Assembly: GCF_016907355.1 (NCBI RefSeq)
Contig: NZ_JAFBBW010000001.1
Coordinates: 1,736,001-1,800,000, forward strand
Origin: Agromyces aurantiacus
GTDB taxonomy: Bacteria > Actinomycetota > Actinomycetes > Actinomycetales > Microbacteriaceae
DNA length: 64,000 nucleotides
Reading direction: 5' to 3'
Below are positions 1 to 64,000 of the stretch, in pieces. The notes below the pieces were generated by a model. That model was not told the DNA's origin. It was given only the letters and a program-made list of their open reading frames with translations, and did no database searches. Positions within the stretch are counted from its first letter, which is position 1; each line of letters begins with the position of its first letter. A program made the translations under genes and the position numbers.

Positions 1-22
1 GGTCGGGCTGCGCAAGGAATGA
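1..22 (+). CDS. 3' end of an upstream gene (partial)
   Basis: One frame stays open from the left edge and ends in TGA at 20-22, giving a tail VGLRKE. The stop overlaps the ATG of the next gene as ATGA, the coupling seen repeatedly elsewhere in this window, which is the only support for it being coding. Nothing can be said about its function. Confidence 0.35.
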
Positions 23-1032
23 GCGCACGATCGGATGGCGCCGGCCGCCGCGGCACGCCACGGGTGTCGGTCGCGCTCGGCACCCACAACGGCGCGCGCT
101 TCCTCGGCGAGCAGCTCGGCAGCATCCTCGCGCAGACCCACCCGGTCCGCGAGATCGTGCTGAGCGACGACGCGTCGACCGACGAGACGGTCGCCCTCGC
201 CGAACGGGCCGTCGACGCGCACCGCGCCGCGGGCGGCGACGTCGAGCTGCGGGTGCTCCGCAACCGTCCCGCGCTCGGCGTGACCGCGAACTTCGAGCAG
301 GCCCTGCGTGCATCGACCGGCGACCTCGTCGCGCTCGCCGACCAGGACGACGTGTGGCGTCCCGATCGCGTGGCGCGCGCGGTCGAGGCGTTCCGGTCGC
401 GCCCCGAGGTGCAGCTCGTGGCCTCCGACGCCGTCCTGGTCGACGCCGAGGGGGAGGACCTCGGCTCGACGCTCTTCGCGACCCTCGGCGTCGACGACGC
501 CCTCCGCCGCCGCATCGACGGGCCGGGCGCGTTCGACGAGCTGCTTCGGCGCAACCTGCTGACGGGCGCGACGATGATGGTGCGCCGCGAGCTCGTCGAC
601 CGCGCCGAGCCGTTCCCCGCGAGCTGGGTGCACGACGAGTGGCTCGCGGTGGTCGCCTCGGTCACCGGCGGGATCGCGGTGCTGCCCGATCGCCTCATCG
701 GGTACCGCCAGCACGGCGCGAACCAGATCGGGGTGACCGAGCTCGGCTGGTCCGGGCGTCTCGCGAAGCTGCGCGAACCTCGCGGCGTCCGCAACGCCAG
801 GCTGCTCGCGAGGGCGGGCGACCTCGCCGCGCGCCTGCCCGCGATCGCCCCCGACCCGTCCGTCGCCGAGCGCCTCGACGGCAAGCTCGATCACGAGCGC
901 GTGCGTTCCGGCCTTCCGCGCGCGCGGCTGCGCCGGGCGGCGCCGGTCCTCCGGGAGTGGCGCACGGGTCGGTACCGCAGCTACGGCCTCGGCGCGCAGG
1001 ACGTGCTGCGCGACCTCGTGCAGCCGTCCTGA
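19..1032 (+). CDS. Family 2 glycosyltransferase
   Basis: A 337-residue cytosolic GT-A fold glycosyltransferase. After a short basic leader the protein has the usual GT2 start (VSVALGTHNGARFLGEQLGSIL, about residues 16-37, split here as VSVALGTHNG then ARFLGEQLGS), the nucleotide-contacting LSDDASTDET near residue 50, and the metal-binding region LADQDDVWRPD near residue 108. This family moves a sugar from an NDP-sugar to a lipid-linked or polymer acceptor; the rhamnosyltransferase-like branch fits best. AAGGA directly precedes the ATG and the start overlaps a possible upstream stop, so it is probably an internal operon gene. It converges on the ligase genes with only 4 nt between the stops. 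The sugar and acceptor cannot be told from sequence. Confidence 0.88.
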   Translation: MSARSDGAGRRGTPRVSVALGTHNGARFLGEQLGSILAQTHPVREIVLSDDASTDETVALAERAVDAHRAAGGDVELRVLRNRPALGVTANFEQALRASTGDLVALADQDDVWRPDRVARAVEAFRSRPEVQLVASDAVLVDAEGEDLGSTLFATLGVDDALRRRIDGPGAFDELLRRNLLTGATMMVRRELVDRAEPFPASWVHDEWLAVVASVTGGIAVLPDRLIGYRQHGANQIGVTELGWSGRLAKLREPRGVRNARLLARAGDLAARLPAIAPDPSVAERLDGKLDHERVRSGLPRARLRRAAPVLREWRTGRYRSYGLGAQDVLRDLVQPS

Positions 1033-1036
1033 GGCG

Positions 1037-2302
1037 CTACGCCGGCAGGGGTGCCCGCGAGAGCGCGTCGCGCCAGCTCATGTCGCGTGCCGCCTTGACG
1101 GTGCACACGACGAGCAGCAGCCACCCGCCCTCGAGGAGCGCGAAGCTCTCGGCGAAGCTCGTGACGGCGAGTGCGACGAGGCACAGGGCGGGCCAGAGGT
1201 AGACGACGCTGCGCCGGCTCGAGGCGAGCAGCCACGAGCGCACGAGCGCGACGCCGACGAGCCCGATGAACAGCAGTGCGCCGATGACGCCGGCCTGGAA
1301 GTACACGTCGATGTACGCGCTCAACGCCGACGACAGGTCGCGCCCGACCGCGGCCTCGACCCAGACGTACGGGGCGGTCCCCGGCCAGCGGCCGACCCAG
1401 CCCCAGCCCTGCAGCGGGTTCGCGGCGAGGTAGCGCGACACCTCGCGCCAGACGTCGAGGCGCACCCCGAACTCGGCCCGGGCGTCGAGGAGCTCGATGA
1501 TCCTGATCCGGGTGAGCCAGCCGACGACGATCACGGCGACGCTCGCGACGAGCAGCGCGAGCTGCCACCGCCACCGCGTCTCTGCCGGCACCCGCCGCAG
1601 CCCGTAGAGCGCCGCCAGTGCGACGAGCGTCGCGCCGAGCGCGATCCACGTGGTCGGCGAGCCGGCCAGCGCGATGCAGAGCACCGCCAGCGCCACGGAA
1701 GCGATGGCGCGCCCGCGGAGGACGCTCCGCGTGCGCCACTCGACGATGAAGGTGATCAGGCCGAGCAGCGCGATGAAGCCCAGGAGGTTCCGGGATCCGA
1801 AGATGCCCTGGATCGGGCCGAACGAGGCGATGTCGCCCTGGATGCCGAGGAAGGCGATGGGCAGGTCGAGCAGCACGCCCGAGAGGATCTCGAGGCCGAT
1901 CGAGACCGCGAGCAGCACCCGGAGCACGTCCCCGAACGCGCGCACGATCTGGATGGTGTCGCGCATGAGGGCGATGTACACGCCGAGCACGCCGAAGGCG
2001 ACGAGGTAGCCGACGCCGAGCACGGTCAGGCCGGGCGTGTCGGTCCAGAGCACGGAGGCCGCGCACCATCCGACGAACACGAGGATGGTCAGCGGCAGGA
2101 TCCCGTACCACTCGACCGCGCGCCACCGCGCGACGAGCGAGAACCCGCAGAGCACGAGCAGCGTCAGGACGGCGGCGATGAGCCCGGGCCAGCCGATGAG
2201 CGCCCGGACGGCGTGCGTCGAGAAGGCGAGGCCGACCGAGATGAGCGTGAGCGACTGGGCGAGTCGCGCGGATCCGGCGAACTCGCGCAGCGCGCTCCTC
2301 AC
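1037..2302 (-). CDS. O-antigen ligase/polymerase family membrane protein
   Basis: A 421-residue integral membrane protein with about ten hydrophobic segments and a large extracytoplasmic loop before the last helices. The loop contains RLDVWREVSRYLAANPLQGWGWG-like sequence (seen as NPLQGWGWVGRW), typical of the Wzy/WaaL (PF04932) family that polymerises or ligates lipid-linked glycans outside the membrane. The start GTG at 2302 overlaps the stop of the upstream paralogue as GTGA, which decides the start. Together with that paralogue and the glycosyltransferase on the other strand it suggests cell-wall polysaccharide or teichoic/teichuronic polymer assembly. Whether it polymerises or ligates cannot be decided. 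Confidence 0.85.
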   Translation of the reverse strand: MRSALREFAGSARLAQSLTLISVGLAFSTHAVRALIGWPGLIAAVLTLLVLCGFSLVARWRAVEWYGILPLTILVFVGWCAASVLWTDTPGLTVLGVGYLVAFGVLGVYIALMRDTIQIVRAFGDVLRVLLAVSIGLEILSGVLLDLPIAFLGIQGDIASFGPIQGIFGSRNLLGFIALLGLITFIVEWRTRSVLRGRAIASVALAVLCIALAGSPTTWIALGATLVALAALYGLRRVPAETRWRWQLALLVASVAVIVVGWLTRIRIIELLDARAEFGVRLDVWREVSRYLAANPLQGWGWVGRWPGTAPYVWVEAAVGRDLSSALSAYIDVYFQAGVIGALLFIGLVGVALVRSWLLASSRRSVVYLWPALCLVALAVTSFAESFALLEGGWLLLVVCTVKAARDMSWRDALSRAPLPA

Positions 2303-3657
2303 CGAGGTGCCCCCGGCCGGATGAAGCGGCTCGGCAGGCGCGTCGGCGTGAGCGCGGGCAGCGGCTCGGGCGCCCACTGCCGCTGCTTGGTGCCCCACGC
2401 GATCGCGACGAGCAGGAACCAGCCCGACTCGATCAGGATCCGGCTCTCGGCGAGCGACTGCCCGATGAGCGCGACCAGCACGAGCAGGGGGATGAGCGAG
2501 GCGGCCGTGTACGCCACCGGCGTCCCGCGCTGGTCCATCGGCCGATCGATCGCGAGGAACCACGAGCGCCAGAGCGCGCCGATCACCATCGACGCGAACG
2601 CGGCGAGCCCGAGGATGCCGAGCTGGAGCCAGACGTCGAGCCACGCGTTGTGCGCCTGGAGGTACTCGACGCCCTTGCGGACCGCGAGCCCGTCGTACGG
2701 CTCGACCCAGGGCGCCCAGTAGCTCACCCATCCCCAGCCGAGCCAGGGCCGTTGGGCGGCGAGGTCGGTCACGGCCTGCCAGATGTCGAGCCGGCCGGTG
2801 AGGTCGTCGCTCTTGCCGAGCAGCGCGAGCAGGCTGTTCCAGCCGAATGCGAGCAGTGCCGCGGATGCCGCCAGCGCCGCGATCGCGGTGAGGTAGACGA
2901 CGCGGCGCCGCTCGGGGCCGACGCGCCGCGCCCACATGGCGAAGCCGAACGCGGCGAGCACGGCGACCCCCACGAGTGCCACGGTGGCGGACCGGGTGAG
3001 CGCGAGGACCACGCCCGCGACGACGAGCCATCCGATGCCCTGCGCCCGTCGCATGCCGCCGCTGGCCAGCAGCGCGGCGAAGAGGATCGCGGCGAGCAGC
3101 GCCGCCATAGCGAGCAGGTTGCGGTTCCCGACGATGCCCTCGATCGGGCCGCCGTCGAAGAGGAGCCCGCGCGACCAGAAGAACGCCGCCGGCACCTTCT
3201 CGTCGCCGTAGTCCACGAAGTTCGGCAGCACCGGTTCCCGCACGACGAGCGCGACCCAGAGCTCGAAGACGAGCGAGAGCGCGAGGAGCCACTTCAGCGC
3301 TCCGGTGACGGAACGCAGGAACCCGTGCCAGCCGAGGGAGAGCGCGAGCGAGACGGCGACGAAGGTCGTGACCAGGGTCAGCAGCACCGCGAGGGCCGTC
3401 GTGCCCGGGTAGTTCGACCAGACCGTGGAGAGCGCGGCGACGCCGAGGAACCAGATCGTCGACTTCGGCACGCGCCGCCACGCGAGCGCGGGCCGTGCGG
3501 CGAGCCAGATCCAGACGGCCGCCAGCACGGCGAGTGCGGCGACGGCGCCCCAGCCCCACCATCCGAGGAGGTTGCGCCAGAACTGCCCCGCGAAGGCGGT
3601 GAAGACGATGAACGTCGCGAGGGCGCCCTCCAGTGCGGGGCGCCGTCCGATGCTCAT
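2299..3657 (-). CDS. O-antigen ligase/polymerase family membrane protein (paralogue)
   Basis: A 452-residue multi-spanning membrane protein that resembles its downstream neighbour in length, topology and motifs (GIVGNRNLLAMAALLAAI; RLDIWQAVTDLAAQRPWLGWG; LQAHNAWLDVWLQLGILG). The HNAWLDVW segment is the characteristic O-antigen ligase/polymerase loop and carries the histidine that is missing in the paralogue (SAYIDVYFQAG). The pair probably arose by tandem duplication and may act on different acceptors. The ATG at 3657 is preceded by a -10-like TACCCT at 3670-3665, leaving only 7 nt, so the message is probably leaderless. It is coupled to the downstream gene by a 4-nt overlap. Confidence 0.87.
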   Translation of the reverse strand: MSIGRRPALEGALATFIVFTAFAGQFWRNLLGWWGWGAVAALAVLAAVWIWLAARPALAWRRVPKSTIWFLGVAALSTVWSNYPGTTALAVLLTLVTTFVAVSLALSLGWHGFLRSVTGALKWLLALSLVFELWVALVVREPVLPNFVDYGDEKVPAAFFWSRGLLFDGGPIEGIVGNRNLLAMAALLAAILFAALLASGGMRRAQGIGWLVVAGVVLALTRSATVALVGVAVLAAFGFAMWARRVGPERRRVVYLTAIAALAASAALLAFGWNSLLALLGKSDDLTGRLDIWQAVTDLAAQRPWLGWGWVSYWAPWVEPYDGLAVRKGVEYLQAHNAWLDVWLQLGILGLAAFASMVIGALWRSWFLAIDRPMDQRGTPVAYTAASLIPLLVLVALIGQSLAESRILIESGWFLLVAIAWGTKQRQWAPEPLPALTPTRLPSRFIRPGAPR

Positions 3658-3734
3658 GCGCACAAGGGTATCGCTCGCGGGGCCCGATCCCGGCGGCACC
3701 GGTTCGGCCCGCGCGCAGGGCGGGCCGCCGGCCG

Positions 3735-4913
3735 TCAGACGAACGCCGCCCGGCCGGTGATCGCCCGGCCCACGATCAGCGTGTTCATCTCGCGCGTGCC
3801 CTCGTAGGAGTACAGCGCCTCGGCGTCGGCGAAGAAGCGGGCGACCTCGTAGTCGAGCACGATGCCGTTGCCCCCGCACGCCTCGCGCGCCCATGCGACG
3901 GTCTCGCGCATCGCGGTGGTGGCGTACGCCTTGGCGAGCGCGGAGTGCTCGTCGCGCAGCTCGCCGCGCCCCTGCATCTCGGAGACGCGCGCGACCATGC
4001 CGAGCGACGCGGTGATGTTGCCCAGGCACTTCACGAGGAGGTCCTGGACGAGCTGGTGCGAGGCGATCGGCTTGCCGAACTGCTCGCGCTGCGTCGCGTA
4101 CCGGACGGCCGCCTCGTAGGCGCCGATGGCGGTGCCGACGGCGCTCCAGGCGACCTCGGCGCGCGTCTGGCGGAGCACCGCGGCGGTCGCACGGAACGAG
4201 TCGGCGTGCTGCAGTCGGAGCGACTCCGGCACGGCCACGTCGGTGAGGGTGATGTCGGCGTTCTGCACCATCCGCAGGCTGATCTTGCCCTCGATCTTCG
4301 TGGCGGCGTAGCCCCGGGTCGAGGTCGGCACGATGAACCCCTTGACCTGGCCGTCGGCCTCGTCCTTGGCCCAGACGATCGTGACGTCGGAGAAGGTCGC
4401 GTTGCCGATCCAGCGCTTGCGGCCGTTGAGGATCCAGGTGTCGCCCTCGCGGCGCGCGGTCGTGCGCAGCCCGCGCGCGGAGTCGGAGCCCGAGAGCGGC
4501 TCGGTGAGCCCGAACGCCCCGATGACCTCGCCAGAGGCCATCCGCGGGAGCCACTCCCGTCGCTGCTCGGCCGAGCCGGCTGTGGCGATCGATCCCATCG
4601 CGAGTCCGTTCTGGACCCCCACGAAGGTGCCGACCGAGGCGTCGACGCGCGCGAGCTCGAGGGCGACGAACCCGCGGAAGACCGGGGAGTTCTCGAACGG
4701 CGCCGTCTCGTCCCAGGCGTACGAGAGCACGCCGAGCTCGGCCAGCGGCCGGACGACCTGCATGGGGAACTCGGCACGCTCCCAGTAGCCGTTGACGATG
4801 GGCCGGACCTCGCGCTCGAGCCAATCGCGAAGCGCCGCGAGCGCGTCCCGCTCGGGCTCGGTCAGCAGGGACGCGTACGAGTAGAAGTCGCTGGCGAGCG
4901 GCTCGAAGGGCAT
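3735..4913 (-). CDS. Acyl-CoA dehydrogenase (glutaryl-CoA dehydrogenase-like)
   Basis: A 392-residue FAD-dependent acyl-CoA dehydrogenase of normal family length. It shows FGLTEPLSGSDSARGL (flavin/substrate loop, near residue 135), RKRWIGNATFSDVTIVWA (middle beta domain), and the C-terminal helical domain with QREQFGKPIASHQLVQDLL and EACGGNGIVLDYEVARFFAD. The tail YEGTREMNTLIVGRAITG contains the glutamate that serves as catalytic base in the glutaryl-CoA/ACOX4-like branch. The ATG at 4913 was chosen because GAGGAG lies just upstream; longer in-frame starts would run into the manA promoter. It stands alone between unrelated sugar genes, so its substrate (glutaryl-CoA or a short acyl-CoA) is open. 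Confidence 0.9.
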   Translation of the reverse strand: MPFEPLASDFYSYASLLTEPERDALAALRDWLEREVRPIVNGYWERAEFPMQVVRPLAELGVLSYAWDETAPFENSPVFRGFVALELARVDASVGTFVGVQNGLAMGSIATAGSAEQRREWLPRMASGEVIGAFGLTEPLSGSDSARGLRTTARREGDTWILNGRKRWIGNATFSDVTIVWAKDEADGQVKGFIVPTSTRGYAATKIEGKISLRMVQNADITLTDVAVPESLRLQHADSFRATAAVLRQTRAEVAWSAVGTAIGAYEAAVRYATQREQFGKPIASHQLVQDLLVKCLGNITASLGMVARVSEMQGRGELRDEHSALAKAYATTAMRETVAWAREACGGNGIVLDYEVARFFADAEALYSYEGTREMNTLIVGRAITGRAAFV

Positions 4914-4982
4914 GTCGGCTCCTCTGTCGTCGAAGGTCGCCCCGAGCGTAGGCACGACCCCGGCCGTGACCGCAGCCGTTGG

Positions 4983-5008
4983 TAGTCTGCCGCCAAACCC
5001 CGAAAGGA
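4983..5008 (+). promoter_or_regulatory. manA promoter -10 and ribosome binding site
   Basis: TAGTCT at 4983-4988 is a good actinobacterial -10 box and GAAAGGA at 5002-5008 is the ribosome binding site 11 nt before the ATG. No convincing -35 is visible. The same TAGTCT hexamer recurs at 7262, 14007 and 43011. Confidence 0.5.
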
Positions 5009-5019
5009 CACTGCCCCGC

Positions 5020-6264
5020 ATGTTTGTCGCGATCCGCAATGCACCTCGAGACTATGCGTGGGGTTCCCACACCGCGATCGCCGAGTTCCGCGGCGTGCCG
5101 GCCAGCGGGGCGCCCGAGGCCGAGCTGTGGCTCGGCGCGCACGCCGGGTCGCCCGCGCAGGTGGTCGAGCCGGAGCGCGCCGGTGCCGCCGACCTCGCCG
5201 AACTGATCGCGGCGAACCCCGCGCTCGTGCTGAGTGCCGGGCAGGCGCGCGAGGGCGCCCGGCTGCCGTTCCTCCTCAAGGTGCTCGCCGCCGCCCGGCC
5301 CCTCTCGCTCCAGGCGCACCCGACGCCCGAGCAGGCGCGCGCCGGCTTCGCCCGCGAAGAGGCCGAGGGCGTGCCGATCGACGCGTTCGACCGCAACTAC
5401 AAGGACCCCTACGCGAAGCCCGAGCTCATCGTCGCGGTGAGCGAGCGGTTCGAGGCGCTCTCCGGGTTCCGCCCGCTCGACGAGGTCCGCGGGGTGCTGG
5501 CGACGCTGCGGGCGGCGGATGCCGCGTCCGACGAGCCGCAGCCCGGTGCGATCGACCTGCTCGCCGCGCGCCTCGAGGGCCCCGACCCGCTCCGCGAGAG
5601 CGTCGCGTGGCTCCTCCAGGACGGTCGCGGGGGCGACACGGGCGAGGCCGCATGGCTGGTCGAGCGCGTGACCGCGCTCGCGGGGTCGGAGCTCGCGCTG
5701 ACCTCTCCGTACGCGGCGTCGTTCCGCACGGTCGCCGAGCTCGCGGCGGAGTACCCGGGGGATCCGGGGATCGTCATCTCGCTGCTGCTGAACCGCGTGA
5801 CGCTCCGGCGCGGCGAGGCGCTCTTCCTCGACGCGGGCAACGTGCACGCCTACCTGTCGGGCCTCGGCATCGAGCTCATGGCCGCGAGCGACAACGTGCT
5901 GCGCGGCGGCCTGACGCCCAAGCACATCGACATCCCCGAGCTGCTCGAGGTGCTCGACTTCACGCCGATCGCGCCGCCGCGACTGCCGGCCGTGCAGGTC
6001 TCGCCCGGCGTGGTCGAGTACCGCCCGAGCGTGCCCGACTTCACGCTCTTCCGGGTCGAGACCGCGACCGACGGGGCGTCGCTCGCGATCTCGGGGCCTG
6101 CGATCCTGCTCGCGGAGGCCGGTCCGGTCGAGGTGACGGGTCGCTCGGGATCGACCCGGATCGAACGCGGCGACGCCGTCTTCGTCACGCCCGACGAGCA
6201 GCGCCTCGCGATCCGAGGCGAGGGCGTCGCGTGGGTCGCGACGACGCCGGCTCAGCCGGCCTGA
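5020..6264 (+). CDS. manA: Mannose-6-phosphate isomerase, class I
   Basis: A 414-residue zinc enzyme that interconverts fructose 6-phosphate and mannose 6-phosphate in the cytosol, feeding GDP-mannose synthesis together with manB downstream. YAWGS lies near residue 12. The zinc ligands are seen in QAHP (98-101), KPE (133-135) and GNVHAYL (about 270). ATG at 5020 has GAAAGGA upstream; the longer frame that begins at 4912 crosses the promoter and is rejected. The last 13 nt overlap the convergent regulator gene. In mycobacteria manA is in the same neighbourhood as manB and whiB2, which supports the call. Confidence 0.95.
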   Translation: MFVAIRNAPRDYAWGSHTAIAEFRGVPASGAPEAELWLGAHAGSPAQVVEPERAGAADLAELIAANPALVLSAGQAREGARLPFLLKVLAAARPLSLQAHPTPEQARAGFAREEAEGVPIDAFDRNYKDPYAKPELIVAVSERFEALSGFRPLDEVRGVLATLRAADAASDEPQPGAIDLLAARLEGPDPLRESVAWLLQDGRGGDTGEAAWLVERVTALAGSELALTSPYAASFRTVAELAAEYPGDPGIVISLLLNRVTLRRGEALFLDAGNVHAYLSGLGIELMAASDNVLRGGLTPKHIDIPELLEVLDFTPIAPPRLPAVQVSPGVVEYRPSVPDFTLFRVETATDGASLAISGPAILLAEAGPVEVTGRSGSTRIERGDAVFVTPDEQRLAIRGEGVAWVATTPAQPA

Positions 6265-7208
6265 CGCATCCCGAACACCCGGCGGTACTGCGTCGGGGTG
6301 GTCTGCAGCACCTTGACGAAGTGGTGGCGCATGACCGCGGCGGCGCCGAAGCCGGTCTCGCGCGCGATCTCCTCGAGCGTCAGGTCGGTCTCCTCGAGCA
6401 GCTGCTGGGCGCGCAGCAGCCGCTGGCGGTTGAGCCACGCGTTGGGCGTCGTACCGGTCTCGGCGCGGAACTTGCGTGCGAACGTGCGCGGCGACATGAG
6501 CGCCTTGCGCGCGAGCCGGTCGACCGTCAGGTCCTCGTCGAGGTGCTCGAGCATCCAGTCGAGCACCTCGGCGAACGAGTCGCTGCGGCACTCGACGACG
6601 GGCGTCTGGATGAACTGCGACTGGCCGCCGTCGCGCTGCGGGGGGACGACCATGCGGCGGGCGACGATGTTCGCGGCACCCGCGCCGAGCTCGGTGCGCA
6701 CGATGTGCAGTGCGGCATCGATGCCGGCCGCCGTGCCGGCTCCGGTGACGACCTTGCCGTCCTGCACGAAGAGCACGTCGGGGTCGACGTCGGTGTCGGG
6801 GAACATCTCGGCCATGCGGTCGGTGTACATCCAGTGCGTGGTGGCACGGCGGCCGTCGAGCACGCCCGCGCGGCCCAGGGTGAAGGCCCCCGAGCAGACG
6901 CTCAGCACCCAGGCGCCCCGGTCGACGGCCTCGCGGATGACGCGGAGCACCTCGGGGTGGGCGGGCTCGTCGATGAGCGAGGCGGGCACGGCGACGAGGT
7001 CGGCGGTCTCGGCGGCCGCGAGGCCCTCGTGCACGACGATGTCGAAGCCGAGCTTGGTCGGGATGGCGCCCGGCTCGGCCGCCACGACGTGGAAGTCGAA
7101 CGTCGGCCCGCCGTGCTCGGCGCGGTCGATGCCGAAGACCTCGCAGATGACGCCGAACTCGAACGGCGCCATCTGCGGCACGGCGATGCAGGCGATGGTC
7201 TGGAGCAT
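6252..7208 (-). CDS. GlxA/AdpA-family transcriptional regulator (DJ-1/PfpI plus AraC HTH)
   Basis: A 318-residue regulator. Residues 1-190 form a DJ-1/PfpI-like domain with the nucleophile-elbow sequence WVLSVCSGAFTLGRAG. Residues about 215-312 are an AraC double helix-turn-helix (LDEDLTVDRLARKALMSPRTFARKFRAETG, then LEEIARETGFGAAAVMRHHF; each part under 20 residues: LTVDRLARKALMSPRTF, LEEIARETGF). This architecture is that of Streptomyces AdpA and GlxA-type regulators, which bind DNA; the PfpI part is usually a dimerisation or sensing module rather than an enzyme. It is transcribed divergently from a 49-residue membrane protein, and three TGGCAGGAAT-like sites lie between them, suggesting autoregulation. 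The 3' end overlaps manA by 13 nt. Confidence 0.92.
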   Translation of the reverse strand: MLQTIACIAVPQMAPFEFGVICEVFGIDRAEHGGPTFDFHVVAAEPGAIPTKLGFDIVVHEGLAAAETADLVAVPASLIDEPAHPEVLRVIREAVDRGAWVLSVCSGAFTLGRAGVLDGRRATTHWMYTDRMAEMFPDTDVDPDVLFVQDGKVVTGAGTAAGIDAALHIVRTELGAGAANIVARRMVVPPQRDGGQSQFIQTPVVECRSDSFAEVLDWMLEHLDEDLTVDRLARKALMSPRTFARKFRAETGTTPNAWLNRQRLLRAQQLLEETDLTLEEIARETGFGAAAVMRHHFVKVLQTTPTQYRRVFGMRQAG

Positions 7209-7236
7209 CGAGGCCTCCCGGGTTGCGGCGACACGC

Positions 7237-7309
7237 TGGCAGGAATGTGTCGATCCATGGCTAGTCTGCCACTATCGGCAGGATATCGCAAGGAGGAGAA
7301 TTCCTGCCA
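7237..7309. promoter_or_regulatory. Candidate AdpA-like operator sites between divergent genes
   Basis: TGGCAGGAAT at 7237-7246 is repeated as CGGCAGGATA at 7276-7285 and as the exact inverted copy ATTCCTGCCA at 7300-7309. The Streptomyces AdpA consensus is TGGCSNGWWY; the first and third copies match at every position but S. A TAGTCT -10 box for the + strand gene lies between them at 7262-7267. The adjacent regulator is the natural candidate binder; this is inference. Confidence 0.5.
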
Positions 7310-7458
7310 TGGACACCATCGTGCTGCTGATCATCGCCGGCCTGGCCGTGTGGGGCGTCGTCGCGACGCTGCTCCGGCTCGACACCGACGGCTACGGCCG
7401 TCCCGAGATCCGCGACCGCAATCGCCACGTCGAGCGGATGCCGCTGCGCCGGGCCTGA
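7309..7458 (+). CDS. Small single-span membrane protein, unknown function
   Basis: A 49-residue protein with one N-terminal transmembrane helix (IVLLIIAGLAVWGVVATLL, about residues 4-22) followed by a charged, arginine-rich cytoplasmic tail. The gene has the strongest ribosome binding site nearby (AAGGAGGAG at 7290-7298, 10 nt before the ATG) and its own TAGTCT -10 box, which makes it a convincing small gene. It is divergent from the AdpA-like regulator and shares its putative operator region, so it may be a target. No family is recognised. Confidence 0.7.
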   Translation: MDTIVLLIIAGLAVWGVVATLLRLDTDGYGRPEIRDRNRHVERMPLRRA

Positions 7459-7540
7459 CCGCGTCATCCGACGGGCCCGACCCGTGCCCGCCCGCTAGCA
7501 TCGTCCCGACGCCGGACGCACCGGCGGCGGAAGGCGGAGC

Positions 7541-8509
7541 ATGAGCTGGCTGGTCACCGGGGGAGCCGGATACATCGGGTCCCACGTCGTGCGGGCGTTC
7601 CGCGCGCAGGGCATCGACACCGTCGTCGTCGACGACCTCTCGTCGGGCCGGCGGGCGTTCGTGCCCGAGGGCGTCCCCTTCGTGGAGGGCTCGATCCTCG
7701 ACGGCTCGCTGCTCGAACGGGCCATGGCCGAGCACGACGTGGTCGGCGTGGTGCACCTGGCCGGCTTCAAGTACGCGGGCGTCTCGGTGCAGCGGCCCCT
7801 GCACACCTACCAGCAGAACGTGACCGGCACCGCGACGCTGCTCGGCGCGATGGAGGCGACGCGCGTGGACCGCATCGTCTTCTCCTCGAGCGCGGCGGTC
7901 TACGGCACGCCCGACGTCGACCTCGTCACCGAGGACACGCCCAAGCACCCCGAGTCGCCCTACGGCGAGTCGAAGCTCATCGGCGAATGGCTGCTCGCCG
8001 ACCAGGGCCGCGCGACCGGCCTGCGGCACACGTCGCTGCGCTACTTCAACGTGGTCGGCTCCGGCACCGACGAGGTGTTCGACCCGAGTCCCCACAACCT
8101 GTTCCCGCTCGTGTTCGACGCGCTCCTGGCCGGGCGCACACCGCGCATCAACGGCGTCGACTACCCGACGCCCGACGGCACGTGCGTCCGCGACTACATC
8201 CACGTCGCCGACCTCGCCGACGCGCACGTCGCGGCGGCCCGGCGCCTCGATGCGGCGGAGCCGCTCGAGGCCGTGTACAACCTGGGCTCGGGCGACGGCG
8301 TCTCCGTCGGCGAGATCATGCGCGAGGTGGCCGAGGTCACGGGCATCGACTTCCGGCCCGAGCACGGTCCCCGGCGCGAGGGCGATCCGGCCCGCATCGT
8401 CGCGTCGGGCGAGCTCGCGGCGCGCGACCTCGACTGGCGCATGCGCCACAGCCTGTCCGAGATGGTCGCCAGCGCCTGGGCCGCCCGCCGCGCGGCATCC
8501 GGCGACTGA
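7541..8509 (+). CDS. galE: UDP-glucose 4-epimerase
   Basis: A 322-residue extended short-chain dehydrogenase/reductase. The Rossmann NAD loop GGAGYIGS lies at residues 7-14, VVDDLSSG near 28, the serine segment VFSSSAAVYG near 115, and the catalytic YxxxK is Y141-x3-K145. RDYIHVADLADAHV near 210 is typical of GalE. It interconverts UDP-glucose and UDP-galactose, supplying galactosyl residues for surface polymers. A TAGCAT -10 box (7496-7501) and GGAAGGCGGAG just before the ATG support this start. A UDP-sugar epimerase of different specificity cannot be excluded. Confidence 0.92.
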   Translation: MSWLVTGGAGYIGSHVVRAFRAQGIDTVVVDDLSSGRRAFVPEGVPFVEGSILDGSLLERAMAEHDVVGVVHLAGFKYAGVSVQRPLHTYQQNVTGTATLLGAMEATRVDRIVFSSSAAVYGTPDVDLVTEDTPKHPESPYGESKLIGEWLLADQGRATGLRHTSLRYFNVVGSGTDEVFDPSPHNLFPLVFDALLAGRTPRINGVDYPTPDGTCVRDYIHVADLADAHVAAARRLDAAEPLEAVYNLGSGDGVSVGEIMREVAEVTGIDFRPEHGPRREGDPARIVASGELAARDLDWRMRHSLSEMVASAWAARRAASGD

Positions 8510-8522
8510 GCGTCACGAGTGG

Positions 8523-8541
8523 GACACGCCGCCAGCGTGTC
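8523..8541 (+). terminator. Short hairpin after galE
   Basis: GACACGC at 8523-8529 pairs with GCGTGTC at 8535-8541 around a 5-nt loop, 14 nt after the galE stop. No T-tract follows. The stem is short, so this is a weak terminator candidate; the paired GACAC words also resemble WhiA sites. Confidence 0.3.
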
Positions 8542-8591
8542 GCGCGCGCGCCGAAGCCTCGACGGCGTATTGAGGGTTTACGATTCGCGAC

Positions 8592-8622
8592 TTGACTTCC
8601 ACCGAATTACACCGATGTAATT
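8592..8622 (+). promoter_or_regulatory. whiB2-like promoter containing a perfect 18-bp palindrome
   Basis: TTGACT (8592-8597) and TGTAAT (8616-8621) are separated by 18 nt and form a good sigma-70-type promoter. The spacer and -10 overlap the perfect inverted repeat AATTACA-CCGA-TGTAATT (8605-8622). A dimeric repressor bound there would block the -10 box. The binder is unknown. Confidence 0.6.
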
Positions 8623-8672
8623 GGTCAAGACACACCCCTCGGGGATGTCGGTACAACTGGGTGGGAGACGAT

Positions 8673-8993
8673 ATGGGCAAGCCTGAATATCGTTCTGGGG
8701 TACCTGAGGATTGGTTCGTCGACCCCGTGAGGCTCGGCGTACCGGGGGTTCGCGGGGTCGCAGACGACGACAACCAACTGGCGTGGCAGAGCGATGCGCT
8801 CTGCGCGCAGACCGATCCCGAGGCGTTCTTCCCCGAGAAGGGCGGATCGACGCGCGATGCCAAGCGCATCTGCACGGGGTGCGAGGTTCGCGCCGAGTGC
8901 CTCGAGTACGCGCTCTCGAACGACGAGCGCTTCGGCATCTGGGGCGGTCTCTCCGAGCGTGAGCGCCGCAAGCTCCGCCGCCAGGCGGGCTGA
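8673..8993 (+). CDS. whiB2: WhiB-family iron-sulfur regulator, WhiB2/WhmD type
   Basis: A 106-residue WhiB-like protein. The four cysteines that hold the [4Fe-4S] cluster are C44 (SDALCAQTD), C67 and C70 (ICTGC) and C76 (AECLEYA). The turn GIWGG (residues 88-92) and basic tail ERERRKLRRQ follow. The extended TDPEAFFPEKGGSTRDAKR segment matches WhmD/WhiB2, a regulator tied to septation in mycobacteria and to sporulation septation in Streptomyces. ATG at 8673 follows a GGGAG-like site; earlier in-frame starts lie in the promoter. The neighbourhood (Rv3259-like, DUF3499, manB) is that of mycobacterial whiB2. Confidence 0.92.
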   Translation: MGKPEYRSGVPEDWFVDPVRLGVPGVRGVADDDNQLAWQSDALCAQTDPEAFFPEKGGSTRDAKRICTGCEVRAECLEYALSNDERFGIWGGLSERERRKLRRQAG

Positions 8994-9071
8994 GCACGGC
9001 GCGTCCGCGTTCGCGGCGGGCGCGATTCGAGGCACGCCCGGCCGGTGACGGATGCGGCGCGCGACGCCGCC

Positions 9072-9077
9072 TATGCT
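9072..9077 (+). promoter_or_regulatory. -10 box of the large GT2 gene
   Basis: TATGCT ends 7 nt before the ATG at 9085. Transcription would start at or next to the start codon, implying a leaderless message; this is why the more upstream in-frame starts (9052, 9073) are rejected. Confidence 0.45.
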
Positions 9078-9084
9078 GGCCCCG

Positions 9085-12000
9085 ATGTTCCCTGGAGTCA
9101 CCGCCGTCCTCGTCGTTCAGCACGGCGGCGACCGTCTCGCGGCCACGCTGACGGCACTGCGCGAGCAGCGCCGTCCGGCGGACGCGCTGGCGGTCGTGCT
9201 CATGCGCAGCGACGAGGCCACCCGTGCGCTCGTCGAGGCCGCGCAACCCGACCACGTCGTGCGTCTCGAATCGGTGCGGCCCTTCGGCGAGGCGGTCCTC
9301 GCCGTGGAGTCGGCGCTGCCGGCGCCCGCCTCCGACGACGAGTCCATCTGGTTGCTCACCGAGGACAGCGCGCCGGAGCCGGGCGCGCTGGAGGCGCTCG
9401 CCGCGACGCTGACCACGGCGCCCTCGGCCGGCGTGGTCGCGCCGAAGCTCGTCGCCTGGGACGATCCATCCCGGATCCTCCGCTTCGGGCGATCCGTCAC
9501 GCGCTCGGGTCGCAGCCTCCCGGTCGTCGAGGACGAACTCGACCAGGGCCAGCACGACGACCTCTCCGATGTGATGGGGGCCGACCCCGTCGGGATGCTC
9601 GTGCGCCGGACCCTGTGGCGACGCCTCGGCGGCCTCGACCCGGCGCTCCCGGTGCTCGACGACGGGCTCGACCTCGGCATGCGGGCCCGGCTCGCGGGCT
9701 ACCGTGTCGTCGCCGTGCCCGCCGCGCGCGTGAGGTACGCCGACGGCGGCGTCGCGGGCCAGGGATCGCTGCCGGGCGGTCGTGCAGCGCGTCGCCGCGC
9801 GCGCGAGGCCCGGGCGGCGCGCCTGCACCGCCGGCTCGTGAGCGCTCCCGCACCGCTCGTGCCCCTCCACTGGGTCGCCTTCCTCCCGCTCGCCGTCGTG
9901 CGCTCGATCCGGCACCTGCTCGTGAAGACGCCCGGCCTGATCCCCGGCGAGTTCCGCGCCGCGGTCGAGGTGATGGCCACGCCCGGCCGCGTGGTCCGGT
10001 CCCGTCGCCGCGTCGCCGAGGCGCGCTCCGCGCGATGGTCCTCGCTCGCGCCACTGCGCATCCGCGGCGACGAGGTCCGCCTCCGACGGCAGCAGGCGGC
10101 CGAGGCGCGCCGCCAGCGAGCAAGCGGCCGGGCCGAGGAGCTCAGGTTCCTGCAGACCGGCGGCGGATGGGTGCTGCTCGCCGGCGTCGCGGCCTCCGTG
10201 GCGGTGTTCGCTCCACTCGCCGCGTCCGGAGGGATCGCGGGCGGCGGCCTGCTCCCGCTCTCGGACGAGGTGGCATCGCTCTGGCGGAACGCCGCCGCGG
10301 GCTGGCGCGACGTCGCCGGCGGCTTCGAGGGTGCGGCCGACCCGTTCGCCGGTGTGCTCGCCGTGCTCGGCAGCCTCTCGTTCTGGAACCCCTCCGCGGC
10401 GTTGCTCGGACTCTGGCTCGTCGCCATCCCGCTCGCCGCGCTCGGCGGGTGGTTCGCGGCGGCGCGGCTGACCGAGCGGGCCTCGCTCCGGGTGCTGGGC
10501 GGCATCGCGTGGGCTGCCGCTCCGCCGCTGCTCGAGGCGCTCGCGGCCGGGCGGCCCGGCCCCGTGCTCGCGCACCTCCTCCTGCCGTGGCTCGTCGTCC
10601 TGATGTTCGCGGCCGCGACCTCGTGGGCCGCGGCCGCAGGCGCGTCGCTCGTGTTCGCGGTCGTCGTGGCGTGCGCCCCGAGCCTCGCCCCCGCGCTCCT
10701 CGCCGGCTGGGTGCTCGCACTCGCGGTGAGCGGGCGTGCCGCCGTCCGCCTGGCGGGCGTCCCGCTCCCGGCGCTCGCGCTCTTCCTGCCCCTCGTCGTC
10801 CAGCAGTGGGGGCGCGGCACACCGCTCGCGCTCCTCGCCGACCCGGGACTCCCGCAGTGGTCGGCGGCGCCCTCGCCCGTGCAGGCCGCACTCGGCCAGG
10901 CGTCGGACGCGTGGGGACGGTGGGACGACATGCTCGGCGGCGCGATCGGCGAGATCGTGCCCGTCCCGCTGCTGCTCGCGATCCTGCTCGCGCCGCTCCT
11001 GGTCACGGCGCTGACCGTCGTCGCGGCGCCGCGGTTCCGCTCGGGCCTCGCCGCCCTCGGGCTCGCCGCGCTCGGCTACGCGACCGCGGTGCTCGTGAGC
11101 GGGCTCTCCCTCTCCGTCGCCGGCGACCGCGCCGTGCCGGTGTGGGCCGGCGCCGGGCTCAGCCTGATGTGGCTGGGCATCACGGGCGCGGCCGTGCTCG
11201 CGCTCGACGGTCTCCGCCGCGGCGCCGCCGCCGTCGCTGCGGCGATCGCGGTGCTCCTCCTCGCCGCCGTGGCCCCGTCGGTCCTCCTGATCGCCGTCGG
11301 GCGCACGCCGGTCGGGCCTGCGGCCGAGCGCACGCTCCCCGCCTTCGTCGAGGCCGAGGCGGCCACCGACCCACGGGTCGGGACGCTCCGCCTCGACCCG
11401 ACGGCGGGCGGCGGCCTCCGCGCCACGATCGAGCGCGGCACCGGCGCGACCCTCGACATCCAGTCCACGCTCGCCGCGACCCGGCCGGAGCTCACGTCGA
11501 CGACCGACGAGATCGCCGATCTCGCCGGCAACCTCGCGTCCCGCAGCGGATACGACGCCACCGAGGCGGTGGAACGGTTCGGCCTGTCCTTCGTGCTCGT
11601 CGGGCCGGCCCCCGAGGACGCGCGCGCGGCCGCGATCGAGCAGCGGGCGGTCGCCGCGCTCGACGGCAACGCCCAGGTCGTGCCGGTGGGCGACACCGGC
11701 TTCGGTCCGCTCTGGCGCTTCGTCGACGCCCGCCCGGACGCGCCGGGTGCGCAGATCCCGCCGGCCGGCCCGGTGGCGGGCTGGATCGTCGCCGGCCAGC
11801 TGGTCGTCCTCGGCTCGGCCCTGCTGCTCTCCATCCCGACCGGCGGCGGACGCGAACCCGACCGGCGCCCGCCGTCGGAGCGCCGCCGGCGTCGTCGCCG
11901 GCCGGCGGCGGCGCCGGCCGCGGCGGGCGATCCGGCCGCCACGAGCGCGACGGACGATGCCGACGAGGCGGCCGAGGCGGCCGAGGCGGCCCAGGCGGCC

Positions 12001-12102
12001 CAGGCGGACGCCGCGGCCGAGCCGGTCCCCGTTCCCGCGGGACGCGGCCCGCGAACCGACGCCGAGTCGAACGGAGGTGATCGCGATGCGCGTGAAGCGT
12101 GA
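9085..12102 (+). CDS. Large membrane protein with N-terminal GT2-like domain
   Basis: About 1005 residues. Residues 1-230 resemble a family 2 glycosyltransferase (VTAVLVVQHGGDRLAATLTAL; MGADPVGMLVRRTLWRRLGG; LDLGMRARLAGYRVVAVPAARV). Residues about 250-950 are dominated by a dozen or more hydrophobic segments separated by loops, and the tail is basic and then Ala/Glu/Gln-rich with 9-nt tandem repeats (EAAEAAEAAQAAQA). Such fusions are conserved next to whiB2 and DUF5719 genes in actinobacteria and are thought to act in envelope glycan assembly, but the reaction is not known. The classical DXD is not obvious, so activity is uncertain. The 3' end overlaps the next gene by 17 nt. Confidence 0.82.
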   Translation: MFPGVTAVLVVQHGGDRLAATLTALREQRRPADALAVVLMRSDEATRALVEAAQPDHVVRLESVRPFGEAVLAVESALPAPASDDESIWLLTEDSAPEPGALEALAATLTTAPSAGVVAPKLVAWDDPSRILRFGRSVTRSGRSLPVVEDELDQGQHDDLSDVMGADPVGMLVRRTLWRRLGGLDPALPVLDDGLDLGMRARLAGYRVVAVPAARVRYADGGVAGQGSLPGGRAARRRAREARAARLHRRLVSAPAPLVPLHWVAFLPLAVVRSIRHLLVKTPGLIPGEFRAAVEVMATPGRVVRSRRRVAEARSARWSSLAPLRIRGDEVRLRRQQAAEARRQRASGRAEELRFLQTGGGWVLLAGVAASVAVFAPLAASGGIAGGGLLPLSDEVASLWRNAAAGWRDVAGGFEGAADPFAGVLAVLGSLSFWNPSAALLGLWLVAIPLAALGGWFAAARLTERASLRVLGGIAWAAAPPLLEALAAGRPGPVLAHLLLPWLVVLMFAAATSWAAAAGASLVFAVVVACAPSLAPALLAGWVLALAVSGRAAVRLAGVPLPALALFLPLVVQQWGRGTPLALLADPGLPQWSAAPSPVQAALGQASDAWGRWDDMLGGAIGEIVPVPLLLAILLAPLLVTALTVVAAPRFRSGLAALGLAALGYATAVLVSGLSLSVAGDRAVPVWAGAGLSLMWLGITGAAVLALDGLRRGAAAVAAAIAVLLLAAVAPSVLLIAVGRTPVGPAAERTLPAFVEAEAATDPRVGTLRLDPTAGGGLRATIERGTGATLDIQSTLAATRPELTSTTDEIADLAGNLASRSGYDATEAVERFGLSFVLVGPAPEDARAAAIEQRAVAALDGNAQVVPVGDTGFGPLWRFVDARPDAPGAQIPPAGPVAGWIVAGQLVVLGSALLLSIPTGGGREPDRRPPSERRRRRRRPAAAPAAAGDPAATSATDDADEAAEAAEAAQAAQADAAAEPVPVPAGRGPRTDAESNGGDRDAREA

Positions 12103-13522
12103 GGTCCTCGTGGGGATCGGCCGCGCCGCGGCCGTCCTCGTCGCGGCGGCGGCTGCGGCAGGGCTCCTCGCCGCCGCCGTCGTCGTCCCTCGTCCCGGTG
12201 CCGCCACCGAGGTGCCCTCGACCATCGTCCAGCCGGCGGAGAGCCGGCAGCTCCGCGTGTGCCCCGGCCCGTTGCTCGAGCTCGCGGAGGACGCCGCGTC
12301 CGCCACCGCCGCGACTTCGTTCGGCCCGCCGACCGTCGCGATCGCCGCCGAACCCGCCGACGCGGTGGTCGAGCAGGCACCCGTCGCCGCGCCCGACAAC
12401 AGCGCCGCCGACTCCGACGGCGGCCCGGTCTCGATCGCCGCGGAGCCGGGAGCCGTCGACGCGGGGATGCTCGCGGGTGCCCAGTCGCAGGAGGCCGACG
12501 CCGCGTCGGTGCGCGGACTGGCCGTCGCCGCGTGCGCCGAGCCGGCCGCGGAGTCCTGGCTCGTCGCGGGTGCGACCGACGTCGGCCGGTCGGGACTCGT
12601 GCTGCTCGCGAACCCCGGAAGCGTCCCGTCGACGGTGGACGTGCGGGTCATCGGCGAGTCCGGACCGGTCGACGCGCCGGGCGGGATCGGCGTTGTCGTG
12701 CCGCCCGGCACGCAGCGCGCCGTCTCGCTCGCGGGCCTGGCCCCGAACGTGCGCTCGACGGTGGTCCACGTGACGAGCACCGGCAGCCCCATCGCCGCCG
12801 CACTGCAGCACTCGGTGGTGCTGGGCCTCGAGCCCGCGGGTGTCGAGCTGTCCACGCCGGTCGCGCCGCCGGCCGTGGCCCAGGTGATCCCGGGCCTGGT
12901 CATCGCGGATCGACGCGGAATCGCCCCCCAGGAGGATCACGCCGAGGGCGACGACCATCCCGCGGTCCGCCTGCTGGCCACCGAATCCGCCACGCCCGTC
13001 GCGATCGAGCTCCGCGACGCGAGCGGCACGATCGTGTCGCGGATCGAGGCCGAGCTCGAGGCGGGTCGCGCCGTCGACATCCCCCTCGGCACCCTCGACC
13101 CGGGCGCGTACACCGCGCTCGTCACCGCGGACTCGCCCGTGGTCGCCGCCGCTCGTGCAACGGTGCTCGGCGAGGGCGACGACCCCGTCGTGGCCGACCT
13201 CGCGTGGACGGCCGCGAGTGCGCCGCTCCTCGACGGCGCGGCGCTCGCCGTGCCGCCCGGCCCCCAGCCGGTGCTGCACCTCGCGAATGCGGGCGACGTC
13301 GACGCGGTCGCGACCGTGGCCGTCGACGGCGATGCCCGGGAGGTCGCGGTGCCGGCCGGCGGAGCGGCATCCCTCGACCTCCGATCCGACGCGCGGGTGG
13401 TGCTCACCGGGGTCGAGGGGCTGTACGGATCGGTCTCCTTCAGCGGCGACGCCGAGCTCTCGTCGATGCCGATCTCGCCGCCCGGGCCGCTCGACGCGCC
13501 CGTGCGGGTCTACCCGCAGTGA
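12086..13522 (+). CDS. DUF5719-family secreted or membrane-anchored protein
   Basis: A 478-residue protein with a basic N-terminus and one hydrophobic segment (residues about 9-33) that acts as signal anchor or signal peptide. The rest is a repetitive beta-rich extracytoplasmic region with many V/A/G/T residues and only three cysteines in the N-terminal half. GGAGGTGA at 12073-12080 sets the ATG. It overlaps the large GT2 gene by 17 nt, so the two are cotranscribed and probably work together at the cell surface. The DUF5719 assignment rests on sequence style and on position between the GT2/membrane gene and the Rv3259-like gene; function is unknown. Confidence 0.8.
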   Translation: MRVKREVLVGIGRAAAVLVAAAAAAGLLAAAVVVPRPGAATEVPSTIVQPAESRQLRVCPGPLLELAEDAASATAATSFGPPTVAIAAEPADAVVEQAPVAAPDNSAADSDGGPVSIAAEPGAVDAGMLAGAQSQEADAASVRGLAVAACAEPAAESWLVAGATDVGRSGLVLLANPGSVPSTVDVRVIGESGPVDAPGGIGVVVPPGTQRAVSLAGLAPNVRSTVVHVTSTGSPIAAALQHSVVLGLEPAGVELSTPVAPPAVAQVIPGLVIADRRGIAPQEDHAEGDDHPAVRLLATESATPVAIELRDASGTIVSRIEAELEAGRAVDIPLGTLDPGAYTALVTADSPVVAAARATVLGEGDDPVVADLAWTAASAPLLDGAALAVPPGPQPVLHLANAGDVDAVATVAVDGDAREVAVPAGGAASLDLRSDARVVLTGVEGLYGSVSFSGDAELSSMPISPPGPLDAPVRVYPQ

Positions 13523-13532
13523 GGCGGGGCCC

Positions 13533-13976
13533 TCAGAAGTGCCGGTAGCGGCCGGGCGCCAGCTCCCAGGGGTCGCGGCCGAGGAAGTCGGCGACGGCGC
13601 GGAACACGCAGCTCTCGATCAGGAGCTTCTCATCCTTCTCCTCGCCCTCCTGCGTGCGGAGGAAGCGCACGATGGGCAGGCGGAAGAACACGATGCGGCG
13701 CTCGTCGTGATCGACCTTCCAGCGGTCGACGTGGTCGTCGTGGATCGCCTCGGCGGGCGCGTCGACGACCTGGAAGGTCACGTGCTCGAGCTCGGGCCAC
13801 AGCCCGCGGAGGTACGCGGCGGTCGAGGCGACCGTCATGTCGAACTCCTCGATGCGCGTGCGCAGGGGCTCGAGGTGCGGCCCGGTCACGGGCGAGCGCA
13901 TGCCCCGACCGTGGCGATCCCGGGCGAGGCGCCGGGGTGAGGCGGGCGTCGCGGCGACACGGCGGGAACGGCGCAT
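13533..13976 (-). CDS. Rv3259-like 'metallopeptidase family' protein, zinc motif not visible
   Basis: A 147-residue soluble protein after a basic N-terminal stretch. The conserved C-terminal part reads HVDRWKVDHDERRIVFFRLP, then LLIESCVFRAVADFLGRDPW. It corresponds by position and sequence style to mycobacterial Rv3259, which databases place in a zincin-like metallopeptidase family; here no HExxH motif is present, and the equivalent helix carries ESCVF. It may therefore be a non-catalytic relative. The ATG at 13976 follows GGAGG. It is divergent from DUF3499/manB and converges on the DUF5719 gene. Confidence 0.75.
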   Translation of the reverse strand: MRRSRRVAATPASPRRLARDRHGRGMRSPVTGPHLEPLRTRIEEFDMTVASTAAYLRGLWPELEHVTFQVVDAPAEAIHDDHVDRWKVDHDERRIVFFRLPIVRFLRTQEGEEKDEKLLIESCVFRAVADFLGRDPWELAPGRYRHF

Positions 13977-14006
13977 GACCTCCACTGTAGCGGGGCGGCG
14001 GATCGC

Positions 14007-14012
14007 TAGTCT
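14007..14012 (+). promoter_or_regulatory. -10 box of the DUF3499-manB operon
   Basis: TAGTCT lies 9 nt before the ATG at 14022. The spacing implies a leaderless or nearly leaderless transcript covering the DUF3499 gene and manB. Confidence 0.45.
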
Positions 14013-14021
14013 GGGGTGGCC

Positions 14022-14237
14022 ATGAGACGTTGTTCGCGCACCGCATGCACCGCTGAGGCGGTCGCGACCCTCACGTACGACTACGCCGACTCGCTGGCCG
14101 TCCTCGGTCCGCTCTCGTACGCACGCGAGCCGCATTCGTACGACCTCTGCGCCCGCCACGCCGAGCGCACGAGCGCTCCGAGAGGCTGGCAGATCATTCG
14201 GCACGTGACCCTCGGTGAAGTAGGCTTCAGCGCATGA
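14022..14237 (+). CDS. DUF3499-family small protein
   Basis: A 71-residue protein beginning MRRCSRTACTAEAVATLTYD, with cysteines at positions 4 and 9 and a third in YDLCARHAERTSAP, plus a histidine two residues later. This CxxxxC...CxxH pattern looks like a small metal-binding knuckle. DUF3499 proteins sit upstream of manB in many actinobacteria (Rv3258c in M. tuberculosis). The stop overlaps the manB start as ATGA, so translation is coupled. Function is unknown; a regulatory or stabilising role for manB expression is only a guess from synteny. Confidence 0.85.
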   Translation: MRRCSRTACTAEAVATLTYDYADSLAVLGPLSYAREPHSYDLCARHAERTSAPRGWQIIRHVTLGEVGFSA

Positions 14238-15670
14238 ATCCCCCCCTCCTTCCCGGCGCTCGCGCGCGCCTCGAGACCATCGTGAAGGCCTACGACGTCC
14301 GCGGCATCGTGGGCGAGGGCCTGACCGACGAGGTCGTCGAGGCGCTGGGTGCGGCGTTCGCCGACGAGGTGGATGCCGCGGGCGGTCGCATCGTCGTCGG
14401 CCACGACATGCGGGATTCCTCGCCGCGCTTCGCCGAGGCGTTCGCGCGCGGCGTCACGGCGCGCGGCGCCGACGTCGTGGCGATCGGGCTCTGCTCGACC
14501 GACGAGAGCTACTTCGCGTCGGGCTCGCTGCACGCCCCGGCGGCGATGTTCACGGCCAGCCACAACCCGGCCGCGTACAACGGCATCAAGTTCTCGCGCG
14601 CCGGAGCGCAGGGCATCTCGCTCGACACGGGGCTCGCCGCCATCCGCGACCGGGCCGGGGACTACCTCGACGCGGGCGGGGTCACGGGCGTCGGGCAGCC
14701 CGGATCGGTCGGGCGCGTCGACGTGCTCGCCGACTACGCCCGCCACCTCCGCTCGCTCGTCGACCTCGGCGGCATCCGGCCGCTCAAGATCGTCGTCGAC
14801 GCGGGCAACGGGATGGGCGGGCTCACCGTGCCGGCCGTGCTGGGCGAGGCCGCCGGGCTGCCCGCGCTGCCGCTCGAGATCGTGCCGATGTACTTCGAGC
14901 TCGACGGCACCTTCCCCAACCACGAGGCCAACCCGCTCGACCCGGCGAACCTCGTCGACCTCCAGCGCGCGGTGCTCGAGCACGGCGCCGACCTCGGCCT
15001 CGCGTTCGACGGGGACGCCGACCGCTGCTTCGTCGTCGACGAGCGCGGTGCGGCGGTGGATCCGTCGGCCGTCGCCGCGATCGTGGCGCTGCGCGAGATC
15101 GCGCGCGTGCGAGCGCTCGGCGAGCAGGAGCCGACCGTGATCCACAACCTGATCACCTCGCGCTTCGTGCCCGAGACGATCGAGGCGGCCGGCGCGGTCG
15201 CCGTGCGCACGCGCGTCGGGCACTCGCTGATCAAGGACCGGATGGCCGAGACCGGTGCCGTCTTCGGCGGCGAGCACTCCGCCCACTACTACTTCCGCGA
15301 CTTCTGGGGCGCCGACAACGGCATGCTCGCGGCGATGCACGTCCTCGCCGAGTTCGGCGCCCAGGCGGCGCCGCTCTCGCAGCTCGCCGCGCGCTTCACG
15401 CCCTACTCGCTCTCGGGCGAGGTGAACTCGACCGTCGAGGACGTCCCGGCCGCGTACACCCGGATCGTCGAGGCCTTCACGGGTCGGGCCGAGTTCGACG
15501 AGCTCGACGGGCTCACGGCCACCGGGCTCACGTCGGGCGACGAGCCGTTCTGGTGGTTCAACGTGCGCCCGTCGAACACCGAGCCGCTGCTGCGCCTGAA
15601 CGTCGAGGGCGAGGATGCCGCGACGATGGCGGCGATCCGCGACGAGGTGCTCGCGCTCATCCGCGCGTAG
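14234..15670 (+). CDS. manB: Phosphomannomutase/phosphoglucomutase
   Basis: A 478-residue alpha-D-phosphohexomutase that converts mannose 6-phosphate to mannose 1-phosphate (and often glucose phosphates), the step after ManA toward GDP-mannose. The phosphoserine loop [13 protein letters not shown] lies near residue 108, the magnesium loop DGDADRC near 258, the sugar-binding GEHSAHYY near 346, and the phosphate-binding [10 protein letters not shown] near 442. All four signature regions are intact and length is normal. Its start overlaps the DUF3499 stop by 4 nt. Confidence 0.95.
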
Positions 15671-15701
15671 TGCCGCGGGGGCGGGTGCGAGAATGGAGCC
15701 C

Positions 15702-17189
<1,488 letters not shown>

Positions 17190-17199
17190 GCCGGGACGA

Positions 17200-17235
17200 G
17201 CGGATGCCGCGGCGGTCGCGCCGCGCGGCATCCGC
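17200..17235. terminator. Bidirectional hairpin between ahcY and the RDD gene
   Basis: GCGGATGCCGCG (17200-17211) pairs perfectly with CGCGGCATCCGC (17224-17235) around a 12-nt GC-rich loop. It lies between two convergent stops and ends just before the RDD stop codon. No T-tract follows on either strand. Confidence 0.6.
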
Positions 17236-17236
17236 C

Positions 17237-18079
17237 CTATCGATCGGGGAACCCGTTCGGCCGTGCGTCGAGGACCGGCTCGAGCGCGCGCATCCGCCGC
17301 TCCTGCAACGCGAGCGAGGTGAGGTCGCGGTCGCGTCGCATCGCCGCGACGCCCGCGAGCAGCAGCTCGGGGTCGCCCGCGGGCACGGGTGAGACGTAGG
17401 GCGCCACCTCGGCGACGAGACGCTCGGCGACGCGGCGCCGGCTCGCTGGCGCGAGGTGCGGGGCGTTGCGGAAGAACGCCGCCACCCGCCGTGCGACGGG
17501 ATCGGGCAGGCGCCCGACGTCGGCGATCGTCGCCCAGGCGGCGAGCGGCGCGGGCACGCCGAACGTCTGCGGCGCGTATCGCGGCACGCGCTCGACCTGC
17601 GCGTGCGTGCCCGCGAGCAGGTCGCCGAGGCGCTTGGAGTCGGGGTTGAGGAAGCCCACGAGCACCGCGAGGCCGCCGAAGGTCATCCAGATCTCCAGCA
17701 CGCCGGTGAGCGCGCGGATGAACGCGTGGCGGACGCCGATCGCGCCGCCGTCGTCGCGCACCACCCGGAGGCCCATCGCGAGCTTGCCGAGGGAGCGCCC
17801 ACGCGACGCGGTCTCGACCGCGGTCGGCAGCACCACGATGCATCCGACGACGAGCGAGATGCCCACGGCGCGCAGCGCGGCCTCGTCGAGGTCGAGTCCG
17901 GCGACGGCGAGGAACACGCCGACGCCGAGCACCACCGTCGCGGCGACGTCGATCGCCGCGCCGCCCGCGCGCATGACGGCGCTCGCGGGCCGGATGTCGA
18001 GCGCGACGGCCTCACCGGTGACCAGGGACTCGTCGTCGACACGGCCGGCGGGCGGGGCGGAGGCGGACGCGTCGGCCAT
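17237..18079 (-). CDS. RDD-family membrane protein
   Basis: A 280-residue protein. Residues about 30-165 hold the RDD domain with three to four membrane segments (AIDVAATVVLGVGVFLAVAG; ISLVVGCIVVLPTAV; VLEIWMTFGGLAVLVGFL) and the Arg/Asp pattern SRGRSLGKLAMGLRVVRDDGG that is diagnostic of the family. The C-terminal 110 residues are a soluble helical region unlike short RDD proteins. RDD proteins are poorly understood; some are linked to ion or small-molecule transport. It is divergent from the SpoIIM-like gene with only 17 nt between start codons, a pairing conserved in actinobacteria. Confidence 0.88.
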   Translation of the reverse strand: MADASASAPPAGRVDDESLVTGEAVALDIRPASAVMRAGGAAIDVAATVVLGVGVFLAVAGLDLDEAALRAVGISLVVGCIVVLPTAVETASRGRSLGKLAMGLRVVRDDGGAIGVRHAFIRALTGVLEIWMTFGGLAVLVGFLNPDSKRLGDLLAGTHAQVERVPRYAPQTFGVPAPLAAWATIADVGRLPDPVARRVAAFFRNAPHLAPASRRRVAERLVAEVAPYVSPVPAGDPELLLAGVAAMRRDRDLTSLALQERRMRALEPVLDARPNGFPDR

Positions 18080-18096
18080 GGCTAGTATTCAAGCAG
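18080..18096. promoter_or_regulatory. 17-bp divergent promoter spacer
   Basis: The whole intergenic space between two divergent ATG codons is 17 nt. On the + strand TAGTAT (18083-18088) is a -10 box 8 nt before the SpoIIM-like start. The complementary strand reads GAATACTAG here and could serve as an overlapping -10 for the RDD gene. Both transcripts would be leaderless and each -35 region would lie in the other gene's coding sequence. Confidence 0.5.
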
Positions 18097-19092
18097 ATGG
18101 ACCTCGACGCCCTCGCGACCGCCCGACACGATGACTGGGAGCGCCTCGACGCGCTCGCGCGCGCCCCGCGCCTCGACGGCGCCGCGGCCGACGAGCTCAT
18201 CGAGCGGTACCAGGCCGGCGCCTCCGACCTCTCGCTCGTGCAGGCGACGGCCGGCTCGACGGCGCTCGGCGACCGCCTCTCGGTCTCGCTCGCGCGCGCC
18301 CGGCTGCGCTTCACGGGTGCCCCCGAGAACCCGCTGCGCCGGCTCGGGCACTTCGCGCTGGTCGGCTTTCCGGCGGCGCTGTACCGGGTGCGGTGGCTGA
18401 CCCTCGCCGTCGCGGTCGCCACGTTCGCGGTCGCCGCGCTGTACGCGCTCTGGGTCGCCGGCGATCCGCGCGTGCTCGCGAACCTCGGATCCGAGGAGGA
18501 GCTGCGGGCCCTCGCCGAACAGGGGTTCGTCGAGTACTACTCCGAGAACCCGGCCGCCTCGTTCGCGGGGTCGGTGTGGACCAACAACGCGTGGATCGCC
18601 GCGCAGTGCGTCGCGTTCGGCATCACCGGGGTGTGGGTGCCGTACGTGGTGCTGCAGAACGCCCAGAACCTCGGCGTGACGGCCGCGATCATGTTCGCCT
18701 ACGACGAGGCCGACACCTTCTTCCTCTACATCGCCCCGCACGGCCTGCTCGAGCTCACGTGCGTGTTCGTCGCGGCGGCCGCAGGGCTGCGCATCTTCTG
18801 GGCGTGGGTCGCCCCGGGGCCGCGCACCCGGGGCGCGGCGCTCGCCGAGGATGCGCGGGCGCTGTTCTCGGTGGCGATCGGGCTGGTGTTCTTCCTGCTC
18901 GTCGCGGGCCTCATCGAGGGATTCGTGACGCCCGCGCCGTGGCCGTGGCCGGTCAAGATCGGCATCGGGGCGCTCGCGCTCGCGTGGCTACTCGTCTGGA
19001 TGCTCGTGCTCGGCCGCCGCGCGGCGCGTGCGGGGGAGACCGGCGACCTCGCGCAGTTCGACACGGGCGCCCGGCGGGTGGCCGCCGGATGA
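18097..19092 (+). CDS. Stage II sporulation protein M-like membrane protein
   Basis: A 331-residue protein with a cytoplasmic helical N-terminus (about 1-95) and five or so membrane helices (AVAVATFAVAALYALWV; AAQCVAFGITGVWVPYVVL; HGLLELTCVFVAAAAG; LFSVAIGLVFFLLVAGLIEG; IGALALAWLLVWMLVLG). The sequence NNAWIAAQCVAFGITG and HGLLEL are typical of the SpoIIM/DUF95 family. In non-sporulating actinobacteria these proteins accompany RDD, DUF58 and MoxR genes, as here. The role is unknown; it is not evidence for sporulation. Confidence 0.88.
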   Translation: MDLDALATARHDDWERLDALARAPRLDGAAADELIERYQAGASDLSLVQATAGSTALGDRLSVSLARARLRFTGAPENPLRRLGHFALVGFPAALYRVRWLTLAVAVATFAVAALYALWVAGDPRVLANLGSEEELRALAEQGFVEYYSENPAASFAGSVWTNNAWIAAQCVAFGITGVWVPYVVLQNAQNLGVTAAIMFAYDEADTFFLYIAPHGLLELTCVFVAAAAGLRIFWAWVAPGPRTRGAALAEDARALFSVAIGLVFFLLVAGLIEGFVTPAPWPWPVKIGIGALALAWLLVWMLVLGRRAARAGETGDLAQFDTGARRVAAG

Positions 19093-19149
19093 CGACGGCA
19101 GCGGATGCCCGCGAGGGCACCCGCCGCCGATGATCGCGACGAGGACGCG

Positions 19150-19929
19150 TCAGGCCGCGACCTCGACCTCCGGGTTCGCGGCGCCCACGATGCGCGCGGG
19201 GCGCTCGAAGACCGCGCGGTAGACGAGGGCCGCGATGGCGGCGCCGGCGATCGGCGCGACGATCGAGCCCCACAGCTGGCCGAGCGCCTCGCCGCCGCCG
19301 AAGACCGCGGTCGCGATCGAACGGGCGGGGTTGAACGACGCGTTCGAGACGGGGATCGCCACGAGCGCGATCGCGGTCAGCGTGAGCCCGATCGCGAGCG
19401 GGGCGAAGCCGGCGGCAGCGCGAGCCGAGGTGACGCCGAGGATCACGAAGACGAACACGGCCGTCGCGATCGTCTCGACGAGCAGGAACGAGCCGAGCCC
19501 GAAGCCGGCGGGGGAGAGGGCGTCCCATCCGGTCGAGACCGAGCGGAACGCGAGCGCCTCGAAGAGCGGACCGCCCGAGAGGATGCCGAGCAGCGCGGCC
19601 GCGGCGAGCACGCCGCCGACGACCTGCGCGCCCACGTAGCCGGGCAGCTCGCGCCAGGCGAAGCGGCCCGCGACCGCCAGGCCGACGCTCACGGCCGGGT
19701 TGAAGTGGCCGCCTGAGATCGCGCCGAACGCGTAGGCGCTCACGAGCACCGAGAGGCCGAGCGCGAGCGCGACGCCGAGGAATCCGACGTTGAGGTTGCC
19801 CTCCCCGCCGCCGAATCCGGCGGAGTAGAGCGCGGTGCCGATGACGCCGAAGACGAGGATGAACGTGCCGATGAGCTCGGCGAGGAGCTTCTGCAGGGTG
19901 CTGGGCGTGGACGCGGGCGCGTCGGACAT
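19150..19929 (-). CDS. aqpZ: Aquaporin Z-like water channel
   Basis: A 259-residue major intrinsic protein with six membrane helices and the two pore motifs SGGHFNPAVS (first half) and NASFNPARS (second half). The short GGHFNPAV form and serine/alanine spacing fit AqpZ-type water channels rather than glycerol facilitators. The ATG at 19929 is preceded by AAAGGAA. The gene separates the SpoIIM-like gene from the DUF58/MoxR operon, two blocks that are often adjacent in relatives, so it may be a lineage-specific insertion. Confidence 0.92.
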   Translation of the reverse strand: MSDAPASTPSTLQKLLAELIGTFILVFGVIGTALYSAGFGGGEGNLNVGFLGVALALGLSVLVSAYAFGAISGGHFNPAVSVGLAVAGRFAWRELPGYVGAQVVGGVLAAAALLGILSGGPLFEALAFRSVSTGWDALSPAGFGLGSFLLVETIATAVFVFVILGVTSARAAAGFAPLAIGLTLTAIALVAIPVSNASFNPARSIATAVFGGGEALGQLWGSIVAPIAGAAIAALVYRAVFERPARIVGAANPEVEVAA

Positions 19930-20066
19930 GGATGTTCCTTTCGAATGTGGAGGACGGCGCCACGCCCCCCTGACGGGCGCCGGTCCGACCATATCGACGC
20001 CGCGGTCGGCACGCCCACTTCCCGAGGAACCTTCGCGTCATGCGGCGTCCGCGGGGAGCACGCGGG

Positions 20067-21401
20067 TCAGAGCTGCCCGGCCGCCTTGAGCTCGAGGTAG
20101 CGGTCGGCGACCGCCGGCGGCAGCTCGAGGGGGCTCGCGCTGACCGTCGAGGCCCCGAGATGCCGGATGGCGGCCGCCACCCGATCGGCGTCGAGCCGCG
20201 ACCGCTCCGCGGCCGCGGCCGCGTAGACCTCGGCGAGGTCGCCCCGCCGCGCGACCGCGTCGGCGAGCGACGGGTCGGCGACGGACGCGACGACCACGCG
20301 GTGCCGCGCGGTCAGCTGCGGCAGCACCGAGAGCAGCCCGCGTGCGCTGCCGGGCGAGTCCGCCGCGGTGAGGAGCACGATGAGCGCGCGCCGGCTCGTG
20401 ACGCCGCGCACCTGGGCCGGCAGGGCGGCCCAGTCGGCCTCGATGAGCTCGGCCTCGATGCCCGCCATCGCGTCGACCATGCGAGCGAGCAGGTCGGGCC
20501 CGCTCGCGCCGTGCACGCGGCCGCGCAGGCGCCGATCCCAGGCGAGGAAGTCGACCCGGTCGCCTGCGTGCGAGGCGAGCGCGGCGAGCAGCAGCGCCGT
20601 CTCGAATGACGTGTCGAGCCGCGGCTCGTCGCCGACCCGAGCGGCGGCGGTGCGCGAGGTGTCGACGACGATCACGATCCGCCGGTCGCGCTCGGGCCGC
20701 CAGGTGCGCACCATGAGGCGCGTCGAGCCGTACGACTCGGGATCGGCGCGGCGCGCGGTCGCCCGCCAGTCGATCGAGCGCACGTCGTCGCCGCGCACGT
20801 ACTCGCGCAGCGAGTCGAACTCGGTGCCCTGCCCGCGGATCAGGATCGGCGTGCGCCCGTCGAGCTCGCGCAGCCGCGTGAGCCGTGCGGGCAGGTGCGC
20901 ACGCGAGTGGAACGGCGGCAGCACGCGCAGCCGCCCCGGTGCCGCGAGGGTGGCCTGCCGCGCCCAGAGCCCGAGCGGTCCGAACGAGCGCACGGTCACG
21001 GCCTCGGTGCGGCGGTCGCCGCGCCGGGTCGGCGTGAGCCGCAGCGCGAAGCGGCGCCCCTCGCCGGGCGGCACGTCGACCGCCGTGCGATTGGGGCCGT
21101 GCACGCCCGACGACGGCACCCACCCGTCGCGCACGACGGCGCGGAGCCGTCGCGGGCCGAGGTTGCGCACGACGAGCTCGGAGGTCGCCGTCTCGCCGAG
21201 CCGCAGCCGGGCGGGCAGCTCGCGGTCGAGCGCGAGCCGGCGCGGCGACGCCGCGAACGCCAGGTCGACGGCGCCCAGCGCGATCGCGAGCGCGAGCCAT
21301 CCGCCCATCACCGCCCACGCCGTGCCCGCGTCGGCGCCGAGCAGCACGACGGGCACGACGCCGAGGGCGAGGAGGAGCGTGAACCGGCCGGTGAGCGTCA
21401 T
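20067..21401 (-). CDS. DUF58 domain protein with N-terminal membrane anchor
   Basis: A 444-residue protein: two membrane helices (residues about 5-48), an immunoglobulin-like stretch, then the DUF58/vWA region beginning with EFDSLREYVRGDDVRSIDWR (about 192-211) and continuing into a vWA-like fold (RRIVIVVDTSRT supplies the DxS of a metal-binding site). DUF58 proteins are partners of MoxR AAA+ ATPases. It starts one nucleotide after the moxR stop and ends this five-gene operon. Its client is unknown, likely an envelope or protease-related complex. Confidence 0.92.
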   Translation of the reverse strand: MTLTGRFTLLLALGVVPVVLLGADAGTAWAVMGGWLALAIALGAVDLAFAASPRRLALDRELPARLRLGETATSELVVRNLGPRRLRAVVRDGWVPSSGVHGPNRTAVDVPPGEGRRFALRLTPTRRGDRRTEAVTVRSFGPLGLWARQATLAAPGRLRVLPPFHSRAHLPARLTRLRELDGRTPILIRGQGTEFDSLREYVRGDDVRSIDWRATARRADPESYGSTRLMVRTWRPERDRRIVIVVDTSRTAAARVGDEPRLDTSFETALLLAALASHAGDRVDFLAWDRRLRGRVHGASGPDLLARMVDAMAGIEAELIEADWAALPAQVRGVTSRRALIVLLTAADSPGSARGLLSVLPQLTARHRVVVASVADPSLADAVARRGDLAEVYAAAAAERSRLDADRVAAAIRHLGASTVSASPLELPPAVADRYLELKAAGQL

Positions 21402-21402
21402 C

Positions 21403-22374
21403 TCAGAGCGGCACCTGCACCTGCTGCACGATCGAGCGCAGCACCTGGTCGACGGCGACGCCCTCGAGCTCCGCCTCGGGGCGCAGTTGCACGCGGTGGC
21501 GCCACGCGGGCAGGAGCATCGCCTGCACGTGGTCGGGCGTGACCTTCTCGAACCCGGTGAGCCACGCCCACGCCTTCGACGCCGCGAGCAGGCCGGCCGC
21601 GGCGCGCGGGCTGACGCCGAGCCGCATCGACGGGCTTCGACGGGTCGCGCGCGCGAGGTCGACGACGTACGCGAGCAGGTCGTCGGCGATCCCGACCCGG
21701 CCGACCGCGGCGCGCGCCGCGGCGAGCTCGGCCGCGCCCAGCACGGGTTCGACGCCCGCGGCCGCGAGGTCGTGCGGGTCGAAGCCGTTGGCGTGCCGGC
21801 GGAGCATCGTCACCTCGGCGTCGCGCTCGGGCACGTCGAGCACGAGCTTCAGCAGGAACCGGTCGAGCTGCGCCTCGGGGAGGGCGTAGGTGCCCTCGTA
21901 CTCGATGGGGTTCTGGGTCGCGGCCACGAGGAACGGGTCGGGCAGCGGCCGCGTCACGCCGTCGACCGAGACCTGGCGCTCCTCCATGGCCTCGAGGAGG
22001 GCCGACTGGGTCTTCGGCGGGGTCCGGTTGATCTCGTCGGCGAGCAGGAGGTTGGTGAAGACCGGCCCCTCGCGGAACGCGAACTCGCCCGTGCGCGGGT
22101 CGTAGGCGAGCGAGCCCGTGACGTCGCCCGGCATGAGGTCGGGCGTGAACTGCACGCGCCGGGTCTCGAGGCGCAGCGTCCGGCTCAGCGTGCGCACGAG
22201 CAGCGTCTTCGCGACCCCGGGGACGCCCTCGAGCAGCACGTGCCCGTTGGCGAGCAGCGCGATGATGAGCCCGGTCACGGCCCCGTCCTGGCCGACGACG
22301 GCCTTGCCGACCTCGATGCGGACGCGGTCGAGGGCCTGGCGCAGCGGCGCGTCGTCGTGCTGGGGATCGGTCAT
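21403..22374 (-). CDS. MoxR-family AAA+ ATPase
   Basis: A 323-residue AAA+ chaperone-like ATPase. Walker A GVPGVAKT lies near residue 49, Walker B LLLADEINRTPPKTQSALLE near 110, sensor 1 VAATQNPIEYEGTY near 150, and arginine-finger/sensor 2 residues follow in LPEAQLDRFLLK. The MoxR branch typically remodels or inserts cofactors into partner proteins carrying vWA domains, here the downstream DUF58 protein. The ATG overlaps the DUF4350 stop as ATGA, so all genes from DUF4350 onward are translationally coupled. Confidence 0.93.
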   Translation of the reverse strand: MTDPQHDDAPLRQALDRVRIEVGKAVVGQDGAVTGLIIALLANGHVLLEGVPGVAKTLLVRTLSRTLRLETRRVQFTPDLMPGDVTGSLAYDPRTGEFAFREGPVFTNLLLADEINRTPPKTQSALLEAMEERQVSVDGVTRPLPDPFLVAATQNPIEYEGTYALPEAQLDRFLLKLVLDVPERDAEVTMLRRHANGFDPHDLAAAGVEPVLGAAELAAARAAVGRVGIADDLLAYVVDLARATRRSPSMRLGVSPRAAAGLLAASKAWAWLTGFEKVTPDHVQAMLLPAWRHRVQLRPEAELEGVAVDQVLRSIVQQVQVPL

Positions 22375-23648
22375 GGTCGCCTTCCTGTCGGGTCGGGTTC
22401 GGTCGGGCTCGGGCGGAGCGCATCGCGCACCGCCCGCTCGAGGTCGTCGAGGTCGCGCGCGAGGCCGACCAGTTCGCGGTCGCCCGCCGGGAGCGCGTCG
22501 ACGAGCACGGCGCGGACGGATGGCGCGGGCCGGCCGGTCGCGTCGGCGATGCCGGCCACGACGGCGTCGACGTGGGCGGAGCGCGGCAGTCGCAGCAGCT
22601 CCGTCAGCCGCCGGATCGCGCCCATGCGCAGCTGGTCGAGGGCTCGCAGTCGCGCCGACGACCGCGCGTAGAGGCGTGCGCGGCCCTCGCCGGTCTCGGC
22701 GGCGGGTACGTGCACGGGCAGGTCCTCGACGACGAGCGGGCCGAAGCGGCGCCCGCGCCAGACGCCGGCGGCGACGACGGCGAGCCCGAGCAGCACGGCG
22801 ACGGGGCTCACCCATCCCGGTGTCAGCTCGGCGAGCGTGGGGGCACCCGAGGCGTCGACGTCGGCCGGGCCGGGCAGGTACCAGGCCAGCTCGTCGCGTG
22901 CCCCGAGCAGGCCGATCGCGAGCGCGGCGTTGCCCGCCTCATCGATGGTCTCGTTGGCGAAGACGGCCTCGGACGCGACGAGCGCGACCTCGGCGCCGTC
23001 GGGGGAGGGGCCCGAGACGACCGCGAACGCGTCGCCCTCGGCGAAGCAGCCCGCGAATCCGGATGCCGCGGCGTCGTCGTCGACCGTGAGCAGCGCCTGG
23101 CCCTCCGAGAGCGAGCCCGCGCTCCGTGCCGCGGGGAGCTCGCACGCCGCGCGGTCGATCGGGCCGCCGGCGGCGCCCGCGAGGCGGACGCCGGGGGCGA
23201 GCACCTCGAGCGCGGCGAAGTCGGGCCGAGCGACCACCAGCAGGTCGGCGGCGGCCGCCAGGCCGGCCACGCGCTCGCGATCGAGCAGGCCGGCCTCGTC
23301 GTAGAGGAAGACGGTCGCGCCGCGTGCGGCGGCGCGCTCGGCCTCGGCGAGCGTGCGCACGCTGCGCACCTCGACGCCCTGCGCGGAGAGCACGCGAACG
23401 AGCGCCTGCGCGCCCCCGGGCGCGGGGTTGTCGGCGCCCAGCGCGACGCCGGGAGGGCGCACGAGCCCTTGGATGAGCGCGAGCACGAGGCCGCCGAGCA
23501 CGAGCGCGAGGGCGATCACGATCCACGCGCGCCGACGGCGGACGAGCGCGCGGACCCCCGGGGTGAGCGATCGGTTGGCGACGGGCGCGTCCGCGCCGCC
23601 GTCCGCGGGCCTCCGCTCGACGCGCTCCGCCGGGGGCGCCGCCGTCAT
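22371..23648 (-). CDS. DUF4350 domain membrane protein
   Basis: A 425-residue protein. One helix near residues 38-62 (WIVIALALVLGGLVLALIQG) is followed by an extracytoplasmic DUF4350 domain starting at ADNPAPGGAQALVRVLSAQG, then a second helix (VSPVAVLLGLAVVAAGVW, about 290) and a cytoplasmic helical tail. This GATase-like-fold family regularly sits between DUF4129 and MoxR genes. Both ends overlap neighbours as ATGA, indicating a single translational unit. Function is unknown. Confidence 0.88.
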   Translation of the reverse strand: MTAAPPAERVERRPADGGADAPVANRSLTPGVRALVRRRRAWIVIALALVLGGLVLALIQGLVRPPGVALGADNPAPGGAQALVRVLSAQGVEVRSVRTLAEAERAAARGATVFLYDEAGLLDRERVAGLAAAADLLVVARPDFAALEVLAPGVRLAGAAGGPIDRAACELPAARSAGSLSEGQALLTVDDDAAASGFAGCFAEGDAFAVVSGPSPDGAEVALVASEAVFANETIDEAGNAALAIGLLGARDELAWYLPGPADVDASGAPTLAELTPGWVSPVAVLLGLAVVAAGVWRGRRFGPLVVEDLPVHVPAAETGEGRARLYARSSARLRALDQLRMGAIRRLTELLRLPRSAHVDAVVAGIADATGRPAPSVRAVLVDALPAGDRELVGLARDLDDLERAVRDALRPSPTEPDPTGRRP

Positions 23649-24325
23649 GCGCCGTCCCCGGCGACGGCGGCCGCCGCGAGCCGGTCGTCCTGGACGGGCC
23701 GAGCCGCCATGATCTCCTCGTCGAGCGCGAGGAGGCGCCGGTGGGCCTCCTCCGACCCCGCCCGGGCGAGGTACCGGACGCCGTCGAAGTCGGCGGCGGC
23801 CGACTCGAGCGGCCCGGCCAGTGCGGGGAAGGCGCGGGACGCCGCATCCGCCATGCCGTGCGCGGTCGTGCCGGGGTGCACCCGGAGGAGCTCGCGCTCG
23901 ACGAGGCCGCGCACGAGGGCCCGGAACCGCTCCTCGATCGCGAGCGGCCAGTCGCCGGCTCGTGCGGCGGCCGCGGCCGCCGCACGCAGCGTCGCGGCGT
24001 CGCGCACGTCGCCGTCGTCGAACAGCGGCGCCGCGGGCGCGGCGCGATGCCGGAGGCGCGGGAGGCCGAAGACGAGCAGCGCCACCACGACGAGCACCAC
24101 CACGACCAGCACCACGAGCAGCCACAGGGCCGGCGCGGGCAGGCCGCCCGCTCCGGCGAACAGGCTCGCGATCCAGTCGCGCACCGCCTGCGCGGCGAGG
24201 TCGAACGCGGTCGGCTCGGCCGCCCGGTACTCGGGCTTGGCGAGCTCGTCGAGCACCCAGCGCCGTGCCTCGGGCGCGTCGGGATCGAGGGGCGGGTCGA
24301 GCCGCAGCAGGTCGCTCAGGACCAC
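23645..24325 (-). CDS. DUF4129 domain membrane protein
   Basis: A 226-residue protein with a single central transmembrane helix (ALWLLVVLVVVVLVVVALLV, about 68-87) and a cytoplasmic C-terminal domain containing FRALVRGLVERELLRVHPGT and AHGMADAASRAFP, the DUF4129 signature. The start is GTG at 24325 reading VVLSDLLRLDPP; it overlaps the upstream gene by 10 nt. It belongs to the DUF4129-DUF4350-MoxR-DUF58 operon; the family is sometimes fused to transglutaminase domains but no enzyme is present here. Confidence 0.85.
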   Translation of the reverse strand: MVLSDLLRLDPPLDPDAPEARRWVLDELAKPEYRAAEPTAFDLAAQAVRDWIASLFAGAGGLPAPALWLLVVLVVVVLVVVALLVFGLPRLRHRAAPAAPLFDDGDVRDAATLRAAAAAAARAGDWPLAIEERFRALVRGLVERELLRVHPGTTAHGMADAASRAFPALAGPLESAAADFDGVRYLARAGSEEAHRRLLALDEEIMAARPVQDDRLAAAAVAGDGA

Positions 24326-25518
24326 GTCGCCGCCGAGGCGCCGGCCTGCGGCGGGAGGTAGGGGTCGGCGACCGGCAGGCCCGACTCGCGTGCCTCCACG
24401 TGGCGCTCGAGCTCGAGGTCGAGGCCCTCGGTGCGCATGCGCAGGTCGATGTAGATGACGGCGATCAGCGCGGCCTGCACGACCGACGTGATCGCCCCGA
24501 TCAGCACCGACAGCACGAGCGTCGCGACGGTGGTGGCGATCGAGATGCCCAGGTACGTGTCGCCCGCCGTCGGGTCGATGATCATCGCGAGGATGGTGCC
24601 GAGGAAGGACACGGGCTGCACGACCACCTGCGCCGCGGCCGAGAGGATGAGGCCGACCAGCAGGATCAGCCCGAACGTGCGCCAGAAGCTGCCGTTGGTC
24701 AGCGACCACGACCGGCGCATCGCGGTCGTGATGCCCGCGCGCTCGAGCACGATGGCGCTCGGCACGAGCGCGAGCTTGGTGCCGAGCCAGGCGCCGAGCA
24801 CCGCGAGCCCGAGGAGGATCGCGAGTGCGAGCAGCACGACGACCACCACCGTCGCGGGATCGGGGAACAGGATCGCGACGGCGACGACGCCGCCGACGAC
24901 GAGCGCGAAGACGGCGCCGACGACGACCCCCACCAGCAGCGTCCAGCCGATGAGCGGCCAGATGCGCGCGGCCGCGCGGCGCCACAGCGCGCCGAACGTG
25001 AGCCGTTCGCCGAGCGTACCGCTCGCGACCTCGACGACCATGACGCCCTGGAGGAAGGCGCCGGCGACGAGCGACACCGCGATGGGCACGATCGAGAGCA
25101 GCACGACCCATCCGACCGCGCCCGACAGGATGGCGTCGAGGTCGGCGGCGTCGGCGTTCTCGATGCGGCCGAAGATCCACACGAACAGCGGCACGAAGAG
25201 CGCCGCGCTCGCGATCGCCGAGGCGAGCTGCACCACGAGCCCGGTGCCGAACACCGGCGCCGGATTGCGTCGCAGCGTCCGGAACGGGGCCCACAGCAGC
25301 GTGCCGAAGCCCATCGGCCGCAGCGGCAGGAGGCCGGGCCGAGGCGGCGGGGTCCAGCCCTGGGGCCCTGCGCCGATCGGCGCGTGAGCGGGGCTCGGCG
25401 GCCCGTACTGCGGCGTGCCGTACTGCGGCGGCGCGGCGGGCGGCAGCGGGGGCGTGGCGGCTCCCGGCGGGAGCGGCGGCGGCACGGGCTGCACCCAGTC
25501 GTGATCGGACACCTGCAT
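24316..25518 (-). CDS. Multi-pass membrane protein, glycerophosphodiesterase-type membrane domain
   Basis: A 400-residue protein. The first 65 residues are proline-, glycine- and tyrosine-rich (PPQYGTPQYGPPSPAHAP) and disordered. Six or more membrane helices follow (residues about 85-350), including SLVAGAFLQGVMVVEVASG and the segment MRRSWSLTNGSFWRTFGLIL, which is typical of the membrane domain found in some glycerophosphoryl diester phosphodiesterases and in stand-alone DUF7544-like proteins. No phosphodiesterase catalytic domain is present. The ATG follows GGAAGGAGC. It heads the DUF4129-MoxR operon and is divergent from mtrA. Confidence 0.82.
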   Translation of the reverse strand: MQVSDHDWVQPVPPPLPPGAATPPLPPAAPPQYGTPQYGPPSPAHAPIGAGPQGWTPPPRPGLLPLRPMGFGTLLWAPFRTLRRNPAPVFGTGLVVQLASAIASAALFVPLFVWIFGRIENADAADLDAILSGAVGWVVLLSIVPIAVSLVAGAFLQGVMVVEVASGTLGERLTFGALWRRAAARIWPLIGWTLLVGVVVGAVFALVVGGVVAVAILFPDPATVVVVVLLALAILLGLAVLGAWLGTKLALVPSAIVLERAGITTAMRRSWSLTNGSFWRTFGLILLVGLILSAAAQVVVQPVSFLGTILAMIIDPTAGDTYLGISIATTVATLVLSVLIGAITSVVQAALIAVIYIDLRMRTEGLDLELERHVEARESGLPVADPYLPPQAGASAATWS

Positions 25519-25644
25519 GTGCTCCTTCCGGGATGCCCCCATGCTGCCACAGGCCTCCCTCGGCGTCTCCCGGGCGCGAGCGACTACGCTGGTGGGCACT
25601 GGTTTCCGGTCCGGCACGCGCCGGCCATGACGGAGAAACAACGG

Positions 25645-26325
25645 ATGACGCCACGCGTACTCGTCGTCGACGACGACACGGCCCTCGCCGAGATGATCGG
25701 GATCGTGCTGCGCACCGAGGGGTTCGACCCGGCGTTCTGCGCCGACGGCGCGGGCGCGCTCGCCGCATTCCGCGAGAGCCGTCCCGACCTCGTGCTGCTC
25801 GACCTGATGCTGCCCGGGATGGACGGCATCGAGGTGTGCGGCCGGATCCGCGCGGAGTCGGGTACGCCCATCATCATGCTGACGGCCAAGGGCGACACCG
25901 CCGACGTGGTGCGGGGGCTCGAGTCGGGCGCCGACGACTACATGGTCAAGCCGTTCAACCCCAAGGAGCTCGTCGCGCGGATCCGGACGCGCCTGCGTCC
26001 CGCGCCCGAGTCGGCGGTCGAGACCATCGCGATCGGCGACCTCGAGATCGACGCGGCCGGCCACGAGGTGCGCCGCGGCGACCAGCGCATCAACCTCACG
26101 CCCCTCGAGTTCGACCTGCTGCTCACCCTGGCCTCCAAGCCGCAGCAGGTCTTCACGCGCGAGATGCTCCTCGAGCAGGTCTGGGGCTACCACTACAAGG
26201 CCGACACGCGGCTCGTGAACGTCCACGTGCAGCGGCTGCGCGCCAAGGTCGAGCACGACCCCGACAACCCGCGCATCGTCATGACCGTGCGCGGCGTCGG
26301 GTACCGCGCGGGCGCGACGACCTGA
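25645..26325 (+). CDS. mtrA: Response regulator MtrA
   Basis: A 226-residue OmpR/PhoB-type response regulator. The receiver has D10-D11, phospho-acceptor D53 in LLDLMLPGMDG, and the lysine in DYMVKPFNPKELVAR. The winged helix follows (INLTPLEFDLLLTLASKPQQ, then TREMLLEQVWGY and VNVHVQRLRAKVE). MtrA with MtrB coordinates DNA replication, division and cell-wall genes in actinobacteria. ATG at 25645 (MTPRVLVVDDD) is preferred over the one at 25627 because GGAGAAA lies 6 nt upstream and the length then matches MtrA. A TACGCT -10 box lies at 25585-25590. Confidence 0.96.
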   Translation: MTPRVLVVDDDTALAEMIGIVLRTEGFDPAFCADGAGALAAFRESRPDLVLLDLMLPGMDGIEVCGRIRAESGTPIIMLTAKGDTADVVRGLESGADDYMVKPFNPKELVARIRTRLRPAPESAVETIAIGDLEIDAAGHEVRRGDQRINLTPLEFDLLLTLASKPQQVFTREMLLEQVWGYHYKADTRLVNVHVQRLRAKVEHDPDNPRIVMTVRGVGYRAGATT

Positions 26326-26338
26326 GGCGGGCCGTGCG

Positions 26339-28042
26339 ATGACGGCGGCGGCGACTCCGGCGGTCCCGGCGGTCCCGGCGACCCCGGCGACGCGGGCCGC
26401 GGGGTGGCTGCGGGGTCGCGCTCGTCGGCTCGGCACGTACTGGCGCCGGTCGCTGCAGTTCCGCACGGTGCTCATCACGCTGGTGCTCTCGAGCCTCGCG
26501 ATCCTCGTCATCGGCTTCACCATCTCGTTCACGGTCGCCTCGAACCTCTTCCAGGCGCAGGTCCAGCGCTCGCTCGTCTCGTCGGCGACCGCGACCGCCG
26601 CCGCGAACGGCATCCTGGCCTCGTCGGATGCCACGGACCGCGCGTCGGTGCGGGCCGTCACGAACTCCGCGATCCAGACGATCGCCGGCGTCTCGGGGAG
26701 CGGGGACATCGCCCTGTTCCGCACGCCCGACACGACGCCGACCTCGATCGCCCCGCCCGACTTCCTCAGTCGCGACCTCGGCGGCGGCCGCATCTCCGAG
26801 GAGCTGCGCACGCGCGTGCAGGACAACCCGGGCGCGCAGTTCTGGCAGTCGGTCGAGCTGCCCAACGAGGATGGCGACCTCGTGCCGGGCATCGTGGTGG
26901 GCAGCGATCTGGTGATCCCGGGCGCGGGGCGCTACGAGGTGTACATCGGGTACGAGCTCGCCGCGGCCGCCCAGACCCTCTCGTTCATGCAGCTCACGGG
27001 GGCGATCGGCGCGGTCGCCCTGATCGCCATGCTGAGCGCGATCACGCTGATCGTGGTGCGCTGGGTGATCGAGCCGATCCAGGCGGTCTCCGCGACGAGC
27101 CGTCGCCTCGCCGCCGGCGACCTCGGCGTGCGCCTGCCCGTGCGCGGCGAGGACGAGCTCGCCGCGCTCGCGGCGTCGTTCAACGGCATGGCCGACTCGC
27201 TGCAGGCCCGCATCCGGGAACTGGCCGAGCTCTCGGTCATGCAGCAGCGGTTCGTGTCGGATGTCTCGCACGAGCTGCGCACGCCGCTGACCACGATCCG
27301 GCTCGCCGGCGACGTGCTGTACGGCCAGCGGGAGGACTTCGCGCCCGCGACCGCTCGCACGGTCGAGTTGCTGAGCGCCCAGACCGAGCGGTTCGAGAAC
27401 CTGCTCGCCGACCTGCTCGAGATCAGCCGCTACGACGCCGGTTCGGTCGAGCTCGAGACCGAGCCGACGAACCTCGTGCACCTCGCGGGCGAGACGATCG
27501 AGTCGATGCACGGGCTCGCGCTCGAGCGCGGCAGCGAGCTGCGGCTCGACGCGCCGGGAGGGCACCTCGACGCCGACGTCGATCCGCGTCGCATCCGCCG
27601 CATCATCCGCAACCTCGTCGGCAACGCCATCGAGCACGGCGAGGGCCGCCCGATCATCGTCTCGGTCGACAGCAACGCGGTCGCGATCGCCCTGTCGGTC
27701 CGCGACTACGGGCTCGGCATGTCCGAGGAGGAGACGGCACGCGTGTTCGACCGGTTCTGGCGGGCCGATCCGAGCCGGCGCCGCACGCTCGGCGGCACCG
27801 GCCTCGGCCTGGCCATCTCGCTGGAGGACGCCGTGGTGCACGGCGGGACGCTCGACGTGTGGTCCTCGCCCGGACACGGATCGGTGTTCCGGCTCACCCT
27901 GCCGCGCCGGCGCGGCGGCACGGTGGGCGAGATGGACTCGCCGCTCGCGCTCGAGCCGCTCGATCCCGAGGCGGCCGGGCCCACCGCGCCGGAGCTCCAC
28001 CGCGCCGACGCGTCCGCCATCGAGGAGGTGCGTGATGCGTGA
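26339..28042 (+). CDS. mtrB: Sensor histidine kinase MtrB
   Basis: A 567-residue membrane kinase. The first 20 residues are an Ala/Pro/Val repeat (AVPAVPATPAT). Two membrane helices at about 46-70 and 220-240 bracket an extracytoplasmic sensor domain; a HAMP domain (RWVIEPIQAVSATSRRLAAG) follows. The phosphorylated histidine is in FVSDVSHELRTPLTTIR near residue 314. The ATPase region shows NLVGNAIEHGEG, DYGLGMS and GGTGLGLAI. It starts 13 nt after mtrA and overlaps lpqB by 8 nt, the conserved MtrAB-LpqB operon. Confidence 0.96.
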   Translation: MTAAATPAVPAVPATPATRAAGWLRGRARRLGTYWRRSLQFRTVLITLVLSSLAILVIGFTISFTVASNLFQAQVQRSLVSSATATAAANGILASSDATDRASVRAVTNSAIQTIAGVSGSGDIALFRTPDTTPTSIAPPDFLSRDLGGGRISEELRTRVQDNPGAQFWQSVELPNEDGDLVPGIVVGSDLVIPGAGRYEVYIGYELAAAAQTLSFMQLTGAIGAVALIAMLSAITLIVVRWVIEPIQAVSATSRRLAAGDLGVRLPVRGEDELAALAASFNGMADSLQARIRELAELSVMQQRFVSDVSHELRTPLTTIRLAGDVLYGQREDFAPATARTVELLSAQTERFENLLADLLEISRYDAGSVELETEPTNLVHLAGETIESMHGLALERGSELRLDAPGGHLDADVDPRRIRRIIRNLVGNAIEHGEGRPIIVSVDSNAVAIALSVRDYGLGMSEEETARVFDRFWRADPSRRRTLGGTGLGLAISLEDAVVHGGTLDVWSSPGHGSVFRLTLPRRRGGTVGEMDSPLALEPLDPEAAGPTAPELHRADASAIEEVRDA

Positions 28043-29750
28043 CCGGATGCCGCGGGCGACCCGGGCGACCCGCAGCGGTCTGGCCGTGCTCGCCGCCGGC
28101 CTGCTCGCGCTCGCCGCGGGCTGCGCGTCGATCCCCACCAGCGGAGCGGTCAACCCCGGGCTCGCCGACGCGCCCGACCAGACGGTGGACCTCGACGTGT
28201 TCGCGCGCGGGCCCCAGGACGGCGCGAACCAGCAGCAGATCCTCGACGGCTTCATCGACGCGGCAGCCAGCCCGAGCGGCAATTACGAGGTCGCCAGGCA
28301 GTTCCTGACCGACGCGTTCGCCGACGAGTGGACCGCGGCCGATGCGGGCGTGACGATCGACGTGCTCGCCGACCGCTCCTTCACGCCCGTCGCCGACGAC
28401 GTCATCCGCGCGCAGGCCGTGCCCGCCGCGAACCTGGCCGAGAACGGCCAGTACCTCGAGTCGTCCTCGACCGCCCCGCTGCAGCTGGAATACCGCTTCG
28501 AGCAGGTCGACGGCGAGTGGCGCATCTCGAGTGCGCCCGACGGCGTGCTCATCGACGAGACCAACTTCGAGCTCGCCTACCGCCAGTACACGCTCGCGTT
28601 CTTCGACCCCCAGTTCCGGTTCGTCGTGCCCGACGCGCGGTGGTTCGCGGGCCGCGAGTCGGCGCAGACCAGCATCGTGCGTGCGCTGCTCGCCGGGCCG
28701 GCCGACTGGCTCGCGCCGGGCGTCGCCTCGGCGTTCCCCGAGGACCTCACGCTCGATCCGGCCACCGTCCCGGTCAGCGACGGCGTCGCCCAGGTCTCGC
28801 TCTCCGGCGCCGCCTTCGACAACCTCAGGACCGTCCAGCTCATGCAGTACCAGCTCGAGCAGAGCCTGCAGGGCGTGCGCAACGTCGACCGGGTGCAGCT
28901 CTCGTTGAACGGCGTCGCGCAGGAGGCGCCCGACCTGGCCGACCGGCCCGAGACCGCGCCGCGGATCGATCCGCGCCCCGTCGTCTCCGACGGGTCGACG
29001 TTCGGATACCTGTCGACGGCGGGCGACGAGGTCCTGCCGATCGAGGGCCTGACCGACCAGGTCATCGGGCTCCAGCCGACCGGCGCGGCGGTCGGGCCGG
29101 GGGGCACCACCGCCGCGGTGCTCGCCCCGGACGGCGTGTGGCTCGCCGACGCCGATGCCGGCGCCGTCCAGCTCGATCCCCGGAGCGGCCTCATCACGCC
29201 GGCGTTCGACGTCGACGGCATCGTGTGGTCGGTTCCCGGGAATGCGCCCGACGAGCTCGTGTGGTTCCCGTCCGAGGGCGGGGACGGCACCCAGATCGCC
29301 GTGCCGTGGACCGCCTCGCGCATCGTCGCCCTCGAGGTCTCGCGCGACGGCACGCGCCTGGTCGCCCTGCTCGTCGACGGCGGACGAACGCGCGTGGTCG
29401 CGGCCGCCGTCCAGCGCGACGAGAACGGGCTGCCGATCGCGCTCGGGGGCGACGCGCTCGAGGTCGCCGACACCGCGGCGGCCGCGATCGACGTGGCCTG
29501 GCTCGACGCGGGCACGGTCGGCACGCTGACCCAGTCCGCCGGCGGGGAGCCGCGCCTCGCCCTGCAGGAGCTCGGCGCGCCGTCCGAGCCGGGAGAGGCG
29601 CCGGCGGGCGCCGTCCAGATCGACGGCGCGAACAGCCTCCGCGACCTCCGCGTGCTGACGGCCGACGGCGAGCTCGTGACGCGTGCCGGCGTCGGCTGGC
29701 AGGTGCAGGCGCGCGACGTGCGCTTCGTCGCGACGCAGTCGACCGACTGA
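28035..29750 (+). CDS. lpqB: Lipoprotein LpqB
   Basis: A 571-residue secreted lipoprotein. The signal peptide ends in the lipobox LAAGC (cysteine near residue 30), so the mature protein would be lipid-anchored outside the membrane. A GerMN domain (about 190-300; VSDGVAQVSLSGAAFDNLRT region) precedes a beta-propeller-like C-terminal half. In mycobacteria LpqB contacts MtrB and modulates signalling. GAGGAGG 6 nt upstream favours ATG 28035 over the GTG three bases earlier. It is coupled to mtrB by overlap. Confidence 0.94.
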   Translation: MRDRMPRATRATRSGLAVLAAGLLALAAGCASIPTSGAVNPGLADAPDQTVDLDVFARGPQDGANQQQILDGFIDAAASPSGNYEVARQFLTDAFADEWTAADAGVTIDVLADRSFTPVADDVIRAQAVPAANLAENGQYLESSSTAPLQLEYRFEQVDGEWRISSAPDGVLIDETNFELAYRQYTLAFFDPQFRFVVPDARWFAGRESAQTSIVRALLAGPADWLAPGVASAFPEDLTLDPATVPVSDGVAQVSLSGAAFDNLRTVQLMQYQLEQSLQGVRNVDRVQLSLNGVAQEAPDLADRPETAPRIDPRPVVSDGSTFGYLSTAGDEVLPIEGLTDQVIGLQPTGAAVGPGGTTAAVLAPDGVWLADADAGAVQLDPRSGLITPAFDVDGIVWSVPGNAPDELVWFPSEGGDGTQIAVPWTASRIVALEVSRDGTRLVALLVDGGRTRVVAAAVQRDENGLPIALGGDALEVADTAAAAIDVAWLDAGTVGTLTQSAGGEPRLALQELGAPSEPGEAPAGAVQIDGANSLRDLRVLTADGELVTRAGVGWQVQARDVRFVATQSTD

Positions 29751-29873
29751 CGCGTCGCGGGGCCGGCGAGCCGGATCGCGACCGGTCCTCGACAGTCGTC
29801 CGCCGGCGCGAGCCGTCCGGTGCCGGAGACCGCGTCCGGCGATGCGGCCCGTGCCTGCGCGAGCATCGGACCC

Positions 29874-30554
29874 GTGACGACGACGGGTTCCGCTGCGGGC
29901 GTGCTGCGCGAGGCGCTGCTCGACGCGCTCGCGCTCGTGCTGCCCGTGGCGTGCGCCGGGTGCGGCGCGCCCGATCGCTCGGTGTGCGGGGCCTGTCGCG
30001 CCGCGCTCGAGCCTGCGGCGGCACCGGTCGAGCGCCCCGGGATCCGGGCGTGGGCCGGGCTGTCGTACGCCGGGGCGGCGGCCCGCGCCATCCGCTCGTT
30101 CAAGGACGACGGGCGCACGGATGCCGCGCCCGCCCTCGCGCCCGCCCTACGCGCCGCGCTGGCCGCCGCGTGCGCCGAGCCGGTCCGCCCCGGCCGGCTC
30201 GAGGTCGCGGTCGTGCCCTCGACCGCGGCGGCGCGGCGTGCGCGGGGGTACGACCCGGTGCGGCTGCTCGTCCGCCATGCCGGCTTCAGATCGGCGAACG
30301 TGCTGCGGGCGCTCGACCGCGCCGACCAGGCCGGACTCGGACGGGCCGAGCGCCGGGCGAACGCGGCGCGCTCGCTGACGGCGGTGCGTCCCCTCTCCGG
30401 GGGCCGCTTCGTGCTCGTCGACGACGTCGTGACGACCGGATCGACCCTCGCCGACGCGGTCCGCGCCATCCGTTCCGCGGGCGGCGACGTCGCCGCGATC
30501 GCGGTCCTCGCGCAGACCCCGCTCCGGGTTCCCGAGCATCACCTGAACGGGTGA
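29874..30554 (+). CDS. ComF-family phosphoribosyltransferase-like protein
   Basis: About 226 residues from the GTG at 29874. An N-terminal zinc-ribbon-like CAGCGAPDRSVCGAC (four cysteines) precedes a phosphoribosyltransferase fold whose PRPP loop VLVDDVVTTGSTLADAV lies near residue 175. Relatives include ComF/GntX proteins linked to DNA uptake in naturally competent bacteria, and Rv3242c at the same place in M. tuberculosis; a competence role here is not shown. A longer GTG start at 29820 is possible and would add 18 residues. It lies between lpqB and hpf as in mycobacteria. Confidence 0.85.
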   Translation: MTTTGSAAGVLREALLDALALVLPVACAGCGAPDRSVCGACRAALEPAAAPVERPGIRAWAGLSYAGAAARAIRSFKDDGRTDAAPALAPALRAALAAACAEPVRPGRLEVAVVPSTAAARRARGYDPVRLLVRHAGFRSANVLRALDRADQAGLGRAERRANAARSLTAVRPLSGGRFVLVDDVVTTGSTLADAVRAIRSAGGDVAAIAVLAQTPLRVPEHHLNG

Positions 30555-30587
30555 CGAACGGCCCGTGACATCCGGCACCCCGGGGGC

Positions 30588-30593
30588 TACGGT
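30588..30593 (+). promoter_or_regulatory. -10 box upstream of hpf
   Basis: TACGGT in the 104-nt gap after the comF-like gene is a plausible -10 box. The ribosome binding site GGAGG is at 30649-30653, 5 nt before the ATG at 30659, so this transcript has a leader. Confidence 0.4.
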
Positions 30594-30658
30594 GTCAGGA
30601 CAGGCGTGGTCCAACCACCCTCTACCCGGGTGACACGCCGGTGGAGATGGAGGTCCTC

Positions 30659-31369
30659 ATGGAACTGAACATCGTCGGACGCAACCTGGAAGTGACCGAT
30701 CGATTCCGCGCCTACGCGGCCGAGAAGGCAGAGAAGGTCTCCCACCTGTCCGACCGTGCCATCTCACTCGATGTGAAGGTGAGCCGTCACAACGAGAAGA
30801 ACGGCAACTCCGGGCTCGACCGGGTCGAGCTCACCCTCGTCGGCAAGGGCCCCGTGGTCCGCGCCGAGGCCGACGGGGCCGACAAGTACGCGGCGTTCGA
30901 CGTCGCGCTCGGGCGACTGCTCGAACGCGTCCGCCGCGCGAAGGACCGCCGCAAGGTCCACCGCGGCGGCAACCGGCGCCCGACCTCGCTGCGCGAGGCG
31001 ACCGACGCCGGGTTCAGCGACGTCGGCGTCCAGGCGGCCGACGTCGAGATCCTCGAGAAGGTCCGCACGGGGAACATCCCGATCGTGACCGGCGAGGCGC
31101 ACGAGACCGAGGAGGCGGAGGCGTACTCGCCCGTGGTCATCCGCCGCAAGGTCTTCGCCGCCACCCCCATGACGGTCGACGACGCGCTCTACCACATGGA
31201 GCTCGTCGGACACGACTTCTACCTCTTCATCGATTCCGAGACCCACCGGCCGAGCGTGGTCTACCGCCGCAAGGGCTGGGACTACGGGCTGATCGGGCTC
31301 GACGAGCACGCCGAGGCCGACGCGACGAGCGAGACCGCGAGCGCGTCGCTCGCCCGCAGCGGCGCCTGA
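30659..31369 (+). CDS. hpf: Ribosome hibernation-promoting factor, long form
   Basis: A 236-residue two-domain factor. Residues 1-110 are the YfiA/HPF ribosome-binding domain (ELNIVGRNLEVTDRFRAYAA; basic patch RRAKDRRKVHRGGNRRP). A linker leads to the C-terminal dimerisation domain (VIRRKVFAATPMTVDDALYH; YLFIDSETHRPSVVYRRKG). Long HPF dimerises 70S ribosomes into inactive 100S particles during stress. ATG 30659 has an ideal GGAGG; an upstream in-frame GTG at 30641 is rejected. It precedes secA as in mycobacteria. Confidence 0.95.
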   Translation: MELNIVGRNLEVTDRFRAYAAEKAEKVSHLSDRAISLDVKVSRHNEKNGNSGLDRVELTLVGKGPVVRAEADGADKYAAFDVALGRLLERVRRAKDRRKVHRGGNRRPTSLREATDAGFSDVGVQAADVEILEKVRTGNIPIVTGEAHETEEAEAYSPVVIRRKVFAATPMTVDDALYHMELVGHDFYLFIDSETHRPSVVYRRKGWDYGLIGLDEHAEADATSETASASLARSGA

Positions 31370-31383
31370 TCGCCGCGAACGGC

Positions 31384-31418
31384 CGGTCCCGGCCGGGCGC
31401 ACCGCCCGGCCGGGACCG
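31384..31418 (+). terminator. Hairpin terminator after hpf
   Basis: CGGTCCCGGCCGGGC (31384-31398) pairs perfectly over 15 bp with GCCCGGCCGGGACCG (31404-31418) around the loop GCACC, 14 nt after the hpf stop. It lacks a T-tract, as is common for actinobacterial terminators. Confidence 0.75.
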
Positions 31419-31438
31419 ACGCCCAGACTGCTGCCCAC

Positions 31439-31453
31439 TAGCATGGCTATGAT
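31439..31453 (+). promoter_or_regulatory. Candidate secA -10 boxes
   Basis: TAGCAT (31439-31444) and TATGAT (31448-31453) overlap-spaced upstream of secA are both good -10 hexamers. Either would give a leader of roughly 80 nt before the GTG start at 31539. Confidence 0.4.
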
Positions 31454-31538
31454 GACCGTCTGCACAGGCGGATCCTCCGGCGTGCGCGGGTGCCCCACCC
31501 CGACGTCGCACGCCTGAACGACAACGGGAGAGCAGTTC

Positions 31539-34346
<2,808 letters not shown>

Positions 34347-34358
34347 GCCACCCCTCGC

Positions 34359-34403
34359 GAGACGCACGACGGCCCGGGCATCGCCCGGGCCGTCGTGCGT
34401 CTC
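34359..34403. terminator. Perfect 21-bp hairpin between secA and the cyclase gene
   Basis: A 21-nt arm at 34359-34379 pairs without mismatch with 34383-34403 around the 3-nt loop ATC; the arm core is GACGGCCCGGGC. The right arm ends inside the stop codon of the convergent cyclase gene. It can terminate transcription from both directions. No T-tract is present. Confidence 0.8.
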
Positions 34404-35658
34404 ACGCGTCGTCGCGAGGCCCGTCGAGGAACCACGTGCGCATCGTGCCCATCCCCTTCACCTCGATGGTGCCGCGGGCGTGCATCGCGAAGACGCCGGC
34501 GAGTTGCTCGGCGACCGGGTCGGTGAGCTGGATCGACCCGTCCGGCGCGGTCGACTCCATGCGGCTCGCGGCGTTCACCGTGTCGCCGTAGACGTCCCAC
34601 AGGAAGCGCGACTCGCCGATCACGCCCGCGACGATCGGCCCCGTGGCGATGCCGATCCGGAGCACGATGCCGCGCCGCCCGCCGATCGCGGAGGACGCGG
34701 CGATGGCGCGCAGCCCGAGCGCGAAGTCGGCGAGCGCGCGGAGGTCGCCCGCCTGATCCGGGCCGCCGGTGATCGCCAGGTACGCATCGCCGATCGTCTT
34801 GACCTTCGTGACGCCGAGCCGGGCCGCGAGCACGTCGAACGCGCCGAGCATCCGGTTGAGGTCGTGCACGAGCCGGTCGGCCGTGAGGGTCTCCGAGAGG
34901 CTGGTGAAGTCGACGATGTCGGCGACCAGCACGCCCACGCCGTCGTAGCGGTCGGCGATCGGATGCTCCCCGGCGACGAGGCGTTCGGCGATCGGTCCGG
35001 GGAGGACGTTGCGCAGGATGCGGTCGGAGCGGTCGCGCTCGTCGGCGAGGGCCGCCGCGAGCCGGTCGCGCGAACGGACGTAGGCGCGCATCGCCAGGAA
35101 CATGATGATCGACACCGAGACGATGTTGATCGCGAAGAACATCGTCACGACCCAGGCGTCGATGGCGGGCGCGCGCGACTGCAGGACCCCCTCGAAGGGT
35201 GCGAGCCCGATGACGATCGCGACGAACGCCGCGAACACGAGGGCCGGCCGCCGCACGCTGCTGAACGACAGCGCGCCGACCGGCGCCGCCAGTGCGAAGA
35301 GGACCACGGCGCTGCTGTTGGCGAAGCCGCCGAGGGCCACGTGCACGAGTGGCGGCAGCGTCAGGAACATCGCGGTCTGCGAGAACCGGAACCAGCGGTC
35401 GTCGCGCGTGGCGCGCAGGTGCACGAGGCCGATGATCGAAGCGACGATGTAGACGGTCGGGATGGCCGCGGCGACCGGGAGGCCGATCGCGTAGTAGAAC
35501 GCCGTCCACGGCGTGATGACCACGAGCGTGAAGACGGCCGTGCGGGTCAGGACGGACTTCTCCATCCGACGGCGGTCATCGTCGCCCGCTGCGTATCCGA
35601 TCGAGCCGACGGTCGCCACGAGGTCGGAGACGCGGGCCGGCACCGCGAAGCGCTCCAT
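34402..35658 (-). CDS. Membrane-bound class III adenylate cyclase
   Basis: A 418-residue protein: six membrane helices (residues about 40-190), a short coiled linker (RDRLAAALADERDRSDRILR), then a class III cyclase domain. Metal aspartates lie in VADIVDFTSLS and KTIGDAYLAI; the lysine of KTIGD and the aspartate of LWDVYGDTVN are the adenine-specifying positions; N and R of VNAASRMES are transition-state residues. All are present, so ATP-to-cAMP activity as a homodimer is expected. The six-helix plus cyclase layout resembles the Rv1625c-type, though HAMP is not obvious. It is convergent with secA. Confidence 0.92.
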   Translation of the reverse strand: MERFAVPARVSDLVATVGSIGYAAGDDDRRRMEKSVLTRTAVFTLVVITPWTAFYYAIGLPVAAAIPTVYIVASIIGLVHLRATRDDRWFRFSQTAMFLTLPPLVHVALGGFANSSAVVLFALAAPVGALSFSSVRRPALVFAAFVAIVIGLAPFEGVLQSRAPAIDAWVVTMFFAINIVSVSIIMFLAMRAYVRSRDRLAAALADERDRSDRILRNVLPGPIAERLVAGEHPIADRYDGVGVLVADIVDFTSLSETLTADRLVHDLNRMLGAFDVLAARLGVTKVKTIGDAYLAITGGPDQAGDLRALADFALGLRAIAASSAIGGRRGIVLRIGIATGPIVAGVIGESRFLWDVYGDTVNAASRMESTAPDGSIQLTDPVAEQLAGVFAMHARGTIEVKGMGTMRTWFLDGPRDDA

Positions 35659-35709
35659 CGCACGAGCGTACTGGGTGCGGCGCGCCGGGCGGGGTCCGGC
35701 GCGCGAGGG

Positions 35710-36162
35710 TCACAGCACGCTGATGACGCTCGCCCGCCAGCGCTCGTCGAGGCCTTCGAGCCGGATGGCGACCGCGCGCGACCTGGCCCGCTGGTGGACC
35801 ATCACCACGGCCTCGACGATGCCGTCGGCGGGCTCGCCCATCACGATGCGGCCGACCGTGAAGGCCGGGCGCTGCGCGACGACGCCCTTGACCCGCCGTG
35901 CACGGGCAGCCAGCACGACGCGCTTGCCGAGGTTGCGGTAGACGTCGTCGGTCACCCAGCGCGCGAGCTGCTCGAGGTCGCGGGCGCCGGCGAGGACCTC
36001 GATGACGCAGTGCGTGAGGTTGCGCAGCAGCGGCTCGGGATCGGGCAGCTCGGCACGGCCGGAGCGGCGGCGGGCGAACTCGTCGTCGTCGAAGTCGAGT
36101 CGCCGCGCGGACGTTCCGAGGATCGCGGTGCGAGGCGGCGCGCTCTGCTGGCGTGCGGTCAT
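35710..36162 (-). CDS. Rv3235-family protein
   Basis: A 150-residue protein. The N-terminal 40 residues are polar; the conserved part reads LLRNLTHCVIEVLAGARDLE, then QLARWVTDDVYRNLGKRVVL and GEPADGIVEAVVMVHQRARS. This matches the actinobacterial Rv3235 family, found near secA1 in M. tuberculosis. Function is unknown; the fold looks like a small alpha/beta domain. The ATG at 36162 was chosen because the frame upstream becomes proline-rich and enters the intergenic region. It is the last clear core gene before the island. Confidence 0.82.
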   Translation of the reverse strand: MTARQQSAPPRTAILGTSARRLDFDDDEFARRRSGRAELPDPEPLLRNLTHCVIEVLAGARDLEQLARWVTDDVYRNLGKRVVLAARARRVKGVVAQRPAFTVGRIVMGEPADGIVEAVVMVHQRARSRAVAIRLEGLDERWRASVISVL

Positions 36163-36343
36163 GACGGCTCCAGTAGGGTGGGGCGGTCGTCGTGCTGCGA
36201 CGACATCGTGCCCCCTGTTCGGGGGCCTGCGGGGGTCTTGAGTGAACCGTAGGGGCCCGGGCGGCGGGGTGTCAAGGAAATCCCAGCCATTGGCCAATGA
36301 GCGGTTCGGGTAGAGCACCATTCCAGACGCTCATGGCCCCCCG

Positions 36344-36526
36344 CTAGTCATCGATTGGCCACCAATCCCGGTCGCGATTCGATTGTCCAATCCAGACGGG
36401 TCCGTCCGAAGTACGGATCTCAATATGGCCGTTTGGTCCGGCGGACTCCACTGCGCGCAGTAGGTACTGAACGTCTGCCTCTGTTCCCTCGAGCGTGGAA
36501 CCGTTGGAGAGCTTGATGTGCGCCAT
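36344..36526 (-). CDS. Small hypothetical protein, paralogue of the one at 41234-41413
   Basis: A 60-residue protein starting MAHIKLSNGSTLEG and ending QSNRDRDWWPIDD. It aligns along its whole length with the protein at 41234-41413 (shared pattern MAHI-LxNG, QYxL, PNGH, T-DG, IGQxNR-R-W). The conserved upstream word GGAGTACC is also shared and probably includes the ribosome binding site. The alternating hydrophobic pattern suggests a small beta-rich domain. Function is unknown; the duplication within the island argues that it is real and translated. Confidence 0.7.
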   Translation of the reverse strand: MAHIKLSNGSTLEGTEADVQYLLRAVESAGPNGHIEIRTSDGPVWIGQSNRDRDWWPIDD

Positions 36527-36542
36527 GGGGCGCACGGTACTC

Positions 36543-36695
36543 CTAAATGAGATACCAAAGTGGATCAAGAGCGTATCCGAGGAGGGCGAACGCTGCCACC
36601 ACGATGAGCAGGACCCCAGATCGGCACTCCCCATCCGCCAGGCATTCCGCGGCTCCCCCCGCGGGGTTGACGGCCGCCGCCAGCAGGTGAATCAT
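36543..36695 (-). CDS. Possible small membrane protein
   Basis: A 50-residue frame beginning MIHLLAAAVNPAGG with a C-terminal hydrophobic helix (SGVLLIVVAAFALLGYAL). It ends 16 nt before the MAHIKL gene on the same strand. No good ribosome binding site is visible and no family is recognised, so the call is weak. Confidence 0.3.
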   Translation of the reverse strand: MIHLLAAAVNPAGGAAECLADGECRSGVLLIVVAAFALLGYALDPLWYLI

Positions 36696-36794
36696 CCGAA
36701 TAGGGGACGGACAGGCGTAGAGCACCGACGAGCACTCGCGTACTAGAACAGCAGCTCACCGAATGGGACGCCGAAGCGGGTCAGGGGGAACCGC

Positions 36795-37913
36795 GTGCCA
36801 ATTAGTCTTGCTGCGTATGCCGACGCCGTAGAGCACGTGTACGTTGCCGCAACTGACCCTGATGCCTGGCCATCGGCTATGGAGGCGGTCCGGACGGGGT
36901 TCGACGCGCTAGTCGTCGCGTTCCTGGCGGCCGCCCCGGGCCATCGTCCTATCGTGGCGAATGCGGGGTTGCCCGCCGAGGCGATCGCGAGCTATGAGGC
37001 GTACTACGGGCGCTTGGATCATGTCGCACGCCATTTTCAACTACCTGGGACGGGGATCGACGTCGCGCTTCCAGCCGATGCGTTCGTGGGATGGGAGGAC
37101 CGCCACCGCAGTGAGTTCTTCCACGACTGGGCCGAACCGATCGGCATGGGCGTGTTCATCGCAGGAACAGCTTTCTGGCGTAAAGATGCCGTCAACTGGC
37201 TGGCGGTCGTTGGTCGACCCGACCAGTCGTCGATCACCGACAACGACAGCATCCGGGCGTTTCGCGGTCTGTTGCCCCACATCCGCAGGGCGGCTGACCT
37301 CCACACTCGACTGGACGAGGCCGCGGCGCGCTTCGCCGGCGCGGCAGACGCCTTGTCGCGATTCCCGCACGCAGTCGCGCTGATCGGCGACGGCGGGAGG
37401 TTGTCGTACACGAATCCCGCCGGAGAGGCGCTGTTTGCGACACGCGACGGGCTATGGATTGACCGCGGCGGCGTCTTGCACGCTCAACGGTCGAGTGACG
37501 AAGCAGCCTTGCGCAGATTGATCTTGCTGGCCACCCGGGGCAACGACCTGGGTGTGCGATCGGGAGGACGCATCGTGATAGCCCGCGAGGCGTGCGGGCT
37601 CCCGTTGCTGCTGTTCGTCGTTCCGACCGGCAGAGAGAACAGCGTTTCCTCCGCAATTGTGGTTGGGATCGCCGCCGAGAAGCCCTCGACGGTATCGGTC
37701 ACCGCGCTGCAGGAGTTGTTCGGCCTTACGCGCGCGGAGGCCGAAACCGCGCGACGAGTGGTGCGCGGCCTCGGTCTGCAGCACGCCGCAGAAGACGCTG
37801 GCGTCACACTTTCGACCGTCAGGGCTCAGTTGCAGCGCGTCTTCGAGAAAACCGGCACCCACCGGCAAGCGGAACTGGTCAGTCTCGTCGACTCTCTGCA
37901 GCTTCGTATCTGA
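36795..37913 (+). CDS. LuxR-type HTH transcriptional regulator
   Basis: A 372-residue protein with a C-terminal LuxR-type helix-turn-helix (residues about 305-365): LFGLTRAEAETARRVVRGLG, then HAAEDAGVTLSTVRAQLQRV and FEKTGTHRQAELV. The N-terminal 290 residues are a PAS/GAF-like sensor region (FPHAVALIGDGGRLSYTNPA is PAS-like). This architecture is frequent in proteobacterial genomes and rarer in Microbacteriaceae. Base composition is below that of the core genes, consistent with transfer. The start is GTG at 36795 with GGGGGA upstream. Its target is unknown; no operon partner is adjacent. Confidence 0.82.
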   Translation: MPISLAAYADAVEHVYVAATDPDAWPSAMEAVRTGFDALVVAFLAAAPGHRPIVANAGLPAEAIASYEAYYGRLDHVARHFQLPGTGIDVALPADAFVGWEDRHRSEFFHDWAEPIGMGVFIAGTAFWRKDAVNWLAVVGRPDQSSITDNDSIRAFRGLLPHIRRAADLHTRLDEAAARFAGAADALSRFPHAVALIGDGGRLSYTNPAGEALFATRDGLWIDRGGVLHAQRSSDEAALRRLILLATRGNDLGVRSGGRIVIAREACGLPLLLFVVPTGRENSVSSAIVVGIAAEKPSTVSVTALQELFGLTRAEAETARRVVRGLGLQHAAEDAGVTLSTVRAQLQRVFEKTGTHRQAELVSLVDSLQLRI

Positions 37914-38104
37914 CCGCCTCAATTCGCCGCGACGAGGGGCGGCGAACGCCTGCCGCCGGCATCGCGCTCACGAGCCGGCGTGAGAACTTCATCCATTCAT
38001 ACGATGAGATACCCGTCGTTCCGGCACAGCATCAGAAGACGCCTCCGCGAAGTTGAACGGAGACCTAATTCATACGCTACCGATCTTGATCATGGGGGAA
38101 GATT

Positions 38105-38437
38105 GTGGAAGCTAAGACGATACGCGTCGTCTGGAGTTCGGCGTCGTCCGGCTGGAAGAACTTCAACTGGGATGGAGTAATCACGGCGAACTCCGTGGTC
38201 CATATCTCGGCAAGCGAGCTTGTCTTTCCAGGGAAGACTTTCAATCCGATCGGAACTTTCCGACACAGGGGCGAGGCACCCATTTGGGTGAAGAACGTCC
38301 GACCGCATGGTCCAAACCCAGGTGATTCGATCACTGGCGGCGTCGAGTTTTATTTGGTGGTGGAGTGGGGCAAGCCCTTGACTGTCGCGACCGATATCAC
38401 AGTGCTGGGTGATCCGGACGACGTGGTCACCGTCTAG
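38105..38437 (+). CDS. Hypothetical protein, beta-rich
   Basis: A 110-residue frame with GGGGGA upstream of its GTG start. The protein is rich in beta-forming residues and aromatics (IRVVWSSASSGWKNFNWDGV; GGVEFYLVVEWGKPLTVATD) and has no membrane segment or signal peptide. It resembles a small beta-sandwich or lectin-like fold in pattern only. Codon use is low in GC. No family recognised. Confidence 0.55.
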   Translation: MEAKTIRVVWSSASSGWKNFNWDGVITANSVVHISASELVFPGKTFNPIGTFRHRGEAPIWVKNVRPHGPNPGDSITGGVEFYLVVEWGKPLTVATDITVLGDPDDVVTV

Positions 38438-38450
38438 GCCGCATTGATGA

Positions 38451-38765
38451 ATGCGGAGGGGCATCGCGACCTATTTCGACGGACCCGACAAATGGCTTGC
38501 CATTTCCGGCGACGGAATTCTTGTCGAGCGATCACCCGATTTGCTCGTAGTTGCCCCCGCCGCGGTGGGACAGCTCGATCAACCCGGGTTCGACTGGAGT
38601 CCGGCCGCGAGGGCGGGTGGGCATCCCCAGATTGGGGTGCACTCGGCTCCATGCGCTGGGACCCAAGAATGGCGGCATGCGGCGAGTCTGCTCAGGTATC
38701 AGGCGAGTGCCCGCTCGGACTTATTCCTCCGACGACACGCGCTCCGAAACATGCTCATGCCGTGA
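38451..38765 (+). CDS. Possible truncated hypothetical protein
   Basis: A 104-residue frame whose first 45 residues look coding (IATYFDGPDKWLAISGDGIL, VERSPDLLVVAP), while the remainder is arginine-rich and runs across the 19-bp repeat at 38651 in another frame. I read it as a gene cut at the repeat junction, with the tail being read-through. There is no clear ribosome binding site. Confidence 0.3.
   Translation: MRRGIATYFDGPDKWLAISGDGILVERSPDLLVVAPAAVGQLDQPGFDWSPAARAGGHPQIGVHSAPCAGTQEWRHAASLLRYQASARSDLFLRRHALRNMLMP
38651..38669 (+). repeat. 19-bp start-like repeat, copy 1
   Basis: ATGCGCTGGGACCCAAGAA. It matches the 5' end (MRWDP) of the decayed gene at 45859, but the sequence on either side is unrelated. 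Consensus of the four copies is ATGCGCTGnGACCSRRGAW. Confidence 0.6.
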
Positions 38766-38872
38766 TGTTCGGTGATGTCGGGATGTCACCCAAAATGGTC
38801 ACACGGCGCGGGTTTCTGCGAGGGCGCCAACCCCGTACCGTTTGAGGAACGAATCCAGGGAGGGGGGAACCC

Positions 38873-39388
38873 GTGATCGATTTTCCGGTCGCGCTCCCCG
38901 TTGGAGTTCGCACATCATGCGACTTGCCGCGCAAGACCGGGAAGTTCCAGCACACTTGGCTCGATACGGACGTTCCCGAGCACGTTGACGAGCATGCGAA
39001 GCTCGTCAATGGAGATCTTCATCCCCGGCTGAAGAAGCGAGAGCACCTTGACGCCCTAGGCCAGCTTCGCTCGTTGAAGACGCGTGCGGCGCGAGGCCAG
39101 CTTCCAGTCAGCCGCGACAACACTGGACGGGCTCGCATCATGCAGAGCGTCCCGTACTTGCTCGAACTTCGTCCCGCGTTCAATCAGGGCAATCCTCCAC
39201 CCCGACTGATACGTCTGTATTATGCAGAACCAGCCCAGGTTCAGGGAGCCCTGCTACCACTGGTACTGAGCACGAAGCCGAACGGTCCTGACCCACTCGG
39301 CGAGCAGAACGCGTCCCTTCAGGATGCGAAGGCGCGCAGCAGGCTCTGGCTGCTGACGCGGCAGTCATCACGAGCGACGAGGAGATAG
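38873..39388 (+). CDS. HigB/RelE-like toxin candidate
   Basis: A 171-residue protein. The second half has the compact RelE-like pattern: VPYLLELRPAFNQGNPPPRL, then IRLYYAEPAQVQGALLPLVL and STKPNGPDPLGEQNASLQDA followed by ARSRLWLL. Proteins of this type (HigB-like mRNA interferases) precede their HTH antitoxin, exactly the order seen here. The GTG start follows AGGGAGGGGGG. The first 75 residues are an unusual N-terminal extension; an internal start closer to the RelE domain is possible. The antitoxin begins 3 nt downstream. Catalytic residues cannot be assigned confidently. Confidence 0.6.
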   Translation: MIDFPVALPVGVRTSCDLPRKTGKFQHTWLDTDVPEHVDEHAKLVNGDLHPRLKKREHLDALGQLRSLKTRAARGQLPVSRDNTGRARIMQSVPYLLELRPAFNQGNPPPRLIRLYYAEPAQVQGALLPLVLSTKPNGPDPLGEQNASLQDAKARSRLWLLTRQSSRATRR

Positions 39389-39391
39389 CGC

Positions 39392-39760
39392 ATGGGAGAG
39401 ATGTACCGCGCGCGCGGAGTCTTCGACGACGAGAAGATTGCGCTGGCTGCCTCGAACTATGAGGCGCAGGAGTGGCTCGTTCGCGAGCTAGGTAAGGCCT
39501 TTCAGATGAGCCGGCTCTCCGTTGAGGAACTCGCCAGCGAGCTCGAACTTGAGCCAACGGAGGCCAGGGAATGGCTGGACGGCGAGGTTGATCTGACCCT
39601 GACTGAGCTACGGCACCTCGCCAACGCGATTGACGCACATGTCACGTACCGCGTCGGCGCACTCAAGACGCTCTACTCTGACAGGTTGCGCGAGGTCGAG
39701 AGTGACGCCCCTTGGATTGCTACCGCTCCTTGGGGCAAGGCGGAGTACATCGACGCATGA
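39392..39760 (+). CDS. HTH antitoxin candidate (HigA-like) with aromatic tail
   Basis: A 122-residue protein. Residues about 25-90 form an XRE-like helix-turn-helix (FQMSRLSVEELASELELEPT, EAREWLDGEVDLTLTELRHL, ANAIDAHVTYRV). The last 25 residues (VESDAPWIATAPWGKAEYID) are a distinct tryptophan-containing tail. GAGGAG lies upstream of the ATG. Position directly after a RelE-like gene identifies it as the probable antitoxin and autorepressor. Its stop overlaps the next start as ATGA. The tail is reminiscent of the chaperone-addiction segment of HigA antitoxins in toxin-antitoxin-chaperone loci; that is inference. Confidence 0.65.
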   Translation: MGEMYRARGVFDDEKIALAASNYEAQEWLVRELGKAFQMSRLSVEELASELELEPTEAREWLDGEVDLTLTELRHLANAIDAHVTYRVGALKTLYSDRLREVESDAPWIATAPWGKAEYIDA

Positions 39761-40185
39761 GCGATCACCCCGTCAAGTTCGGCGTCTCGCTCCACAGAAT
39801 CGAACTTCACGCTGGTCCGCTACCCGATGAGGACCATTTCCAGTGGTCGCTCTGGACTCAGGCGGGTGCTGGCGACTCGGTTCTGGTGTGGGGCTATGTC
39901 CGCCGAGGAGCTCAGACCGGCTTCGGCCAAGCGCAGAGTTTCGGGGTGGTGCTGGATAGGACTTGGACCGAGATTTCCGCTTCGGAGGAGTCCAGAGCAG
40001 AGTTCAGCGAATGGGTAGCAGCCTACGCGTCAGAGCTTCTCTGGGATGCAGCGCGTCGGGCGCTTCAGGCACAGGCGGCACTGATGGACTTCCAGTTCGA
40101 CCTCGACGTGCTCGCACCACCAGTCGAGCTTGAGTTCAGGGCCGAGCTCGAGAGCCCGTCGGTTGCGGCCGACGCCAGAAGATGA
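39757..40185 (+). CDS. Third gene of the TA operon, possible SecB-like chaperone
   Basis: A 142-residue soluble protein, coupled to the antitoxin by an ATGA overlap. It begins VKFGVSLHRIELHAGPLPDE and continues with alternating beta strands (FQWSLWTQAG; DSVLVWGYVRRG; FGVVLDRTWTEIS). A long helix and a closing segment follow: WVAAYASELLWDAARRALQA and ALMDFQFDLDVLAPPVELEF. SecB also has a four-strand sheet followed by a helix that ends near a PP motif and about this length, and M. tuberculosis Rv1957 is a SecB-like third gene after HigBA. No sequence identity to SecB can be claimed by eye; it could equally be an unrelated DUF. Confidence 0.55.
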   Translation: MSDHPVKFGVSLHRIELHAGPLPDEDHFQWSLWTQAGAGDSVLVWGYVRRGAQTGFGQAQSFGVVLDRTWTEISASEESRAEFSEWVAAYASELLWDAARRALQAQAALMDFQFDLDVLAPPVELEFRAELESPSVAADARR

Positions 40186-40428
40186 TCTGAGGTTCGTAGT
40201 CACGCCACTGGAGAGCAGACGCGTCATCGCGGCGAGCGTCGCATTCTTTGAGCTCTGCTCACCATCCCGAGCGATGGCGCGAAAGATGTAGCGCGCCCCG
40301 AGGCTAGGACGACCCGGAGAAGGCGCGAGCCTTGACTCGGCGCTGAACCCCGCGGCCACGGCTAGGGCATGTCTGGCAAGTCCTAGACCCCGATGGCTTC
40401 TGCGAGACGGCTGCGCATCGCGTCATGC

Positions 40429-40647
40429 TCATCTTGTGACTCCCAGGGGTGACCCGGGTCCGCCCACTACCGCCGCAAGCAGATTGCCCTTTCCCTCATC
40501 CGGCTGCTTGCGGCCTTCGTCACGCTTGCTGTCGCGGACGATCCGAAGTGGTAGTCGCTCGCCGGGCATCTCGCGACCGCTTGCGAAGCGAGTGATGGGC
40601 TGCAGGTAAGTCGCCCACGACGCCGTGATCGCTTCGAAGGAAGTCAC
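40429..40647 (-). CDS. Small hypothetical protein coupled to a DUF2510 gene
   Basis: A 72-residue frame beginning TSFEAITASWATYLQPITRF. The GTG start at 40647 overlaps the stop of the DUF2510 gene as GTGA, and codon use is protein-like (RLPLRIVRDSKRDEGRKQPD). It is otherwise unrecognised. The coupling is the main support. The 243 nt between its stop side and the TA operon contain no gene I can support. Confidence 0.42.
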   Translation of the reverse strand: MTSFEAITASWATYLQPITRFASGREMPGERLPLRIVRDSKRDEGRKQPDEGKGNLLAAVVGGPGSPLGVTR

Positions 40648-41021
40648 GCGAGGAAGAACGCAAGGGTCGCCGTGATGCCGGCTAACACCAGGCCATTCAG
40701 CACGAAACCAACGATCCAGGATGCACGTGCCACGGCAGAGTCTCGGTGCGACTGGACAGCGCCGCCGACCGCAAGTCCGAGGCCGACAAGCGCCGAGCCG
40801 ATGGCCATCAGTGGGACCGGGACCAGGAACGAGGCGCCGGCGATCATCCCAGCTAGCACTGAGAAGGCACCGAAGATTCCGTTTCGCGTTCTCCTGGGCG
40901 ATGCCGTTTGCTGCACTTGCGGAGCCCGCGGACCCCACGAGTCCCCGTCCCACCAGCGCTGCTGAGTCGGATCGTACGGGTCCGGGTACCAGCCCGCGGG
41001 CGCGGTCAGCTGCTCGCTCAT
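40644..41021 (-). CDS. DUF2510 membrane protein
   Basis: A 125-residue protein. Residues 8-30 are the DUF2510 motif (APAGWYPDPYDPTQQRWWDG), a short aromatic domain found at the cytoplasmic N-terminus of many actinobacterial membrane proteins. Two or three hydrophobic helices follow (IFGAFSVLAGMIAGASFLVP; LMAIGSALVGLGLAVGG; WIVGFVLNGLVLAGITATLA). A TAGACT -10 box (41033-41028) ends 6 nt before the ATG, so the message is leaderless. Its promoter and first 15 codons are duplicated at the HTH gene ending at 45793. Confidence 0.8.
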   Translation of the reverse strand: MSEQLTAPAGWYPDPYDPTQQRWWDGDSWGPRAPQVQQTASPRRTRNGIFGAFSVLAGMIAGASFLVPVPLMAIGSALVGLGLAVGGAVQSHRDSAVARASWIVGFVLNGLVLAGITATLAFFLA

Positions 41022-41113
41022 GGGCGGAGTCTAACCGCGCTGTTGCGGCGGTGTCTCGGGGCTGTCCCGGAGGCATTGCACGAGATGCGCTGCGACCCAA
41101 GATCGCGTGAATC
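40981..41113. repeat. Duplicated DUF2510 promoter/start segment, copy A
   Basis: This segment runs from inside the DUF2510 gene, through its promoter, to the 19-bp repeat at 41095-41113. It is homologous to 45753-45877: shared blocks include CAGCCCGCGGGCGCG, CTGCTCGCTCATG and GGGCTGTCCCGGAGGC, with the -10 box at the same distance from the start. Confidence 0.7.
41095..41113 (+). repeat. 19-bp start-like repeat, copy 2
   Basis: ATGCGCTGCGACCCAAGAT. It directly follows the duplicated DUF2510 promoter segment; the sequence after it is unrelated to the other copies. Confidence 0.65.
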
Positions 41114-41233
41114 GTCCCCCATCGGCTTGGTGGTGCCTTATTTCGCAAGAGCTTTGGTTGGACCGTCCATCCGACGATGTCCGCACCGAATCACGCTCTA
41201 GTAGTCCAAAGCGGAGGCGGCATCGTGAACCGC

Positions 41234-41413
41234 TCAGTCCTCGACGAGTCGCCAGACCCGACCGCGGTTCGCCTGGCCGATCCTCACTTCACCGTCCGCG
41301 GTATTCAGCGTGACGTGCCCGTTCGGAACCGAGTCGATCACGTTCAAGATGTACTGCAGCTCCTCGGCGGTCAGCTGAACGATGTCGCCGTTGGCGAGTT
41401 CGATGTGCGCCAT
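41234..41413 (-). CDS. Small hypothetical protein, paralogue of the one at 36344-36526
   Basis: A 59-residue protein starting MAHIELANGDIVQLTAEELQ and ending GQANRGRVWRLVED. It matches the 36344-36526 protein over its whole length and shares the upstream GGAGTACC word. Paralogy within one island suggests either a repeated cassette component or a protein family that travels with such modules. Function is unknown. Confidence 0.7.
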   Translation of the reverse strand: MAHIELANGDIVQLTAEELQYILNVIDSVPNGHVTLNTADGEVRIGQANRGRVWRLVED

Positions 41414-41453
41414 GCGCCCAAAGGTACTCCCGGCATCAGAGCCGGCGCGCTCG

Positions 41454-41807
41454 TCACGTCCCCAGGACGTACCCCCTCCCACCGTTCGGGGCACCGCCCG
41501 GCGCATGCGCGCGCACGAACGCCCCGTGTACAGCCTCGAGCGCGGCCCGCAGCGTCCGGTACCGGCCGATGAGATGCTCCCCGAGCTCGGCGACGTATCC
41601 CACCTCAGGGCCGACGCGCACGATGCGCACGCGGCCGTAGTCGCGGCCTACGGAGTCCACGAGCGTCCAGACACCCGGCTCACGCTCGTCGGCGGCGAGG
41701 AACGGGTGCCAGCGCGGACGATACTCAACGGCCAACCGGCTCGTGCTCCTCTCGTGAGGCGCGCCGGCCCACGCGAGTTCAGTCCATGCTACGAGCGCTG
41801 TGCGCAT
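41454..41807 (-). CDS. Hypothetical protein
   Basis: A 117-residue soluble protein. The central part alternates hydrophobic and charged residues (PGVWTLVDSVGRDYGRVRIV, then RVGPEVGYVAELGEHLIGRY) and ends with a helix RTLRAALEAVHGAFVRAHA. Composition is nearer to the core genes than most of the island. It is divergent from the DUF3800 gene with 49 nt between starts. No family recognised. Confidence 0.6.
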   Translation of the reverse strand: MRTALVAWTELAWAGAPHERSTSRLAVEYRPRWHPFLAADEREPGVWTLVDSVGRDYGRVRIVRVGPEVGYVAELGEHLIGRYRTLRAALEAVHGAFVRAHAPGGAPNGGRGYVLGT

Positions 41808-41856
41808 CGCCGCGAGCCGGACGGCGGTGTCAGGGGGCCCGCCTACGATTGTGGTG

Positions 41857-42609
41857 ATGCTCTACGCGTACATCGACGAGACGGGCGACCGGGGGCTGGC
41901 CGGCAAGCCCGGATCCAGCCCTATCTTCGGTATGGCAGCGATCCTCCTGACGGAGGAGTCGGCTCGTGCTGTGCGCGCCGCTGTGAAGCAGCTGCGTGTT
42001 GAGTTCCGCGTCCCCGATGGCGTTGTGATGTCGTGGAAGGAGCACCTCAAGACGCATGCAAGGCGCATGCGGGCCGGGCAGGTTCTGAGCGCCATACCGG
42101 ACGTATGCCTGATCTACGTGTACTGCCAGAAGGATGCCGTCACTGGGCGGTACGTGCAGGATCGGGAACTGTTCTACAACTATGTCGCCCTGAAGATGTA
42201 CAAGAGCATCCTTTGGGCGGCTCGGGCCTGGAAGGGGCCCAATGAGCGAGTCAACACGCGCTTCGGCCATGTGCGAGGCCACGACCACAGGTCGACGGAG
42301 GAATACTTCCGTGCGCAGCGTCGGTACGAACGAACTGTCCCGTGGCACATGGAGAACGGGCTGCGGTGGGTGTCGGCCGACAGGTTTCTCGAGAGTCAGG
42401 CGGCAGATCTGTATGGCGGTTTTCTCCGGTCGGCGGTGTGGCCCGACGAGTTCGGCAACGTCGAGGGGCGGTTCATCCGCGATGTGTGGCATCAGATTCG
42501 CCGGGGGAATGGTAACTGTCCCGTGCCGCTGGGCCTCATGTCGATGCCTACGAACGAGCTTGTGAAGCAGTTTGAGTGGTATGAGTGTCCACACTGTGAG
42601 GCGGCATGA
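41857..42609 (+). CDS. DUF3800 domain protein
   Basis: A 250-residue protein. It begins with the DUF3800 hallmark YAYIDETGDRG and has SWKEHLK near residue 58 and the later acidic element SADRFLESQAADLYGGFL near 178; together these resemble an RNase H-like acidic active site. The C-terminus ends WYECPHCEAA, a single CxxC knuckle not usual for the family. DUF3800 proteins are common in mobile and defence regions; the substrate is unknown. The TACGAT -10 box at 41844-41849 lies 7 nt before the ATG (leaderless). Confidence 0.82.
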   Translation: MLYAYIDETGDRGLAGKPGSSPIFGMAAILLTEESARAVRAAVKQLRVEFRVPDGVVMSWKEHLKTHARRMRAGQVLSAIPDVCLIYVYCQKDAVTGRYVQDRELFYNYVALKMYKSILWAARAWKGPNERVNTRFGHVRGHDHRSTEEYFRAQRRYERTVPWHMENGLRWVSADRFLESQAADLYGGFLRSAVWPDEFGNVEGRFIRDVWHQIRRGNGNCPVPLGLMSMPTNELVKQFEWYECPHCEAA

Positions 42610-42809
42610 CAAAGGCCCGGTGGGGCCTCCAAGGGCCGATCCACTTAAGGAGTGCGGTGGCAGCACCGCTGGCGATCCTTGGCAGGCTCCACTAGGCCCG
42701 TCCCGTATACGTTAACACCCCTCGCCCACATTCGTCTGTACCCAGCTCGGGTGGGCTCTCACCGCGAGGCCGCGCGGTGTCATCTCACCACCGTCGATAG
42801 AGTGCCCCC

Positions 42810-43013
42810 ATGAGCGAACTCGAGAACATGACGCGAGCCGAAGCCCTTCAAGCCGCTGCGGACAGCTTCCTCCACGCCGAACGAGTTTGCCTCGATGCCT
42901 CGAGCGATGCCGCACCCCGGGATGGAGCGCTCTTCTACATGTCGGATGCGCTCGGCTCCATCGCCTACGGCCTGAAGATCCTGACCGCGGCGATCGCGAG
43001 CGAGGATCGCTAG
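42810..43013 (+). CDS. Small hypothetical protein
   Basis: A 67-residue helical protein (MTRAEALQAAADSFLHAERV; MSDALGSIAYGLKILTAAIA). A TAGAGT -10 box (42798-42803) ends 6 nt before the ATG, implying a leaderless transcript. Its stop codon TAG forms the first three bases of the -10 box of the next gene. No family recognised. Confidence 0.6.
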   Translation: MSELENMTRAEALQAAADSFLHAERVCLDASSDAAPRDGALFYMSDALGSIAYGLKILTAAIASEDR

Positions 43014-43016
43014 TCT
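43011..43016 (+). promoter_or_regulatory. -10 box overlapping a stop codon
   Basis: TAGTCT begins with the TAG stop of the preceding gene and ends 6 nt before the next ATG (43023). The two genes are thus packed with a leaderless promoter embedded in the stop codon. Confidence 0.5.
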
Positions 43017-43022
43017 CCGTTC

Positions 43023-43496
43023 ATGGAAGCCGCTGCGCTCTGGATCTCGTTTGTCTCCGCCGCCGCGACTATCGCGGCCGCCGTCATCGCTTGGTTCGCG
43101 CGCGCGGATTCTGTAAGGGCGGGCAACGATGCGCAGGCGGCGTCGGCGCGCGCGGCGCAGGCAACTGAGCAGATGGCGCAGATTCAGTCCCGGATCTTCG
43201 ATGGACCGCCGTGGGAAGTCGAATGGTTCGGAGGTGACTCGTATCTGCTCACCAACAACAGTCCAGTTGACGCCCACGACGTCCGCATCGACGGATACCC
43301 CGACGATGTCGTACTTCAGGTGGGCGAGGACCTGCCATGGGAAATCGGAGCGAAAAGCGCCGTGAAGTTCATGTTCTCGGCGAGCATGGGCCATGGCTTC
43401 GTGCGGGATGTCATCGTCACGTGGCAACGGGAGGGATCCGACGATCGCCTCACGTGGCGGCACCCGATTCCTCCGAGACTGGCGTCTCCTCGCTGA
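43023..43496 (+). CDS. Hypothetical single-span membrane protein
   Basis: A 157-residue protein with one N-terminal helix (ALWISFVSAAATIAAAVIAW, residues 5-24), a short alanine-rich coiled segment (AGNDAQAASARAAQATEQMA), and a beta-rich domain (VEWFGGDSYLLTNNSPVDAH, then DVRIDGYPDDVVLQVGEDLP). The design suggests a membrane-anchored immunoglobulin-like domain. Similar 'helix plus coiled coil plus beta domain' proteins are scattered through actinobacteria without known function. Confidence 0.7.
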   Translation: MEAAALWISFVSAAATIAAAVIAWFARADSVRAGNDAQAASARAAQATEQMAQIQSRIFDGPPWEVEWFGGDSYLLTNNSPVDAHDVRIDGYPDDVVLQVGEDLPWEIGAKSAVKFMFSASMGHGFVRDVIVTWQREGSDDRLTWRHPIPPRLASPR

Positions 43497-43557
43497 ACCG
43501 GTCGCTTCCCGGCACATTCCGTTCCTGGGCGCGGGGACCGTCGGCCAGCCGAACTCT

Positions 43558-43576
43558 ATGCGCTGTGACCGGAGAT
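43558..43576 (+). repeat. 19-bp start-like repeat, copy 3
   Basis: ATGCGCTGTGACCGGAGAT. It lies in a 279-nt gene-free gap (43497-43775). The sequence on both sides is unrelated to the other copies. Confidence 0.55.
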
Positions 43577-43775
43577 TGGCAGCGCTCGCGAAAACCGCCG
43601 AATCACGCCATATTTTGCGGGAGCGCGGGTTCGGATCGTGCATCGGATGATCCGCGCACGGAATCATGCTCGAAGTTCGGGGCACACTAGCTTCAACGCG
43701 CACCGCAGCTGTGTGCCGAAGAGGTGCTCCGGGCGCTCGTAGCCTCGCCTCGTACGATCCCGTTACGATCAGCGG

Positions 43776-44618
43776 GTGCACAGCGAATCGGGGCCAGAGA
43801 CGACACCTGAACAAGAAGAAGCGCACGCGGCTTGGATTGAACGGCTTGCGCGCGCGCTAACGTTCGGTGAACCGATTCGTGAGATGAGTGCGGACGTTGT
43901 CGCTCAGCTCGAAGCACACGTGGCCGCGAAGAAACCTGCTCGAGCGCGTGAGGAAATCGGCGCACCGCTCGGGCAGTTTCTTCTTGAGTTCACCCAGCTG
44001 GACGAAGCGATCAGCGTGGTGCTGGCCACGCTGCTGAATCGACATGAGCCCGACAAAGTTATCCGGGTCGTTCGCCAGATGACCACAAGTCAGAAGCTCG
44101 ATGCTATGGAAGGCGCCTTTCCCGACACATGGGAAGACGGTCGAGACATCATTCGCCGTATCCGCGAGCTCAACACCTATCGGAACGTTGTGGCGCACGG
44201 GACGTTCACGACGTTCCGTGTTGAACGGGATCAGCTCTTAGTGGGTCAGTGGTTCGCCATCTGGCGGCGAGGCAAGCAGCACTGGGTACATACAAGTGCC
44301 GGCGAGCTCGATCATCGCCGCTGGGAGGTGAATTTCGCCGCCGCCGTGCTGTACACGCTCGTGCTGGTGCTGATTGAACCGGAGGCCAGCCTCGAGGACG
44401 TGGACTTGTTCCGTGTCGTCGGCGTCGCGATTGCAACCATGCCGCCAGCAGATCATGCCAAGGACAACCCTCTTCGCGCGGTATTCATGTTCGACTGGTT
44501 TACGCCAACGAAGGCGTACATGGATGCTCTTGATTCCGGGGCTAGCGATCTGGGACGGCCCAGCCCCAGTGAAGGCATACGTCAAGAACTGCGGAAGCGT
44601 GGCAGGACGCCACGGTAG
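43776..44618 (+). CDS. HEPN-like hypothetical protein
   Basis: A 280-residue soluble, mostly helical protein. The segment IIRRIRELNTYRNVVAHGTF contains R136-x4-H141, the RX4-6H motif of HEPN ribonucleases, placed at the start of a helix after a hydrophobic helix pair (FLLEFTQLDEAISVVLATLL). Many HEPN proteins act as toxins or abortive-infection effectors, but others are non-catalytic. The start is GTG at 43776 with TACGAT 6 nt upstream (leaderless). No antitoxin such as MNT lies beside it. Confidence 0.65.
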   Translation: MHSESGPETTPEQEEAHAAWIERLARALTFGEPIREMSADVVAQLEAHVAAKKPARAREEIGAPLGQFLLEFTQLDEAISVVLATLLNRHEPDKVIRVVRQMTTSQKLDAMEGAFPDTWEDGRDIIRRIRELNTYRNVVAHGTFTTFRVERDQLLVGQWFAIWRRGKQHWVHTSAGELDHRRWEVNFAAAVLYTLVLVLIEPEASLEDVDLFRVVGVAIATMPPADHAKDNPLRAVFMFDWFTPTKAYMDALDSGASDLGRPSPSEGIRQELRKRGRTPR

Positions 44619-44755
44619 GAGCGTGCGCGCAGGGGCGAATGGATCAGTTCGTCCGGCCTCCCGGAATCGGGGCGAAGAAACTAGCCGCTATGGCATGGTG
44701 CGACCCGTGCCCCGGCCACTGAATGAATTGAGGCTCGGTCCTTCCGGCGCCGCTC

Positions 44756-45304
44756 CTATTCTTGCGGGCGCCGCTCGTCGGGCTCCAGACTCGCGTACGC
44801 CGTCACCGAACCGTTCTTGTTTACCCTGAACTCGTCCCGCGCGACGGCAAGCCAGATCCCGTGAGTGTCAAGGTCGGGCATGCTGATCAGCTGGAACAAG
44901 ATCGGGATGCGATGCCACAGCCGGTTGAGCCTCTCGAGCACTGACATAAACTCGGCTTCGTTCAAGGGGGCATCGCCTGGCATCTTGCGATCACCGCCGC
45001 TGGGAACGGCGGTCTCCTCGTCGACGAGCCACATCCAACGACGCAAGAGCAGCGCCCGGGCGTCCGAGAGAGTGGCTTCAGTGGCTGCGACCAATCCCAG
45101 CAGGTCGTCGCGCAGATCGGGTCGGGCCGAGGCGCGGACTAGATCAGGTACATCAGACAGCGGCGGCGGCTCCTCGGACATTGTCAGATGTGCAGCCCCA
45201 TCACGGAGCGCTCCTTCGCACAGCGTCACCTTGTGATGAATTGCTCCGGTCAGATACAGGAGGCGTTCTGCAGAGGAAAGGCAACTGGGCAGCTCGATGG
45301 TCAT
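44756..45304 (-). CDS. Hypothetical protein
   Basis: A 182-residue helical protein (LSSAERLLYLTGAIHHKVTL; LRDDLLGLVAATEATLSDAR; FMSVLERLNRLWHRIPILFQ). A TAGCGT -10 box (45317-45312) ends 7 nt before the ATG, so a leaderless transcript is likely; this decides the start at 45304 over one 30 nt upstream. No family recognised. Confidence 0.65.
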   Translation of the reverse strand: MTIELPSCLSSAERLLYLTGAIHHKVTLCEGALRDGAAHLTMSEEPPPLSDVPDLVRASARPDLRDDLLGLVAATEATLSDARALLLRRWMWLVDEETAVPSGGDRKMPGDAPLNEAEFMSVLERLNRLWHRIPILFQLISMPDLDTHGIWLAVARDEFRVNKNGSVTAYASLEPDERRPQE

Positions 45305-45427
45305 GCGCTGCACGCTATCCCACCCCAACCACATGCCGATCGGTCGTCCAAACCACTCAGCTGCAGAATCGCGGTAGTCCGGTCCTCGGGCGCGCCTTCG
45401 GCCGAATCTGTCAGGCGTCGGGCTTAG

Positions 45428-45793
45428 TCACTCGGCGGCAGCAGCACGGCGCAGCATCTCGCGGGCGAGTTCGAGATCGGAGAAGTCGCGGAGCGAGGGC
45501 TGCGTCATCGGTATGGATGCTTCGTCCGCCGTCAGATAACCGGCCGCTATGAGTGCCTCGACCGGGTTCCGGTTGTACGCACGGGCAATGGTCACAACCT
45601 GGCGCGGATCGGGGACGCTATATCCGCTCTTCCAACGGCTGATGGCGGATTCAGAGCTGCCCGTCTTGAGCGCGACTTCACGGCCGGAGTCTCGGCCTGC
45701 GACGGCGCGAACGTACTCGGCCCACGAGTGCTGACCCGCGGAACCGTAAGGCTCCGGGAGCCAGCCCGCGGGCGCGTTTAACTGCTCGCTCAT
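45428..45793 (-). CDS. Chimeric protein: DUF2510 start fused to an XRE-type HTH
   Basis: A 121-residue protein. Residues 1-25 (MSEQLNAPAGWLPEPYGSAG then QHSWAEY) are a DUF2510 start closely similar to the protein at 40644-41021, cut after the tryptophan core. Residues 26-121 are a helix-turn-helix region (ALKTGSSESAISRWKSGYSV; RQVVTIARAYNRNPVEALIA) of the type found in small phage- or plasmid-like regulators. The promoter is also shared (TAGGAT at 45805-45800, 6 nt before the ATG). It looks like a fusion that gave a regulator a borrowed promoter and start. Confidence 0.75.
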   Translation of the reverse strand: MSEQLNAPAGWLPEPYGSAGQHSWAEYVRAVAGRDSGREVALKTGSSESAISRWKSGYSVPDPRQVVTIARAYNRNPVEALIAAGYLTADEASIPMTQPSLRDFSDLELAREMLRRAAAAE

Positions 45794-45877
45794 GCGCAGA
45801 TCCTAGGCGCGGAGCAAGGGACGCGCCCCCGGGCTGTCCCGGAGGCGCGTCCGCAGCCATGCGCTGGGACCCGGGAT
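45753..45877. repeat. Duplicated DUF2510 promoter/start segment, copy B
   Basis: Homologous to 40981-41113, running from inside the chimeric HTH gene through its promoter into the 19-bp repeat at 45859-45877. The two copies carry scattered differences, so the duplication is not recent. Confidence 0.7.
45859..45877 (+). repeat. 19-bp start-like repeat, copy 4
   Basis: ATGCGCTGGGACCCGGGAT. It encodes MRWDPG in the same frame as the following gene relic and is therefore the copy closest to the presumed original gene. Confidence 0.65.
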
Positions 45878-46539
45878 TGTATATTCGGCCTCGATCCCGG
45901 TGAACAGGCCGCTTGTTCCGGCACGGCGAGCATGAATGTGCATCCGAGGACCTCGAATCGCAGCTCGACATCGAGCAGCAGCACGAGGAGCGCGCGCTCG
46001 CGCTCGAGACCGATCGCCTGCGGATAGCGCGTCTGGCCCCGCCCGGCCGGCTGTCGGCGATCGCGTCGTCCGCCGGCGACACCGAGAGCGTGCGCGTGGA
46101 ACTGGTTGGCGGTCCCGTGGCCGACCTCCGGCCGGTGTCGTCCGGTCGGGCCCGGCGAAGCGGCCGCCTCGGCGAGACCCGCGGTGGCCCCGCTTCGGCG
46201 CGCGCCGTGCAGTGCATCATCGCGATCAGGCGATGGCGGCGGTGTTCCCTGGACGGCACCAACTTGAGTCGAGCCTCCTCGTGCGGCCCGAGTCGACGGC
46301 CGGACCGACCGAGCGCATCGGCCTCGCGCTCGCGCTCGCGCTGCGCGATCTCGGCCGACGACGCCTCGGCGTGGAGGCCGCGACGCTGTACGGCCACGTC
46401 ACGGCACCATCGACCGACTCGGACTGGACCACCTCGACCTGGCGCTGCACAGGCCCGGCGTGCCACGGCGCTATCGTGTGACGTCGTTGGCTACCGGCTG
46501 ATTCCGTTCGAACGCGTCGTCCGCGTCTGGTTCCAGTGA
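45859..46539 (+). pseudogene. Multiply frameshifted relic of a conserved hypothetical gene
   Basis: A coherent protein can be read only by changing frame. It starts MRWDPGLYIRPRSR and hits a stop at 45901; the same frame resumes with EDLESQLDIEQQHEERALAL and TDRLRIARLAPPGRL through AVQCIIAI (to about 46228). The second frame continues AMAAVFPGRHQLESSLLVRP and GLALALALRDLGRRRLGVEA. A third frame gives GTIDRLGLDHLDLALHRPGV from 46403, then a stop; the first frame returns for YRLIPFERVVRVWFQ. I associate it from memory with a Microbacteriaceae protein beginning MRWDxLFxDLExQLD. At least three frameshifts and one stop make it non-functional. Confidence 0.75.
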
Positions 46540-46560
46540 TGGTCCGCAGAATGCGCGGCG

Positions 46561-46854
46561 TCAGTCGACGGGGCGAAGGCCACCGGCGCGCGCACCAGAG
46601 AGCTCGACGACGTTCGCGAAGTCTCCCTGGTGCCACGCCGAGTAGCGGCGCGTGGCCTCGTACTGCTCGTCGATCCAAACCTCGAGCTGAGTGCGCTCGA
46701 TGCGCCACGGCCCGCGCTCGCCCACCCGGATCGCAGGCAGCTCGCCGGAACGGATGAGCCCGTGCACGGCCTCGATGTCGACGGCGAGCACCTCCGCCGC
46801 ATCGGCGACGGTGAGGAAGCGGCCGATCGCATCGCCTGGGCCGTGTTCGATCAT
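46561..46854 (-). CDS. Excisionase/BldC-type helix-turn-helix protein
   Basis: A 97-residue DNA-binding protein. FLTVADAAEVLAVDIEAVHG and LIRSGELPAIRVGERGPWRI form the MerR-like winged HTH of the excisionase family, followed by ERTQLEVWIDEQYEATRRYS. In Microbacteriaceae a protein of this kind accompanies the gene decayed at 45859, so it is probably original chromosome rather than cargo. GATAAT (46866-46861) ends 6 nt before the ATG at 46854 (leaderless), which sets the start; longer frames are rejected. Confidence 0.8.
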   Translation of the reverse strand: MIEHGPGDAIGRFLTVADAAEVLAVDIEAVHGLIRSGELPAIRVGERGPWRIERTQLEVWIDEQYEATRRYSAWHQGDFANVVELSGARAGGLRPVD

Positions 46855-47405
46855 CACTCGATTATCGGCCCGGCCGATGGTGCCCGGAGGCGATGTGGAT
46901 AACTTCACGGCACTCTCTCGGAGTGCCTCCACCATGGTTTGCGACAGACCCCCGAGACGAGGCGGTCATGGCGGTTCGGGGTGCGCAACGCGACCCGGGG
47001 GAGCGCGGTCGGATCCATGCTCATGATGGGCATCGTTCTTGTGGGATTTCAGCGCCCAACAAAAGTACCGAGGTGCTTGTCGCTGCCGAGGCCTCACGCC
47101 CAGAACAGGCGTCGCGTCGACCGATATGCATGTCGAGCGCGCCGGCCTCGGCGGTCCCGCAGCTTAGTGCGCGCGCCGTGGTACATTTTCAGGCTCCCAG
47201 ACGGGCGATCGACCTCGTCGTTTCGGCGAATGAACATGCCGGCCGGCGCGCCAGAAAGCTGGCCACTACGCCCGATCCTGTTCCCCGGCCTGACGAACTG
47301 AGGCATCCAGATCGCCTCAATCTCGTGTTGGCTGTGTTCTTCCGAGAGAATGAGTCCGCGTGTCGTTCGCGCAAGCATCGACGGCGGCCGCAGACGGGGT
47401 GAGGG
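46855..47405. other. Gene-poor 551-nt stretch
   Basis: Open frames on the + strand here have no recognisable domain, an erratic residue mix and no ribosome binding site. No hairpin, repeat or RNA gene stands out. It may be a degraded junction between the HTH gene and the second accessory block. Confidence 0.5.
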
Positions 47406-49901
47406 ATGGTCGACTTTGGGGCGATGCTCGCGGACGCCAAGCGAGAGGCGCCCATCGAGCCGCGCGAATTGCACAGTCAGTTGAAGAAGCTGCCTGGATA
47501 TGGGTATCTCCGCGATGTGCAGGCGCAGGTGCTCACAGCGTGGCATGCGCGCAGGGATGAACGCGACATCGTGATAAAGGTCAATACTGGCGGCGGGAAG
47601 ACCATCGACGGGCTGATCATTCTGCAGAGCTACATCAACGAAGGCCTGGGCCCGGCGCTGTACGTCGCCCCGAGCAAGTACTTGGTCAAGCAGGTGATCG
47701 CCGAAGCCCAGAACCTGGGGCTCGCTGTCACGCAAAACGTGGACGGCGCGCAGTACCTCAACAGTGAAGCGATCGGCGTGATCAACGCCTACGAACTGGT
47801 CAACGGCCGCACAAAGTTCTCCGACCGTCGCACCTCCCGCGCTCCCGCTCCGATCGGCGCAGTCGTGGTCGACGACGCGCATGCGGCGATCGCTACCACC
47901 CGCAAGCAACTCTCGGTGACGATCGCACGGAGCAATCCCGTGTTCACAGAACTGATGGACCTATTCGCGGAAGACTTGAAGACGCAGTCCGCAGACGCAT
48001 ACCTTGATGTGCGCGACGACCGACGCGGGACACCGATCCGCGTCCCTTTCTGGGCGTGGAGGAACCGACTCGATCAGGCACGCAGCATTCTCCGCACGCA
48101 GACGGGTAAAGACCAGCCGCTGTACTTCGACTGGCCCGCGATCGCGGACGTGCTCGAACTGTGCCGCGTCGTGTTCAGCAACCAGGAGATGACGATCACT
48201 CCGCATTGCCCGCCAATCGAGAACATCACATCATTCGTTGCGGCGCAGCGACGCGTCTTCCTCACCGCCACGCTGGCCGATGACAGCGTCCTTGTCAGCG
48301 ACTTCGGCGCCGTTGCGGCCAGCGTGGATCGTCCGATCACCCCGGTCACCGCAGGGGATATCGGCGAGCGAATGATCCTCGCACCGCAGGAAATCAACCC
48401 CGCCCTCGCTGCAGACGACATCCGGAGCGCGATCGTTGGTCTGAGCCGGGAGTACAACACTGTTGTACTCGTGCCCAGCGAGAGGTGGGCCGCCGTCTGG
48501 GCCCCTAACGCGGCCGCCGTCGCCATCGGCGAGGCGGTCGAGCCAGCGATCGAAAGGCTGCGAACCGAGCCGCACGTCGGCCTGGTCGTTCTCGTGAACC
48601 GGTACGACGGCATTGACCTGCCCGACGATGCGTGCCGTGTCCTGGTGCTTGACGGGCTTCCCGAGGCATTCAGCCCCGAGGAACGGTTAGACGCGATGCT
48701 GCGTATGGGACTCTCGGGAATCGATGACCGGCAGGTGCAGCGCATTGAGCAGGGCATTGGACGCGGCGTTCGCAGCAACGAAGATCACTGTGTCGTCTTC
48801 CTCATCGGTCCGCGACTGGCGCAGCTTACTGTCGACCCACGGACGCTGCCGCGATTCAGCCCGGCCACACAAGCGCAGCTCGCGCTTTCCCGGCAAGTCG
48901 CGACCCAGATGGACAATCTGCCCATGTCCGGCATCGTGCGAACCGCCAGACAAGCGCTCGAGCGCGACGAGAACTGGATCGCACTCGCGCTGCAGTCGCT
49001 GCGGAACATCCCGCCGCAGCCTGGCCACGTGTCGACGTCGGCCATAGCCCGCCGGAACGCGTTCGTTGCCGCCAGCACGGGCGATGCCGGCCGAGCGTGT
49101 TCGATTCTGCAGACCGCGATCGACGGCGAGGAAGATATCGCCACGGTAGGAACTCTGCTGGAGCTTCAGGCGACCTACCGCGACGCGTTGGACCCTCAGT
49201 TGGCTCAGCAGACACTCGCTTTGGCTCGCGCGAAGAACACGTACGTTACTAAGCCCTTGACAGGCCTGACATACACACCCCTCGTCGAACGGGCGCCGCA
49301 GACGGAGAGGTGCCTAGAGCGCCTCGCGAGTGCGTTCTCGACACCTGCGGCATTGCGACTCGAGTTCGAGTCGATCGTCGAAGACTTGGTGTTCGACGAA
49401 CTCAGGACAGAAGAGTTCGAGGAAGCAATGCGCCGCGCCGCGCTCTACATCGGGTTGGGCTCGCAGCGCCCGGAACATGATGTGAACGTAGGACCGGACA
49501 ACCTGTGGGCGCTAGGCGAGAACCGGTACTGGGTCATCGAAGCCAAGACTGGCGCTCAGAGTCCGGCCATCGGCAAGCGTGACATGGCGCAACTTTCACA
49601 ATCGATGGTGTGGTTCGGGCAGCGATACGACCCGCAGGCAGTGGCTGTGCCGGTCATGGTCCACCGCTCGATCCTGGCGTACGCGAATGCGACCCCCCAC
49701 AGCGGAATGAAGGTGATGACCGAACGAGGGCTCGGTGAGTTCGCCGCATCCTTGAGAGCGTTCGCTGCCGCTGTTGCAGATGCGGGATGGACGAATGCCG
49801 AGACGGTCGGGCGACTCCTGGCTGGCCACAACCTAAGCGCTGATGCGCTTCCGACCTTTCTGATGGACCAGCGCGGCGTCTACAACAAGGGCGGCGTGTA
49901 G
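47406..49901 (+). CDS. SF2 helicase-nuclease fusion, candidate phage-defence protein
   Basis: An 831-residue protein. Residues about 25-480 are a superfamily 2 helicase: Q-motif-like YGYLRDVQAQVL, Walker A NTGGGKT (60-66), Walker B VVVDDAHA (about 154-161), motif III FLTATLAD (about 286), and motif VI QRIEQGIGRGVRS (about 445-457). After a helical region, residues about 680-760 look like a PD-(D/E)xK nuclease: NVGPDNLWALGENRYWVIEA followed by KTG, with the EAK triad near 712. The DDAH box and single-polypeptide helicase-nuclease layout resemble stand-alone defence proteins. It has no partner methylase. The nearest named family (Hachiman HamB-like, Nhi-like or other) cannot be decided. Confidence 0.78.
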   Translation: MVDFGAMLADAKREAPIEPRELHSQLKKLPGYGYLRDVQAQVLTAWHARRDERDIVIKVNTGGGKTIDGLIILQSYINEGLGPALYVAPSKYLVKQVIAEAQNLGLAVTQNVDGAQYLNSEAIGVINAYELVNGRTKFSDRRTSRAPAPIGAVVVDDAHAAIATTRKQLSVTIARSNPVFTELMDLFAEDLKTQSADAYLDVRDDRRGTPIRVPFWAWRNRLDQARSILRTQTGKDQPLYFDWPAIADVLELCRVVFSNQEMTITPHCPPIENITSFVAAQRRVFLTATLADDSVLVSDFGAVAASVDRPITPVTAGDIGERMILAPQEINPALAADDIRSAIVGLSREYNTVVLVPSERWAAVWAPNAAAVAIGEAVEPAIERLRTEPHVGLVVLVNRYDGIDLPDDACRVLVLDGLPEAFSPEERLDAMLRMGLSGIDDRQVQRIEQGIGRGVRSNEDHCVVFLIGPRLAQLTVDPRTLPRFSPATQAQLALSRQVATQMDNLPMSGIVRTARQALERDENWIALALQSLRNIPPQPGHVSTSAIARRNAFVAASTGDAGRACSILQTAIDGEEDIATVGTLLELQATYRDALDPQLAQQTLALARAKNTYVTKPLTGLTYTPLVERAPQTERCLERLASAFSTPAALRLEFESIVEDLVFDELRTEEFEEAMRRAALYIGLGSQRPEHDVNVGPDNLWALGENRYWVIEAKTGAQSPAIGKRDMAQLSQSMVWFGQRYDPQAVAVPVMVHRSILAYANATPHSGMKVMTERGLGEFAASLRAFAAAVADAGWTNAETVGRLLAGHNLSADALPTFLMDQRGVYNKGGV

Positions 49902-50112
49902 GGCGCGATCGCGCCAGACTTCTCGCCCGCTTGTCCCGCCCGACCGTGTCCAGCGTGCCGCCCTGGCCATTGCGCCGGCATGCTCGGTCGCCGGTTGGCT
50001 GTCGACTCCGAGTTAACCCTCATGCCCAGCTCTGATGCTCCGATCCACGACGGGCTCGACGTCGAGGACCGGATGTCTACAACCCGAACTGCTGGACTCG
50101 AGCCTCAACTCG

Positions 50113-51354
50113 TCACAGCGGCTGCGGCTCGTACTCGAAGAACGCTGCCCTGGGCAAAACCTGCTTCGCGCGCAGCGTCCGCTTGTCTGCCGCGCTCAGG
50201 CGTGCGATTTCAGCGGCATCGTCCCAGTTTTCGCTGATGCTCGATACAAGCTGGTCGACGATGTCTCGACCTTCTGCTGCGTTAAGTCCGTAGGTCTCGG
50301 ACTCACCGACGAGGGCGGCGAAGTTAGACACCTTCGCGCCACCGTCGCCTCGCCCGAAAGCCATCGCCTGTTCAAATGTGTCGCCGGACCGCTGCCCGGG
50401 TGCGAGATCGTAGGCGGGCGTCAGTTCCAGATGTGTTCCGTCCCAGAACGCCGCGTGATTGCGAGCATGGTCGTCGTTGTTGCTTATGGCGATGTTCATC
50501 GCTATGCGGCGGAACAGCTCGGGTCCTGGCCGCGTCGCGTCTTTCGCATACAGACGAAGCACGTCGAGGATCTGCGGGTATGACACGTACCGGGCGTACA
50601 TCTCGTCGGTCTGCGCCATGGTCAGGCCGGAGACGACGTGGCGTCTACCGCCGCGGCCGTCTCGGTCGAACCGTCTGACCAGAAGAACTTCCTTGCCGAG
50701 AGAGGGCACGACTCTGCTGTCGGGGACGTTCATGCCAGCCCGGCGGGCGAGCTCAAGCATCGTCCCTTCGGCGTTGACCGCAGAGAACACGCGGTCGTCC
50801 GAGGATGAGAACTTCGCCAGCCATTCGCTGCCGTCCCTGTCCGTCAGGGTCGCCTTTGGACGGGCACCGCCAAGGCTCGTGCCATGAATCATGGCGGCAT
50901 CGAGGCCAGGGGACAGTTCGCCGCCTTCGTCGAGGATGATCGCTGCTTCGTGCAGTTCATCGAGGGTCGCCGAGTCATCCCGGGAGACATAATCCTTACG
51001 GCTGACTTGGAAGTCCAACGCTCCGAAGCGGTTCGAGCTGGAGCTGAGCATGTAGTCGAGCTCGCTCAAGGAGTTCGGAGCGGCACCACTGCGGCGTTCG
51101 ATGACACCGCGACCCCACCTGTCTGGGCTTCCGTCTCTAAGCACGCCCGCGATGGTCAGTCCGTCCACAGGCTCCTGGACCCCTGGGCGCAGCGGAAGCT
51201 CCGGGGCAAACAGGCTGATGGCGTCCGGTCGGGCCCGGTAACTCAGCCCGTAAATGAAGGTAAAGAGTGGTCCCGCCTTATCTACCCTCCCGGCGACCAC
51301 TGGCTCGGAGTGGCCCGGCAGCCAAGTCCACACGTAGAGCTCAGAAGTCGTCAT
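50113..51354 (-). CDS. hipA: HipA-family serine/threonine kinase toxin
   Basis: A 413-residue HipA-like kinase of usual length. The N-terminal subdomain has VAGRVDKAGPLFTFIYGLSY; the ATP loop region is GTSLGGARPKATLTDRDGSE near 185. The catalytic segment NNDDHARNH puts the base at D294 and N299, and the metal aspartate is D316 in LTPAYDLAPG. HipA kinases phosphorylate aminoacyl-tRNA synthetases or similar targets and halt growth. The ATG at 51354 overlaps the antitoxin gene by 14 nt, the standard hipBA arrangement. All catalytic residues are present. Confidence 0.9.
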   Translation of the reverse strand: MTTSELYVWTWLPGHSEPVVAGRVDKAGPLFTFIYGLSYRARPDAISLFAPELPLRPGVQEPVDGLTIAGVLRDGSPDRWGRGVIERRSGAAPNSLSELDYMLSSSSNRFGALDFQVSRKDYVSRDDSATLDELHEAAIILDEGGELSPGLDAAMIHGTSLGGARPKATLTDRDGSEWLAKFSSSDDRVFSAVNAEGTMLELARRAGMNVPDSRVVPSLGKEVLLVRRFDRDGRGGRRHVVSGLTMAQTDEMYARYVSYPQILDVLRLYAKDATRPGPELFRRIAMNIAISNNDDHARNHAAFWDGTHLELTPAYDLAPGQRSGDTFEQAMAFGRGDGGAKVSNFAALVGESETYGLNAAEGRDIVDQLVSSISENWDDAAEIARLSAADKRTLRAKQVLPRAAFFEYEPQPL

Positions 51355-51682
51355 TGGTGCTTCCGCTCCTTGGCTGGCGTACACGGCTTGGAAGTAGGGC
51401 GAGCATCTCCTCGCCACGTTGACGACGGATCGCGATCTCGGACCGGTCTTCTACTCCGAAGATGGGAACGCCGACGAGGTCGGCGAGGTCCATCATCGTA
51501 CCGACCGCCGTCCCACGGTTGCCGGCTTCAGCGGAGAGCACTGTCTGCTCCGAGACATTCGCCCGGGCAGCGAGATCCCTAGCCGTCCATGCTCGGCTAA
51601 TACGACCCTGCCTGATGAGTTGGCCCCATACGGTGAGCGCATCTTGGACGTGGGGTCGTAATGGCACGCTACGCTTGGCCAT
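51341..51682 (-). CDS. hipB: HipB-like HTH antitoxin
   Basis: A 113-residue DNA-binding protein with an XRE helix-turn-helix (ISRAWTARDLAARANVSEQT, then VLSAEAGNRGTAVGTMMDLA). The C-terminus is charged and ends GSTNDDF. It precedes and overlaps hipA, so it is the presumed antitoxin and autorepressor. AAAGGAGC gives a strong ribosome binding site, and palindromic operator candidates and a perfect TATAAT lie upstream. Confidence 0.88.
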   Translation of the reverse strand: MAKRSVPLRPHVQDALTVWGQLIRQGRISRAWTARDLAARANVSEQTVLSAEAGNRGTAVGTMMDLADLVGVPIFGVEDRSEIAIRRQRGEEMLALLPSRVRQPRSGSTNDDF

Positions 51683-51692
51683 CAGTTGCTCC

Positions 51693-51732
51693 TTTAAACA
51701 TGTTTAAACGCCCTTAGGCATGTTTTATTATA
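51693..51732 (-). promoter_or_regulatory. hipBA promoter and palindromic operator
   Basis: On the - strand a perfect -10 TATAAT lies at 51732-51727. Between it and the ribosome binding site is the perfect 16-bp palindrome TTTAAACATGTTTAAA (51693-51708); its half-site CATGTTTAA recurs as CATGTTTTA at 51719, exactly 20 bp away. Two dimers could bind on the same face of DNA and block initiation, as HipB does elsewhere. No strong -35 is visible. Confidence 0.7.
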
Positions 51733-52117
51733 TCCACACTGCGTTGAGTTTCGACTTCGACTTGGTACACCAACTGGGCCAGGGCGCCGGACCATCTTGT
51801 TGGTCGACGTGATCGTCACGTGCGCGCGAGAGCCCTCGGCATCGAGGCGCACACCCAGATGCGACAAACGCTCCGTCGGTTCGCGGGTCTGTCCGACGGA
51901 TGCCGCGATCCTCGCGGTTCGCACGCTCCGCGATGTCGCACCTCGCTCGCGGCTCCGCCCGGCGTTCTGCGACTACGACGACGAGCGGACCCTCCCCGTC
52001 CCCGAGCCGCGCCGCCGTCGCGCGTGCATCGACTCGTGGCGTCGCCGGTCAGCGGCCGCCTGAGCCCGAGGTGGCCGGCCGAGCGGCCCAGGCCGCGCAG
52101 GTCGCTACGCTTGACGG
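51733..52117. other. Right junction of the island, no supportable gene
   Basis: About 385 nt between the hipBA promoter and pdtaS. Composition changes back to core-like GC at roughly 51.8 kb. Short arginine-rich frames are present but none has a ribosome binding site or domain. It could hold a gene remnant. The pdtaS -10 box TACGCT is at 52106-52111. Confidence 0.45.
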
Positions 52118-53611
52118 GTGTCGACCCTCAGTGACCTCGTCCTCGCCCAGGGGCGCAGCAGCCAGGCCGACGTCGACTGGCTGCACATGCTCGTCGGCGA
52201 CCTCCAGCTGCTCGCCGACCTCGCCTTCGCCGACATCGTGCTGTGGGTGCCGTCCGGCGACGACGACTTCGTCGCCGTCGCGCATTCGCGACCGTCGAGC
52301 GCCGCGACGCTCTTCTACCGCGACTTCGTCGGGCAGGCGATCCGGGCGGAGTGGAAGGGCCTCGTCTCGCAGGCGTTCGAGGGTGGCGCCATCGTCGACT
52401 CGTCGGCGCCCGACTGGTACGAGGAGATGCCCACGCGCGTGCGCGCGGTGCCGGTCATGCGCCGGCTCTCGGTCACGGGCACCGAGCTCGCGCCCGAGCC
52501 GGTCGCGGTGATCACCCGGCACACGAACCTCGGCTCGACCCGCACGCCGAGCCGTCAGGAGCTCACGTTCAACGACTGCGCCGGCGAGCTGTTCCAGATG
52601 ATCGCCTCCGGCGACTTCCCCGACCTCGGTGCGCCGACCGGGCCGCGCCGCGGTGCGCCGCGCGCCTCCGACGGCCTGATCCGCCTCGACGTCGACGGCA
52701 TCACGACCTTCGCGAGCCCGAACGCGCTGTCGGCGTTCAACCGCATGGGCTTCGACGACGAGCTCGAGGGCGAGTCGCTCGCGGATGTCGCCTCCCGCCT
52801 GCTGTCGGGCAAGCTCGTCGTCGACGAGTCCCTCCCGCTGGTCGTGACCGGGCGTGCGCCGTGGCGCACCGACGTCGAGTCGCGCGGGGTGACGGTGACG
52901 CTGCGCGCCATCCCGATCCGTCGTCGCGGCGAGCGGATCGGCGCCATGGTGCTCACGCGCGACGTGACCGAGCTGCGCCACCAGGAGCAGGAGCTCATCA
53001 CCAAGGACGCGACGATCCGCGAGATCCACCATCGCGTGAAGAACAACCTGCAGACGGTCGCGTCGCTGCTGCGCATCCAGGCGCGTCGCACGCACTCCGA
53101 CGAGGCCCGCGAGGCGCTCACGCAGGCCATGCGACGCGTCGGCGCGATCGCGGTCGTGCACGACACGCTCTCCGAGGGCCTCAGCCAGAACGTCGACTTC
53201 GACCAGGTGTTCGACCGCGCCCTGCTGCTGGTCGCCGAGGTCGCGGCGGCGCACAACACGACGGCGCACCCGAAGAAGTCCGGGACGTTCGGCGTGCTGC
53301 CGAGCGAGTACGCGACCCCGCTCGCGCTCGCGCTGACCGAGCTGGTCACCAACGCGGTCGAGCACGGGCTCGCCGGACAGGAGGGCGACGTCGAGGTGAT
53401 CGCCGGCCGTTCCGACTCGGTGCTCACCGTGCAGGTGCGCGACACCGGGTCGGGGTTGCCCGAGGGTCGGGTCGGCGAGGGGCTCGGCACGCAGATCGTG
53501 CGCACGCTCATCCAGGGCGAGCTCGGCGGCACCATCGACTGGCACACCGTCGTCGGCAGCGGCACGGAGGTCACGATCGAGGTGCCGCTGCGCTGGATCA
53601 CGGCGTCCTGA
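52118..53611 (+). CDS. pdtaS: Sensor histidine kinase PdtaS
   Basis: A 497-residue soluble histidine kinase. An N-terminal GAF-like domain (about 1-150) and a PAS domain (about 190-290) precede the HisKA_2 region with the phosphorylated histidine in REIHHRVKNNLQTVASLLRI (H304/H305), then the ATPase segments ELVTNAVEHGLAG and DTGSGLPEG. It matches mycobacterial PdtaS (Rv3220c), which signals to the antiterminator PdtaR; PdtaR is not in this window. The GTG start is 6 nt after the TACGCT -10 box, so the transcript is leaderless. whiB1 follows, as in mycobacteria. Confidence 0.93.
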   Translation: MSTLSDLVLAQGRSSQADVDWLHMLVGDLQLLADLAFADIVLWVPSGDDDFVAVAHSRPSSAATLFYRDFVGQAIRAEWKGLVSQAFEGGAIVDSSAPDWYEEMPTRVRAVPVMRRLSVTGTELAPEPVAVITRHTNLGSTRTPSRQELTFNDCAGELFQMIASGDFPDLGAPTGPRRGAPRASDGLIRLDVDGITTFASPNALSAFNRMGFDDELEGESLADVASRLLSGKLVVDESLPLVVTGRAPWRTDVESRGVTVTLRAIPIRRRGERIGAMVLTRDVTELRHQEQELITKDATIREIHHRVKNNLQTVASLLRIQARRTHSDEAREALTQAMRRVGAIAVVHDTLSEGLSQNVDFDQVFDRALLLVAEVAAAHNTTAHPKKSGTFGVLPSEYATPLALALTELVTNAVEHGLAGQEGDVEVIAGRSDSVLTVQVRDTGSGLPEGRVGEGLGTQIVRTLIQGELGGTIDWHTVVGSGTEVTIEVPLRWITAS

Positions 53612-53655
53612 TCGCCGCCGCCGCATGCCGCGCGGCGGCCGCCCCGGCGGCACGA

Positions 53656-53689
53656 GAAACGGCACCCGCGTGATCGCGGGTGCCGTTTC
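53656..53689 (+). terminator. Hairpin terminator after pdtaS
   Basis: GAAACGGCACCCGCG (53656-53670) pairs perfectly with CGCGGGTGCCGTTTC (53675-53689) around TGAT, 44 nt after the pdtaS stop. The A/T-rich base of the stem gives a partial T-tract on each strand. Confidence 0.8.
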
Positions 53690-53781
53690 CGTTCGGGTGC
53701 TGCGGGGAGTCCGCGCGTTCCGTGGGTCCCGGGGGACGGACGGCGGGCGGCCGGAGCCGCGTCGCGCGGTGGCGCGTCGGC

Positions 53782-54030
53782 TCAGCCGGCGCGGCGGGCG
53801 CGAGCGGCACGGCGCTTCAGGGCGCGTCGCTCGTCCTCGCTGAGGCCTCCCCAGACGCCCGAGTCCTGGCCGGTCTCGAGGGCGTACTGGAGGCAGATCT
53901 CCGTGACGGTGCATCGGGCGCAGACAGCCTTCGCCTTCTCGATCTGGTCGACGGCCGGACCGGTGTTGCCCACGGGGAAGAAGAGTTCCGGGTCGGCGGT
54001 GAGGCAGGCGGCTTTGTCACGCCAGTCCAT
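53782..54030 (-). CDS. whiB1: WhiB-family iron-sulfur regulator WhiB1
   Basis: An 82-residue protein with the [4Fe-4S] cysteines C9, C37, C40 and C46, the GVWGG turn (58-62) and the basic tail ERRALKRRAARARRAG. Length and residues (DPELFFPVGNTGPA) are those of WhiB1, the nitric-oxide-sensitive, SigA-binding regulator that is essential in mycobacteria. The ATG at 54030 follows AAGGAGC. It is convergent with pdtaS, matching Rv3219-Rv3220c. Confidence 0.95.
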   Translation of the reverse strand: MDWRDKAACLTADPELFFPVGNTGPAVDQIEKAKAVCARCTVTEICLQYALETGQDSGVWGGLSEDERRALKRRAARARRAG

Positions 54031-54232
54031 GTAGATGCTCCTTGTGTTGTCGGTTCGCAGCGGACGCACGCGTGCGCCGCCGGAAACCGGCGAGTGCTGC
54101 AGGGGGAAAGCCGAATCTCGGGAAGTAGGATCGGGGAAGCGATCGGCTCACGTCCCTGTGAGCATCAATTCGGCCTCGTAAATGGTCGCATAGGCATGGA
54201 AGCGAATCAAGAGTGCACTTCGGGAGATCACT

Positions 54233-54694
54233 GTGAATCGGCGGCCCGGACCGGGCCCTGACGGGGCGGTCGAGCGGCCCGGAGACGCGCCCCCCGCCGG
54301 CGGCCTGCGCGCGGCGCTCGTGACCGTGACCGCCCTGCTCTTCGCCGAGGCGGGGGCGCTCATCGCCGTGCTCGTGTGGCTGGTCGTCGACCTGCTCGTG
54401 ATGCGTCCGTCCTCGTTCGCGACGGCGATCGCGCTCATCGTCCTCGTCGCGATCGGCGCCGCGTGGGTCACGGCGGTCGCCGTGGCATCCGTGCGACGGG
54501 CGCCGTGGTCGCGCGCCGCGGCGATCGTGTGGCAGGTGCTGCAGCTGTCGGTGGCCGTGGGCGCGTTCCAGGGCCTGTTCGCCCGCCCCGACCTCGGGTG
54601 GGCGCTGCTCGTCCCGGCGGTGACCGTCATCGGCCTGCTGCTCTGGCCGCCGGTCCGCGAGGCGTTCTCGCGCCCCGAGGACCGGGCGGCCTGA
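54233..54694 (+). CDS. Hypothetical membrane protein (Rv3217c-like position)
   Basis: A 153-residue protein with four hydrophobic helices (LVTVTALLFAEAGALIAVLV; AIALIVLVAIGAAWVTAVAV; WQVLQLSVAVGAFQGLFA; ALLVPAVTVIGLLLW). The N-terminus is polar and proline-rich. GGGAGAT lies just before the GTG start. Small four-helix membrane proteins of this kind sit near whiB1 in actinobacteria; the function is unknown. It is convergent with bcp, 7 nt apart. Confidence 0.78.
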   Translation: MNRRPGPGPDGAVERPGDAPPAGGLRAALVTVTALLFAEAGALIAVLVWLVVDLLVMRPSSFATAIALIVLVAIGAAWVTAVAVASVRRAPWSRAAAIVWQVLQLSVAVGAFQGLFARPDLGWALLVPAVTVIGLLLWPPVREAFSRPEDRAA

Positions 54695-54701
54695 CCGGCG
54701 G

Positions 54702-55175
54702 CTATGCCAGCCCGAGCTCCTTGCGGATGCGCGCGACGTGGCCCGTCGCCTTGACGTTGTACATGGGCGTCGCGATGCGCCCCTCCTCGTCGATGACGAA
54801 GGTCGAGCGGATGGCGCCGGTCACGGTCTTGCCGTAGAGCTGCTTCTCGCCCCACGCGCCGTAGGCCTGCTGCACCGCGAGGTCGGTGTCGGAGAGCAGC
54901 GGGAAGTTCAGGCCGTCGCGCTCCGCGAACGTCTTGAGCGTCGCCACGTCGTCCTTCGAGACCCCGACGACGCGCACGCCGGCGGCCGCGAAGGAGTTGA
55001 GGTTGTCCCGGAAGTCGCACGCCTCGGTGGTGCAGCCGGGGGTCATGGCCGCGGGGTAGAAGTACAGCACCACCTTCTGTCCGCGCAGCGAGGACAGCGT
55101 CACGGGCGTGCCGTCCTGGTCGGGGAGGGTGAAGTCGGGGGCGAGGTCGCCGGCGGCGAGTCGAGCGTCGGTCAT
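54702..55175 (-). CDS. bcp: Thiol peroxidase, Bcp/PrxQ family
   Basis: A 157-residue atypical 2-Cys peroxiredoxin that reduces hydroperoxides with thioredoxin. The peroxidatic C48 and resolving C53 lie in TPGCTTEACDF. VVGVSKDDVATLKTFAERDG and the arginine in IRSTFVIDEEG complete the active site. A TACGAT -10 box (55187-55182) ends 6 nt before the ATG (leaderless), although the gene also follows rsgA by 23 nt on the same strand. Confidence 0.95.
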   Translation of the reverse strand: MTDARLAAGDLAPDFTLPDQDGTPVTLSSLRGQKVVLYFYPAAMTPGCTTEACDFRDNLNSFAAAGVRVVGVSKDDVATLKTFAERDGLNFPLLSDTDLAVQQAYGAWGEKQLYGKTVTGAIRSTFVIDEEGRIATPMYNVKATGHVARIRKELGLA

Positions 55176-55198
55176 GCCTCGATCGTAGACCGCGCCGG

Positions 55199-56236
55199 TC
55201 AGGCGAACGTCGCGAGCAGGCGCTGCAGCGAGTCCAGCCGCACCCGGCCCGCCTCGCCGAGCTCGCCGGCCTCGACCGCCTCGATGATGGCGCAGTCCGG
55301 GGAGTCGGGCAGGTGGGTGCATCCGCGCGGGCAGTCCTCGGCGACCGCGGCGAGGTCGGCGAACGCGCCGAGGATGTTGGCCGGATCGACGTGCCCGAGC
55401 CCGAACGACCGCACGCCGGGCGTGTCGATGACCCATCCCGTGCGATCGCCGTCGCGGAGCCGGAGCGACACCGTCGAGGACGAAGTGTGCCGACCCCGGC
55501 CGGTGACCACGTTGACGTGCCCGGTGGCGCGGTTGGCGTCGGGGACGAGCGCGTTCACGAGCGTCGACTTGCCGACACCGGAATGGCCGACGAAGACCGT
55601 CCGGTGGCCGACGAGCCGGTCGGTGATCTCGGCCAGCGGCATGTCGTCGGCACGGCTGAGGATGACGGGCAGCTCGAGCCCCGCGAAGTTGGCGAGGAAG
55701 GGACCGGGGTCGGCCAGGTCGGTCTTGGTCACGCACACGATCGGCGCGATGCCGGCGTCGTACGCCGCGACCAGGTACCGGTCGACCAGGCGCACGCGAG
55801 GCTCGGGATTGGCCGCCGCGATGACGATGAGCATCTGGTCGGCGTTGGCGACGATGACGCGCTCGACCGCGTCGGTGTCGTCGGCGCTGCGGCGGAGCAG
55901 CGTGGTGCGCTCCTGGACGCGGACGATGCGCGCGAGCGTGCCCTCCTCGCCGGAGGTGTCGCCGACGAGGTCGACCCGGTCGCCGGTCACGACGGACTTC
56001 CGGCGCAGCTCGCTCGCGCGCGCCGCCGTGATCTCCCGCTCGTCGGGCCCGCCCTCGTCGACGAGCACGGCGTACCGGCCGCGGTCGACGCCGAGCACGA
56101 CGCCGGTCAGGGCGTCGGCGTGCTCGGGACGCACCTTCGTGCGGGGACGGCTGCCGCGTCGGTTGGGGCGAATGCGGACGTCGGACTCGTCGTACTCGGG
56201 CTCGTCCTCGTCGTCCTCCGTCTCCCACCAGCTCAT
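55199..56236 (-). CDS. rsgA: Small ribosomal subunit biogenesis GTPase RsgA
   Basis: A 345-residue circularly permuted GTPase: an N-terminal OB fold (about 50-115), G4 NKTD-type VTKTD, then G1 GHSGVGKST and G3 DTPGVRSFGL, and a C-terminal zinc motif CPRGCTHLPDSPDC. It checks maturation of the 30S decoding centre. The acidic N-terminus (ETEDDEDEPEYDESD) is normal in actinobacteria. The ATG overlaps the aroA stop as ATGA, the conserved aroA-rsgA pairing (Rv3227-Rv3228). Confidence 0.95.
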   Translation of the reverse strand: MSWWETEDDEDEPEYDESDVRIRPNRRGSRPRTKVRPEHADALTGVVLGVDRGRYAVLVDEGGPDEREITAARASELRRKSVVTGDRVDLVGDTSGEEGTLARIVRVQERTTLLRRSADDTDAVERVIVANADQMLIVIAAANPEPRVRLVDRYLVAAYDAGIAPIVCVTKTDLADPGPFLANFAGLELPVILSRADDMPLAEITDRLVGHRTVFVGHSGVGKSTLVNALVPDANRATGHVNVVTGRGRHTSSSTVSLRLRDGDRTGWVIDTPGVRSFGLGHVDPANILGAFADLAAVAEDCPRGCTHLPDSPDCAIIEAVEAGELGEAGRVRLDSLQRLLATFA

Positions 56237-57603
56237 CCGAGCATCTGCTCCCAGAGCTCGGTGAACTGCGGCAGGGTCTTCGAGGTCGAGCCGACGTCGT
56301 CGACCACGACCCCGTCGACCGCGAGTCCGACGATCGCGCCGGACGTGGCCATGCGGTGATCGGCATACGCCTTCCACTCGCCGCCGTGCAACGGAGCGGG
56401 CTCGATGCGCAGGCCGTCCTCGAGCTCGGTCACGCGGCCGCCGAGGCCGTTGAGCTCCGCGGCGAGCGCGGCGAGGCGGTCGGTCTCGTGATGGCGGATG
56501 TGCCCGATGCCCGTGAACTCGCTCGGCCCGTCGGCGAACGCCGCGAGCGCGACGAGGTTCGGCACGAGCTCGCCCGCCTCCGAGAGATCCAGGTCGACCC
56601 CGCGGATGCCGCGGCTCCCGTCGGCCTCCAGCTCGGGCGCGTGCACCGTGAGGCGGTCGCCCTCGCGTTCGACGCGCGCCCCGAAGCGGGGAAGGAGCTC
56701 GGCCAGCCGGGCGCCGACCTGCGTGGTCTCGTCGGGCCATCCGGAGATCGTCACCGAGCCGCCGGCGACGAGCGCCGCGACGAGGAAGGGCGCCGCGTTC
56801 GAGAGGTCGGGCTCGATGTCGACGTCTCGCGCCGCGATGGGGCCCGGCGCGACGCGCCAGCGCCCGACGGCCGGCTGCTCGACCGCGACGCCACGACGCG
56901 CGAGCGTGTCGATGGTCATCTCGATGTGCGGCAGGCTCGGCAGTCGCTCGCCCGTGTGCGAGAGGTCGAGCCCGCGTTCGAAGCGCGGCGCCGAGAGCAG
57001 CAGGCCCGACACGAACTGGCTCGACGCCGAGGCGTCGATCGCGAGCTCGCCGCCCTCGACCCGCCCGAAGCCGTGCACCGTGAAGGGCAGCGTGCCGCGG
57101 CCGTCGTCATCGAGGTCGACCCCGATGCCGCGCAGGCCGTCGATGACGCCGCGCATGGGCCGGCGGTAGGCGGCCTCGTCGCCGTCGAACGTGGTCGGTC
57201 CGAGCGCCAGCGCGGCGACCGGCGGGAGGAAGCGCATCACGGTCCCGGCGAGGCCGCAGTCGATCGTCGTGGAGCCGAGCAGTTCGTCGGCCGGCGTCAC
57301 GCGGAGGTCGTCGCCGAACCCGCCGTCGCCGGGGATCCGCTCGAAGCCCGTGCCGAGCTGCCGCAGGCCCTCGACCATGAGCTCGCTGTCGCGCGACCAC
57401 AGCGGCGCGCGCAGCACCGACGGGCCGTCGGCCAGCGCGGCGAGCACGAGCTCGCGGTTCGTCAGCGACTTCGAGCCCGGCAGTGCGAGACGCGCCGCGA
57501 GGGGCGCGCGGGCGAGGGGCGCGCGCCATCCGCCGTCGCCCTCCACGGGGCGCTGGTCGCCGTACGGATCGAACTCCGGCGCGGAATACCTCGAGATCTG
57601 CAT
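56233..57603 (-). CDS. aroA: 3-phosphoshikimate 1-carboxyvinyltransferase (EPSP synthase)
   Basis: A 456-residue enzyme of the shikimate pathway, transferring enolpyruvate from PEP to shikimate 3-phosphate. [19 protein letters not shown] near residue 42 and the catalytic acidic regions ([31 protein letters not shown]) are intact. The PEP/glyphosate loop reads GLAGTVMRF in place of the GNAGTAMR of class I enzymes, normal for actinobacterial AroA. It is divergent from sigR and coupled to rsgA. A TACTGT box upstream is a possible leaderless -10. Confidence 0.95.
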
Positions 57604-57633
57604 CGGTTACCAACAGTAGCGTCCGGCGAACGT

Positions 57634-57659
57634 GGAAGGAGATGGTGCGCGTGTCCGTT
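57634..57659 (+). promoter_or_regulatory. Candidate sigma-R-dependent autoregulatory promoter
   Basis: GGAAG (57634-57638) and GTT (57657-57659) are separated by exactly 18 nt, close to the sigma-R consensus GGAAT-N18/19-GTT known from Streptomyces. It lies upstream of sigR, so positive autoregulation under thiol stress is likely. A separate -10 TAGGAT at 57700-57705 could serve a housekeeping leaderless transcript starting near 57714. Confidence 0.55.
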
Positions 57660-57713
57660 GCGGTGCTCGAACCCCCGGCTCTCACGCAGGCCGACGATCT
57701 AGGATGGCCCGTG

Positions 57714-58361
57714 ATGACCGGCGATGAGACTGCGACCCCGGCCGAGGCGACTCGGTCCGACGACGAGACGCGCGACCTGGGTGCGCTGTTCGAGGAGCAG
57801 GCGCTGCCGTTCATCGACCAGCTGTACGGCGCGGCCCTCCGGATGACGAAGAATCCCGCCGACGCGCAGGACCTCGTGCAGGAGACGTTCGTCAAGGCCT
57901 ACGCGGCGTTCGGCTCGTTCACGCAGGGCACGAACCTCAAGGCGTGGCTCTACCGAATCCTCACCAACACCTTCATCAACACCTACCGCAAGAAGCAGCG
58001 GGAGCCCTACCAGGGCACGATCGACGACCTGGAGGACTGGCAGCTCGGCGGCGCCGAGTCCACCACGGCGACCTCCAGCCGCTCGGCCGAGGCCGAGGCG
58101 ATCGACCACCTGCCCGACTCGGCGGTCAAGGAGGCGCTGCAGGCGCTGCCCGAGGACTTCCGCCTCGCCGTGTACTTCGCCGACGTCGAGGGATTCTCCT
58201 ACCAGGAGATCGCCGACATGATGAACACCCCCATCGGGACCGTGATGAGCCGCCTGCACCGTGGCCGGCGACTGCTGCGCGAGTCCCTCGCCGACTACGC
58301 CCGCGAGCGCGGCTTCGCCGCAGCGCAGCCGGCAGCCCGATCGACCAGGAGCACGAAATGA
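57714..58361 (+). CDS. sigR: ECF sigma factor SigR/SigH (thiol-oxidative stress)
   Basis: A 215-residue group 4 sigma factor. Region 2 contains [20 protein letters not shown] and [13 protein letters not shown]; region 4 contains [20 protein letters not shown] and [20 protein letters not shown]. This matches SigR of Streptomyces and SigH of mycobacteria. ATG 57714 is 8 nt after TAGGAT; an in-frame ATG at 57642 would give a longer isoform, of interest because Streptomyces makes an unstable longer sigma-R. The stop overlaps rsrA as ATGA. Confidence 0.94.
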
Positions 58362-58615
58362 CCGACTGCGGCTGCGAGAAGGCCAAGGCCGAACTCGAGG
58401 AGTACCTGCACAACGAGCTGTGCCGAGAGGATGCCGCCGACATCCGCGAGCACATGGACCACTGCGACGACTGCCGCGCCGAGATGCGGGTCGGTGTCGC
58501 GATCACGGAGGTCGTGCAGCGGGCCTGCCGGGAGAGCGCGCCCGAGGAACTGCGCGCCATCGTGCTCACGCGGATCCGAACCATCCAGTCGGGCCACGGC
58601 GCACTCGTCGACTGA
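58358..58615 (+). CDS. rsrA: Redox-sensing zinc anti-sigma factor RsrA/RshA
   Basis: An 85-residue ZAS-type anti-sigma factor. The zinc motif is H32-x3-C36-x2-C39 (EHMDHCDDC), with C4, C6 and C22 nearby as additional ligand or redox partners. Disulfide stress releases zinc and frees SigR. It is translationally coupled to sigR by ATGA, the conserved arrangement. Confidence 0.94.
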
Positions 58616-58700
58616 CCCGTCCGCGGCCCCGCCGGGCCTTTCGAGTTCCGAACTTTCGATTGACGCGGGCGGCGTCCCCCGCCTCGTAGCGTCGAGCACG

Positions 58701-61073
58701 ATGAACACGAATGCCGCCACCAGACGGAGCACCGGGCGCGTCCCGGCCTGGCTCCGCGTCCTGATCCCCACCGTCCTGATCCTCGTCTGGTTCGCCCTGT
58801 TCGGCGCGGGCGGGGCGGCGTTCGGCACGCTCTCCGACGTGCAGCAGAACGACCAGGCCTCCTTCCTGCCGGCCTCGGCCGAGGCCACCGAGGTGAACGA
58901 GCTGCAGGAGGGCTTCCGCGACACCGACGCCGTGCCCGCGATCGTCATCGTCGCCACCGACGACGGCACCGACCTGACGGCCGCGCAGCTCGACGACGTC
59001 GAGGCGCTCCGCGCCGACCTGCTCGGGCTCGACGGCGTGATCGCCGACGAGAGCTCTCCCGTCATCCCCTCCGACGACGGCGAGGCGGCGCAGTTCGTCG
59101 CGTCGATCGCGCCCGGCGACGGCGAGGAGTCCGGCGCCGGCGCGACGGTCGAGGCGATGCGCGCCGCGATCGAGGAGAATCCGATCGAGGGCACGACGGC
59201 GGCCGTCACCGGACCCGCCGGGTTCACCGCCGACCTCACCGAGGCGTTCGCGGGTATCGACGGGCTCCTGCTCCTGGTGGCCCTCGCGGCCGTGCTCGTG
59301 ATCCTCATCGTCGTGTACCGGTCGCCGCTGCTGCCGATCATCGTGCTGTTCACGAGCCTGACCGCGCTGACCGCCTCGGTGTTCACCGTCGTGCAGCTCG
59401 CCAAGGCCGGCCTGCTGCTCCTCTCGGGCCAGACGCAGGGGATCCTGTTCATCCTGGTCATCGGCGCCGCCACCGACTACGCCCTGCTCTACATCGCGCG
59501 CTACCGCGAGGCGCTGACCCAGCACGAGCGCAAGTGGGATGCCACCTGGGCCGCGCTCAAGGGCTCGTGGGAGCCGATCGCCGCCTCGGCGGGCACGGTC
59601 ATCGTGGGCCTGCTGATCCTGCTCGCGAGCGAGCTGAACTCGAACAAGATCCTCGGACCGGTCGCGGCAATCGGCATCGTGTTCGCGCTCCTCGCGGCGC
59701 TCACCCTCCTGCCGGCGCTGCTGCTCTGGGCCGGGCGGGTCGCGTTCTGGCCGCGCCGGCCGGCACGCCCCGCGGCCGCGCCCGCGGTCGCCGCGGACGA
59801 CGCCGCGCCGGGTGCCGAGCACGGCCGGCACGCCACCGTCGTCGACCCGTCGACCACGGGCGAGCGCGGCCTCTGGGGCGCCATCGGCCGACTCGTCGGT
59901 CGCCGTCCGCGCGTCGTCTGGATCCTCTCGACCCTGCTGCTGGGCGTCATGGCGTTCGGGCTCGTCCGGCTCGACGCCGACGGCGTGCCGGCGAGCGAGT
60001 TCGTGCTGGGCGAGTCGCAGGCGCGTGACGGTCAGGCCCTCGTGAGCGAGCACTTCCCGGGCGGATCGGGCACGCCGGCCGTGATCATCGGCCCGGAGGG
60101 CGAGCTGCAGGCCATGGCGGACGTCGCCCTCGCGACGCCCGGCGTGGACTCGGTCGCCGTGCTCTCGGCGGACTCGCCGGCCGGCAGCGCACCGGTCACC
60201 GAGGACGGCATCCAGGCGTTCGGCCCTCCCGGGACCCCCGCGCCGGAGCCGACCGTCGTCGACGGCGCGGTGCTCCTGCAGGCGACCCTCGACGATCCGT
60301 CCGATTCGGCGGAGGCCGAGGCCACGGTCGTCGACCTGCGCGAGCGGCTCGACGAGGTCGGCGAGGAGGTGCTCGTCGGCGGTCCGACCGCGGTCGCGCT
60401 CGACACGAACGAGGCCGCGGTCGCCGACCAGCGGCTGATCATCCCGCTGGTGCTGCTCGCGATCCTCGTCATCCTGATGCTGCTCCTGCGCGCGATCGTG
60501 GCGCCGATCCTGCTCATCGCGAGCGTGGTGCTCTCGTTCGCCGCCGCCCTCGGCGTCTCGGCCCTCGTCTTCGAGTTCGTCTTCGGGTTCCCCGGAGCGG
60601 ACCCCTCGGTGCCGCTCTTCGGGTTCGTGTTCCTCGTCGCACTCGGCGTTGACTACAACATCTTCTTGATGACGCGCGTGCGGGAGGAGTCCGCCGCGCA
60701 CGGCACGCGCGAGGGCATCCTGCGCGGCCTCCGGCTCACGGGCGGCGTGATCACCTCGGCGGGCCTCGTGCTCGCGGCCACGTTCGCGGCGCTGGGCGTG
60801 CTGCCGATCCTGTTCCTCGCGCAGATCTCCTTCATCGTCGCGTTCGGCGTGCTGCTCGACACGTTCCTCGTCCGGACCCTGCTGGTCCCGGCCGCCGCGT
60901 ACGACATCGGCCGCGCCATCTGGTGGCCGAGCCGGCTCGCCCGCCAGGAGCGCGAGCACGGTGCGCACGCCGCGGCCGCGTCGGCCGACGCGCCCTCGCA
61001 GGGCGACGGACCCGGCGCCGGCGACGATGAGGCCGAGCCCTCCGAGGACCGGGAGCCGGTGACCACCGGCTGA
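58701..61073 (+). CDS. MMPL/RND-family transporter
   Basis: A 790-residue protein with duplicated halves, each with one helix, an extracytoplasmic domain and five further helices (first half to about residue 360; second from about 400). ATDYALLYIARYREAL and its repeat GVDYNIFLMTRVREES carry the Asp/Tyr pairs (DY) that move protons in MmpL proteins. The C-terminal 55 residues are acidic and disordered. The family exports lipids or hydrophobic compounds in actinobacteria; the substrate is unknown. TAGCGT (58687-58692) ends 8 nt before the ATG. A strong hairpin follows. Confidence 0.92.
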   Translation: MNTNAATRRSTGRVPAWLRVLIPTVLILVWFALFGAGGAAFGTLSDVQQNDQASFLPASAEATEVNELQEGFRDTDAVPAIVIVATDDGTDLTAAQLDDVEALRADLLGLDGVIADESSPVIPSDDGEAAQFVASIAPGDGEESGAGATVEAMRAAIEENPIEGTTAAVTGPAGFTADLTEAFAGIDGLLLLVALAAVLVILIVVYRSPLLPIIVLFTSLTALTASVFTVVQLAKAGLLLLSGQTQGILFILVIGAATDYALLYIARYREALTQHERKWDATWAALKGSWEPIAASAGTVIVGLLILLASELNSNKILGPVAAIGIVFALLAALTLLPALLLWAGRVAFWPRRPARPAAAPAVAADDAAPGAEHGRHATVVDPSTTGERGLWGAIGRLVGRRPRVVWILSTLLLGVMAFGLVRLDADGVPASEFVLGESQARDGQALVSEHFPGGSGTPAVIIGPEGELQAMADVALATPGVDSVAVLSADSPAGSAPVTEDGIQAFGPPGTPAPEPTVVDGAVLLQATLDDPSDSAEAEATVVDLRERLDEVGEEVLVGGPTAVALDTNEAAVADQRLIIPLVLLAILVILMLLLRAIVAPILLIASVVLSFAAALGVSALVFEFVFGFPGADPSVPLFGFVFLVALGVDYNIFLMTRVREESAAHGTREGILRGLRLTGGVITSAGLVLAATFAALGVLPILFLAQISFIVAFGVLLDTFLVRTLLVPAAAYDIGRAIWWPSRLARQEREHGAHAAAASADAPSQGDGPGAGDDEAEPSEDREPVTTG

Positions 61074-61152
61074 GACCGGCCGGGCGCGGCGGAGCCCACG
61101 GCCGCGCCCGGTCCCGCACCCGGCCCTCTCGGGCCCGGGAGCGTGGGAAACG

Positions 61153-61192
61153 CGACGAGCGGATGCCCCGTGGGGGAGGCATCCGCTCGTCG
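61153..61192. terminator. Bidirectional hairpin between the MMPL gene and kgd
   Basis: CGACGAGCGGATGCC (61153-61167) pairs perfectly with GGCATCCGCTCGTCG (61178-61192) around a 10-nt loop. It separates two convergent genes. Its left arm shares GACGAGCGGATGCC with sequence at 17195-17208 in the ahcY terminator region. Confidence 0.75.
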
Positions 61193-61222
61193 TCTGCTGC
61201 GCCGCGCGATGCGGCGCTGGGG

Positions 61223-64000
61223 TTACACCGTCAGCGCGCGGCGGACCAGGTCGGCCTGCTCGATCGCGTGGCGCTTGGCCGAACCGGTCGCGGGCGACGC
61301 GGCCGCGGGCCGTGCCACGACGCGCACCTCGCGCGGGCCGAGCTTGTTCGTCTCGATGACGAAGAACGGCCAGGCGCCCTGGTTCTCCGGCTCCTCCTGC
61401 GCCCACACCAGCTCGGCGTTCGGGTAGGAGTCGGCGACCGCCTTGAGCTCGGCGGCGGGCAGCGGGTAGTACTGCTCGAGGCGCACGACCGCGATCTCGG
61501 GGTTGGGGTTCTTCTCGAGCTCGGCGATCAGGTCGTAGTAGAACTTGCCGGCGAGGAAGACCACGCGCTTGACGGCCTGCTTGTCGGTGATCCGCGCATC
61601 GTCGATCACCGGCTCGAACCGGCCCTGCGTGAAGTCGCCGACCTCGCTGGTCGCGCCGCGCAGCCGCAGCATCGCCTTCGGCGTGAACACCACGAGCGGA
61701 CGGCGGGGTCGCGCGTACGCCTGGCGACGCAGCAGGTGGAAGTACGACGCCGGGGTCGACGGGCGCGCGACGGTCATGTTGTCCTCGGCGCACAGCTGGA
61801 GGTAGCGCTCGATGCGCGCGCTCGAGTGGTCGGGGCCCTGGCCCTCGTAGCCGTGGGGGAGCAGGAGCACCACGCTCGAGCGCTGGCCCCACTTCTGCTC
61901 GGCCGACGAGATGAACTCGTCGATGATGGTCTGCGCGCCGTTGGCGAAGTCGCCGAACTGCGCCTCCCACATCACGAGCGCGTCGGCGCGCTCGACCGAG
62001 TAGCCGTACTCGAAGCCCATCGCGGCGTACTCGCTGAGCAGCGAGTCGTAGATCCAGAACCGCGCCTGCTGGTCGGAGAGGTTCTGCAGCGGCAGCCACT
62101 CCTGGCCGTTCACGCGGTCGTGGAGCACGGCGTGGCGCTGCACGAAGGTGCCGCGGCGAGCATCCTGGCCGACGAGGCGCACCGGGGTGCCCTCGAGCAG
62201 GAGCGAGCCGAGCGCGAGCAGCTCGCCGAAGCCCCAGTCGATCTTGCCGTTGCGGCTCATGTCGACCCGCTTGGCCATCAACTGCTGGATCTTCGGGTGC
62301 ACGGTGAAGCCGGAGGGCTTGTTGTTGAACGCGTCGCCGATCGCGTGGACGACCTCGGTCGACACGCCGGTCGTCTCGAGCTCGCCCGAGGCGACCTCGG
62401 GCGCGCGCGTCGACTCGGTCGCGCCGACCACCGGGATCGCGCCGGTCTGCACCGCGTGGGTCTCCGCGAAGGCGCGCTCGAGGCGGTCCTGGAAGTCGCG
62501 GTGCGCGTTCTCGTACTCCTCCTCGGTGATGTCGCCGCGTCCGACGAGCGCCTCGGTGTAGAGCTTGCGCACCGAGCGCTTCGCCTCGATGAGGTTGTAC
62601 ATGAGCGGCTGCGTCATCGACGGGTCGTCGCCCTCGTTGTGGCCGCGGCGGCGATAGCAGACGAGGTCGATGACGACGTCGCGCTTGAACTCCTGGCGGT
62701 ACCGGAAGGCCAGCTCGGCGACCCGCACGACCGCTTCGGGGTCGTCGCCGTTCACGTGGAAGATCGGAGCCTGGATGGCCTTCGCGACATCCGTCGAGTA
62801 GATCGACGAGCGCGCGTCGCCGGGCACGGTCGTGAAGCCGACCTGGTTGTTCACCACGAGGTGGATGGTGCCGCCCGTGCGGTACGCCCGCAGCTGCGAC
62901 ATCTGCATCGTCTCGACCACGACGCCCTGGCCGGCCATGGCCGCATCGCCGTGGATGAGGATCGGGAGGGTCGAGAAGGTGCCGATCGGCTTGCGGTCCT
63001 GCTTGGCGCGGACGATGCCCTCGAGCACGCCGTCGACCGCCTCGAGGTGCGATGGGTTCGCGGCGAGGGTCACGGGCACCTGCTGCCCGTCGTCGGCCGT
63101 GAAGACGCCCTCGGTGCCGAGGTGGTACTTCACGTCGCCCGAGCCCGAGAAGTTCTTGGTGTCCTGGGTGCCCTCGAACTCGCGGAAGACCTGGCCGTAC
63201 GTCTTGCCCGCGATGTTGGTGAGCACGTTGAGGCGGCCGCGGTGGGCCATGCCGATGGCGACCTCGTCGAGGCCCTCCTTCGCGGCGCCCTGCAGCACCT
63301 CGTCGAGCAGCGCGATCATCGACTCGCCGCCCTCGAGGCTGAAGCGCTTCTGCCCGACGTACTTGGTCTGCAGGAACGTCTCGAACGCCTCGGCCTCGTT
63401 GAGCTTGCCGAGGATGCGCATCTGCTCGTCGTGCGTGGGCTTCTCGTACTTGCGCTCGACCTGCTGCTGGATCCAGCGGCGCTGCACCGGGTCCTGGATG
63501 TGCATGTACTCGATGCCGATCGTGCGGCAGTACGAGTCGCGCAGGACGCCGAGGATGTCGCGCAGCAGTGCCGTGCGCTTGTCGCCGAAGCCGCCGGTGA
63601 CGAACTCCCGGTCGAGGTCCCAGAAGGTCAGGCCGTGGCTCTCGATGTCGAGGTCGGGGTGCGAGCGCTGGACGTACTCGAGCGGGTCGGTGTCGGCCAT
63701 CATGTGGCCGCGCACGCGGAACGAGTTGATGAGCTCCTGCACGCGCGCGGTCTTGTCGATCGCGCTGGCGATGTCGACGGAGATGTCGTGGTTCCACTTG
63801 ATGGGCTCGTACGGCAGGCGGAGCGCCGCGAAGAGGTCCTGGTAGAAGTTCCGCTCGCCGATGAGCAGCTCGTGCACCTTCTTCAGGAACTCGCCCGAGC
63901 CGGCGCCCTGGATGACGCGGTGGTCGTAGGTCGAGGTGAGCGTGATGGTCTTGCCGATCGCGAGGTTCGCGAGGGTCTTCTCGCTCGCGCCCTGGAACTC
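61223..64000 (-). CDS. kgd: Multifunctional 2-oxoglutarate dehydrogenase/decarboxylase Kgd (5' end outside the window)
   Basis: About 925 codons are visible; the frame is open to the right edge. The part nearest the edge is the dihydrolipoyl succinyltransferase-like catalytic domain (TYDHRVIQGAGSGEF, with the DHRxxxG histidine). It is followed by the thiamine-diphosphate-dependent E1 domain: MAHRGRLNVLTNIAGKTYGQ, GDAAMAGQGVVVETMQMSQL and NNQVGFTT for cofactor binding, and SSVVLLLPHGYEGQGPDHSS in the transketolase-like half. This E2o-E1o fusion is typical of actinobacteria (Kgd/OdhA) and works in the TCA cycle at the 2-oxoglutarate branch. The N-terminal FHA-binding and lipoyl-like regions lie outside the window. 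Confidence 0.95.
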   Translation of the reverse strand, partial: EFQGASEKTLANLAIGKTITLTSTYDHRVIQGAGSGEFLKKVHELLIGERNFYQDLFAALRLPYEPIKWNHDISVDIASAIDKTARVQELINSFRVRGHMMADTDPLEYVQRSHPDLDIESHGLTFWDLDREFVTGGFGDKRTALLRDILGVLRDSYCRTIGIEYMHIQDPVQRRWIQQQVERKYEKPTHDEQMRILGKLNEAEAFETFLQTKYVGQKRFSLEGGESMIALLDEVLQGAAKEGLDEVAIGMAHRGRLNVLTNIAGKTYGQVFREFEGTQDTKNFSGSGDVKYHLGTEGVFTADDGQQVPVTLAANPSHLEAVDGVLEGIVRAKQDRKPIGTFSTLPILIHGDAAMAGQGVVVETMQMSQLRAYRTGGTIHLVVNNQVGFTTVPGDARSSIYSTDVAKAIQAPIFHVNGDDPEAVVRVAELAFRYRQEFKRDVVIDLVCYRRRGHNEGDDPSMTQPLMYNLIEAKRSVRKLYTEALVGRGDITEEEYENAHRDFQDRLERAFAETHAVQTGAIPVVGATESTRAPEVASGELETTGVSTEVVHAIGDAFNNKPSGFTVHPKIQQLMAKRVDMSRNGKIDWGFGELLALGSLLLEGTPVRLVGQDARRGTFVQRHAVLHDRVNGQEWLPLQNLSDQQARFWIYDSLLSEYAAMGFEYGYSVERADALVMWEAQFGDFANGAQTIIDEFISSAEQKWGQRSSVVLLLPHGYEGQGPDHSSARIERYLQLCAEDNMTVARPSTPASYFHLLRRQAYARPRRPLVVFTPKAMLRLRGATSEVGDFTQGRFEPVIDDARITDKQAVKRVVFLAGKFYYDLIAELEKNPNPEIAVVRLEQYYPLPAAELKAVADSYPNAELVWAQEEPENQGAWPFFVIETNKLGPREVRVVARPAAASPATGSAKRHAIEQADLVRRALTV

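Follow-up and report, generated by a model that had tools for sequence, protein, structure and literature searches.

In the genome of Agromyces aurantiacus, an array of small foreign units sits at the 5' end of MRWD, a conserved gene, within a 64,000-nucleotide stretch (positions 1,736,001 to 1,800,000 of contig NZ_JAFBBW010000001.1) that we refer to as the window. We moderately favor the view that this array grew by tandem accretion of att-flanked, integrase-less (CIME-like) elements at a single target, probably through recombination of the serine-integrase type. The units share ends and are foreign in composition, the array stops where native gene sequence resumes, and no PF07508 or PF00589 recombinase was found in it. 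The same target is empty in nearly all relatives of the genus in which the locus was read, and is occupied in two of them by elements carrying serine integrases.

An array of foreign units at the start of a conserved gene

A sequence-only reading of the window had reported four plus-strand copies of a 19-bp gene start as the borders of three accessory modules. All four copies were found, with the second beginning at 41085 instead of 41095. The number of matches to the 19-mer is weak evidence when taken alone: allowing up to three mismatches, the window has four matches where 0.97 would be expected, a number that was also reached in 1 of 100 shuffles. The genome-wide count of the pattern ATGCGCTGNGACC is stronger evidence than this shuffle test. 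It occurs five times in the 3.88-Mb genome, four of them within 7.2 kb and in one orientation, while the control, the same pattern read backwards, occurs 0 times; in 100 related genomes the pattern was mostly found 0–2 times per genome. The features of the region, with putative unit limits, are as follows.

35710..36282, minus: native left flank (Rv3235-like gene and preceding DNA); homology to the closest relative, G009, stops at 36282
36283..38730, no strand: unit E1; left junction missing; GC 62.7%; genes 36344-36634 minus (small), 36795-37913 plus (LuxR-like), 38105-38437 plus
38651..38669, plus: repeat copy 1, right end of E1
38728..38756, plus: second motif, conserved downstream of copy 1; GA core 38731-38732
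38733..41172, no strand: unit E2; GC 63.0%; genes 38873-39388 plus, 39392-39760 plus (HTH), 39757-40185 plus, 40644-41021 minus (DUF2510)
40941..41074, minus: E2 right-end block, DUF2510 gene start and upstream DNA, common to E4
41085..41103, plus: repeat copy 2, right end of E2
41170..41198, plus: second motif, conserved downstream of copy 2; GA core 41173-41174
41175..43645, no strand: unit E3; GC 64.8%; genes 41234-41443 minus, 41454-41807 minus, 41860-42609 plus (DUF3800), 42810-43013 plus, 43023-43496 plus
43558..43576, plus: repeat copy 3, right end of E3
43643..43671, plus: second motif, conserved downstream of copy 3; GA core 43646-43647
43648..45945, no strand: unit E4; GC 62.8%; genes 43776-44618 plus (HEPN-like), 44756-45334 minus, 45428-45793 minus (DUF2510-start/HTH fusion)
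45713..45846, minus: E4 right-end block, 72% identical to the E2 block
45859..45877, plus: repeat copy 4, right end of E4, ATG in frame with the MRWD relic
45946..45947, plus: rightmost GA core, at the return to native MRWD sequence
45948..46539, plus: relic of the MRWD gene (target), readable only with frame changes
46561..46935, minus: native right flank gene (HTH_17)

The suggestion that a conserved gene survives as a relic behind copy 4 held up: the protein beginning MRWDLLFDDLESQL was matched in 58 of 60 genus genomes (one genome per species), and the window's own version is a relic only. The locus was read in 56 genus relatives. In 54 of these the order of the Rv3235-like gene and MRWD is unbroken and the site is empty; in the remaining two it holds an insert that encodes a large serine integrase. 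The MRWD gene starts exactly with ATGCGCTGGGACC, the 13-bp core of the repeat, in 29 of the 54 empty-site relatives; at least one base differs in the other 25, most of which are near-exact. Together with the lack of a PF07508 or PF00589 recombinase in the array, the empty sites and this gene start support the idea of repeated insertion at one target. At the left side of the array, native homology reaches furthest to 36297 in any relative.

GC content in the units is 62.7–64.8%, compared to 71% for the window. The three units with both ends kept measure 2442, 2473 and 2300 bp from core to core. An additional unit, at 36.3–38.7 kb to the left of copy 1, lay outside the three modules described earlier. 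E1 resembles E3 at the left, in the left-hand gene, and E2 resembles E4 at the right; a repeat search found no similarity among units beyond these blocks and the junctions. A Pfam scan of 15 array proteins (E 0.01) returned neither an integrase nor a transfer family. The sole PF07508 match in the genome (C1:397053) lies about 1.38 Mb from the array, and the two PF00589 matches lie about 0.33 and 0.88 Mb from it. Cargo is rarely shared within the genus: of the 11 proteins findable in their own genome, 2 match any of the other 59 genomes. The HEPN protein of E4 had no relative in the genome-contig collection.

A probable unit boundary downstream of the repeat

The sequence supports a unit boundary at a GA dinucleotide 80–88 bp downstream of the repeat, and not at the repeat itself. 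Native homology picks up again at window position 45945 (native +20), adjoining the GA, in 44 of the 54 relatives with an empty site; in the remaining 10 the alignment begins 3 bp to 455 bp further in. The GA core is 87 nt downstream of the ATG of copy 4, which rules out the repeat as the crossover point and differs from the earlier placement of the module borders at the repeats. The offset from repeat to GA is 80 and 88 at copies 1–3 and 87 at copy 4. The spacing between the repeat and the second conserved motif, around the GA, is almost constant at three copies; the ~60 bp separating repeat and core are poorly conserved. In the 12 nt preceding the GA, copy 4 matches copies 2 and 3 at 9 positions, as did 0 of 1500 random GA sites. 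The motif following the GA at copies 1–3 has no similarity to the native gene (p 0.29–0.98), ruling it out as a diverged copy of that gene. The DNA after copies 1–3, described previously as unrelated, thus has a common motif ~80 bp downstream of these copies, and related DNA (134 bp, 72%) is also found upstream of copies 2 and 4.

The attP sites of integrases are imperfect inverted repeats about the crossover. The composite site at copy 2 forms such an imperfect inverted repeat centered on the GA, pairing 15 of 26 positions, a score reached by 0.6% of 4839 GA sites. Copies 1 and 3 do not stand out (8 and 11 of 26), with some neighboring centers reaching equal values; summed over the three junctions, the scores give p = 0.009. 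A search of 36281-36345, at the leftmost junction, did not recover the left motif (p 0.56), and a hidden junction motif there is ruled out.

Serine-integrase elements at the same site in relatives

The two occupied sites carry quite different inserts. In G050 a 9.2-kb element encoding a 455-aa serine integrase is inserted into the MRWD site, and its junctions have only the GA of TTC-GA-CGACC in common. In G022 the insert is ~42 kb long and encodes a 492-aa serine integrase; its junctions share GACGATCTCG, which starts with the same GA. In the G050 element the half-sites are clearly palindromic (17/26). Its DNA matched the ends of E1–E4 in no more than one 22-nt stretch. A relative of the E3 gene at 41454-41807 is found in both inserts, 73–74% identical in the G050 element and ~40% in the G022 insert. 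Relatives of the G050 integrase (30 short-flanked loci and 8 others) had no MRWD or Rv3235 gene in their flanks. Since serine-integrase elements occupy the site in these relatives, a known type of recombination can explain the array; the earlier interpretation is supported in part.

In the mechanism we propose, the 5' end of MRWD would serve as attB, with crossover at the GA in codon 8, most likely catalyzed by large serine integrases. At least four foreign units (E1–E4, ~2.3–2.5 kb) would have been added successively to form the tandem array, an order of events that we infer. Each internal junction would then consist of the right half of one unit, the GA and the left half of the next, the internal GA boundaries being putative, and the rightmost junction would consist of a unit half, the GA and the gene. 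The leftmost junction was probably lost through deletion. The repeat would lie in the right end of every unit, before the core, reproducing the target gene's first 13 bp. Because of this copying, and of the frame kept at copy 4, the right end may once have provided a replacement start for the interrupted gene. A stop 15 codons into the frame that opens at copy 4 makes this idea less likely, as do the offsets at the other copies. As the units have no recombinase, the integrase would have been supplied in trans, possibly by a phage or satellite with the same site specificity, or lost by decay. Serine-type catalysis by E1–E4 and any present mobility are thus best regarded as putative.

Searches for related arrays and parent elements

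We searched for a second genome with the array in family, species-representative and viral collections, and found none; the internal boundaries are therefore without support from another genome. A junction profile was run on 398 family genomes with stricter filters and rough E-values. It matched 76 of them at E up to 0.05, with a best match outside its own genome of 3.9e-4, compared to 2.8e-24 or better for its own three junctions. The matches elsewhere were judged to be due to chance after rescoring 11 loci and inspecting 8 alignments and the long ORFs of 9. The exact motif pattern was absent from the species-representative genome and viral contig collections, and no parent element with the ends of E1–E4 was found in the 398 family genomes or by exact pattern; nor was a recombinase acting on these ends identified. 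The array had no match among plasmids in near-identity mode. In BLAST against the 60 genus genomes the copy-3 end found, besides itself, short partial matches in 5 (E 0.0015–0.0095), and the E2 right-end block found short matches in 21 others, nearly all in the DUF2510-coding part. A 26-bp match to the junction core in G032 was rejected: it lies where an unrelated reading frame begins, the window genes used as queries are all missing from its surroundings, and the profile did not match there.

Comparison with known systems

SCC cassettes can stack at one gene end. The array is likened to them by description: it lacks a PF07508 recombinase and has a different target, whereas SCC elements are described as serine-recombinase cassettes (PMC3146451). 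The Dehalococcoides ssrA islands, as described in the same source, are tandem, have at their borders a 20-bp direct repeat taken from the target gene, and are associated with a serine recombinase of the CcrB family; of 31 islands, 16 carry the integration module and 15 do not, the latter being proposed as possible cis-mobilizable elements (PMC3146451). The likeness, as far as that description goes, is in multiple tandem islands at one target gene, some without an integration module. However, the ssrA islands use the 3' end of their target and our units the 5' end of a protein gene, and none of our four units, of only ~2.4 kb, carries an integration module.

CIMEs are described as having no integration or transfer genes, keeping their att sites and stacking at one site (PMC5704250). 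E1–E4 likewise lack integrase and transfer genes and are stacked, and sequence supports putative GA-centered junctions at 38731, 41173, 43646 and 45946, with the leftmost missing. By that account CIMEs derive from ICEs or IMEs by decay, whereas no parent with these ends was found here. A further comparison is with the G050 element, which uses the same target gene and GA crossover and has a cargo family in common with E3. It differs in having its own integrase, a capsid-like gene (from our reading of its ORFs) and the clear half-site palindrome; the array encodes no recombinase, and its inverted repeat about the sequence-supported GA boundary is clear only at copy 2.

Islands that stack at a single attachment site, with recombinase-less members beside recombinase-bearing ones, are already known. 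If our interpretation is true, an array of four similar-sized units, none with a recombinase and each ending in a copy of the target start, would show how small cargo units could exploit the integrases of other elements. It also marks a gene conserved in the family as a hot spot for integration and offers directly testable att sites. It is doubtful that E1–E4 go further and are minimal ~2.4-kb mobile cassettes, with standard ends, exchangeable cargo and a substitute gene start, moved in trans by phage or satellite serine integrases. Such a class would be a serine-integrase counterpart of integron cassette arrays.

Alternative origins of the array

A realistic possibility, which we hold tentatively, is that the units are decayed remnants of larger integrase-bearing prophages or satellites stacked at the site, deletion scars that were never independent cassettes. 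This overlaps with accretion of CIME-like elements, which leaves decay or supply in trans open. The integrase-bearing inserts of 9 and ~42 kb in relatives, and the relatives of the E3 gene within them, fit such an origin, and decay of this kind is the described origin of CIMEs (PMC5704250). The phage-repressor-like gene of E4 (45428-45793) makes decay from phage-like elements possible: its HTH part matches phage repressor families (best E 7e-22). Phage families of unknown function are also hit by the DUF2510 protein of E2 (1.6e-7) and the DUF3800 protein of E3 (6.3e-6). However, no phage structural or replication protein was found among the 15 array proteins in Pfam or PHROGs, and the near-equal unit sizes are not expected from independent deletions.

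Tandem duplication of a two-unit block of ~4.8 kb, with cargo later swapped by ordinary recombination and the repeats marking the duplication, seems unlikely to us. It would account for the left-hand gene common to E1 and E3, the right-hand block common to E2 and E4 and their spacings of 4.77–4.89 kb, but not for units that are otherwise dissimilar, for one motif common to all three internal junctions, or for an array that ends at the exact crossover used by an integrase in a relative.

We consider very improbable a tyrosine recombinase or integron-like system with the 13–19 bp repeat as its core. Tyrosine integrases typically give tandem arrays with a target-derived repeat, as seen here, but native sequence restarts ~87 bp past the repeat start and the nearest PF00589 match is far from the array, so that no IntI tyrosine recombinase is adjacent. 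Moreover, copies 1–3 fold no better than shuffled DNA (z 0.29, −0.01 and −0.71), which rules out a single-strand hairpin site and differs from the foldable attC of integrons.

Finally, it is hardly credible that the repeats arose by chance or are motifs tied to promoters. With three mismatches allowed, a window would be expected to hold about one match, and copies 2 and 4 do lie upstream of related minus-strand genes. However, copies 1 and 3 have no such gene, ruling out a promoter of minus-strand genes, and this reading is already contradicted by the clustering of the exact genomic matches in one orientation and by the almost constant spacing between the second motif and three of the copies.

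Four head-to-tail units in the start of a conserved gene

Four copies of the 19-bp repeat lie on the + strand, as the sequence-only reading had reported, its second position (41095) needing correction to 41085. A genome-wide search with the pattern ATGCGCTGNGACC gave five matches in the 3.88-Mb genome, four of which are the array copies, and a control pattern gave none; the fifth match is apparent coding sequence that is also present in two relatives. The last copy had been described as leading into the relic of a conserved chromosomal gene, and the MRWD gene of the window is indeed a relic with frame changes. In relatives, a conserved gene roughly 200 codons long (MRWDLLFDDLESQL...) starts with ATGCGCTGGGACC; it was matched in 58 of 60 genus genomes and, in a family-level sample of 398 genomes, in 247.

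36283-38730: unit E1, repeat copy 1 at 38651 (+)
38733-41172: unit E2, repeat copy 2 at 41085 (+)
41175-43645: unit E3, repeat copy 3 at 43558 (+)
43648-45945: unit E4, repeat copy 4 at 45859 (+)
45948-46539 (+): relic of the MRWD gene

We read the MRWD locus in 56 relatives, that is, the 60 genus genomes less the window's own, two in which no MRWD match was found (G026 and G056) and one whose contig ends within the gene (G051). The empty sites that had been sought were seen in 54 of the 56 loci, with an Rv3235-like gene adjoining MRWD and no insert; upstream of this pair is secA, wherever the sequence read extends far enough to include it, and downstream is an HTH gene. In 29 of the 54 empty-site relatives the gene begins, as anticipated, with the exact 13-bp start. 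In the window, 9.7 kb of other DNA stands ahead of the relic. A cyclase-like gene (34402-35658) between secA and the Rv3235-like gene is found at that position in some relatives but not in all.

Unit boundaries and the role of the repeat

The repeat had been taken as the unit boundary, a view we abandon because native homology restarts about 87 bp downstream of the copy 4 ATG. On the left, native homology stops near 36282, extending to 36297 in the relative where it reaches furthest. On the right it restarts at 45945 in 44 of the 54 relatives, which is native position +20 and adjoins the GA used by an element in genome G050; in the remaining 10 the right-hand alignment begins further in. Copies 1-3 are followed by a common motif (38728, 41170 and 43643) whose GA lies 80-88 bp past the ATG, a distance corresponding to that at copy 4, with 0.04 occurrences expected by chance for a pattern derived from these same sites. 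Over the 12 nt preceding GA, copy 4 agrees with copies 2 and 3 at 9 positions and with copy 1 at only 6; none of 1500 random GA sites agreed at 9. A profile of copies 1-3 gives a weak match at copy 4, of 15.7 bits (E 0.004), and sequence past GA at copies 1-3 showed no relation to the native MRWD gene. We read the units as having a putative right end (the repeat, ~60 bp and a half-site) and a putative left end (a half-site), joined at GA.

The right end may have restored the start of the interrupted MRWD gene, since the copy 4 ATG shares the reading frame of the relic (at a distance of 87 nt, versus 21 in the native gene, with one stop between), GGAGG occurs 11 and 13 nt ahead of the ATG in E2 and E4, rather far for a ribosome-binding site, and the G050 element supplies MRWD with a new in-frame start.

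Serine-integrase elements at the same target

The G050 element (9.2 kb, L116:2818-11883) is inserted at codon 8 of MRWD and encodes a 455-aa serine recombinase, with Resolvase and Recombinase domains above the Pfam cut-off and a zinc ribbon below it. GA is the sole sequence common to both of its junctions, and its half-sites form an exact 10-bp inverted repeat. In genome G022, a ~42-kb insert lies in MRWD codons 8-11, has GACGATCTCG common to its junctions and encodes a 492-aa serine recombinase with all three domains above the cut-off. Thus, with both inserts sitting there, the MRWD start is used by serine-integrase elements in this genus. The G050 element is satellite-like, with AAA-type and capsid-like genes labelled from ORF reading.

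The main argument for a putative serine-type origin of the window's junctions is position, since site and GA both coincide with those of the G050 element. Inverted repeats lend this modest support: at copy 2 the composite site has inverted-repeat symmetry around GA at 15 of 26 positions, a score reached by 0.6% of 4839 GA sites, and copy 3 scores 11 and copy 1 only 8 (joint p = 0.009). No recombinase had been visible in the array, and all PF07508 and PF00589 matches of the genome fall outside it. The single PF07508 match is about 1.38 Mb away and did not match the integrase of G050 at a threshold of 1e-3, and the two PF00589 matches are at 2.11 and 2.66 Mb.

Cargo of the units

The GC content of the four units is 62.7-64.8%, below the 71% of the window and the 69.8% of secA. 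We searched 13 of the 15 array proteins, joined end to end, in the 60 genus genomes at 1e-6, leaving out two DUF2510-type proteins. The search recovered 11 of the 13 in their own genome; it missed the short 36344-36634 and 41234-41443 and is therefore uninformative on these. Two of the 11 recoverable proteins match in other genus genomes: a LuxR-like protein, in one genome, and the product of 41454-41807, from a small gene family that is common and scattered over many. Both inserts in MRWD, the element of G050 and the larger one of G022, also carry members of this family. The HEPN-like protein (43776-44618), whose RNVVAH motif we take to be HEPN-type, had itself as sole match at E 1e-3 among 5.8 billion proteins, and 22 relatives were found for the protein of 38873-39388. 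Among the 15 array proteins compared with PHROGs, the HTH part of 45428-45793 matches phage-repressor families (E 7e-22), the DUF2510 and DUF3800 proteins match families of unknown function, and two others match regulators weakly.

Close to their left ends E1 and E3 have a small gene in common, and E2 and E4 have a 134-bp right-end block in common, which suggests that cargo was exchanged between fixed ends or a two-unit block duplicated. In 45428-45793, an N-terminal DUF2510 gene start is fused to the HTH domain at the shared block of E4.

Relation to known systems

Passages of PMC3146451 describe Dehalococcoides ssrA islands that are tandem, bounded by a 20-bp target-derived repeat and served by a serine integrase, 15 of 31 being without an integration module and proposed as possible cis-mobilizable elements (CIMEs). 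The window array works like these islands in arrangement, and a general decay-and-accretion scheme is given in PMC5704250, where CIMEs are elements that keep att sites and have no integration and transfer genes. Within the terms and library searched, none of the listed papers describes an array of this kind at the MRWD gene. We file the array as behaving like a CIME array, with putative parentage and mobility; it is known from one genome, with one genome per species compared and the leftmost junction lost. No parent element was found, the family-wide profile search having used stricter filters and rough E-values.

Nearby, a further segment (47016-51820; 63.4% GC over 47100-51700) replaces about 1.6 kb, including a cpaB-like gene, relative to the closest relative, G009. 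It holds a PDC-S28 defence-candidate helicase (47406-49901) and a pair (50113-51682) that looks like HipA/HipB, a label from sequence reading alone.
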